NCBI GenBank assembly: GCA_016787295.1
Contig: JAEUUX010000294.1
Coordinates: forward strand, 1-37,965
From: Chitinophagales bacterium
Lineage (GTDB): Bacteria; Bacteroidota; Bacteroidia; Chitinophagales; UBA2359
DNA length: 37,965 bases
Direction: 5' to 3'
Shown here: positions 1-37,965 of the stretch, piece by piece
How positions within the stretch are numbered: the stretch's first letter is position 1
Layout: every line of letters begins with the position of its first letter
Notes under the pieces: model-generated
What the model was told of the DNA's origin: nothing
The model's database searches: none
Seen by the model: the letters and a program-made list of their open reading frames with translations, nothing else
Program-made: the position numbers and the translations under genes

Positions 1-188
1 CCCAACAAGAAAGCACCTCTAATTGTCCGTTGTGTGCCATTGGGCATAGCGCCAACCAAAAGAAAATCTGGAAATTAGCCGAAATGGATGCCGACCACGT
101 AGCAGCATGGTCAAAAGGCGGAGCCACAGATGCCAAGAACTGCCAAATGCTCTGCAAAACCCACAACCGAGCCAAAGGAAATAGATAA
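1..188 (+). CDS. HNH endonuclease, C-terminal fragment (5' end outside window)
   Basis: The reading frame is open from base 3 to the TAA at 186-188, and the start lies upstream of the window. The visible 61 residues contain a CPLC zinc knuckle, the core MDADHVAAWSKGG with the DH pair of an HNH metal site, then NCQMLCKTHNRAKGN, which supplies the Asn, the second Cys/His pair and the final His-Asn. This is the classic HNH fold and cuts DNA with a single metal ion. The spelling of the core resembles the HNH tail of DUF262/HNH (GmrSD-like) proteins, but the N-terminal part is not visible, so the parent family is inference. A 21-bp palindromic array begins four bases after the stop. HNH identity is confident; a role in restriction or defence is only plausible. 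Confidence 0.85.
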   Translation, partial: QQESTSNCPLCAIGHSANQKKIWKLAEMDADHVAAWSKGGATDAKNCQMLCKTHNRAKGNR

Positions 189-192
189 GCCA

Positions 193-360
193 AATGCGCG
201 CGCGCATTTTGTTCGAATGCGCGCGCATTTTGTTCGAATGCGCGCGCATTTTGTTCGAATGCGCGCGCATTTTGTTCGAATGCGCGCGCATTTCGTTCGA
301 ATGCGCGCGCATTTTGTTCGAATGCGCGCGCATTTCGTTCGAATGCGCGCGCATTTCGTC
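193..360. repeat. GC-palindromic 21-bp tandem array, about 8 copies
   Basis: Eight near-identical 21-bp units each carry the perfect 14-bp palindrome AATGCGCGCGCATT followed by TTTGTTCG or TTCGTTCG. The first copy is 2 bp longer in the GC run. Units vary only by T/C changes in the linker. The array lies directly behind the HNH stop codon. The period of 21 bp equals about two turns of B-DNA, so every palindrome faces the same side. Both strands are open through the array only because 21 is a multiple of three and the unit lacks stops. Confidence 0.93.
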
Positions 361-440
361 TTGATTTCAAGCAATATACAACTAAACAATACACTAATTT
401 GGGCGGCGATAGCCCAAATCGTCGCCATGTTTTTGTCCTC

Positions 441-466
441 ACGGCTATTGTTATGCCGTTTTTTTC
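441..466 (+). terminator. Possible Rho-independent terminator
   Basis: A short hairpin with ACGGC/GCCGT arms is followed directly by a run of T. It lies between the HNH gene plus array and the next promoter, and could end plus-strand transcription from the left. The stem is only 5 bp, so confidence is moderate. Confidence 0.45.
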
Positions 467-495
467 TTAAAAAAACTTAAAAAGAAGCATTTTTC

Positions 496-526
496 TTGTT
501 TTTTCACAAAAAATACTGTACATTTG
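496..526 (+). promoter_or_regulatory. Bacteroidota-type promoter of the fibronectin-III-like gene
   Basis: TACATTTG at 519-526 fits the TAnnTTTG -7 element, with TTG at 496-498 about 20 bases upstream as the -33 element. It stands about 80 bases before the ATG at 605. Confidence 0.55.
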
Positions 527-604
527 CATACGTTATAGGCATGCTTTTTTTAGCTCAATAATGCAAATAACATTTTTTTTAATCCTAACAATAATTTCAT
601 CATT

Positions 605-1243
605 ATGGTGGTACAAAAAAAAGCCATATTAGGAGTTTCGCGCTCCAAGCGTCGTGTAGTAATTGTAGACAAAGCCCAAACAGTGGTAGTAGCTTTGGAG
701 AACAATCCCAACTTTCCCGATTCGGGAGAAGTCGTAAGCCAAGTAAAAACGCTACTAACAGACATTAGTGGTTTAGAGATGGAAAAAAACAGGTTGCAGA
801 GTCAATTGGGCAGTGTAGACGCACAGATTGACGAAAAAATAGCTAAGTTGTACAATGCCTTGAACGATGCTGTGGCGTATGTAAACATGAAGTCTAATGG
901 CGACGAGGCGAAAATAGTTAGTTCGGGTTTTGAAGTTCCCAAAGATAGCTCGCCCATCGGAGCATTGCCCAAGGTAATGAATGTGGTGTTGAAAGAAGGC
1001 TTAGGAAGTGGCGAATTGTCGGTGTCGTTTAAGAATTTGCGCGGGGCAAGGACTTATGTAATAGAAGTGACCTATACGGTGATGGACGAATCGTCCTGGG
1101 TGCTGGGTACATATGCATCAGGTTCGCGCGGGAATGTATTGCCACGTTTGAAAGCAGGTGCGCAAATATGGGTGCGTGTGGCAGGTGTTGGTGCCAAAGG
1201 CAGAGGAGCATGGAGCGATGTGGCTTCGCGTTTTGTGCCGTAA
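605..1243 (+). CDS. Hypothetical protein with C-terminal fibronectin-III-like fold
   Basis: The product is 212 residues with no signal peptide or membrane segment. Residues about 55-90 look helical and charged, with a possible short coiled coil around LEMEKNRLQSQL. Residues about 130-212 have the pattern of a fibronectin type III domain: alternating strands, a central Trp in SSWVLG, a Pro-Arg-Leu turn, then the I-W-V-R-V-A-G-V-G-A-K-G-R-G strand and turn and a terminal W-S-D. Small cytoplasmic proteins of this build are known as conserved hypotheticals in Bacteroidota, and I know of no established function. A promoter-like element precedes it and two hairpins follow it, so it is probably monocistronic. 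ATG 605 is the first in-frame start after the promoter. Confidence 0.85.
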   Translation: MVVQKKAILGVSRSKRRVVIVDKAQTVVVALENNPNFPDSGEVVSQVKTLLTDISGLEMEKNRLQSQLGSVDAQIDEKIAKLYNALNDAVAYVNMKSNGDEAKIVSSGFEVPKDSSPIGALPKVMNVVLKEGLGSGELSVSFKNLRGARTYVIEVTYTVMDESSWVLGTYASGSRGNVLPRLKAGAQIWVRVAGVGAKGRGAWSDVASRFVP

Positions 1244-1269
1244 GAGTTCTTTATTTGATATGGTGTTTG

Positions 1270-1311
1270 TTTTTCGGTAGCGGAGGGTTTAAACGCTACG
1301 CTACCGAAAAA
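1270..1311 (+). terminator. Hairpin after the fibronectin-III-like gene
   Basis: Perfect 13-bp arms (TTTTTCGGTAGCG at 1270-1282 and its complement at 1299-1311) lie 26 bases after the stop. The T-rich left arm and A-rich right arm make it a candidate terminator in either direction, though no T-run follows on the plus strand. Confidence 0.55.
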
Positions 1312-1442
1312 TGCTATCGACAAGATTAAACAAAAAAGATGATAAGGCAGAATAGTTTCTAATTTTCATCGGCCTGCGTCATTTTTTTTGTATCCATAAA
1401 AAAAAGCCTTTATAGCATTGTTTTCCTTTATTTCACCATACA

Positions 1443-1481
1443 AAAAAAGCTTCGCAGGTTTGTGACCTGCGAAGCTTTTTT
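1443..1481. terminator. Strong bidirectional terminator between convergent genes
   Basis: Perfect 17-bp arms (1443-1459 and 1465-1481) enclose a 5-base loop. The stem has an A6 stretch on the left and T6 on the right, so a U-tract follows the hairpin in both reading directions. It lies between the 3' ends of the plus-strand gene at 605 and the minus-strand propeller gene, where a two-way terminator is expected. Confidence 0.85.
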
Positions 1482-1506
1482 GTTTTTTCAAAAAAAATCA
1501 TTAGCA

Positions 1507-3996
1507 TTATTCCACTGTTTGCTGCACTGTCACCGTCCCCACTGTGCCGTTGTTCCACTGCACCGAAATTTGGTTCGTGCCTTGTCCGCTCACAATAACT
1601 CCACCCACAACACTCCACACATAAGTACTGCCTGCAATAGACGTTACCGAATAGGTTTGGACACTATTGTTACAAGAGGCAGCATTACCACTAATCATCG
1701 GCGTAGGTGCCACACAACTTGTTCCGATTTTCATGCCATTGCCAAAACTCGTCACCCAAATTTCTTCGGTGCTGCTATAGGGATTAAAAAACACTCTTTC
1801 GGGTTGTCGGAAAACATATTCAGGTAGTTGTGCAAAGGTAGGTGTCGTAGCATTCAGGTTACTCGTATGCCACAAGCCTTCTATTTCGGTGGTGCAATAC
1901 ATTTCGTTGGGGTTGTTGGGGTTGATGGTACATGACTCTACGCGGTCGCTGTTCCAAATGCGCACCCACGACAGCCCTTTGTCGGTTGTTTTGTACAAAC
2001 CGCCCAAACCATTGGGTGCGCCTCCCCAACCGCTAAAAACGCAAGCGTACCAAGTGCTTTGGGTGGCATCGTTTGGCGCAACAATTACATCTTTTGTCCA
2101 ATAGTACATACCTGTGTGGCTTCGGTCTGCCCATGTTCCAGCGGCGGCATTGTACAAAAACACGCCCGAACTTGCCGTAAAAGCAGGGTCGCGATGCCCC
2201 GAATAAGACACAAGCAAATCGCCATTGTTCAGTACCACAATATTAAAAGGGTGTCCTTCGGTGCGTGGCGGATTGGATAGTTTTGTCCAAGTAGAAGCCG
2301 CACCCAAATTGATGTTGTTGCTCACCCAAATTCCCCCGATAGCAGCATTGCTATTGACCACACTGGCATACAAACGGTTGGCATTGGTGGGGTCGGTGGC
2401 TACCCAGCACACAATTTCGCTAAAATCGTGTAGTATTTGCCAAGTAGTGCCGTTGTCCGTGCTGTATTTTATGGCTCCTGTATTGCCTGCTGCATCTAAT
2501 TGTGCATCGGCTAATCGGGTGCTTTGGTAAAGGTCATGCACCGATGCGGTAGCTACATATAAGGTATTGTTAGCAATGTTTTTTACCACCCTATACGAAG
2601 TATTTTCTGCCAATCCGCTATAATTATAGCTCCAAGACGCACCAGCATCGGTGCTTTTTATGCCGCTTATATCCGAAAAACAAGCCCAAAGCGTATTGGC
2701 ATCAGCCCAAAAGACTTGCCAAGAAGTGGTATTTTCCATACCTACACTTCGGTAGGTGTCGGCGAGGTTGATAAGCGTATTAGGGGCGTGTTGGTCGGCG
2801 GTATTGCAATATTTTTGTTCCCAAGTAGTGCCGCCGTTCGCGGTGCTGTGTATATAGCCCCAATCGGTCAATACAGCTTTGTTGCTGTTGTTGGCAGCCA
2901 CATCTAAGCCAAAGAAACTCTCTACCCAGCCCCAATTGTTGTGTCCGCCTTGTCCGGCGTTTCCTGTGGCGATATTTTGGTTATTGGATGTCAAAAAAAC
3001 ATTGCTCCAAGTGCTGCCCGCATTGCTCGTTTTTTTGCAATAAGGTCCCGCGCCGTTGCTGCCGCCTGCTATATACACCGTGTTAAGGTCGTTTTGTGCC
3101 ATGCCCAAAAAGATAGGAAATTCGTTGGCAAAATTAATGCCCGCCGATTTGGATTGCCAAGCCGTTGCACCAATATCCAAGCTATAAATACCGTTGGCAT
3201 GTCCCCAATAATCGTTGGGGTGAATACCCGCCCAAATGTCATCATTCACCGCCGTAAGGGCAAATAAACGCGTAAGTCCGCCCGCTTTTGCACCCGAAAA
3301 GCCATAGATGGTATTACCTATGGGCAGTCCCGTAGCAGTTGACAAGGCAAAAGTAGTGCCGCCATTGACCGATTGCAATAGACCTACGCTTGTGCCGATA
3401 TAGATATTGCTTCCGTCCCAAAATGCGCCTGCTATATGTAAGCCGCCGCCCTCAGCAGTAGTATATTTGAGGGAAAAAGAATTGCCACCATCGTTTGAAA
3501 AGTATAGGCTGAAATAATCTGTAAGCAGTAGCTGATTAGCATTGTTTGGATTAGCCAAAAAATAAAAAGCATCGCCAAAAGTAGGGTCATTTGCTAATGA
3601 TGACCATGTTTGCCCGCCGTCGTTGCTCACCACGGGGCGATGTCCGCCACTTGCCGCATCAATATGCAGGGTATAGCAGGTATTGGGATTATTGGTAAAA
3701 TATACCTTTGACCTTGGACCAGCAAAGAGTTCCACAAAAGAAACTTGGTTGTAATTAGCCCCAAAATCTGTTGTATGGAATAGTTGCGACATATCACAAG
3801 ACATAAAATACTCGTTATCGTTTTGGGGATTGATAGCAGGGCTAAACAGCGCACCGCCACCACCCACACCGCGACTTTGCCAAGCAGTAGGCTGTGCTGA
3901 TACGATGCCTGTAGCAACAAAAATAGCAATAGTACTAAAAAAAGAAAGCGATAGGTAATGCCCAAATTTAAGGGCAATTAAGTCGATTGTTTTCAT
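1507..3996 (-). CDS. Secreted Asp-box beta-propeller protein (GH74/sialidase-like) with C-terminal PKD-like module
   Basis: The product is 829 residues. A signal peptide spans residues 1 to about 35 (hydrophobic FFSTIAIFVATGIVSA before QP). The body is built of Asp-box/BNR repeats, for example SNDGGNSF, STDAGASW, STDNGTTW and TTDKGLSW, spaced as in two-domain propellers of GH74 xyloglucanases, sialidases and Vps10-like proteins. The N-terminal GVGGGGALFSPAINP followed by a C-D-M-S turn resembles the opening blade of GH74-type proteins. I cannot identify catalytic acids with certainty, so enzyme activity is inference. Residues about 760-829 form the PKD-like module shared with the next four upstream genes, and the protein stops directly after it. 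It is the last gene of the minus-strand set, 108 bases after its neighbour, and ends against the hairpin at 1443. Confidence 0.85.
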   Translation of the reverse strand: MKTIDLIALKFGHYLSLSFFSTIAIFVATGIVSAQPTAWQSRGVGGGGALFSPAINPQNDNEYFMSCDMSQLFHTTDFGANYNQVSFVELFAGPRSKVYFTNNPNTCYTLHIDAASGGHRPVVSNDGGQTWSSLANDPTFGDAFYFLANPNNANQLLLTDYFSLYFSNDGGNSFSLKYTTAEGGGLHIAGAFWDGSNIYIGTSVGLLQSVNGGTTFALSTATGLPIGNTIYGFSGAKAGGLTRLFALTAVNDDIWAGIHPNDYWGHANGIYSLDIGATAWQSKSAGINFANEFPIFLGMAQNDLNTVYIAGGSNGAGPYCKKTSNAGSTWSNVFLTSNNQNIATGNAGQGGHNNWGWVESFFGLDVAANNSNKAVLTDWGYIHSTANGGTTWEQKYCNTADQHAPNTLINLADTYRSVGMENTTSWQVFWADANTLWACFSDISGIKSTDAGASWSYNYSGLAENTSYRVVKNIANNTLYVATASVHDLYQSTRLADAQLDAAGNTGAIKYSTDNGTTWQILHDFSEIVCWVATDPTNANRLYASVVNSNAAIGGIWVSNNINLGAASTWTKLSNPPRTEGHPFNIVVLNNGDLLVSYSGHRDPAFTASSGVFLYNAAAGTWADRSHTGMYYWTKDVIVAPNDATQSTWYACVFSGWGGAPNGLGGLYKTTDKGLSWVRIWNSDRVESCTINPNNPNEMYCTTEIEGLWHTSNLNATTPTFAQLPEYVFRQPERVFFNPYSSTEEIWVTSFGNGMKIGTSCVAPTPMISGNAASCNNSVQTYSVTSIAGSTYVWSVVGGVIVSGQGTNQISVQWNNGTVGTVTVQQTVE

Positions 3997-4104
3997 AATG
4001 GATAAGCGGGATGAGGAAAAGGTGAGATGTTGAGCTATTTTTATGCGTTGATGTAATGAATATGGTGATGCTGAAGCCTGAAGTTTTAGTAAAACCTATT
4101 TTTA

Positions 4105-6735
4105 TTATGGTGTTGTTTGTTGCACTGTTACCGTCCCCACCGTGCCATTAGTCCACTGCACCACGATTTGGTTTGTGCTTTGCCCGCTAAGAATTGTGCC
4201 GCCTGTGACTGTCCAAGCGTAGGTGCTACCTGCTATGGGTGTTACAGAATAGGTTTGTGTAACATTAAGGCAGGTATTGAAATTACCTGAAATGACAGGG
4301 TGTATGATGCAGAATTGTAAAACACCGCTCACAGTACTTGTATAACTACCTGTTGGCGAAGCAGCAATGCTAATGCTACTGCCATTGTCGGTAACGTTGT
4401 AGTTGGTATTGGGCAACATGCCGCAAAGGGTATGAGTAGTTTGCCCATTGTCGGTATAATTGTAGGTAGTGTTACTAATAGGTGTGGGTGTTTGCCCACT
4501 TTGTTGGTTAAACAAGGCAATATAGTGGCTATTATCTGCCAAAACGATGCTTGCTCCCGTCATTTTGTTGTCGTTTGTAGTCATATTGGTGGTATTCATA
4601 TCGGGCAATGTGAGGTTGCCTGCTGTGAAAACAGTTAAGAAAGGGTGTTCCAAAACCGTATTGTCATTGTGGCGAACAGCTACGCGCCAAGTCGGTGAAT
4701 TGGCATCTTGTCCATCATAATAAGCCGTATTGTCGGGATTGTTGCTTTCATCTACTAAGGTAATAGCGGCATTTTGAGGCAATAATGTGTGTAGCCTCAA
4801 TTTGGAATTTCGGTAGATGGCAGTCACGCGATTGCCGTTGAGGGTGGGTGTAGCGGGCGTATGCCAGCGCAATTCTTTGATGTATTGACCCGCAGGATTG
4901 GTGGAGTTGGCGGCTTTTACTTGGTCAAAAACTAAGAAAACATTGGCTTTGGGCAAATACAAAAGACTGCGATAGAAGTAGCGCAATTTTCGGTTGTTCC
5001 ATTGTGTTGAATCGTAATTGCTGTAATAAGCAGAGCTTAAGTCGCTGCGAATATAGGAGAAATCATCGGTTTGTTCTGCCGCCACCACTTCGTCTTTTCC
5101 CCAAACCGATTGACCGCCTACATAACTACTGCCGCTATACATATAATCGCCATAGTCGTGAAAAAATAGGGTATTGCAAAAAGCCGAATTAGTGGCATAG
5201 ACATTGTTGCCTACCAAACCGCCGCAATTTTCGCCGGGCGAGGATTTGAAAATGCTTGCCTCTATTAGCATAAAATCGCTGTTTCGTTTTAGGGCAATAT
5301 GTCCTGTTTGGTTGTGTTCGTGTCCTTCATAGACCGAAGCACCCATTTTTGCCGATGCCCATGTAGCAGCAGTATCCCAACTGTTGCGCATAATAAAGTA
5401 GGGCAAGGGCAAATCGTTGTGGTTAGCTTCTAAATAGGAATTGGGAAAACCACTATAATACAAGGGTTCGTTCATGGGTGCGGAGGGGCGTGTTAGGTCT
5501 TCAAAATAGAAACGTTCCCATGCTTCGTCGGGAAACAGAAATCCTGTTGTATAGAGGCATTCATTGACAGGTGGTTGTACAAAATTGTAGCGCAAATGTT
5601 GTGCGCCTGCTCCTTCGGTTGTGCCTGCCAACAGGTAAGCTAAACGTGTGGTGAGATATAAGGGTGCAAATGCGCCATAGCTACCGCCATAATCCGAAAA
5701 GAAATCAATTTCGCTGCGGTTGGGGTGAAGGGAATGCTTTTGGGCTTTGAGCAATTCTATCAACCAAGTTTGATAGGTACTAAACAAGTTTTCGTTGGCA
5801 GCCGTTTGTCGCATCTGCATATAGTCCAATACACGCCCCAAAGCAGCACCATAAGCCCAGCCTTCTACATAAAAACCGCCTTTGCAAGGCGCACCTGTGA
5901 TGTCGGTAGGGTTGTTATAGGTTTCGGTAGAAAGGATATTTTTATAGCCTCCCAAAAAAGTTTGTGTAAAATGACTTTTGGTCGTATCGCTACCAAGATT
6001 GCTATATACTGTTCCATCAAACCTATTATCTGCCCAGTTTATCAATTCTTCGGCGCGGCTATTGCTGCCATAAGAGGCATAACCCATAAAACCTATGCCC
6101 ACAAAATGCCCACTAAAATAGTTGTTGCCTGCTCTATTGTTGGTTTCATATCCATTTTGGCGAATAGCGTCGTAATAGTGGTTTATCAAATTGACCAATT
6201 GTGTGCGGCGCGTGCTGCCCAATTCGTCGTAACACCAATCAAAAATAACTGCTACGGCACGGCACACAAACCGAGAGGGATAGTAACTATCTAGGCGCAC
6301 GGGGCGAATGGTGTCGCTACCCGACATAAAAAAGTTGTTTTGCGCTGCCAAAATACTATCTGCCAATTGCAGCAGTTTGTTGGAATATATATCTGGTTGA
6401 TTGCCTGTGGCATTGCCTTTGGTCATTTGGTGCGCCATTCCCAACGCAAAGGCTGCATCGTACCAACCTCCGCCTTGGTAGGAGTAGCAAATTTGGTCGC
6501 TTAGGTCTAAATAATAGGTGTTTTCGTTCCAAGACAAAACGGGATACGCCGCCAAAGCATCGGCACGCGCTTTGAGGGCTAACCAAGAGGCTTCGTTGCT
6601 GTTTTTTTTGACCAACAATTGATTTTTGATGCTGTTGTTGAGCAATACACGTGGATGTGTGCTAATAATTTGGGTGTAGCAAAAGTTGTAGCAGATTAGC
6701 CACAACAAGCTGACGAAAAATACTTTTTTGGGCAT
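4105..6735 (-). CDS. Secreted heparinase II/III-like polysaccharide lyase with C-terminal PKD-like module
   Basis: I chose the start at 6735 (MPKKVFFVSLLWLICYNFCYTQ) because it gives a clean signal peptide. An in-frame ATG at 6786 would add 17 residues and is possible; residue numbers here use that longer form. Residues about 45-400 form an alpha/alpha-toroid typical of heparinase II/III and alginate-lyase-like families (HPRVLL opening, WYDAAFALGMAHQ, VIFDWCYDEL, GFYVEGWAYGAALGR). Residues about 460-780 are the beta-sandwich half with MRNSW and the YEGHEHNQTGH motif (His 489, 491, 496), which usually holds the metal or catalytic histidines. The last 65 residues are the shared PKD-like module. 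The likely role is beta-elimination of an acidic polysaccharide outside the cell, substrate unknown. Spacing to neighbours is about 110 bases on each side. Confidence 0.85.
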   Translation of the reverse strand: MPKKVFFVSLLWLICYNFCYTQIISTHPRVLLNNSIKNQLLVKKNSNEASWLALKARADALAAYPVLSWNENTYYLDLSDQICYSYQGGGWYDAAFALGMAHQMTKGNATGNQPDIYSNKLLQLADSILAAQNNFFMSGSDTIRPVRLDSYYPSRFVCRAVAVIFDWCYDELGSTRRTQLVNLINHYYDAIRQNGYETNNRAGNNYFSGHFVGIGFMGYASYGSNSRAEELINWADNRFDGTVYSNLGSDTTKSHFTQTFLGGYKNILSTETYNNPTDITGAPCKGGFYVEGWAYGAALGRVLDYMQMRQTAANENLFSTYQTWLIELLKAQKHSLHPNRSEIDFFSDYGGSYGAFAPLYLTTRLAYLLAGTTEGAGAQHLRYNFVQPPVNECLYTTGFLFPDEAWERFYFEDLTRPSAPMNEPLYYSGFPNSYLEANHNDLPLPYFIMRNSWDTAATWASAKMGASVYEGHEHNQTGHIALKRNSDFMLIEASIFKSSPGENCGGLVGNNVYATNSAFCNTLFFHDYGDYMYSGSSYVGGQSVWGKDEVVAAEQTDDFSYIRSDLSSAYYSNYDSTQWNNRKLRYFYRSLLYLPKANVFLVFDQVKAANSTNPAGQYIKELRWHTPATPTLNGNRVTAIYRNSKLRLHTLLPQNAAITLVDESNNPDNTAYYDGQDANSPTWRVAVRHNDNTVLEHPFLTVFTAGNLTLPDMNTTNMTTNDNKMTGASIVLADNSHYIALFNQQSGQTPTPISNTTYNYTDNGQTTHTLCGMLPNTNYNVTDNGSSISIAASPTGSYTSTVSGVLQFCIIHPVISGNFNTCLNVTQTYSVTPIAGSTYAWTVTGGTILSGQSTNQIVVQWTNGTVGTVTVQQTTP

Positions 6736-6851
6736 GATAGGAAATTTAAGTGAGTTTAGAAAATCGCTAATGGCTGTTTTCTCCATAGCGTAAAAAAAAA
6801 TGTGCCTTTGTGGAGATGAAAATCTGCCACGAATGCATAGGATAATATTGG

Positions 6852-8405
6852 TTAGGGCGTGGTTTGGCTTAGCGAAACTGTTCCCACTGTTCCATTATTC
6901 CATTGTACCGAAATTTGGTTTGTGCCTTGTCCGCTAAGGATTGTACCGCCTGTAACTGTCCAAGCGTAGGTGCTGCCCGCAATAGCCTGCGTGCTGTAGG
7001 TATAGGACTGGTTGGCACAAACATTGGCAGATGAAGCACCACCTGCTCCGCTTTGAGCAATTATCGGCATAGGTCTTGGTTTTACAGTTACCCAAAGTTT
7101 GGCATAACCTCCTGAACCATAATTATTGACCCCGCGCACTATGATTTCGCCCGATGTGGCAGTTGTCCCAAAATTGACCGTAATGCTATTGGTATTGCTG
7201 CTTCCTGTTGCTCCCGAAGGCAAAGTCCAACTGTAAGAGGTGGCATTTGGAATGGGCGGCACCGAATATACAACACCATTTGTAGCCGAACAAAGGCTAC
7301 TTAACCCGCTTATTGCATCGCTACAACCCGGAATATGGTTTTTGACAACACGATAGAGTAAAAAAGTTACTGCGTCCATGCCCGAAGGATAGGAATTGCT
7401 CAAACCACATACCGATACATTCAAACAAGAATCTTGTATCATTTTGCTGCGATAGCCCCAAGTAGTACCACCATGCCCCCAAAAAGTTTTGCCCTGAACA
7501 GTTTCGCGCGATAGCCCCAACCCATATTGATATGTTGCACTGTTGGTGCCAATAAAATTGGTTATTTCGGCTAATGATGCAGGACTAAGCAACTGCCCTT
7601 CAAACAAAGCATGATACCATTGCACCATTTCTGACGAAGTAGCAAACATGGCACCTGCACAGCCGCCAGCAGTGTTCAAACCCACGCGGGAGGTGTCGTT
7701 ATAATCCACATTGTTCCACCAACGATGGGCAATAATGCCGTTTTCGGGTTCTTCCACGTCGTAAAAAGTGCTGTCCATATTTAAGGGTGTGAGTATTCGG
7801 TCGCGGATAAGTTGCGATATGTGAAAACCTGTGGCATTTTGGGCAATCATACCCGCCAAAATGTAGTTGATATTGGAATAACCAAAATTAGTACCTGTAG
7901 CAAACAAGGGCGCTCCTACCCAACTCATTACTTCATTAGGCGTAAATACGCGCGTTGGATTTGCCATAATAGTATCCATCCAAGGCGACACAAACAAGGG
8001 GTCGGATATGCCACTTCTGTGATTGAGTAGTTGCCTAATTGTAATATTGGGATTGACGTTGGGATAAGTAGGCAGCCATTGGCTTAAATGATCGTCTAAG
8101 CTCAATACATTTTCTTCGTCTAACATTAGCATGATGGTTGCCACAAACAGTTTGGTATTGCTGGCAATGCCCATGCGCATATTGCTCGTAATAGGTTGTC
8201 CGCTATATGAATTACCCACCACACCTGTCCAAATGCCTTGTCCTGGTATATAGACCGATGCCTCCATACCTTTGATATTGGAAATTTGTCCAACATAGGT
8301 ATTGAGGGTGTCTTGCAGCATGGTTGCCAAGGCAGCATTGAATGTTTGTGCTTGGAGGATTTGGAGAGAAAGGAAACAATAAAGGAAAATGGCAATCTTT
8401 TTCAT
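6852..8405 (-). CDS. Secreted serine hydrolase, beta-lactamase/penicillin-binding-protein fold, with two PKD-like modules
   Basis: The product is 517 residues with a signal peptide at residues 1-19 (ends LQAQ). The catalytic domain (about 25-355) carries S82-N-T-K85 (SxxK nucleophile and base), Y176-S-N178 (YxN) and an HGGTTWGY segment near residue 315 in the place of the KTG/HxG motif. This is the class C beta-lactamase-like esterase/peptidase family (beta-lactamase, D-Ala-D-Ala peptidase and EstB relatives). LLNHRSGISD is the usual family signature. Two Ig/PKD-like modules follow (about 360-440 and 445-517), and the last is the tail shared with four neighbours. Substrate cannot be read from sequence. 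Antibiotic resistance should not be assumed, because most members of this fold in Bacteroidota are peptidases or esterases. Confidence 0.88.
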   Translation of the reverse strand: MKKIAIFLYCFLSLQILQAQTFNAALATMLQDTLNTYVGQISNIKGMEASVYIPGQGIWTGVVGNSYSGQPITSNMRMGIASNTKLFVATIMLMLDEENVLSLDDHLSQWLPTYPNVNPNITIRQLLNHRSGISDPLFVSPWMDTIMANPTRVFTPNEVMSWVGAPLFATGTNFGYSNINYILAGMIAQNATGFHISQLIRDRILTPLNMDSTFYDVEEPENGIIAHRWWNNVDYNDTSRVGLNTAGGCAGAMFATSSEMVQWYHALFEGQLLSPASLAEITNFIGTNSATYQYGLGLSRETVQGKTFWGHGGTTWGYRSKMIQDSCLNVSVCGLSNSYPSGMDAVTFLLYRVVKNHIPGCSDAISGLSSLCSATNGVVYSVPPIPNATSYSWTLPSGATGSSNTNSITVNFGTTATSGEIIVRGVNNYGSGGYAKLWVTVKPRPMPIIAQSGAGGASSANVCANQSYTYSTQAIAGSTYAWTVTGGTILSGQGTNQISVQWNNGTVGTVSLSQTTP

Positions 8406-8531
8406 AAAAATAGGTGAGCAGGCTTGTTGTAAGCAAAGACTATTTTAATTGAATGAACAAGAAATGATATAACGAGTTGAGCATTAGTTATTTATGTAAT
8501 TGGATAGTTTGAGGTAATGAAACAACAATTT

Positions 8532-10199
8532 TTATGGAGCAACTTGTTCGACTGTTACCGTTCCTGTTGCTCCATTATTCCACTGTACCGAAACTTGATT
8601 AGAGCCTTGTCCATTTAGGATTGTGCCACCTGTAACTGTCCAAGTGTAGGTAACACCACAACTATCTACGGGAGGGGTTGTGTAGCTAACAACGGTTCCA
8701 CCACAAGTTACAGTAGTACCGCTTATGCTTACAGGACAAATGCTTTCGCCTGTCACAACAAATTGTCCCATCATACCACCATCTTCGTGGTCTAAGAAGT
8801 GACAATGATACATATAAGGCATCATATCATCAGCAAAATGGTCGAACTTGGCAACAAACGAAACACTTTCGTTTCGGGGGAGATATAGCACATCTTTCCA
8901 ACCCGATTCGTAGTTTTTGACCGAAGCAGGATTATTGTTGCGGGCTACTATCTTAAATTGCACATCATGTATATGAAAAGCATGTCCAAAAACATTATTA
9001 TTGGTAATGTTCCAACGTTCGATGGCATCTAAATTGACGGTCTGATTGATTACCTCCATGTCATAAGGTGCATTGTCAAATGTAAAAGCAGTGCCGGGAG
9101 GCGCACCACCTGTGACATTGATTTGGCGCGTATTGGTAGCATCGGCGGCTGTCCAATAAGTATTGTTTACCAAAGTTGTGGGCAAAGTGGTTATGGGATT
9201 GCTTGTGGTGGCTGCTACGTTAATATGTAGCACAGAAAAATTAGTATTGTTGAGCAAGCTGCCAAATTGTCCTGTTGTGTTGGGTTCGCCACCGGGGAAG
9301 CCAAGCGGTTGCCCTGCATTATATGCCATCAAATCGAGACTTGTTCCTACAGGGTCATTGCCCAAATTGACCAATAACTCAACCCGCTCGCCTGTCACTA
9401 AAATCATTCTTGTGACCGGCACCGGTGCATTGAGCAAACCACCATCATTACCAATTACATAAAAAGTTCTGTTATCACTAAATCCCAAGTTATAGGCACG
9501 CTCGACTTCGGCGTTCAAAATTCTAAGGCGTACATACTGTTTAGGCAAACTAACTTGGGCGTTGGGTGTGCCGTTGGTGAGCATATAATCGCCATACACC
9601 GAGTTGGTGGTAACAAATTGGTTATTGGTAGTGTAGCGTCGGCTTGTCAATACGACGGGAATGTCATCAATGCCGTATTTTCGGGGCAAAGGCAAAGCGG
9701 CTTCTATTGGGTCGCGGACGATAATCAACCCACCTGCTCCCATGACCACTTGTTCGGTTGTTTTGGTGTGCAAATGTGGATGATACCAATAAGTGGCAGC
9801 ATTGTTTCGTATCTTAAAAAAAGGCGACCAAACTTCATTTGGGGCGATTGGTTGGTGAGGACCTCCGTCGGTCATGGCAGGGATATGGAAACCATGCCAA
9901 TGCGTAGTGGTGGTGTCGGGCAGATTATTGGTAAGGTTAATTTGCACACATTCGTCTTTGTTCATAATAAGTGTAGGTCCCCAAAAACTTGCCGTATTGT
10001 AGGCATACGTATTGGTGGCTTGTCCCGAAGAAACAAGTTGCTTGGTGGCTGTGTGCAAATTAAGGTTAAAGGTTGTACCCGTCAGGGTGTCAGGTATCCA
10101 AAGGGTATTGTATTGTGCAAACACAAGGTTGTTGAGTAATATAACACATAGAAACACGATAGTGATGTTTGTCGTCAATAATTTGATGTTCATTTGCAT
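8532..10199 (-). CDS. Secreted multicopper oxidase with C-terminal PKD-like module
   Basis: The product is 555 residues with a signal peptide at 1-28 (ends LVFAQ). All four copper motifs are present: H100-W-H102-G, H140-P-H142-L-H, H-x-F-H-I-H near residue 405, and Y-H-C-H-F-L-D-H-E-D-x-G-M-M near 470 supplying the type 1 Cys, His and Met ligands. Domain order is three cupredoxin folds, as in CotA, CueO and bilirubin-oxidase-like enzymes, which couple one-electron substrate oxidation to four-electron reduction of O2. The axial Met argues against a high-potential fungal-type laccase. After about residue 485 comes the shared PKD-like module, then the stop. It is 24 bases downstream of the beta-helix gene, so very likely cotranscribed with it. 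The natural substrate (phenolic, metal or pigment) is unknown. Confidence 0.92.
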   Translation of the reverse strand: MQMNIKLLTTNITIVFLCVILLNNLVFAQYNTLWIPDTLTGTTFNLNLHTATKQLVSSGQATNTYAYNTASFWGPTLIMNKDECVQINLTNNLPDTTTTHWHGFHIPAMTDGGPHQPIAPNEVWSPFFKIRNNAATYWYHPHLHTKTTEQVVMGAGGLIIVRDPIEAALPLPRKYGIDDIPVVLTSRRYTTNNQFVTTNSVYGDYMLTNGTPNAQVSLPKQYVRLRILNAEVERAYNLGFSDNRTFYVIGNDGGLLNAPVPVTRMILVTGERVELLVNLGNDPVGTSLDLMAYNAGQPLGFPGGEPNTTGQFGSLLNNTNFSVLHINVAATTSNPITTLPTTLVNNTYWTAADATNTRQINVTGGAPPGTAFTFDNAPYDMEVINQTVNLDAIERWNITNNNVFGHAFHIHDVQFKIVARNNNPASVKNYESGWKDVLYLPRNESVSFVAKFDHFADDMMPYMYHCHFLDHEDGGMMGQFVVTGESICPVSISGTTVTCGGTVVSYTTPPVDSCGVTYTWTVTGGTILNGQGSNQVSVQWNNGATGTVTVEQVAP

Positions 10200-10223
10200 T
10201 TGGATAAAAAATAAAATGGTTAT

Positions 10224-11588
10224 TTATGGTATAATTTGGATTATGCTAACGGTTCCTGTTGCGCCATTATTCCACTGTACCGAAATTTGGTTTGTGCTTT
10301 GTCCGCTTACAATGGTACCGTCTGTAACTGTCCAAGCGTAGGTGCTACCTGCTATGGGAGAGACGGAATAGGTGCTGGTTTGCCCCAAACAAGAGGAATT
10401 TAAACCATTAATAGTGGGTGTAAAAGTGCAGTTTTCGTCTACCCATTCATAGGCACCAATGTCTATGGCTGTACCAACAATGGTACGAGCTACATGGCTT
10501 TGAAGATGAACATATTGCTGTTGAGGCAACAGATTAATACCTGCATACGTACCTGCTTCGACACCTGCATCGATGGCGGGTGAGGTGCTTTGGAGGTTAT
10601 AGTCAAAAGTAGCAGCATCGGCGAGTTGTGCGTTGGCTATGCTGGTCATGCGGCGGTTGCCGAGGCTGTCTATGGCTAATGGTGTCCCATTGAGGTAGGT
10701 GCCGTTGCCCAATACAAGGTTGTTATAGAGTTTAAACAAAGTCGTATTGTTGGCAACAAAAAAGAAAATCCCCGATGGGCGATTATTGACGATGGTGTTG
10801 TTGACCACAACAAAATCTTTGATGGCGTTGCTCAAGCCTTCTGCTCCGTATTCTATGATAGTGCTGTTTTCGGAATTAGCACCTTGTTCGATAAGGTTGC
10901 CGAGCAAAATGGTTTCGCCACCATTGGGAACATCAACGGTATAACTGCCATTGCCGTTTTCTTCTGTAATTCGGTTATATAGGATATAATTGTGGCGAGC
11001 GCGGGTCTTGAGGGTGTGTCCTACAACCATATCATGGGAATAGTTGTAGCGAAAAATCAGCGTATCGACATGGTTGATATACACATTATGGCTATAACCG
11101 TCGCCATAACCGTTGGCTGCAAATTCGGAAGTCTCGATGGTGATGGTGCTGGGTGTGTTGTCACCTGCCAAAATTCCCATTTCGTTGTGATGAAAATAGC
11201 AATGGCGAATCAATACATTTTTGCCTTCTTGACGAATGCCTGCTCCATTGTTGTCGGGAACGGTGCAGTTCAGGAATTCAATATTTTCGATGATACAATT
11301 GTTGCCTTTGATCACCCAAATTGCTTTTCCTTCGGCATTGTTGCCATTGGCATCTAAGCGAGCATAACCGTTGCCGACTCCTTTGAGGTAAAGATTGTTG
11401 GCATACCAACGCGCCACATCGCCCAGATAGGTAGCAGCATCGATTTCAACAGTATCGCCGTCTGCTACCAAATTGGCAACAGCACTTGGCGCGGTGTATA
11501 GGCGTGTGGGACCTACTTGGTAGGTGGTGGCGTGGAGGTAGTGTGTCAGACATAAGAGCAACAAAAGAAGCTCTATTTTCTTTGTCAT
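10224..11588 (-). CDS. Secreted right-handed parallel beta-helix protein with C-terminal PKD-like module
   Basis: The product is 454 residues with a signal peptide at 1-20 (ends HYLHA). Residues about 25-375 show parallel beta-helix coils: repeated N-x-I/V-I/L-x-N turns such as NNCIIENIEF, NVLIRHCYF, DTLIFRYNY and HNYILYNRI. The opening, with YQVGP and A-D-G-D-T-V-E-I-D-A, is typical of pectate-lyase-like/NosD-like secreted helices. An H-x-L-K-T-R-A-R-H stretch about residue 195 contains basic residues that could be catalytic in a lyase, but I cannot assign a polysaccharide lyase family. The last 65 residues are the PKD-like tail shared with the next four genes. It lies 24 bases downstream of the YciI-like gene and 24 bases upstream of the oxidase gene, indicating one transcript. 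Confidence 0.85.
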   Translation of the reverse strand: MTKKIELLLLLLCLTHYLHATTYQVGPTRLYTAPSAVANLVADGDTVEIDAATYLGDVARWYANNLYLKGVGNGYARLDANGNNAEGKAIWVIKGNNCIIENIEFLNCTVPDNNGAGIRQEGKNVLIRHCYFHHNEMGILAGDNTPSTITIETSEFAANGYGDGYSHNVYINHVDTLIFRYNYSHDMVVGHTLKTRARHNYILYNRITEENGNGSYTVDVPNGGETILLGNLIEQGANSENSTIIEYGAEGLSNAIKDFVVVNNTIVNNRPSGIFFFVANNTTLFKLYNNLVLGNGTYLNGTPLAIDSLGNRRMTSIANAQLADAATFDYNLQSTSPAIDAGVEAGTYAGINLLPQQQYVHLQSHVARTIVGTAIDIGAYEWVDENCTFTPTINGLNSSCLGQTSTYSVSPIAGSTYAWTVTDGTIVSGQSTNQISVQWNNGATGTVSIIQIIP

Positions 11589-11612
11589 AATACCAGATAG
11601 TTGTATGGGAGG

Positions 11613-11927
11613 TTAATCAATTTGTGTTTGGAAAAGTGCCAAACGAAAGGGGTGCAAAATGGCGCGCATCACACCTTTGGCAACAGCAGGGTCGTTGGAC
11701 ATGAGGTTTTGTGCAGTGGTTTCGTCGGCTGCCTTGAACAGACAAATGCCAAAACCTGTGGCAGGGTTTTCGGTGCGTCCTGCCATGATGAGGGTTTTTT
11801 GTTCACAAAGTTGCTGTAAATAGGTAAAATGTTCGCTCACAATAGCTTGATGTTCGGGTGACATTCGGCTAAGGTCTTGTGCTACATCGGTATCGATGAG
11901 CTGCAAAGTATAGACAAAATGTGGCAT
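11613..11927 (-). CDS. YciI-family protein
   Basis: The product is 104 residues, cytoplasmic and full-length for the YciI (YCII-related) family. Visible family marks are the HFTYLQQLCEQKTLIMAGR segment (His followed by helix and the LxxAG strand), GFGICLFKAADETTA, and the N-D-P-A-V-A-K-G pattern close to the usual DPF-x-x-G. The fold is a ferredoxin-like dimer with a conserved His-Asp pair. Biochemical role is unproven for most members. It is the first gene of the minus-strand set, and its start faces mltG across 145 bases that hold promoter-like elements for both directions. Its placement ahead of five secreted proteins may be incidental. Confidence 0.88.
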   Translation of the reverse strand: MPHFVYTLQLIDTDVAQDLSRMSPEHQAIVSEHFTYLQQLCEQKTLIMAGRTENPATGFGICLFKAADETTAQNLMSNDPAVAKGVMRAILHPFRLALFQTQID

Positions 11928-11962
11928 TGCTTGATGATTTTTAAAAATGCGTACTTAGGGGG

Positions 11963-11970
11963 CAAATGTA
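11963..11970 (-). promoter_or_regulatory. -7 element for the YciI-led minus-strand gene set
   Basis: The minus strand reads TACATTTG here, matching TAnnTTTG, about 35 bases before the YciI-like start codon. A clear -33 TTG was not found at the ideal distance. Confidence 0.4.
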
Positions 11971-12007
11971 AGATTTTTTGAGCTATATTGAGCATAAAGC
12001 GTATTTT

Positions 12008-12041
12008 TTTGCTTTAATTTGGCATTTTATCCGTACCTTTG
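12008..12041 (+). promoter_or_regulatory. Promoter of mltG
   Basis: TACCTTTG at 12034-12041 matches the Bacteroidota -7 element. TTTG at 12008-12011 lies 22 bases upstream as the -33 element. The start codon follows 31 bases later. Confidence 0.6.
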
Positions 12042-12072
12042 TCCGTCGAAAATCGTTTAAGCCATTTTTTGA

Positions 12073-13095
12073 ATGAAAAAAATACTTGGTACTCTTGTTG
12101 CCTTAGTCACTTTTGCTTTGAGCGTTGCCTATTGGGTGATTATGACCAACAACATACAACCTAGCTTGAATGGAGCAAGCACACACGAATTGTTAATTCC
12201 CACAGGAGCTACCTATCAACAGGTACTCGACTCCTTGACTGCTAAACATATCGTTCGCTTTCCGCAAACTTTTGAATGGGTGGCAAAGTTGATGAAATAT
12301 GGGGATAAAATTTATCCCGGTCGCTACTTGATTCCGATGACGATGAGCAATCGCGATTTGATAGCTAAATTGCGCATTGGTCAACAAGACGAAGTGCGTT
12401 ATACCATCAACAACATCAGAACAAAAGAACAATTGGTGGGCTGGACTGCACAAAAATTAGAAGCAGATAGTACAACTTTGTATAAATTGTTGACAGATAG
12501 CACTTTTTTAGCCCAAAATAAGCTTACTCCCAACAATGTCGTTGCTATTTTCATGAACGATACTTACCAATTTAATTGGAACACCAATGCAGAGCAGTTT
12601 TTTGACCGTATGTATAAGGAGTATGATAAATTCTGGACAAACGAACGCCAAGAAAAAGCCCAAAAAGTGGGGCTAAGTCCACACCAAGCCATTGCTTTGG
12701 CAGCGATTGTGGAAGAGGAAACGGCAAAAACCGACGAAATGAACCAAATTGCTGCCTTGTACCTCAACCGTCTGAAAGCCCAAATGCCACTGCAAGCCGA
12801 CCCTACCGTGAAATTTGCGGTGGGTGATTTTGCTTTGCGGCGCATTTTGAAAGAACATTTGACCATTGATTCTCCCTATAATACCTATAAAAATACTGGC
12901 TTGCCACCTGGCCCTATCCGTATTCCGTCGAAAGTAGCCATTGATGCTGTCTTGAATCCTGCTGAACACAACTACCTTTTTATGTGTGCCAAAGAAGACT
13001 TGTCGGGCTATCACAACTTTGCTGTTACCTACGAAGAGCATCTTATCAATGCCCACAAATATCAAGACGAATTGGATAGGCGCAACATTAAATAA
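12073..13095 (+). CDS. mltG: Endolytic murein transglycosylase MltG (YceG-like)
   Basis: The product is 340 residues, normal for the family. An N-terminal membrane anchor spans about residues 4-26 (ILGTLVALVTFALSVAYWVI), placing the enzyme in the inner membrane facing the periplasm. Residues about 40-100 hold the LysM-like subdomain (GATYQQVLDSL), and the catalytic domain covers about 150-335. The core AAIVEEET motif (residues 211-217) includes the catalytic Glu, followed by the family marks ALYLNRL, MPLQADPTVKF, SPYNTYKNTGLPPGPI and the C-terminal YLFMCAKEDLSGYHNFA. MltG cleaves nascent glycan strands within the chain and is thought to set strand length by releasing them from the synthase. 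It has its own promoter-like element. No binding partner is encoded nearby. Confidence 0.96.
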   Translation: MKKILGTLVALVTFALSVAYWVIMTNNIQPSLNGASTHELLIPTGATYQQVLDSLTAKHIVRFPQTFEWVAKLMKYGDKIYPGRYLIPMTMSNRDLIAKLRIGQQDEVRYTINNIRTKEQLVGWTAQKLEADSTTLYKLLTDSTFLAQNKLTPNNVVAIFMNDTYQFNWNTNAEQFFDRMYKEYDKFWTNERQEKAQKVGLSPHQAIALAAIVEEETAKTDEMNQIAALYLNRLKAQMPLQADPTVKFAVGDFALRRILKEHLTIDSPYNTYKNTGLPPGPIRIPSKVAIDAVLNPAEHNYLFMCAKEDLSGYHNFAVTYEEHLINAHKYQDELDRRNIK

Positions 13096-13296
13096 GGATT
13101 TAGTGCAAGAAAATAAGAAGTTTCAACGATGAACATGACTTTTGACCAACGCTAAAACCTATTTATTCCATATTGCAGCTTTTTTGTTCCCTAATTAACC
13201 AAGAAAAAACGGTGCTTTGCGTTTACATTAGTTGGTTTTAGGCATACCAAATAACACTTCGTTTGTTTTTGTTGCTCTGCTTAACATTCACAAGAC

Positions 13297-15096
13297 ATGA
13301 AAAACATCAAAAAACTATTCCAACTTTTGGACAGTTGGAAATGGTATTATGGCGTGGCTACCTTGTTGCTTATTCTCTCTACTTTTGTCCGCACGCTTGA
13401 ACCCAAAATTTTGCAAATTGCTTTTGATGGTGTTATTAGTCATGGCAATGAGGCGGGGCAAAATACTTATACGCCACCCGATTTTTTTACCGCTTTTTTA
13501 TACCAATTACTGCCTATCGCCAACAACAGCAATAGTTTGCAACTGTTGTTGCAGTTGGTAGTATTGCTGGTGATGGTGGCATTGGTGCGCGGTTTAAGCA
13601 TGTTTTTATCGGGTGTTATTACGGCTTATTGCACCGAAAACGCCATACAATCCCTAAGAAACCGCCTTTTTTCGCACCTACAGCACTTGCCACTCACCTT
13701 TTTTAACCAAATATCGACGGGCGAAATCATTCAAAGGTGTACGGGTGATATCGAAACGATTAAAAAATTCATTGGCGCACAAATTATCGATTGTTTGTTG
13801 TTGGTGGTTTTGTTAATTTTTTCATTCAGCATGATTTGGCAGATAAATTCCACCTTAGCTTTTGTGTCTATCTGCCTTATTCCCCTAATTTTTTATACCA
13901 CTTTCACCTTTGGGAAGCGCGAAGGAGCGTTGTGGGAAGCACACGAGTTGGAGCAAGACAAACTGACCGCCATTGCCGAAGAAAATCTATCAGGCGTGCG
14001 TGTGGTGAAGGCTTTTGCACAGGAAAGTACCGAAATTGCCAAATTTGATGCCCAAAATCACCGAAAATTGGACATTGGCTTCAAACATGTGATGTTGCAT
14101 GCACGCTTTTGGCCCATTTCTGATTGGATGTTGCATTTGCAGGCAAGCATTGCGCTGGTAGCAGGTGGTTATTTTACGCTATTGAATCAAATTACGGTGG
14201 GTGAATTTGTTGCCTATTATACATACGCCATGACGGTAACTTTTCCTATGCAGCGTCTGGGACGCATTGTGTCGGAAATGGGTATGGCAATAGTGGCAAT
14301 GGATAGGTTGTCTAACATTTTGGACGCACAAGAAGAGGACTACAGCGGCATTATGCCTGAACGGGCTTTGTTGGGACATATTGTTTTTAAGGACGTGAGT
14401 TTCGCCTATCAACAAGAGTTGGTATTGGACAAAGTGTCGTTTGAGGTTCGGGCGGGCGAAAAGGTAGCTTTTTTGGGTACTACGGGGGCGGGCAAATCCA
14501 CCATTGTAGCCCTATTGTTGCGCTTCTATGAGCCACACTCGGGCGAGATTTTGTTGGACAATATTCCTTTGCAACAATACAACAAAACTTATTTGCGTGA
14601 GCGCATGGGTGTCGTTTTGCAAAAAGCCTTTTTGTTTTCTACCACCATTGCCAAAAATATCGCCTATACACGCCCTACCATCAACTATGACGAAATTATT
14701 CCAGTTGCCAAAGCAGCGAGTATTCATGAGGTTATGGATATTTTTAGTGATGGCTATGATACGATGGTGGGCGAAAAAGGCGTTACTTTGTCGGGCGGAC
14801 AAAAACAGCGTGTGGCATTGGCACGAACTTTATTGGAACAACCCGACTTGTTGATTTTAGATGACACGACTTCCGCCGTAGATACCGAAACCGAATTTGC
14901 CATACAAACAGCTTTGCAAGAACATTTTAAAGGCAAAACAAGTTTGGTGATTGCCAATAGAATTGCTGCTATCCAAGATTCTGACCAAATTATTGTATTG
15001 GAAAAAGGAAAAATTGTGCAACAAGGCAAACATGATAGTTTGATACAACAAGACGGTTTTTATCGTGATGTATATGAAGTGCAGCAAAAACTGTAA
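13297..15096 (+). CDS. ABC half-transporter (permease-ATPase fusion) with degenerate ATP site
   Basis: The product is 599 residues of the MsbA/LmrA-like exporter type. About six membrane segments lie within residues 15-320 and the ATPase domain within 360-599. The Walker A is GTTGAGKST (394-402), the Q-loop VVLQKAFLF, the signature LSGGQ (498-502) and the Walker B LLILDD (518-523). Two key residues differ from the active consensus: Asp523 replaces the catalytic Glu, and Asn554 (in IANRIAAI) replaces the H-loop His. That pair of changes is the hallmark of the degenerate site of heterodimeric exporters such as TM287/288 and TAP. It predicts that this subunit pairs with a second half-transporter that keeps the Glu and His and is not encoded here. 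Transport substrate is unknown. Confidence 0.94.
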   Translation: MKNIKKLFQLLDSWKWYYGVATLLLILSTFVRTLEPKILQIAFDGVISHGNEAGQNTYTPPDFFTAFLYQLLPIANNSNSLQLLLQLVVLLVMVALVRGLSMFLSGVITAYCTENAIQSLRNRLFSHLQHLPLTFFNQISTGEIIQRCTGDIETIKKFIGAQIIDCLLLVVLLIFSFSMIWQINSTLAFVSICLIPLIFYTTFTFGKREGALWEAHELEQDKLTAIAEENLSGVRVVKAFAQESTEIAKFDAQNHRKLDIGFKHVMLHARFWPISDWMLHLQASIALVAGGYFTLLNQITVGEFVAYYTYAMTVTFPMQRLGRIVSEMGMAIVAMDRLSNILDAQEEDYSGIMPERALLGHIVFKDVSFAYQQELVLDKVSFEVRAGEKVAFLGTTGAGKSTIVALLLRFYEPHSGEILLDNIPLQQYNKTYLRERMGVVLQKAFLFSTTIAKNIAYTRPTINYDEIIPVAKAASIHEVMDIFSDGYDTMVGEKGVTLSGGQKQRVALARTLLEQPDLLILDDTTSAVDTETEFAIQTALQEHFKGKTSLVIANRIAAIQDSDQIIVLEKGKIVQQGKHDSLIQQDGFYRDVYEVQQKL

Positions 15097-15174
15097 ACTT
15101 GCTATCCATAATGTTTTTGTCTAACATTGATAACCCACTATTACCCTAAAAAAAATAAAACACTTTTCTGAAAC

Positions 15175-18100
15175 ATGACTCATATCCGCCAACTTTTTCA
15201 ATACATCAAAGACCTATACAATACCTCTAATGCGGTGTTTCAGTTTGAGAACGAACCACACAATGTCAAACAAAAAAACGCCCAATATTTTATATTGGAC
15301 GAATGGTTAGACCTCTATACAATGGCACAAAAAGAGGATAATGCTAATATACAACTGCAAATAGAACGTCCCGACGAATCGCTACTTACCCTCAAAAGGA
15401 TAGTTATACCCGAATTGTCGGTGCCGCACGATTTGATTGGCTGGACAGAAACTATTGTGCCTTTTGGCAATTTGCTGCCCGTTTTACAACCTATATCAGA
15501 GCGAAAAAATATTATCAATTTTGGTGATGATACACAACGACCCTTGGTGTGGTTGCTCTGGAAAGCCGAAAACCTCCACAATCCTGATGTCACACCTTTG
15601 CCTACTTTGGCTAATTGGGTGGTTTGGAAACCCAACCCAAACTTGCCTTCGGAGGAAAACCAAACCGAAGACTCCGCATCAACCGACGAAATAACACCAG
15701 AAACTAATGACAATATATTAACCGAAACTATAGCCACTCACACAGAATCGTCCGAAACGGAAGAAGAACGCAACGAAATTATCAACAACAACACAACAAA
15801 CATCGATGGCGAAGTCGAAGAAAAACAAGAAACAGTAGAAACTATCGAAATTGACATCATCGATACAACCATAGAAACAGACAGCGAAACGAAGAATTTT
15901 GTCATTACTCTGCCACCACCGCCACCGATTTTGGGAACATGGGAAATCATTCCGCAACGCATCGAAACAGAACGATTCGATGAAAATGGTAGCCGCGTGC
16001 GCACTTTTGAGCGCTACAAAAATACTTTTTCTGAATACTACCTTAAATGGTGGACAAGTATTAGAATCAACCAAATCTATGAACAACTACACACACTTTA
16101 TTATGAACTAAAATCGCGCGACAACAAAGCCTTGTATCTTTCTTTTGGCTTGCTCAACGGGCGGATTGCCGATGAAGTGTATCGCAATTTTATTTTTCAT
16201 GTGCCTTTGCGAATGAGTGTGCGTGCGCAAGTTCTCAAAATTGATTTTGATACTTTTGCTAACCGAATTTTTGCCGAACAGTATTTTACCACTTTGTTTG
16301 AAGAACATTTTAAGAATCAGCAAGCCGATACGCGCCAAAATAGCGTTTTGGCGGCTGTTGATGCTTTTAATAACCAAACATGGCAATTTTATGGCACACC
16401 CGAATTTGTAGAACAAAACTTTGTGCAAACTGCCGAACAAATGTTATCGGTGTTTGCCAACTTACAAACGCGCTTTTTCAAGACCGAAGAAGCCGACAAC
16501 ATTCAGTTTGATTATACTTTTTATGCTACCCATGATGCCAAAGATATTACTTTCAGCTTTTCACCCATTTTGCAAACAAAAATCGTTGAATCGCAAATTT
16601 TGATTTCGAAAGATGCAGCTAAAATTGTGCAACAAATCAACGAATTGGAGCAAAACAACGAATTGCACCGCATTCCCGATTTTTTCAAAAAACTGTTTGA
16701 CCTGCCCTCCGAAGCCGAGTTCACCACCGATTTGCAGCGATTTAAGACCGAAAACGAAGCCGATTTTTTATTTCCTCTGCCCTACAATGAGGAACAGTTA
16801 GCCATTGCCAACCGACTATTGTTGCAAGATGCCGTAACAGTGAAAGGACCTCCCGGCACCGGCAAAAGCCACACTATTGCCAATCTTATCAGCCATTTTG
16901 TGGCAGAAGGAAAGAATATATTGGTGGTGTCGCACAACTCCAAAGCTTTATCGGTGGTCAAAGACAAACTACCCACCGAACTGCAACAATTGACCATCTC
17001 TTTGGGTAATGATACCAAAGGTAATGAACTCCTAAAAACATCGGTCAACACCATCATCGCGCACCTCTCCAAAAACTATACACTCCAACAAATCCACGAC
17101 CACGAACAACAGCGCCAACGCCTACAGTTGCAATACGATGGTTTATTGGAGCGAATCTACGAGACTGTTGGCAACAACCACCAAGAACTTACCACTTGGT
17201 CTCCTATTTCACAAACCATCGAAACGCACAGCGCCACATATTGGGCATCTATTTGGGCGCAAAAACCTGCCACTAATTGGCAAATCAATGACCTATTAGC
17301 AACAGACATCACGCTTGATGATTTAGCCAACGAAATATACGAACTTAGTCAGTTGGCAGGCGGCTTGACAACAGAAGACCTCAATCTGGCACGATACACT
17401 TTCCTGCCCGACGAAGAACTGCCATCTGTTGACTTGTTTCAGCAAATTGTTGAGCAAATCAACCTCACAGCCCCACTCATTGGCTCCAGCGCATCAGCAT
17501 TTTTGTATCGAAAAAACTTTGCTAACATTGCCACACATCAAGGAGACTTTAACCTTTTGTGGCATAGCTTTCTGGCACTACACGACCAAATACAGCTATA
17601 TCCTTTTTTAGTACATGTATTTAATCATCGACAGTTTAACCAGTTGCAGTTCGAAAAAATGCTGGAAGATACTCATAAACTGCGCGAGCATGTTTCAGCA
17701 ATGGACTATCAGCTACAGCCTTATGTTATCGAATTGAGTCATGTCATCAATGCTAATGCTGAAATCGCCTTGAGCAATTTGCGCGAGGTGATGAGCAAAT
17801 TTGATGTGAATGGACAACTAACTTTTTTCCAAAAAACATTTCTTACGCCCGAAGCACGCTCTTTTCTGACTTGTACTGTCAATGGGGTTAATTCCGAAAA
17901 TCTAAACAATCTCAAAATTATAGAGTTGCATTTAGAAAGGAGAAAAATGCAACAACAAATTAAAGCTTTGGTGGGCAACTACCTAAAGCCATTCTATATC
18001 CATGTCACCAACCTCGACGAATGGTTAGAGCAATTGGATTTGATGACCCAATATATACAAATCATTACTCAAATCAACACTTATTTGATACCTTTGCAAA

Positions 18101-20097
18101 TCCCTCCACTGCGACACAACAACACGCTACCTACCCAAATCAAACTCATAGAACAACAACGTTTGGTCGGAGACTACCAACTTTTGCAACAACAACTCCA
18201 AGATTATGGCAGAAAAATCTGCCCGCCCAACGTCCAAGTTCACCCCATTGCCCACCAACTCAACACCACCATCACCAGCAAAAAGGTAGCAGACTACGAA
18301 AAAATATTGCTATCTTACAAAATGCTGCGCGACCAACAACCCAAAATTCTCGCCATACAAGAACTCCTAAACCGCATTGCACTTCGCGCACCGCATACGT
18401 CGACCTATCTAAAACAGCAAATTTTCGGTGGCAAAACCTTGCCCGAAATGTCTTACAATAGCCTCAAAACTCAATTGGCGTATGCCCAAATCCGCACTTT
18501 TCTAGAAGCGGTTAGCCCACGCACTTTAGGTATTGACAAACTTTTTGACCAACTACAAAGCCTCAAAAACACCATTGCGCGCCAAACTGTCTGGCTCATT
18601 AGTCACAAAACTTGGTACAACAAAAACCAACAAATCACCGAAACCGCCAAATCGGCACTATCGGCATGGTTAGCAAGTTTGGTAGCCATTGGCAAGGGAC
18701 ACGGTCGCAACACCGTGCAAAACATGAACGCTGCTATCCAAAACATGCAGGTTGCCAAATCAGTCGTTCCTGTTTGGATTATGCCACAGCAAACCGCCAT
18801 CAACTTTTTTCCTGATGCCACACCCGCACAATTTGACTTGTTAATTGTCGACGAGGCAAGCCAGTGCGACATCAGCATGTTAAACCTTATTTTTAGGGCA
18901 AAAAAAACCATTATTGTCGGCGATGAAAACCAAACCTCAGTAACAGCTAACCACAAAATATTTGATTTTGACAAAGTAAACCGCCTTTTAGACACCCATC
19001 TCTATCATCATCCCTTCAAAACGGCTTTCAATGTCAACAACAACAATAGCAGCATTTACACCCTAAGTAGCATATTGTATCCCAACATCATCACCCTCAC
19101 CGAACATTTTCGTTGCCTGCCCGAAATCATTCATTGGTCAAACCAATACATCTACAACGGTTTGATACAGCCGCTCCGAACAGCCACCCAAAAACCCTTT
19201 GGCACATCACTGTCCATAGAGTATCATCAAGCCGAAATAGACGATTTGGTGCGCATGGTATTGGTCGAGCGTTGTGTCGAAATCATCGAGTCATATATCG
19301 AAAAATTTGAAGGAAAACGCCTCACACGCCTCCCAAGCATAGGTATTTTGTGCTTAGATTCATCAAACCAAAAACATCAACAAGCCCTCATCCGAGCCAT
19401 TGCACGCAACGAAAAAATCAAACAACACGAAGATGCCCTGTCTTTGTTGGTTGGCACTTCGCGCGAATTTCAGGGCGACGAGCGTGATGTCATGTTGCTC
19501 ACCCTCACCGTCATGCCCTACCTCACCGAAGAAGGCGAAATGCGACCACCACGCGGCTTGTTTTCCGAAGAATTTATGCGCATCTACAACGTGGCAGCCA
19601 GTCGTGCCAAAGACCGTTGCCTAATACTCCACAGCATTCCGCCCGACCTTATTGGCTTAATTTCGCCCGACTGCTATCGCCGCAAATTGTTGGACTACTA
19701 TACCCTCTACCAATTCGCACAAACAGACACTCCCGAACGACAATTGCCCGAACTATTGCTCGACAGCAATCCCGAATTGGGCGAAATGGGACAAACCGTC
19801 TGCCAATTTCTATGCGACAAAGGTTATGGCAAATACCTTAACCCACAATACCAAGTTGGCAACCAATTCATCGATTTCGCCTTGCTACTGCCCAATACCA
19901 AATTGGCAATTGTGTGCGATGGCTACGAACACCAACACGATTCCGCTATCATACAGCAAAATATAGCCAATCAATTACTATTAGAACGTGCAGGTTGGCG
20001 TTTTTTCCGCCTACAAAGCATGAATTGGTGGTACAACCACGCTGCTGTTTCCCAAAACCTCTTGGCTTGGATTAAACGGTGCGAGATGTTTGGCTAA
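15175..20097 (+). CDS. Large SF1 (Upf1-like) helicase with C-terminal Vsr/DUF559-like nuclease domain; candidate defence protein
   Basis: The product is 1640 residues. Residues 1-160 form an N-terminal domain, then a low-complexity acidic Glu/Thr/Ser stretch (about 160-245) ending in a poly-Pro turn. SF1 motifs follow: Walker A GPPGTGKSHT (558-567), Ia VVSHNSKAL, a long helical insertion (about 650-1150), motif II VDEASQCD (Asp1226), III IVGDENQTS, IV EHFRC, V GTSREFQGDERD (1427-1438) and VI NVAASRAKDR. Residues about 1530-1640 resemble the Vsr-like endonuclease fold (NPQYQVGNQFIDFALLLP, then AIVCDGYEHQ, then LLLERAGWRFFRLQS). This order matches helicase-Vsr proteins such as the DUF4011-helicase-Vsr (Hhe) type reported in antiphage screens; I infer, not prove, a similar role. 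It starts 78 bases after the ABC gene. Val1580 sits where many relatives have a catalytic Glu. Confidence 0.88.
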   Translation: MTHIRQLFQYIKDLYNTSNAVFQFENEPHNVKQKNAQYFILDEWLDLYTMAQKEDNANIQLQIERPDESLLTLKRIVIPELSVPHDLIGWTETIVPFGNLLPVLQPISERKNIINFGDDTQRPLVWLLWKAENLHNPDVTPLPTLANWVVWKPNPNLPSEENQTEDSASTDEITPETNDNILTETIATHTESSETEEERNEIINNNTTNIDGEVEEKQETVETIEIDIIDTTIETDSETKNFVITLPPPPPILGTWEIIPQRIETERFDENGSRVRTFERYKNTFSEYYLKWWTSIRINQIYEQLHTLYYELKSRDNKALYLSFGLLNGRIADEVYRNFIFHVPLRMSVRAQVLKIDFDTFANRIFAEQYFTTLFEEHFKNQQADTRQNSVLAAVDAFNNQTWQFYGTPEFVEQNFVQTAEQMLSVFANLQTRFFKTEEADNIQFDYTFYATHDAKDITFSFSPILQTKIVESQILISKDAAKIVQQINELEQNNELHRIPDFFKKLFDLPSEAEFTTDLQRFKTENEADFLFPLPYNEEQLAIANRLLLQDAVTVKGPPGTGKSHTIANLISHFVAEGKNILVVSHNSKALSVVKDKLPTELQQLTISLGNDTKGNELLKTSVNTIIAHLSKNYTLQQIHDHEQQRQRLQLQYDGLLERIYETVGNNHQELTTWSPISQTIETHSATYWASIWAQKPATNWQINDLLATDITLDDLANEIYELSQLAGGLTTEDLNLARYTFLPDEELPSVDLFQQIVEQINLTAPLIGSSASAFLYRKNFANIATHQGDFNLLWHSFLALHDQIQLYPFLVHVFNHRQFNQLQFEKMLEDTHKLREHVSAMDYQLQPYVIELSHVINANAEIALSNLREVMSKFDVNGQLTFFQKTFLTPEARSFLTCTVNGVNSENLNNLKIIELHLERRKMQQQIKALVGNYLKPFYIHVTNLDEWLEQLDLMTQYIQIITQINTYLIPLQIPPLRHNNTLPTQIKLIEQQRLVGDYQLLQQQLQDYGRKICPPNVQVHPIAHQLNTTITSKKVADYEKILLSYKMLRDQQPKILAIQELLNRIALRAPHTSTYLKQQIFGGKTLPEMSYNSLKTQLAYAQIRTFLEAVSPRTLGIDKLFDQLQSLKNTIARQTVWLISHKTWYNKNQQITETAKSALSAWLASLVAIGKGHGRNTVQNMNAAIQNMQVAKSVVPVWIMPQQTAINFFPDATPAQFDLLIVDEASQCDISMLNLIFRAKKTIIVGDENQTSVTANHKIFDFDKVNRLLDTHLYHHPFKTAFNVNNNNSSIYTLSSILYPNIITLTEHFRCLPEIIHWSNQYIYNGLIQPLRTATQKPFGTSLSIEYHQAEIDDLVRMVLVERCVEIIESYIEKFEGKRLTRLPSIGILCLDSSNQKHQQALIRAIARNEKIKQHEDALSLLVGTSREFQGDERDVMLLTLTVMPYLTEEGEMRPPRGLFSEEFMRIYNVAASRAKDRCLILHSIPPDLIGLISPDCYRRKLLDYYTLYQFAQTDTPERQLPELLLDSNPELGEMGQTVCQFLCDKGYGKYLNPQYQVGNQFIDFALLLPNTKLAIVCDGYEHQHDSAIIQQNIANQLLLERAGWRFFRLQSMNWWYNHAAVSQNLLAWIKRCEMFG

Positions 20098-20158
20098 ACA
20101 TAATTTTCGCTCCCAAACCTACCATTAGCAGCATAACTCAAATAAAAAATATAATCAT

Positions 20159-20262
20159 TTGGGCGTTTCCCCGTTGGGGTCGGGCTTTACGGGGCTTCGC
20201 TGCCGCTGCGGTGCAAGCACCAGCCTAACGGCTGCCCCTACAATCCCTAACGCGCTTCGCCA
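20159..20262. repeat. Dispersed REP-like repeat, copy 1
   Basis: A GC-rich segment starting GGGCGTTTCCCC and ending CCCTAACGCGCTTCGCCA is matched, in inverted orientation, by 30160-30266. Shared blocks are GGGCGTT, CGGGCT, GGGCTTCGCT, GCTGCGGTGC and the final CCCTAACGCGCTTCGCCA. Elements of this build are scattered through many Bacteroidota genomes. It occupies the 5' flank of the Wzz-like gene and creates a false upstream extension of that frame. Confidence 0.8.
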
Positions 20263-20323
20263 TTCGAGCTTTTTGTCTTTATTCTTTTTTTGCGGCGGCT
20301 TACGCCCAACAATTTCGTTTAGT

Positions 20324-21352
20324 ATGACCCAAAACCCCCTAACATTAAAAGAAACTATCCTCGTTTTGCGCGACTATTTGCTCGAATTATTGCGCAAATG
20401 GTATTGGTTCGTTCTTTTTGGAGCACTTGCCGTATTGGTAGCAGCCTACTACACCCAGCGCCTTCAAACCACCTATGAAGCAGTAGGTTCAGTAATGTTG
20501 AGCAACGATAGTGGCAGCTCAATGTCAGGCATCTTGCGATTAGCAGGGCAATTTGGCTTAGGTGGCGGTGGCAATTCTGGCGATATGAACATAGAAAGAT
20601 TAGGAGACTTGCTGATGTCACAACAAATTGCATACCTCTCTTTGTTCAAAAAAGCGGAAATAGACGGCAAAAAAGATTTGTTAATTAATCATTATATCCG
20701 CTTGTTCAAACTCGATAATCCACCCATCACCGCCGAATCGTCCAGCAAAATGACTTTGCAGGAAAACGCCACTGCCAAAGGCATTTATAACGCCATAGCG
20801 AAAAAAAGTATGCATACGGTTATCAACAAAAGTGGCATTTTGTATGTCAGTTTGAATACCACCTCTGAAAAATTTTCCAAAGAATTTCTCGAAATTCACC
20901 TCAAAACACTAGAAAACTACTACACCAATCGCAGCATAGAACAGCAAAAACTGACCTACGACCTCATTAACGAGCGCGTCGATTCGTTGGAAAAAGCCCT
21001 CTACAATGTGGAGTACAACATTGCCCACTTTGTCGATGAATACCGCCCTGCTTTGCGAGCAGGCACCCTTTCTGCCCAAAAGCTCATGTCGCAAGACCAA
21101 CTCAAGCGCCAAGCCGAAATCATTAGCGTCATGTATGCCGAAGCCGTAAAAAACCGCGAAATTGCCCATCTTAGCCTATTGAGCAACCGACCATTGGTAC
21201 AAATCGTAGACTTACCCAACTATCCTTTAAGCTCCCAAAAACCAAGTATGTTAGTGGTTTATATCACCTATTTGGTATTGGCAACAATTGTAGTGGTGGT
21301 ATTGGTGGTGTTTAACAAATTGGTGCGCGATGCATTTAAGCCAACTCCATAG
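20324..21352 (+). CDS. Wzz-like chain-length determinant / polysaccharide export protein
   Basis: The product is 342 residues. The frame is open further upstream to 20159, but that part is the REP-like repeat, so I take ATG 20324 (MTQNPLTLKE). Two membrane segments frame the protein: WYWFVLFGALAVLVAAYY near residue 27 and MLVVYITYLVLATIVVVVLV near 310. The periplasmic part between them begins with the Wzz signature strand TYEAVGSVML, followed by a Gly/Ser-rich loop and long helices (about 190-280) with coiled-coil character. Wzz and related co-polymerases set the length of O-antigen, capsule or exopolysaccharide chains. No polymerase, flippase or glycosyltransferase lies beside it, which is unusual. 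The FAH-family gene follows after 28 bases and is probably cotranscribed. Confidence 0.85.
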   Translation: MTQNPLTLKETILVLRDYLLELLRKWYWFVLFGALAVLVAAYYTQRLQTTYEAVGSVMLSNDSGSSMSGILRLAGQFGLGGGGNSGDMNIERLGDLLMSQQIAYLSLFKKAEIDGKKDLLINHYIRLFKLDNPPITAESSSKMTLQENATAKGIYNAIAKKSMHTVINKSGILYVSLNTTSEKFSKEFLEIHLKTLENYYTNRSIEQQKLTYDLINERVDSLEKALYNVEYNIAHFVDEYRPALRAGTLSAQKLMSQDQLKRQAEIISVMYAEAVKNREIAHLSLLSNRPLVQIVDLPNYPLSSQKPSMLVVYITYLVLATIVVVVLVVFNKLVRDAFKPTP

Positions 21353-21380
21353 ACCGTAAAACATTTTTTTAAAAAATACC

Positions 21381-22403
21381 ATGAAATTAATTACTTACTA
21401 TAATCCGCCTACCGACTCCGAACAATTAGCCATTTTGGTAGGCAACAAAGCCTATAATACCCACGAATTGCACCGTGACCTTCCCGACAACATGATGGAT
21501 TTTCTGTGGGGAGAAGATGAAACGATGGTCATTGCCAAAAGCATAGATGCCAAACTCAAAGCAGGCGAATTGCCCAAAGCCAAAGGTATAGACTTGCAAC
21601 AATTACACCTACTGTCACCTGTGACACACCCGCCTTCGTTGCGCGATGGCTATGCTTTTAGACAACACGTGGCAACAGCTCGCCAAAACAGGGGTTTGGA
21701 CATGATTCCCGAATTTGACGATTTTCCCGTGTTCTATTTCTCTAACCACAACGCCATTCAAGGCAGCGGAGACGTAGAGTGTATGCCCGACCATTTTCGA
21801 CAGTTGGATTTTGAACTGGAAATAGCCATTGTCATTGGTGCCGAAGGACGCAACATCAAAGCCGCTGATGCTGATGATTATATTGCAGGTTTTATGGTGA
21901 TGAACGATATGAGCGCACGTTTTCTACAAATGGAAGAAATGAAACTCAACCTCGGTCCTGCCAAAGGCAAAGATTTTTGCACGGCTGTTGGTCCCTATTT
22001 GGTTACACCCGACGAATTGTCTGCCTACCTCATTCCGCCACCACCCGGACACATCGGCAAGCATTATCAGTTGGAAATGACCGCCAGCATTAATGACAAA
22101 ACATGGGTCAAAAACAATATGAGCACCATGAATTGGACGTTTGCCGAAATTATCGAGCGGGTTTCCTATGGTGTAGATATTTTTCCGGGCGACATTATTG
22201 GGTCAGGAACAGTAGGAGGTGGTTGTTTTTTGGAAATTAATGGCACAGAAAAAAGAAAAAATCCTAACCACAAACCTATATGGCTCAAAGAGGACGACGA
22301 AATTGTGATGGAAATAACAGGTTTAGGTAAATTGTATAACCGAATCGTTGGCTCCCGCGAAAATCATTCTATATTGCAGTATTTGCACAAGAAAAAGCCA
22401 TAA
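21381..22403 (+). CDS. Fumarylacetoacetate hydrolase family protein
   Basis: The product is 340 residues and cytoplasmic. An N-terminal cap domain (1-75) precedes the FAH fold. Metal-site residues are readable: Glu145 and Glu147 in DFELEIAIV, and Asp176 in MNDMSAR. Lys195/197 lie in the GPAKGKDFCTAVGPYLVTP stretch and His96 in FRQHVATAR. The C-terminal SGTVGGGCFLEINGT and DDEIVMEITGLG are family marks. Members hydrolyse or decarboxylate 1,3-dicarbonyl or oxo-acid compounds in catabolism of tyrosine and other aromatics, using Mg2+ or Mn2+. The true tyrosine-pathway enzyme is longer and usually lies near hmgA/hpd genes, which are absent here, so I keep the broad family name. Confidence 0.92.
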   Translation: MKLITYYNPPTDSEQLAILVGNKAYNTHELHRDLPDNMMDFLWGEDETMVIAKSIDAKLKAGELPKAKGIDLQQLHLLSPVTHPPSLRDGYAFRQHVATARQNRGLDMIPEFDDFPVFYFSNHNAIQGSGDVECMPDHFRQLDFELEIAIVIGAEGRNIKAADADDYIAGFMVMNDMSARFLQMEEMKLNLGPAKGKDFCTAVGPYLVTPDELSAYLIPPPPGHIGKHYQLEMTASINDKTWVKNNMSTMNWTFAEIIERVSYGVDIFPGDIIGSGTVGGGCFLEINGTEKRKNPNHKPIWLKEDDEIVMEITGLGKLYNRIVGSRENHSILQYLHKKKP

Positions 22404-22531
22404 ATAGCACCACAACCCCAAACACCCAAACATAGGACAATTCCTTGATTATCAGGTTCTTATATACCCAAAAATAAAAATCGGATACACAATGCACAGA
22501 TATTCTACTGCTTAATAGTATCCCACAAAAA

Positions 22532-22566
22532 TACCCCTTCGTAGGTTTTAAACCTATGAAGGGGTA
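22532..22566. repeat. Near-perfect 17-bp-arm palindrome upstream of the amylase gene
   Basis: TACCCCTTCGTAGGTTT is mirrored across a single central base, with one G/T position that would be a wobble pair in RNA. It lies 37 bases before the amylase ATG and about 130 bases after the FAH-family stop. No T-run follows, so it may be an operator, a processed hairpin or a REP unit instead of a terminator. Its CTTCGyAGGT core is shared with the hairpin at 1443-1481. Confidence 0.75.
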
Positions 22567-22602
22567 GTAACGTAAACCGTATTAACACCTCAAAAGATAG
22601 AT

Positions 22603-24450
22603 ATGTACCATTTTTTTTACTATTGGATAAACCTTTGCGTGTGTTGTTTGTCGAGCGCTGCCATTGCTGCCAACACACCTATCGAACACACAGCCCCGCC
22701 CTATTGGTGGGCGAATATGCAACACCCTGATTTGCAAGTGATGTTGCACGGTAAAAACATTGCCCACTATCAAGTAAAACTAAGTTCTGTCGATGTTCAA
22801 CTGAAAAGTGTGACCACTTTAGACAATCCAAATTATGTGTTCATCGACTTGGATATTAGCCAAGCTAAAGCACAAAAATTTGACTTCGTATTTAGCCAAA
22901 ACGGAAAAAAACAATTTTCACACTCCTACGAGCTGAAACAACGCCAAACACCCGCTCCGCAAGGACTTTCACCTGCCGATGTGATTTATTTGCTCATGCC
23001 CGACCGTTTTGCCAATGGCAATCCCAAAAACGATGTTGTATCAACAATGCAAGAAACATGGTTACAGCGCGACTCTCTAATCGCTCGACATGGTGGCGAT
23101 TTGCAAGGCATTATTGACCATTTAGACTACCTCGATAATTTGGGAATAACAGCCCTGTGGCTCAATCCCGTTTTGACGAACGATCAACCCAAATGGTCTT
23201 ATCATGGATACGCTGCCACCGACCACTACCAAATAGACCCGCGATTTGGCGACATAGAACTTTATCGCAACCTTAGCCAAAAAGCTCATCAAAAAGGTAT
23301 AAAAATGGTGAAAGACGTGATATTTAACCACGTAGGAGACCAACATTGGTTTATCAAAGACTTGCCATCGGCAACGTGGATACACCAGTTTCCTAAATTC
23401 ACCAAAACTACCTACATGACTTCCACTTTGATGGATCCATATGCCTCGCAGCACGACAAATCGGTGTTGCTCGATGGTTGGTTCGATAAACACATGCCCG
23501 ACCTCAACCAACACAACCAATATGTGCAAAATTATCTCATACAAAACTGTATTTGGTGGACCGAAGTGGCACAGTTAGATGCCTTTCGTTTGGATACTTA
23601 TGCCTATTCTGACCCTGATTTTTTGGTGTTGTGGAGCGAACGCTTAACAAAAGAATATCCCACTCTGGGACTTTTTGGCGAGACGTGGGTGCAGGGCGAA
23701 CCCATTCAAGCTTATTTTCATGGTAATACCAATATCCACAAAAATTTCAATGCTACCATGCACGGTTTAACCGATTTTCAGTTGTATTATGCCATTAATG
23801 CTGCTTTGAACGAAAATTTCGGTTGGGAGACGGGTGTTTCACGCCTATATTATACCTTGGTCAAAGACTACTTATACACCGATGCCACACACAACGTTAC
23901 TTTTTTGGATAACCACGACCTTAGCCGTTATTATTCGGTGATTGGCGAAGATATTGAAAAATACAAAATCGGTATGGGTTTTCTGCTGACCATGCGTGGC
24001 ATTCCTTGTATCTATTATGGCACAGAAATTTTGATGAAAAACTTTGCAAATCCTGATGGTTTGGTGCGCTTAGATTTTGCGGGCGGCTGGCAGGGCGATT
24101 CTGCCAACAAATTTGAGGCGAAAGGACGCACACCACAAGAGCAAACAGCTTTTGCTTTCGTACAACAATTGTTGCAATGGCGACAAAACAAAACGGTTAT
24201 TCATTCGGGTAAATTGATGCAATTCATTCCCGAAAAAGGGGTTTATACCTATTTTCGATACAATGACAAAGAGACCATCATGGTCATGCTCAATCCCAGC
24301 AACGAAGCCGTGAGTATTGCCACCGATAAGTTTGTCGAACGAACCCAAAACTACCAAAAAGCCACCGACATTTTAACGCAACAAACTTTTGATCTTTCCA
24401 AATCTATCACTGTTCCTGCTAAGGGGATTTTGATTATGGAGTTGAGGTAA
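22603..24450 (+). CDS. GH13 alpha-amylase family enzyme (neopullulanase/cyclomaltodextrinase-like), exported
   Basis: The product is 615 residues with an N-terminal signal sequence (residues 1-23, ending AAIAA). Residues about 30-115 form the N-terminal Ig-like domain seen in cyclomaltodextrinase-type enzymes, the TIM barrel covers about 125-520, and a C-terminal beta domain follows. All GH13 regions are visible: VIFNHVGD, FRLDTYA with nucleophile Asp331, FGETW with acid/base Glu360, and FLDNHD with Asp439. Expected role is hydrolysis of alpha-1,4 (and perhaps alpha-1,6) bonds of starch-derived oligosaccharides in the periplasm, as for SusA. No susCD pair is adjacent. Its last 60 bases recur at 26377-26436 beyond a two-gene insertion, so its C-terminal 19 codons may have been replaced by incoming DNA. 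Its Arg codons are almost all CGN. Confidence 0.95.
   Translation: MYHFFYYWINLCVCCLSSAAIAANTPIEHTAPPYWWANMQHPDLQVMLHGKNIAHYQVKLSSVDVQLKSVTTLDNPNYVFIDLDISQAKAQKFDFVFSQNGKKQFSHSYELKQRQTPAPQGLSPADVIYLLMPDRFANGNPKNDVVSTMQETWLQRDSLIARHGGDLQGIIDHLDYLDNLGITALWLNPVLTNDQPKWSYHGYAATDHYQIDPRFGDIELYRNLSQKAHQKGIKMVKDVIFNHVGDQHWFIKDLPSATWIHQFPKFTKTTYMTSTLMDPYASQHDKSVLLDGWFDKHMPDLNQHNQYVQNYLIQNCIWWTEVAQLDAFRLDTYAYSDPDFLVLWSERLTKEYPTLGLFGETWVQGEPIQAYFHGNTNIHKNFNATMHGLTDFQLYYAINAALNENFGWETGVSRLYYTLVKDYLYTDATHNVTFLDNHDLSRYYSVIGEDIEKYKIGMGFLLTMRGIPCIYYGTEILMKNFANPDGLVRLDFAGGWQGDSANKFEAKGRTPQEQTAFAFVQQLLQWRQNKTVIHSGKLMQFIPEKGVYTYFRYNDKETIMVMLNPSNEAVSIATDKFVERTQNYQKATDILTQQTFDLSKSITVPAKGILIMELR
24391..24450 (+). 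repeat. 60-bp direct repeat, left copy (3' end of the amylase gene)
   Basis: This segment encodes the last residues of the amylase plus its TAA. It matches 26377-26436 at 59 of 60 positions; the only difference is the fourth base (C here, A in the right copy). The pair bounds the ATPase-PIN unit like attL/attR. Confidence 0.95.
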
Positions 24451-24484
24451 AAAGGAAAAGAAGAAGAAAATTTTATTCTTGTTA

Positions 24485-24513
24485 TTGTTTCTGTTTTTTT
24501 TGTTGTACCTTTG
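24485..24513 (+). promoter_or_regulatory. Promoter of the ATPase-PIN cassette
   Basis: TACCTTTG at 24506-24513 matches TAnnTTTG, with TTG at 24485-24487 18 bases upstream. The start codon is 20 bases downstream. The element lies inside the inserted DNA, so the cassette brings its own promoter. Confidence 0.65.
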
Positions 24514-24533
24514 CGGTAAAAAATATTCGAAAT

Positions 24534-25790
24534 ATGTTAACAGAAATAAAACTTGAAAACTGGAAGAGTTTTCACAATGCCACACTTTACATAGACCCTC
24601 TTACTGTATTGACAGGTATGAATGCCAGCGGAAAATCGAATATATTAGATGCTTTGTTGTTTTTGCAACGAAGCATCTCAAGCCGTGATATCTATACTGC
24701 TATACAAGGAGACAGAGATAACAATGGCATAAGAGGGGGCATAGAAAATATTGAACTATGGGGACAGCAACAAATGCCACGCCTATCAGTATCTGTAGAT
24801 TCAGAAGAGGGCATAACGTATCGATACCTATTGTACTTGACCATTGAGAGAAATAACAATGGTCACCATGAGGCACGAATATATGAAGAAACTTTATCGG
24901 AAACAAGAGATGATAGTAACTTTACCATATTTTCCGTAGTTTCCTCTATCAACAATGCTTTAGTGAGAGTGTCAGTAGCTAAACCCAAAGGAAATAATCC
25001 TAACGAATATCACGATGCCACACAAACATACGCCTACAAATGGACGATGCCCACACAAGAAACCATCTTAAAACAACTTAGTCAAAGAACAGAATTGTCC
25101 GATCGTGTGTCAAAAGCAGTAAAAACTGTAGCCAATACTTTGCAAAACGTTTTTATTTTAGACCCAATTCCTACTAATATGCGCCAATATGTTAGAGTAT
25201 CGCCCTATTTAACTGCTGATGGTGCTAATGCAGCAGGGGTTATTGCGAATTTGGGTAACGAAGAAAAAATTGCAACGGAACAATTACTAACACACTATGC
25301 ACAAAAATTGCCTGAACAAGAACTACAAAACATAACAGTAGGTTTAGTTGGTTTGGGTAATAATGATGCTATGTTTTATTGTGATGAAAATTTTGTTACA
25401 AACGCTTCTCAACGCATAGATGCCCGCAGTATGTCTGATGGTACTTTGCGTTTTTTAGCTATTCTAACAGCTATCTTAACGCGCCCCAAAGGCAGTTTGT
25501 TGGTAGTAGAAGAAATTGACAATGGTATTCACCCTTCACGCGCCAAGTTGTTATTACAAATTTTATATACAGAAGCCACTCAAAGACAGATAGATATTTT
25601 AGTAACCACCCATAACGTAGCTTTCTTAAACGAATTAACAGAACACTATTTACCGTTTGTAATGTATGTACACCGAAATCGTGAAAACGGATATAGTGAA
25701 ATTACCCCCATAAACGAACTAGACAACCTACCTTTTTTACTTGGGCAAGGACCTTTGGGAGCTATTGTAACACATCAAAAACTAAGATAG
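24534..25790 (+). CDS. AAA/ABC-type (OLD/RecF-like) ATPase of two-gene cassette
   Basis: The product is 418 residues. It opens with the strand I-K-L-E-N-W-K-S-F, then Walker A GMNASGKSN (28-36). It carries the ABC-signature-like SMSDGTLRFLAIL near residue 302, Walker B LLVVEEIDNGIHPSR near 323 with the catalytic Glu, and a VTTHN switch near 357. This is the SMC/RecF/OLD-like branch of single-chain ATPases (COG4637-like). It ends soon after the H-switch and carries no TOPRIM or other nuclease domain, unlike OLD proteins. The adjoining PIN-like gene, whose ribosome-binding site overlaps this stop codon, may supply that function in trans. The arrangement parallels ATPase-effector defence pairs such as PARIS or Septu, but I do not recognise it as one of them. 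Arg codon use (9 AGA of 23) differs from the amylase gene upstream. Confidence 0.88.
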   Translation: MLTEIKLENWKSFHNATLYIDPLTVLTGMNASGKSNILDALLFLQRSISSRDIYTAIQGDRDNNGIRGGIENIELWGQQQMPRLSVSVDSEEGITYRYLLYLTIERNNNGHHEARIYEETLSETRDDSNFTIFSVVSSINNALVRVSVAKPKGNNPNEYHDATQTYAYKWTMPTQETILKQLSQRTELSDRVSKAVKTVANTLQNVFILDPIPTNMRQYVRVSPYLTADGANAAGVIANLGNEEKIATEQLLTHYAQKLPEQELQNITVGLVGLGNNDAMFYCDENFVTNASQRIDARSMSDGTLRFLAILTAILTRPKGSLLVVEEIDNGIHPSRAKLLLQILYTEATQRQIDILVTTHNVAFLNELTEHYLPFVMYVHRNRENGYSEITPINELDNLPFLLGQGPLGAIVTHQKLR

Positions 25791-25794
25791 GAGG
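25789..25794 (+). promoter_or_regulatory. Canonical Shine-Dalgarno overlapping the ATPase stop codon
   Basis: AGGAGG overlaps the TAG stop of the ATPase gene (25788-25790) and stands 8 bases before the PIN-like ATG at 25803. Perfect SD sequences are rare in Bacteroidota. This one fixes the start and suggests coupled translation. Confidence 0.8.
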
Positions 25795-25802
25795 ACATTA
25801 AT

Positions 25803-26378
25803 ATGCCCAAACAAACAAACCGACAAACAAATACCGACATGCCCAAACCTAAATTTATTGTCATAGACACCTCGATTTGTTGCTTGTATTTTGATATTCA
25901 ATATATGAATACACACGAAACAGAAACTCCTGCTACTGTAAGAGCTGCTATTGAGCGCGAAACAGTAGCAGGAGCAAAAATGATTTTGCCTTTTGTGGTT
26001 ATCATCGAAACCGGTAATCACATTGCTCATATTGCTGACGGGAATATCCGCCGCATTAAAGTAGAGGAATTTACAACTTTTGTTACAGACTGTTTAGAGG
26101 GGAACAGACCTTGGATGCCATTTAATGGGCAAGATAGGTTATACACTTTGGACAAAATGAAGGAACTATTAGAAACATGGAAGGGACGAGCCATACCTAA
26201 TAAAGATTCTATAGGAGACGTTAGTATTACAGCAATAGCTGAATTTTATGCTTGTGCAATGTCAAACTATGATGTACTAATTTACACTCTTGATGAAGGT
26301 TTAAGAGCTTATAGCCCTTCTGAAAGGGCTAATGAACTATTAAACGTACCTGCTCCGCCAAGACGCAAAAAAAATTGA
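25803..26378 (+). CDS. PIN-like nuclease, partner of the cassette ATPase
   Basis: The product is 191 residues, with the start fixed by AGGAGG eight bases upstream; an internal ATG at 25839 is also possible. I do not recognise a named family, but the acidic pattern fits a PIN-domain ribonuclease. Asp22 lies in FIVIDTSI, Glu69 in FVVIIETGN, Asp139 in SIGDVSITAIAEFYA, and Asp164 in VLIYTLDEGLRAY, in the D-E-D-D order and strand context of VapC-type enzymes. It is longer than a typical VapC, with an insertion between the second and third acids (about 80-130) that could contact the ATPase. No antitoxin-like gene is present, so the ATPase is the likely controller. The TGA stop overlaps the first bases of the right 60-bp repeat. 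Nuclease activity is inferred. Confidence 0.78.
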   Translation: MPKQTNRQTNTDMPKPKFIVIDTSICCLYFDIQYMNTHETETPATVRAAIERETVAGAKMILPFVVIIETGNHIAHIADGNIRRIKVEEFTTFVTDCLEGNRPWMPFNGQDRLYTLDKMKELLETWKGRAIPNKDSIGDVSITAIAEFYACAMSNYDVLIYTLDEGLRAYSPSERANELLNVPAPPRRKKN

Positions 26379-26436
26379 TATTTCCAAATCTATCACTGTT
26401 CCTGCTAAGGGGATTTTGATTATGGAGTTGAGGTAA
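26377..26436 (+). repeat. 60-bp direct repeat, right copy (orphan amylase 3' end)
   Basis: This is an orphan duplicate of the amylase gene's last 60 bases, TAA included, beginning within the PIN-like stop codon. It also encodes the C-terminal residues and stop of the convergent membrane-protein gene. This is therefore likely the ancestral junction, where the amylase and membrane-protein genes once overlapped tail to tail. Confidence 0.95.
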
Positions 26437-27034
26437 TAGAGGTTTGGCTTATTTCATCTTTCGTTATCCATAGTTCATAACTTCCTGAATCTGTTGAATC
26501 AGGGTATTGTTGCAAAATATGTTTGTTATCTACCGATTTTGTTATCAAGGCATATTTATAATAAGGTTGTTTTCCTTGCGGGATTTTTACTTCGGAAAAG
26601 AAAATCGTATCGTTGCGAATTTCATATTTTCCTGTTATTTTGCTGAATGCAAAACAGACACGTTTTTCTACAAAATTATGGTTTTGCTTTAGCTTAAAAG
26701 TTGTCATGCAATTAGCACTGCCTTCTCTTTGTGCTATCAATACATCTTTTCCTTCCCATTGTTCAAAGTCGATTATTCCGTTGGGATGGCAGTAGATTAG
26801 CGCCAAAATTATTGTCATAAAAACAATCAGGCTATTTCTGCTTGAAAGCCTAAAATTTTCTCTTATGGCAAGTATGATTTGTTGTAATAACACTAATACC
26901 AAAACAAAAAAGACTCCCATCAATATTACAAAAATTGGCATACTTATACTTCCAAATTTTGTTTCCCAGAAATAGGTTAAATTGATGATGATGAAAAAAA
27001 TAATGGTAAAACTGACAATGATTTTTCTTTGCAT
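26420..27034 (-). CDS. Hypothetical membrane protein with C-terminal soluble domain
   Basis: The product is 204 residues. Three membrane helices occupy about residues 5-22, 32-52 and 66-83 (IIVSFTIIFFIIINLTYF, MPIFVILMGVFFVLVLVLL, NSLIVFMTIILALIY). A roughly 120-residue mostly beta domain follows. It contains the stretch GKDVLIAQREGSANCMTTFKLK and a D-T-I-F-F strand, resembling the short lipocalin-like extracytoplasmic domains often found in Bacteroidota hypotheticals. I do not recognise the family and assign no function. Its stop codon and last residues lie in the right-hand 60-bp repeat. A strong hairpin separates it from bamA upstream. Confidence 0.78.
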   Translation of the reverse strand: MQRKIIVSFTIIFFIIINLTYFWETKFGSISMPIFVILMGVFFVLVLVLLQQIILAIRENFRLSSRNSLIVFMTIILALIYCHPNGIIDFEQWEGKDVLIAQREGSANCMTTFKLKQNHNFVEKRVCFAFSKITGKYEIRNDTIFFSEVKIPQGKQPYYKYALITKSVDNKHILQQYPDSTDSGSYELWITKDEISQTSITSTP

Positions 27035-27111
27035 AGTTTCGAAACCGTAATTTTGGTGGTGTAAAACTGCTTGTTTTAGTACAAATGTTCAAATCGTTAC
27101 TTCCTAAAACC

Positions 27112-27158
27112 AATTTCCCTGCTAATTATCGTCAAACAAACGAATTAGCAGGGAAATT
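27112..27158 (-). terminator. Terminator hairpin downstream of bamA
   Basis: Perfect 16-bp arms (27112-27127 and 27143-27158) enclose a 15-base loop, 36 bases after the bamA stop in the direction of transcription. In that direction the stem is followed by GGTTTT, a weak U-tract. Confidence 0.7.
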
Positions 27159-27193
27159 TATTTTGTGATATGCAACAAATAATGTGGAGTTTT

Positions 27194-29863
27194 TTATTCA
27201 GGGTCAAAACCGAGAACTACACTAAATCTACCATAGTCGCGGATAAATTCGCCCAAAGTTCTTTTCTTACTTGTGGCAGTTGGGTCGCTATTATTGGCGT
27301 TGAGAATTTTATCAAAACCAATGCCATAGTCAAAACCTAAGATACCAAACATAGGTAAATAGATTCTTGCTCCCAAACCTGCTGTGCGTTTGATGTCAAA
27401 GGGATTGAAACTGCGGAAACTTTTCCACGAATTACCGCCCTCGACAAAGGCTTGAACATATATAGTAGAACTTGGATTGAGGGTCAAAGGGTAGCGCAAT
27501 TCTACGGTATATTTGCTCATAATAGGGTCGCCTTCTCGCAACGAGCTACCTGCAAGGGGAACGGTTACTTGTTCGGTCTCATAGCCGCGCAGTGCATAGA
27601 TGTCTTTGCCATAGAGGAAGTTGGCACCACCCAAACCAAGACCGTCGCCACCAATTTCGAATTTCTCTAAGATAGGAAAACCAATGTCAGGATTATAGTA
27701 GCCTACGATTCCCATTTTGGCAGCCGTCCGCAAAACGAGGTTGCCCACAATGGGTGTAAACCATTCGGCTTTGAGTTTCCATTTATGGTATTCTGCAAAT
27801 TTGTATTTCTCGTTGGTAGGAAGGTCACTGTAGTTGCGTTCGTTGAGCAAAGAATAAGGAGCGGTGAGGGCTAAGGTTAAAGAGAAGTTGGAGCCAGAAC
27901 GTGGATAAATAGGTTGGTCTAAGGAGTAGCGTGCCAAAGTGGTTCGGAAGCTAAGGTTATGCACTACGCCATTGCTGACCGTAAAATCGTTGGAGTTTTT
28001 GAGATTAAAAAATTGGTAATTGATTTCGTTTTGGAGCGTGAAGTTATCATCGGGCCAACGCAACCTGCGTCCGATACCCACAGACCCACCAATGATATAG
28101 CGCAAACGGTCGTTGGATGTGCCTGTATAATCTTGGAAAATGCGCGAGGTATAGGCGCTAATGGTGAGGGCGTTGGGTTTTTTGCCGCCGAGCCAAGGTT
28201 CGGTGAAGGACGCATTGATACTTTGAAACGCCTTGCCTGTGGATTGCAGACGAAAACTAAGTCGCTGACCGTCGCCACTAGGTATGGGATTCCATGCTTC
28301 TTTTTTGAACAAATTGCGAGCAGAGAAATTGTTGAACGAAACGCCTACTGTGCCGATAACACCCGTGCCACCCCAGCCTGCGGATAATTCCAATTGGTCG
28401 GCGGGTTTTTCAGATACTTTGTATTCTATGTCAACAGTTCCTTTGGAAGGATTGGGAATGGGGTTAACTTCGGTTTTTTCGGGGTCAAAATAACCCAAGT
28501 TGGCAATTTCGCGCGTGGTACGAATGATGTCGGAACGACTGAATTTGGTGCCAGGATAAGAACGGATTTCGCGCCGAATGACGTGTTCGTTGGTTTTGGT
28601 GTTGCCCGAAATAATGACTTTGTCGATGGTGGCTTGTGCGCCTTCGTAGATGTTGATATCAAGGTCGATGGAGTCGCCTTCGACGGCTTTCTCGACGGGT
28701 GTGACCTGGAAGAACAGATAACCGTCGTCCATGTAGAGCGAACTAATGTCGTTGGCGTTGGGGTCTTGGAAAATGCGGGTTTGTAGCTCGGATTGGCTAT
28801 ATCTGTCGCCTTTTTTGATGCCCAAAATTTGGCTTAACAGCTCAGAAGGATATTTGTTGTTGCCGCGAAAGGTGATGTTGCGAAAATAGTAGAGATTGCC
28901 TTCGTCGACGTTTATTTTGATGTCGATGGTGCGGTCGTTGATGGAGTAGATGGTATCGTAGGTGATTGTAGCATCGCGGTAGCCGAGGTTATTGTAGTAG
29001 TCGATGAGGGCTTCTTTGTCTTTTTGGTATTCGTCTTGGTTGTATTTGGAGGAAGAAAATAGACGGAAGCGAAAGATATTGTCATCGATGTAGTTCAAAG
29101 CGTCGCCAATGGAGAAGTCGCCGAGATAGTTGAAAGGATTGCTCTTGATGGCGTTGGTTGCTACATCTTGTGGTTTGCGAGGAAATAGGCGCGAGCGTTC
29201 TTTGGTGTCTTTCATCTGTTTTTTGAGCTTTCGCGAGGCTGTATTATTGTTGCCCGAAAAGTAAATATTACCAATATGCACCTTTTCGCCACGATCAATG
29301 TCTAGTAATAATATAAGGCTGTTGGTAAAAAGGGTATCGGGTTGCATGGTGGTGTTGATGTGGGCATTAAAATAGCCTTTTTCGCGATAATGGTCGAGGA
29401 TAATGCCTTGTGTTTTGGACAAAAGGTCGTCGTCTACTATTTTGCCGCGCACCAAACCTATTTTGTCGCGCAAATCATCTTCGTCGCCCTTTGGAATGCC
29501 TTTGAAAGCGTATTTGGAAAGACGTTCGCGCTCTTTTAATTCAAATTGAAGGAACACTACATCGTTAACAAAGCGTGTGGCGTAAATTTTTATGTCTGAA
29601 AATAAGCCTTGTTTCCACAAAGCACGAATGCCATTGCCTATGTCTTCGCCGGGAATGGTGATTGTTTCGCCTACAGACAAGCCTGATAGGTTGATAAGGA
29701 CGTTGGGGTCTAAATACTTTGTTCCTTTTACTTCAATGCCGCCAATTTGATAACGTTGTGGGTTTGTAAAATTGGTGGTGTTGGTGTTTTGTCCTACAAT
29801 AGTGGGGGAAAAAAATAGGATTTGGATACAAAATATGGTTAACAGGAACCGCTGGATTGTCAT
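27194..29863 (-). CDS. bamA: Outer-membrane protein assembly factor BamA
   Basis: The product is 889 residues. A signal peptide covers 1-24 (ends TIVGQ). Five POTRA domains span roughly residues 38-480, with repeated family signatures such as IGGIEVKGTKYLDPNVL, VHIGNIYFSGNN, FRNITFRGNNKYPSELL and IDKVIISGNTKTNEHVI. A 16-strand Omp85 barrel follows (about 490-889) with the conserved LRGYE loop-6 motif near 757. BamA folds and inserts beta-barrel proteins into the outer membrane and is essential in Gram-negative bacteria. The protein ends FSVVLGFDPE, three residues past the usual terminal aromatic of the beta-signal. Length is in line with Bacteroidota homologues. It is probably transcribed alone, since a terminator hairpin lies downstream and 528 non-coding bases upstream. 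Confidence 0.96.
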   Translation of the reverse strand: MTIQRFLLTIFCIQILFFSPTIVGQNTNTTNFTNPQRYQIGGIEVKGTKYLDPNVLINLSGLSVGETITIPGEDIGNGIRALWKQGLFSDIKIYATRFVNDVVFLQFELKERERLSKYAFKGIPKGDEDDLRDKIGLVRGKIVDDDLLSKTQGIILDHYREKGYFNAHINTTMQPDTLFTNSLILLLDIDRGEKVHIGNIYFSGNNNTASRKLKKQMKDTKERSRLFPRKPQDVATNAIKSNPFNYLGDFSIGDALNYIDDNIFRFRLFSSSKYNQDEYQKDKEALIDYYNNLGYRDATITYDTIYSINDRTIDIKINVDEGNLYYFRNITFRGNNKYPSELLSQILGIKKGDRYSQSELQTRIFQDPNANDISSLYMDDGYLFFQVTPVEKAVEGDSIDLDINIYEGAQATIDKVIISGNTKTNEHVIRREIRSYPGTKFSRSDIIRTTREIANLGYFDPEKTEVNPIPNPSKGTVDIEYKVSEKPADQLELSAGWGGTGVIGTVGVSFNNFSARNLFKKEAWNPIPSGDGQRLSFRLQSTGKAFQSINASFTEPWLGGKKPNALTISAYTSRIFQDYTGTSNDRLRYIIGGSVGIGRRLRWPDDNFTLQNEINYQFFNLKNSNDFTVSNGVVHNLSFRTTLARYSLDQPIYPRSGSNFSLTLALTAPYSLLNERNYSDLPTNEKYKFAEYHKWKLKAEWFTPIVGNLVLRTAAKMGIVGYYNPDIGFPILEKFEIGGDGLGLGGANFLYGKDIYALRGYETEQVTVPLAGSSLREGDPIMSKYTVELRYPLTLNPSSTIYVQAFVEGGNSWKSFRSFNPFDIKRTAGLGARIYLPMFGILGFDYGIGFDKILNANNSDPTATSKKRTLGEFIRDYGRFSVVLGFDPE

Positions 29864-29960
29864 TTATTATATTTTTTTGTGGTGCTTGGAATTATGTTTG
29901 AAATGAATGTTGATGCTGTTGTTGTTTGTTTTAAAAGTTTTATTGTTTGTTGTTTTTTTT

Positions 29961-29978
29961 ACTGATACAAGTATCAGT
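29961..29978. repeat. Palindromic leader of 21-bp array 2
   Basis: ACTGATAC and GTATCAGT form perfect 8-bp arms around AA, preceded by a T8 run and followed by ACTACCTGAGT directly before the array. The same sequence stands before array 3 at 33243-33260. Confidence 0.9.
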
Positions 29979-29989
29979 ACTACCTGAGT

Positions 29990-30157
29990 GGGTTGTGAGT
30001 TCTAACGTTTGGGTTGCGAGTTCTAACGTTTGGGTTTGGAGTTCTAACGTTTGGGTTTGGAGTTCTAACGTTTGGGTTGCGAGTTCTAACATTTGGGTTG
30101 TGAGTTCTAATGTTTGGGTTTGGAGTTCTAACGTTTGGGTTTGGAGTTCTATTGTTT
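29990..30157. repeat. 21-bp tandem array 2 (8 units)
   Basis: There are eight units of the form GGGTTGCGAGTTCTAACGTTT, variable only at a few positions (TGCG/TGTG/TTGG, AACG/AACA/AATG/ATTG). It fills much of the 528-base gap between the GNAT gene's 3' end and bamA. Units share an AACGTT palindrome. The minus-strand frame reads as heptads (ELQTQTL) but I see no sign that it is a gene. Confidence 0.93.
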
Positions 30158-30159
30158 GA

Positions 30160-30266
30160 GTGGCGAAGCGCGTTAGGGATGCGGAGGGTGGCGTTAGCCA
30201 GTGCGTAGCTTGTCGAAGCACCGCAGCGAAGCGAAGCCCGTAGCAGCCCGCCCGTAGGGAACGCCC
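30160..30266. repeat. Dispersed REP-like repeat, copy 2 (inverted)
   Basis: This is an inverted relative of 20159-20262, starting GTGGCGAAGCGCGTTAGGG and ending AACGCCC. It begins two bases after the last unit of array 2, so the two repeats form one composite block. The remaining 30267-30391 is AT-rich with nothing I can support. Confidence 0.8.
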
Positions 30267-30391
30267 AAAAAAATTAATAAAATATTATTGGACTGCTTGG
30301 GCTACATGAAGGGGGATTTGTTTGTGTGCTGGCGCTGTGTATTTGCTGTTTTGTTTAAACGAAAAAAGGGCTTAAATGGTTGCCTTTGGGT

Positions 30392-30982
30392 TTAACATTT
30401 TTTGGCAAGGTGGTTTTTGATGTGGTTGTTCCATTCGTTTTGTAGGACACTAAATATCACGGAGCTTCGGAGTGTGCCATCGGGACGAATGTAGTTGTTT
30501 CGCAAAATGCCTTCTTGGGTGCATCCGATGCTTTTCATGGCGTTGATGCTGTGTTGGTTGAGGGTGTCGGCGCGGAGTTCTATCCTGTTGTTGTCTAAGG
30601 TTTCGAGGGCGAACTGTAAAAGGAGGTATTTGCAATTGGGGTTGATGCCTGTGCCTTGAAAGTTTTTGCCGTACCACGTATAGCCGAGTTGCATGGTTTT
30701 GTATTGGGGCTGAATGTCATAAAAACGGGTGCTGCCTGCATATTGTTGGGCTTGTTTGTCAAAAACAATGAAGGGGTATTCTTTTTGCATTTGGCGATTT
30801 TCTATGGCTTTGTCGATGTATTGGCGGAGCAGTTCGGGCGTGTGGGCTTGGGCAAGGGAATATTGCCAAAGGGCGGGTTCGTTGGTGGAAAAAGGGAGCA
30901 GGTATTGGTAGTCGGTGGGTTGTAAGGGGCGGAGTAGGACGCGCTGGTTTTCGAGGAGGTAGTCTTTTTGGTAGTCTATCAT
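30392..30982 (-). CDS. GNAT family N-acetyltransferase (RimJ/RimL type)
   Basis: The product is 196 residues and cytoplasmic. The opening RVLLRPLQPTDYQYLLPF, the strand KTMQLGYTWYGKNFQGTGIN in the acetyl-CoA-binding region, the LETLDNNRIELRADTLNQHSI segment and the ending GCTQEGILRNNYIRPDGTLR are typical of RimJ/RimL-like acetyltransferases. These modify protein N-termini or small amines. The canonical Q/RxxGxG pyrophosphate loop is present as FQGTGIN with an altered final position. The gene lies 12 bases after the DUF4340 gene, so the two are probably cotranscribed. Confidence 0.9.
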   Translation of the reverse strand: MIDYQKDYLLENQRVLLRPLQPTDYQYLLPFSTNEPALWQYSLAQAHTPELLRQYIDKAIENRQMQKEYPFIVFDKQAQQYAGSTRFYDIQPQYKTMQLGYTWYGKNFQGTGINPNCKYLLLQFALETLDNNRIELRADTLNQHSINAMKSIGCTQEGILRNNYIRPDGTLRSSVIFSVLQNEWNNHIKNHLAKKC

Positions 30983-30994
30983 GGGGGAGATGGT

Positions 30995-32035
30995 TTATGG
31001 TTTGGTGGTGAAATCGGAGTAGCGCTGAAAAAGGTTGCCAAAGTTGTATTGTTGGACAATCATCATGTCGTTGTTTTGATGGACGAAGGCGAAAAAGCGG
31101 TCTTGGTCGAAGGGTATGGGGTTGCCTTTGCGGTCAAACTGGGTTTTGCTTCGTTGTGTGATGGGCATGTAGTAGATGGGGACGGCTTGGATTTGGTTTT
31201 GTTGGTTTGTGACGGTGATGGTGCAAAATGGCTTGGCTTTTTGTATTGAGTCGATGCGGGGGTGTTCGTTGGCGTAGGCTTCGGCATATTTGAGCTGGTA
31301 TAGTTCAATGTATTGTTTTATTTTGTCGGTGCTGGTGGTGGTGTTTTTTTGTAGTTCGGGGTGTGTGGGCTGAATGGCGGGGCTTTGGGGGTTGTTGTTG
31401 TCGATGGTGAAGGAATAGTTGGGGAAAAAGTTGTCGTAGTTGAGGGAGATGGCTTTGATGTCGGAGGGTTTGTATTGGAAAATGACGAGGTCACGCCAAT
31501 CGGGTTCGAGGGTGGAATAGCGGGAGAGGAGGTGTCCGTCGTGTCCGAGAACTTGTATGACGTAGGGATATTTTGCGCCTTCGAGGAGGGCATAGGTGCC
31601 AAGTCTGTCGTTGGTTAAGCCGCCAAGATGGTATTTATGAACGGGTTTTTGGTTGGGCGTGGTATAGAGTTCAATGGTTTTGAGAGGTTGCTCAAACATT
31701 TTTTGGACGTTGGGCAGGGCTGCTTGTGATACGCCTGACTGTGTGGTGACGGTGGCAACGGTTTGTAGGAGTTGGTGAATGGCACTGGGACGAACGGGGT
31801 AGCGCTGGTTAACAAGCCAATGGTCATTGTCGCGACGGCTGAGGGTTATTTTGTTTTTTTGGTTGTCGGTGATGATGATTTGGTTGATGGCGGTGGTGTC
31901 TTTGAAGGCAAATTTGGTGTCGGAGGTGGGAATGTTGCTGGTGTGGTTGTTGGTGCTGTTGTTGCGTTTGAATAAAAATGCTATGGTGAGCAAAATAATG
32001 AGGACGATGGATAGGATTTTGGTAGTTTGATTCAT
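30995..32035 (-). CDS. DUF4340 domain-containing membrane-anchored protein
   Basis: The product is 346 residues. One N-terminal membrane helix (about 6-22, ILSIVLIILLTIAFLF) precedes a long extracytoplasmic part. DUF4340 marks are the opening strand FAFKDTTAINQIIITD, then ITLSRRDNDHWLVNQRYPVR (the W-x-V-N-x-x-x-x-R pattern), and a later YPYVIQVLGHDG with RDLVIFQYKPSDIKAISL. Members sit next to Gld-type ABC transporters or stand alone. Function is not established. It precedes the GNAT gene by 12 bases. Its upstream flank is a 1.5-kb repeat-rich gene desert. Confidence 0.85.
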   Translation of the reverse strand: MNQTTKILSIVLIILLTIAFLFKRNNSTNNHTSNIPTSDTKFAFKDTTAINQIIITDNQKNKITLSRRDNDHWLVNQRYPVRPSAIHQLLQTVATVTTQSGVSQAALPNVQKMFEQPLKTIELYTTPNQKPVHKYHLGGLTNDRLGTYALLEGAKYPYVIQVLGHDGHLLSRYSTLEPDWRDLVIFQYKPSDIKAISLNYDNFFPNYSFTIDNNNPQSPAIQPTHPELQKNTTTSTDKIKQYIELYQLKYAEAYANEHPRIDSIQKAKPFCTITVTNQQNQIQAVPIYYMPITQRSKTQFDRKGNPIPFDQDRFFAFVHQNNDMMIVQQYNFGNLFQRYSDFTTKP

Positions 32036-32053
32036 GTTGTTGGGTTTTTGGTG

Positions 32054-32089
32054 TTTATATTGAAGAAAATACTTTTCGGATTTGATAAT
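32054..32089. repeat. 36-bp direct repeat, left of hairpin element A
   Basis: This segment recurs at 32518-32553 with a single A/G difference. The two copies bracket hairpin element A, and this copy lies just upstream of the DUF4340 start codon. Confidence 0.85.
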
Positions 32090-32130
32090 GAATGATGTTA
32101 TGTACTTGTCTCAAAATGCAACATCAATTA
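32087..32130. repeat. 44-bp exact direct repeat, copy 1
   Basis: This segment recurs identically at 32932-32975. It overlaps the 36-bp repeat by three bases and runs into the start of hairpin element A. Confidence 0.85.
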
Positions 32131-32457
32131 ACGGCAATTTACTATTCCTCCAAATGCTGCTTTCGTAAGTGAAAAATGGTGATTCTGCTTTTTTGCTCAC
32201 CCAAAAAAGCAGCAAAAAAGGGTGTTTTTTTTCGAGTGGATTCGTCCGGCGTGCTGTGGTCTTTGCTTAATTTTGTGGTAGCAAGCAAAATGGTGCGAAA
32301 ATTGTCTGTTTTGTTGTATTAGCTACCACAAAATGTAGGCAATCGTTGAGGCGTTTTATCGTTTTTTGTTTGTTTAGCCGTGGCTTCGGTGCCTCAACGA
32401 CCGACTACAGCACTATTTCGGATGACGAAAATTAGTGTAGGCAGATGTACGTTTTTT
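32112..32457 (+). repeat. Four-hairpin element, copy A
   Basis: This is about 346 bp, homologous in the same orientation to 34981-35327. Stem arms are H1 32189-32197/32211-32219 (TTTTTTGCT), H2 32270-32282/32322-32334 (ATTTTGTGGTAGC, 13 bp), H3 32343-32352/32391-32400 (TCGTTGAGGC, 10 bp) and H4 32411-32420/32426-32437 (imperfect). The H2 and H3 arms are identical in both copies while their loops differ. No convincing protein is encoded. Confidence 0.85.
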
Positions 32458-32517
32458 GTGACCGCAATTATTCGACTGTCAATATTTTACAAAATCCGAA
32501 GACTGTATTCAATTTAG

Positions 32518-32553
32518 TTTATATTGAAGAAAATGCTTTTCGGATTTGATAAT
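32518..32553. repeat. 36-bp direct repeat, right of hairpin element A
   Basis: Second copy of 32054-32089, differing at one base. The segment between the two copies is 428 bp and contains element A. Confidence 0.85.
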
Positions 32554-32684
32554 TTGATAGCGACATTATTAAGTGGTATTTCTGAAAATAGCAACAAAGT
32601 ATTTAAATAAACCCTGAAAGGGTGATAGGTTTATAGCAAAAAAACGGAACAAAAAAAGGCATAAACCCCAACGGGGTGAAATGT

Positions 32685-32788
32685 GTCATGTTTTATCAAA
32701 CAAATGCCACCCCGTCGGGGTTTATGTTAATTATTCTATTATTTTGAGGCTATAAACTTGTCACCCCGTCGGGGTTTCTATTATTTTG
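32685..32788. repeat. Direct repeat with CCCCGTCGGGG palindromes, copy 1
   Basis: This roughly 104-bp block holds two ACCCCGTCGGGGTTT units about 50 bp apart and is repeated at 33056-33160. A reverse-oriented relative (AAACCCCAACGGGGTGA) lies just upstream near 32655. Similar GTCGGGG palindromes are scattered in many Bacteroidota genomes. Confidence 0.8.
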
Positions 32789-32931
32789 ATATTGTAATCT
32801 TGTCAGCTAATCGGTTTGTTTTGATAATAACAAATAACAGGTCGTTATCAGATTGTCATTATCAAATATCACGCATTTGTCATTTTTTTAGAACAACGCA
32901 AGCTAAAACTACTTTTTAATGTCGTTATCAA

Positions 32932-32975
32932 AATGAATGATGTTATGTACTTGTCTCAAAATGCAACATCAATTA
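32932..32975. repeat. 44-bp exact direct repeat, copy 2
   Basis: Identical to 32087-32130. It stands alone here without the following hairpin element. The stretch 32789-32931 before it holds nothing I can support. Confidence 0.85.
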
Positions 32976-33055
32976 GATAAGGACATTAGGTGGTATTGTA
33001 AAAAGGATAATGGTAAAAATGCTAAGGCAAATAAAGCTTGACGGGGTGGAATAAT

Positions 33056-33160
33056 GTCATATTTTGTCGAATAATGTGTCACTCCGTCGGGCTTTATGTT
33101 GATTATTCTATTGTTTTGAGGCTATAAACTTGTCACCCCGTCTGGGTTTTTATTGTTTTG
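33056..33160. repeat. Direct repeat with CCCCGTCGGGG palindromes, copy 2 (decayed)
   Basis: Second copy of 32685-32788 with several substitutions that spoil the palindromes (ACTCCGTCGGGC, ACCCCGTCTGGG), suggesting decay. A TGACGGGGTGG relative precedes it at about 33039. Confidence 0.75.
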
Positions 33161-33242
33161 GTGTTGGTTTATGTTTTTTTTAAGAAAATTGCCTTTTTGT
33201 TTTTCTTTGAAGAAGGGATTTTTGTTGTTTATTGTTTTTTTT

Positions 33243-33260
33243 ACTGATACAAGTATCAGT
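33243..33260. repeat. Palindromic leader of 21-bp array 3
   Basis: This carries the same T8 run, ACTGATAC/GTATCAGT palindrome and ACTACCTGAGT spacer as at 29961, again directly before the array and in the same orientation. Confidence 0.9.
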
Positions 33261-33271
33261 ACTACCTGAGT

Positions 33272-33523
33272 AGGTTGCGAGTTCTATCGTTTGGGTTGCG
33301 AGTTCTATCGTTTAGGTTGCGAGTTCTAACGTTTGGGTTGTGAGTTCTAACGTTTGGGTTGTGAGTTCTATCGTTTGGGTTGTGAGTTCTAACGTTTGGG
33401 TTGTGAGTTCTATCGTTTGGGTTGCGAGTTCTATCGTTTGGGTTGCGAGTTCTAACGTTTGGGTTGTGAGTTCTAACGTTTGGGCTTGGAGTTCTAACGT
33501 TTGGGTTGCGAGTTCTAACGTTT
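33272..33523. repeat. 21-bp tandem array 3 (12 units)
   Basis: There are twelve full units of the array 2 type (consensus GGGTTGYGAGTTCTAWCGTTT), with a partial thirteenth. The array lies between the 3' end of the minus-strand gene at 33603 and the repeat-rich desert upstream of the DUF4340 gene. There are no spacers between units, so it is a minisatellite and not a CRISPR. Confidence 0.93.
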
Positions 33524-33558
33524 GGGTTGCTGTTATGGTTGGTATTGTAATATAAATA

Positions 33559-33586
33559 GCAGATACGCCAGTGATGACGTATCTGC
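33559..33586 (-). terminator. Hairpin at the 3' end of the minus-strand hypothetical gene
   Basis: GCAGATACG and CGTATCTGC form 9-bp perfect arms with a 10-base loop, 16 bases past the stop of the gene at 33603. In the plus direction it is followed by ATTTTT. In the minus direction the tail is only moderately U-rich. Confidence 0.55.
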
Positions 33587-33602
33587 ATTTTTGTGGTGTT
33601 TT

Positions 33603-34352
33603 TTATTTGCTGGTAAATCGCAAGCTATTGAGTTGTTTGTACTGTGGGCTGGTGGCTCCAAAGACTGATTTTATGTATTTTTTTACTTCTTGTGCTATGT
33701 CGTATAATCCTGTGTCTTTTTTGTATAGGATTTCGTTTCTTTTTATTCGGCTGTTGCTTAGGCTTATGTAGGCACTTGTTACGGCTTCGCTGGCTGCCCG
33801 CATGAATTGCAATTGGTCTTCGAGGGTGTTTATTTGTAATTCCACCTCGTTGGGGCTGTATGATGGTTCTGTTTTTAGGAGGGCTATCATTTTTGCAAAG
33901 TGTTCTACTTGTTGGTCGTAGGACTGCTGGGAGGTGGAAATGGTTTTTTCGTCGGGTGTGCTGTTGGTTGTTTCGTCGTCGGCGGGGGCGGCGACGATGG
34001 TTGTTTTCTTGGTGATTCTTAAGCCTTGTATTTTCTTGTTGATGCTTTTCATGTCGTCAATGGTATTGTCGGCTGCGTCGGTGACGGTAAGGGCGCTGAC
34101 TAATCGGGTGGATAGTTTTCGGAGTGGATAAAAAGCGTTCTGGCGCTGGTTGGTGGCGCTGGTGAATGCAACAAGGTTGTTGGTGACATTGGCAATGGCG
34201 GCTCTGGCATTGCTGACGATGATCTCGAGGTTGGGAATTTGTATGGCGATTTTGGAGGGCTTGTAGTCGCTGCCATGTGCTTTGCATACGCTTGTTAGCT
34301 CGGAGAATCGTGCTACATTTTTGGCGTGCCCTGTTTCATATACTCTTGGCAT
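33603..34352 (-). CDS. Conserved Bacteroidota hypothetical protein, helical
   Basis: The product is 249 residues with no signal peptide or membrane segment. It opens MPRVYETGHAKNVARF and is predicted mostly helical. Regular runs of hydrophobic residues at about 35-65 and 140-200 suggest a helical bundle or coiled coil, split by a Thr/Asp/Glu-rich linker (about 120-140, APADDETTNSTPDEKT). The C-terminal part ends in KKYIKSVFGATSPQYKQLNSLRF. Proteins with this opening recur as short hypotheticals in Bacteroidota, but I know of no function and assign none. A -7-like element precedes it and a hairpin follows, so it is probably its own transcription unit. Confidence 0.82.
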   Translation of the reverse strand: MPRVYETGHAKNVARFSELTSVCKAHGSDYKPSKIAIQIPNLEIIVSNARAAIANVTNNLVAFTSATNQRQNAFYPLRKLSTRLVSALTVTDAADNTIDDMKSINKKIQGLRITKKTTIVAAPADDETTNSTPDEKTISTSQQSYDQQVEHFAKMIALLKTEPSYSPNEVELQINTLEDQLQFMRAASEAVTSAYISLSNSRIKRNEILYKKDTGLYDIAQEVKKYIKSVFGATSPQYKQLNSLRFTSK

Positions 34353-34405
34353 ATTATTGTCTTTTTGGTTGTTAATGGATATTTTTGTTGGTTTGTTTTT
34401 CGGTG

Positions 34406-34413
34406 CAAAGGTA
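34406..34413 (-). promoter_or_regulatory. -7 element for the hypothetical gene at 33603-34352
   Basis: The minus strand reads TACCTTTG here, 54 bases before the start codon. A second minus-strand match, TATCTTTG, lies at 34644-34651. No clear -33 element was found for either. Confidence 0.45.
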
Positions 34414-34980
34414 GGGATTTTTTTTGGGAATTGTTAATTTTTGGTGGTTTTTTGTTGAGTTTTTTTGTTGATTGCAACTGTTATTTTATCAAACTTTCAG
34501 GATTTGTTTACTAAAGTTGTCGTTATGTTTTTTATTGTTGTTATTGTTAAGGTACTGCTAAACAATATTGTTGTTAAAATGGGCTTTAATGGTCATTTTA
34601 TGGTGTTGTTATTGCATTATTGTTGATGATTTTTACTTGGGTGCAAAGATAAGGTTTTTTTCGAAAATTTTGTTATTTTTTTAGTTTTTTTTTATTTTTT
34701 TGTTTCAAGGCTTATTTAATCAAGGTGTTTGGTCAAATAAGGGTAGCGAAAGGTTTGTATTCATTATGGTTTTTGTGCTAAAAAAAAAGAGGGTTCTAAA
34801 AGAAAATTGTTTGATGTTTGTGAATGGAAAGGGAAAAATGTGTATCTTTGCGCTTGATTTCATTGTTCTGCTTGTTTTGTAAGGAGGGCGATGGGGTGAA
34901 AAAGTAATGGTTTTTTGGGGGATATATACCAAACCGAAAGTGTTTTTCAGTTTTTTTAATATCTGATATTACGCATTCCT
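34414..34980. other. AT-rich non-coding stretch with a plus-strand promoter-like element
   Basis: The region is dominated by T-runs and holds no supported gene. TATCTTTG at 34843-34850 (plus strand), with TTTG at 34817-34820, could drive transcription rightward through hairpin element B toward the restriction-modification gene. The minus-strand element at 34644-34651 points the other way. Confidence 0.5.
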
Positions 34981-35327
34981 CCAAAAATACAACACAAATT
35001 AACGACAACCTACTATTCCTCGATATACTGTTATGGTAAGCGACCAATGGTGATTCATCTTTTTTGCTCACCCAAAAAAGAAGCAAAAAAGGGTGTTCTT
35101 TTTTCGAGTGGATTCGTCCGGCGTGCTGTGGTCTTTGCTTAATTTTGTGGTAGCAAACAAGCTTGTAAAAGTTTGTCTGTTTTATCGCATTAGCTACCAC
35201 AAAATGTAGGCAATCGTTGAGGCATTTTACCCTTCTTTGTCTATTTATCCGTAAGTTGTGCCTCAACGACCAACTACAGCACTATTTCGGGTGGCGAAAA
35301 TAGTGTAAACAAAGGTTCGTTTTTTTA
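34981..35327 (+). repeat. Four-hairpin element, copy B, upstream of the restriction-modification gene
   Basis: This is about 347 bp. Stem arms are H1 35060-35068/35082-35090, H2 35142-35154/35193-35205, H3 35214-35223/35260-35269 and H4 35280-35289/35295-35305 (nearly perfect here). The element ends about 107 bases before the ATG at 35434. A minus-strand frame at 34796-35266 crosses it, but it is most likely a chance product of the repeat. Confidence 0.85.
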
Positions 35328-35433
35328 ATTATACAGTACTTTTATTGTATTGAGAGAGCGAACTGCTATATCGTTTCTCAATATCAGCAGGTCATTTTCA
35401 TTTTAGTATAAGCCTCAACAACAATCCAAATGT

Positions 35434-37884
35434 ATGAAATATCAAAACATTAGGGAGGAAGAACTTAAAAATAAAGTCGGAGCAGACTGGTTTAAGGACT
35501 TTGATACTACCGAAATCATCGGAAATATAGATTTTACTGTTTTGCCCAAACAAGATGGCTTGTTTGGCAGAACGTCTCTGCTGTGGGCAGAAGCTAAAAC
35601 GGGTGATTTTGATATTCCAACTATGTTTGTACAACTGATTTTGACCATCGGTAAGGCACGAACTTTTGATAAGACCCTGCCACCTGCTTTTTTGGGTGCT
35701 TTTGATGGTAAGAAAATTGCTTTTGTGCCGTATAGTAGTGTTCAGGATATTTTTTATCTCAATGATTTTAATTGGAACGTAACGCCAAGCAAGCATGAAA
35801 CGAAGGAGTTTCAGCTCATCAAAGCTCGTATCGAGGCAATACTTAGTGGGCATACTTACGTCTATGATTATGTTGATGATGCCAAAGAACTGCATTTTTT
35901 TATTGCCAATAATATCGAAAAAGCTACGGAGGCAAACAAAATCAAAATTGACAAAAACAATTTTGTGCCGATTTATTTGCGCTGGCTCGATACTGTTAAA
36001 CCTATTATCGATGTGAATTGGGACGAACTGAAAAAGGCTAATATCTTGGATAGTGACTTTTATTTGGCAGATTTGTTTGTGGACGATAAAGATACTAACA
36101 AAATTGAGGACGACACAAGCATACGCAAAAATCTTTTTGTTGTTTTTTATCAACAAGGTTATAAAATCCCGAAAAAGTATCTCAACACTATGTTTGATGC
36201 TATGATTCACATAGCGAACAAATCTACCTATCAGCAGTTTTGGAAACGCTATAAACGTCCGCCGCTAACAGAATTTCACGAATACATCATCGAACGCCGT
36301 GACTTGCTGGTGCCGCAAGACATCAGGGAGCGTAAAGGTGCGTTTTTTACGCCACGACAGTGGGTCGAGTTGTCACAAAGATATATTGCCGACGCTTTGG
36401 GAGAAAATTGGCAGACAGAATATTATGTTTGGGACTGTGCCGCAGGAACGGGCAATCTTTTGGCAGGTTTGACCAATAAATATAATATCTGGGCGAGTAC
36501 CTTAGACCAAGCGGACGTGCGTGTTATGCACGAACGAATACAGCATGGCGCTAACTTGCTGAAAAGTCATGTTTTTCAGTTTGACTTTTTGAATGATGAT
36601 TTTAGCAAGCTGCCCCAAGAACTGCAAAATATTATCAACGACCCCGAAAAACGCAAGAAATTGCTTGTCTATATCAATCCGCCATACGCAGAAGCTAGCA
36701 GCGCACGAACAGTAGCTGGGACAGGTGAAAATAAAGCGGGAGTGGCGAAAGATAATAAGCTATACAGACTGTATAAAGAAAAAATTGGGAACGCCTCTAA
36801 CGAAATTTTTGCATTGTTTATGGCACGAATGTATGACAAAATACCAGATGCAATATTAGGGCAGTTTTCTAAAATGAAGTTTGTTCAGGGTGTTAATTTT
36901 GGTAAATTTAAAGCCTTCTTTTTAGCTAAATTTTTAGGGGGATTTATCATTCCTGCCAATACGTTTGATAATGTAAAAGGTAGTTTCCCTATTGGTTTTA
37001 CGCTTTGGAATACGGCAATAAAAGAAAAAATAGATAGTGTGGTTTGTGAGGTATATGATAACAAAGAAACCCACATCGCACAAAAAACTTTTTATGGCAA
37101 TTTACCTCCTAGCATTAACCAATGGATAAAACAATTTGACAAAGCAAATGGTAGCCATCTGGGTTTTATGGGTAATGCTTCGCCCGATTTTCAGCACAAT
37201 AGCCAAATTTATATTGCTATCAACAAAGGTATAGAGCATTTTAATTTTTGGTCATTTACTAAGAAAAATGTTATTCATGGTTGTGTGTACTTTTCGGTGC
37301 GACAGTGTATGGAAGCTACTTGGATTAACGACCGTGACCAGTTTCTATATCCTAATGATACTTGGCAAACAGATACCGAATTTCAAAACAATTGCTTGGC
37401 ATATACTATTTTTCATGGGCAAAACAGGATTTCGGGCAAAGAAGGCAGCAATCATTGGATACCTTTTACTGAATATGAGGTAGATGCTGTGGATAAATTT
37501 GCGAGCAATTTTATGAGCGATTTTATCAAAGGTAAGCTCAAAACAGAAGAAAAATCACATCTTTTTGATGCTGAAATAGAACGTACAGAGCCGCTTATTT
37601 TTTCTGCTGAAGCCAAAGCAGTTTTTGATGCTGGGCGCAAACTTTGGAAGTATTATCATACAACTGTTGCCGCAACCAATGAAACAATTACAGATGGTTT
37701 GGTCAATGCAAGTTTATATGACATTAGGGAATACTTTCAGGGACGCAACGACAAAGGACGTATGAACACCAAAAGCACCAACGAAACATATCATCAACTT
37801 ATTGGCGATTTGCGAGCAAAACTGAAAACTCTTGCCGACAAAATTGCTCCAAAGGTGTATGAATATGGTTTTTTGAAGGCATAA
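35434..37884 (+). CDS. Type IIG-like restriction-modification enzyme (PD-(D/E)XK nuclease plus N6-adenine methyltransferase)
   Basis: The product is 816 residues. The N-terminus fits a PD-(D/E)XK nuclease: GNIDFTV (Asp33), then LLWAEAKTG (Glu53-x-Lys55). A helical linker leads to ERKGAFFTPRQWV, the usual entry to the methyltransferase. Motif I is VWDCAAGTGNLLAG (Asp334 to Asn341) and motif IV is NPPY (415-418), which together mark gamma-class N6-adenine methylation. The C-terminal 350 residues probably hold target recognition; they include the segments GFIIPANTF and GSFPIGFTLWNT. One polypeptide that both cuts and methylates is the type IIG/IIC pattern, and no separate specificity gene is visible before the window ends. 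The recognition site cannot be read. Hairpin element B lies in its 5' flank. Confidence 0.88.
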   Translation: MKYQNIREEELKNKVGADWFKDFDTTEIIGNIDFTVLPKQDGLFGRTSLLWAEAKTGDFDIPTMFVQLILTIGKARTFDKTLPPAFLGAFDGKKIAFVPYSSVQDIFYLNDFNWNVTPSKHETKEFQLIKARIEAILSGHTYVYDYVDDAKELHFFIANNIEKATEANKIKIDKNNFVPIYLRWLDTVKPIIDVNWDELKKANILDSDFYLADLFVDDKDTNKIEDDTSIRKNLFVVFYQQGYKIPKKYLNTMFDAMIHIANKSTYQQFWKRYKRPPLTEFHEYIIERRDLLVPQDIRERKGAFFTPRQWVELSQRYIADALGENWQTEYYVWDCAAGTGNLLAGLTNKYNIWASTLDQADVRVMHERIQHGANLLKSHVFQFDFLNDDFSKLPQELQNIINDPEKRKKLLVYINPPYAEASSARTVAGTGENKAGVAKDNKLYRLYKEKIGNASNEIFALFMARMYDKIPDAILGQFSKMKFVQGVNFGKFKAFFLAKFLGGFIIPANTFDNVKGSFPIGFTLWNTAIKEKIDSVVCEVYDNKETHIAQKTFYGNLPPSINQWIKQFDKANGSHLGFMGNASPDFQHNSQIYIAINKGIEHFNFWSFTKKNVIHGCVYFSVRQCMEATWINDRDQFLYPNDTWQTDTEFQNNCLAYTIFHGQNRISGKEGSNHWIPFTEYEVDAVDKFASNFMSDFIKGKLKTEEKSHLFDAEIERTEPLIFSAEAKAVFDAGRKLWKYYHTTVAATNETITDGLVNASLYDIREYFQGRNDKGRMNTKSTNETYHQLIGDLRAKLKTLADKIAPKVYEYGFLKA

Positions 37885-37948
37885 AAAAGATTTGGTGCTG
37901 CAAAAAACACACAAAATTTATTCATGATTAACATCTACCAATAAAAAA

Positions 37949-37965
37949 ATGCAAGAGCAAATAAA
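37949..37965 (+). CDS. Possible start of a following gene (truncated by window end)
   Basis: ATG at 37949 opens MQEQI, following an A-rich stretch 64 bases after the restriction-modification stop. Too little sequence is present to identify it. It would be of interest whether it belongs to the same restriction locus. Confidence 0.3.

Follow-up and report, generated by a model that had tools for sequence, protein, structure and literature searches.

The window, by which we mean the whole stretch of DNA analyzed here (37,965 nucleotides from a Chitinophagales bacterium, contig JAEUUX010000294.1 of assembly GCA_016787295.1), contains five contiguous open reading frames (ORFs) on the minus strand. 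The encoded proteins have different bodies and end in a shared PKD-like module. The genes and the features discussed below are:

1443..1481, no strand assigned: 18-pair inverted repeat followed by T, a probable terminator of the five-gene cluster (from the repeat sequence)
1507-3996, minus strand: ORF of 829 residues, body an Asp-box/Sortilin-type propeller
1510..1716, minus strand: terminal clipped PKD_6 module of the propeller protein (PKD_6 42.4 bits; stop codon at 1507-1509)
4105-6786, minus strand: ORF of 893 residues, body heparinase-like with a weak HepB match
4108..4305, minus strand: terminal clipped PKD_6 module of the heparinase-like protein (PKD_6 profile 7-68 of 82; predicted structure)
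4309..6786, minus strand: heparinase-like body used in the exchange test (homologue comparison)
6852-8405, minus strand: ORF of 517 residues, body a beta-lactamase-fold serine hydrolase
6855..7067, minus strand: terminal clipped PKD_6 module of the hydrolase (PKD_6 match)
7095..7319, minus strand: interior full-length PKD_6 copy in the same hydrolase (profile 6-80 of 82)
7356..8405, minus strand: serine hydrolase body used in the exchange test (homologue comparison)
8532-10199, minus strand: ORF of 555 residues, body a CueO-like multicopper oxidase
8535..8741, minus strand: terminal clipped PKD_6 module of the multicopper oxidase (tail alone, E 7.6e-8)
8730..10199, minus strand: multicopper oxidase body used in the exchange test (homologue comparison)
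10224-11588, minus strand: ORF of 454 residues with a choice-of-anchor Q match, which fits a beta-helix
10227..10424, minus strand: terminal clipped PKD_6 module of the beta-helix-type protein (PKD_6 profile 6-66 of 82)

All five modules match the Pfam family PKD_6 (PF19408) above the Pfam cut-off, with more than 25 bits each, in a genome-level profile search, and their coverage of the profile breaks off near position 66–69 of 82. The core shared by the family, these modules included, is TYxWTVTGGTIxSGQGTNxIxVQW. As an earlier note made from the sequence of this region had described, the five ORFs end in the shared module and the bodies are unrelated, with the stop codon 0–3 residues past the final strand (two or three in the note): a propeller, a heparinase-like protein, a hydrolase, an oxidase and a beta-helix, the last of which is consistent with the choice-of-anchor Q match. 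The note's statement that no sorting domain lies behind the module also holds, since none of the five proteins (0/5) matches the models for sorting domains of the type IX secretion system (T9SS) and no such domain is encoded in any frame in the 260 bases past the stops. Its description of the module as near-invariant was too strong, as identity to the first copy is 49–69%, or 60–86% over the last 43 residues. In the hydrolase (6852-8405), the interior full-length PKD_6 copy provides a within-protein contrast to the terminal clipped copy. The 18-pair hairpin and T tract follow the last gene, so the five-gene cluster may be a single transcription unit.

Several other features are present in the window. 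A two-gene pair at 24534-26378 (plus strand) matches the PADLOC candidate defense system PDC-M07 (A, an AAA ATPase, E 8.8e-132; B, E 3.1e-35), and a 1640-aa helicase with a C-terminal MTES_1575 nuclease domain at 15175-20097 (plus strand) resembles the candidate defense gene PDC-S37 (E 1.5e-42). The 816-aa protein encoded at 35434-37884 (plus strand) has a methylase-like NPPY motif but matches nothing in Pfam or PADLOC. Tandem repeats of 21 bp form three arrays, at 198-356, 29989-30158 and 33273-33530. The latter two are built from a related unit, with GAGTTCTAACGTT in common, and the first is located inside an ORF coding for NARAFE repeats.

A genome-wide collection of module-ending proteins, which the earlier note had proposed as a check, yielded at least 30 distinct proteins with the module 0–8 residues from the end, of which five are encoded in the window. 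The genome is 5.42 Mb in 296 contigs and 98% complete. Given this number and the PKD_6 matches of all five modules, the presence of the module at the end of the five window proteins is far beyond chance. The other bodies include GH9, a thermolysin-type M4 protease, lysyl oxidase, a MauG-type peroxidase, CotH, amine oxidase, a dioxygenase, an esterase, a phosphatase and three DUF1501 proteins. The intact proteins start with export-like segments, four of them Tat-like, as judged by eye and with a hydrophobicity heuristic, no trained predictor being used. One of the module-ending DUF1501 genes is damaged, with an internal TAA and an odd, lysine-rich module end (NKTKKFVKI), and looks like a decaying copy.

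Canonical T9SS sorting domains of type A number at least 150 in the same genome (TIGR04183 matches), which also encodes one clear PorU sortase and PorV-family proteins. The PorV family shows no expansion compared with relatives, and no shuttle or PorP/SprF-like gene was noticed among the window ORFs beside the five module genes. None of the 28 modules scanned matches the T9SS sorting models of types A, B or C.

Homologues of these bodies often carry a different tail, and this exchange is the strongest evidence that bears on function. For the multicopper oxidase, 24 of the 29 homologues listed end in a type A-like domain, which starts directly after the residue at which the window protein switches to the module; four of these homologues are 64–66% identical to the window protein. 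As the oxidase homologues closest in sequence come from other families of the order, acquisition of the body followed by a change of tag is a possible history. A type A domain terminates the homologues of a module-ending DUF1501 body, which are about 55% identical and include sister-genus proteins. Type A or type A-like tails are also found on homologues of the serine hydrolase at ∼30–35% identity, while a sister-genus protein that is 80% identical keeps the module, and further orthologous pairs have the module on both sides. Two sister-genus homologues of the heparinase-like body have another, longer tail. Eight of the exchanged tails were scanned with the models and the rest were judged by eye; all eight match TIGR04183 above the cut-off, and the module matched nothing. 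Homologues that continue past the module into a sorting domain, which the earlier note had named as counter-evidence, were not found: the sorting domain is in place of the module, not behind it. The exchange on homologous bodies thus identifies the module as a replaceable terminal part in the sorting-domain slot. As read from these comparisons, it shows a shared slot and is not proof of shared machinery. These bodies do not strictly need a sorting domain, as some homologues lack a tail or have one of a third kind.

The third tail type was seen at seven loci. It consists of the C-terminal 200–390 residues, in which dockerin-like D-x-N-x-D-G repeats come after an HRNHL motif, and mostly ends in RY. 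The one tail of this type that was scanned has no Pfam or NCBIfam match, and it may be another unrecognized tag.

The terminal modules differ from interior PKD_6 domains in their extent. Terminal copies end near position 66–71 of the 82 positions of the Pfam profile, whereas many interior copies reach 75–82; the interior copies are about 14–18 residues longer and contain a second cysteine. When aligned to an 82-column HMM trained on interior copies, held-out interior copies end at a median of column 81, compared to 64 (maximum 66) for 83 terminal copies. Terminal copies stop at strand F and have no strand G. Two cysteines are present in 303 of 320 interior copies, one in the first segment and the other at or just after strand F. 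All 83 terminal copies keep the first of these, and in 70 of them no cysteine follows it. Since the cysteine counts come from an alignment built on terminal copies, the proper control for clipping is the interior-trained model, which gives the same answer. A cysteine 7–22 residues upstream occurs in 48 of the 83 terminal copies vs. 24 of 311 interior copies, suggesting that the first cysteine of many terminal copies may be re-paired with the linker. Lysine is found within the last 15 residues of 4 of the 83. Set against a complete PKD_6 domain, which reaches the end of the profile and has both cysteines, the terminal copies are incomplete. The terminal module is a distinct form of PKD_6, clipped at one residue, that lacks strand G and the partner cysteine, a feature missed by the earlier note.

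The structure predicted by AlphaFold2 from an alignment of eight related modules (pLDDT 79.5, pTM 0.66) has six strands, the last of which is also the end of the chain. A prediction for the interior and terminal domains together, made without an alignment, was too poor for use (pLDDT 54). A search for solved homologues by sequence gave no convincing match (best E 0.014). A fold search returned middling matches to common folds (best Z 7.2), with no T9SS or type A domain among the matches listed, an absence that carries no weight against a relationship.

Two trivial sources of a short C terminus were also considered. A three-frame scan after the 83 stops rules out a hidden downstream sorting domain or readthrough. 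Assembly truncation is rejected because the stops are inside contigs, with intergenic DNA and then another gene behind each of the five window genes.

Outside this genome, terminal copies are found in a sister genus of the same family, where three genomes contain 26, 17 and 14 of them (57 in all). Among 54 named loci, terminal copies occur only in Sphingobacteriales bacterium TSM_CSM and Bacteroidetes bacterium UBA2322. A search of 395 genomes of the class was followed to the loci of its best-scoring matches, and outside this genome these contain no terminal copy, the copies being interior or lying at a locus edge. The terminal module is therefore restricted to one lineage among the genomes searched. 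That the module might be mostly interior, a second point of possible counter-evidence, is true of PKD_6 in general and false in this lineage. In other Bacteroidota, some PKD_6 copies are located 61–130 residues before the protein end, which leaves room for a type A tail.

Spread by copying or recombination, as first proposed from the window, has moderate support from two observations. In a tree built from 180 modules, 11 changes account for the terminal label, compared to 60 when labels are shuffled, so that terminal copies cluster; they may have a single origin, as far as a short alignment of little resolution can indicate. At four-fold sites of the five window copies, 91 of 176 comparisons (from pairs that are not independent) agree, vs. 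51 expected from codon usage. This agreement fits copying between genes with unrelated bodies.

The idea of a terminal tag on unrelated bodies is thus well supported, with at least 30 proteins in this genome and 57 in the sister genus and the module in the type A slot. Since relatives carry a standard secretion tag in this slot, the module is probably an alternative sorting or anchoring tag. Our preferred explanation, to which we assign a probability of roughly 0.6, is that it serves this lineage specifically as an interchangeable C-terminal tag for sorting or anchoring, in place of the T9SS type A domain. The tag would be derived from an interior PKD_6 domain, which is Ig-like. The likely route of the module proteins would be across the inner membrane by Sec or Tat, after which the clipped C-terminal module would be recognized by outer-membrane export or surface-attachment machinery, most likely the T9SS or one of its carrier proteins. 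Type A domains themselves have an Ig-like fold, and the plastic pocket that they occupy recognizes them by shape, few of the contacts being conserved (PMC10994853), so a small Ig-like module in the same slot is a plausible further signal. As the chain stops after strand F, the groove for strand G is left open and the first cysteine is without its usual partner. The missing strand and unpartnered cysteine suggest that the fold could be completed in trans. A carrier or a surface partner may complete it, with anchoring as a possible result, or the open edge may itself be the recognition surface. T9SS dependence and the partner-strand mechanism are hypotheses drawn from sequence and predicted structure.

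The open groove could also serve attachment rather than export. The module would then be a strand-acceptor docking domain that fixes proteins to a surface scaffold or the extracellular matrix, through a donor strand and/or a disulfide, with export depending on another route or signal. Docking through an open Ig groove is known from chaperone-usher pili. The loss of strand G and nearly always of its cysteine, the retention of the first cysteine in 83 of 83 copies, and the end of the predicted chain at the sixth strand are all in keeping with such a role. However, no partner was found, the upstream cysteine that is frequent in terminal copies could re-pair the first cysteine within the same protein, and the substitution for type A domains argues for a role in export as well. 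We consider attachment alone unlikely, though it is the alternative that fares best. Improbable, in our view, is a plain terminal adhesive or carbohydrate-binding PKD module without any sorting role, on proteins that remain in the periplasm or exit by some other path. PKD-like domains are widespread as accessory domains, and PKD_6 is an interior repeat elsewhere in the class, but this explanation accounts neither for the constant stop residue before strand G nor for the type A slot on several unrelated bodies. Decay of genes that once encoded PKD and type A domains, by nonsense mutation or assembly error, finds some room in the 61–130 residues that follow PKD_6 copies in other Bacteroidota, but is very improbable, as no sorting-domain motif occurs in any frame downstream of the 83 stops, extension to the end of the interior domain is possible in only 1, 5 and 1 of the 83 (three frames), and the terminal state is kept between genera on orthologues such as the 80% identical hydrolases.

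If the module is indeed a sorting or anchoring tag, a more specific and distinctly tentative possibility is that type IX secretion or surface anchoring uses it as a signal of a fourth class. This signal would be an Ig-like domain short of one strand, which a dedicated carrier or scaffold would complete in trans through a donor strand, perhaps together with a disulfide. It would have arisen from a clipped interior PKD repeat and then spread by copying to dozens of unrelated proteins within a single lineage.

The tag explanation, if true, would have consequences for secretome predictions, in which such proteins are unrecognized cargo, at least 30 in this genome alone. The missing strand is a sharp structural prediction. 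Swapping sorting domains redirects cargo (PMC12618676), and homologues that carry in the same slot either a type A domain or a tag unrelated to it in sequence amount to a set of natural swap experiments. Only three kinds of T9SS sorting domains, the unlike tails of types A, B and C that one translocon reads, are described in a review (PMC10202324). Types B and C are a precedent for C-terminal domains that are unrelated in sequence and feed the same secretion system (PMC10202324). Our literature search found no report linking PKD-like domains to T9SS sorting, and none naming a type D sorting domain.

Compared to the known sorting domains, the module is unlike type B (TIGR04131/PF13585) and type C (NF033708, the ChiA type), as it matches neither TIGR04131 nor NF033708. 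Its clear sequence relationship is to the interior PKD_6 (PF19408) repeats of Bacteroidota, from which terminal copies differ in being clipped, in the loss of strand G and the second cysteine, and in their separate position on the tree. The module also differs from type A (TIGR04183/PF18962), being derived from PKD_6 and having no TIGR04183 match and no YPNP or C-terminal lysine motif. A near-invariant lysine close to the C terminus is typical of type A (PMC10994853). The absence of a type A motif, lysine in only 4/83 copies, six predicted strands (from the eight-row alignment) vs. seven in the type A Ig-like beta-sandwich, and the unexpanded PorV family are points against the tag explanation, as are the lack of a shuttle gene noticed beside the five window genes and the homologues with no tail or a third kind of tail. 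In other respects the module resembles type A: it is located at the extreme C terminus, is ∼65–100 residues long with a predicted beta-sandwich or Ig-like fold, and is found on many unrelated bodies with Sec- or Tat-like export segments (by the heuristic) in a T9SS-bearing genome, in the same slot on homologues.
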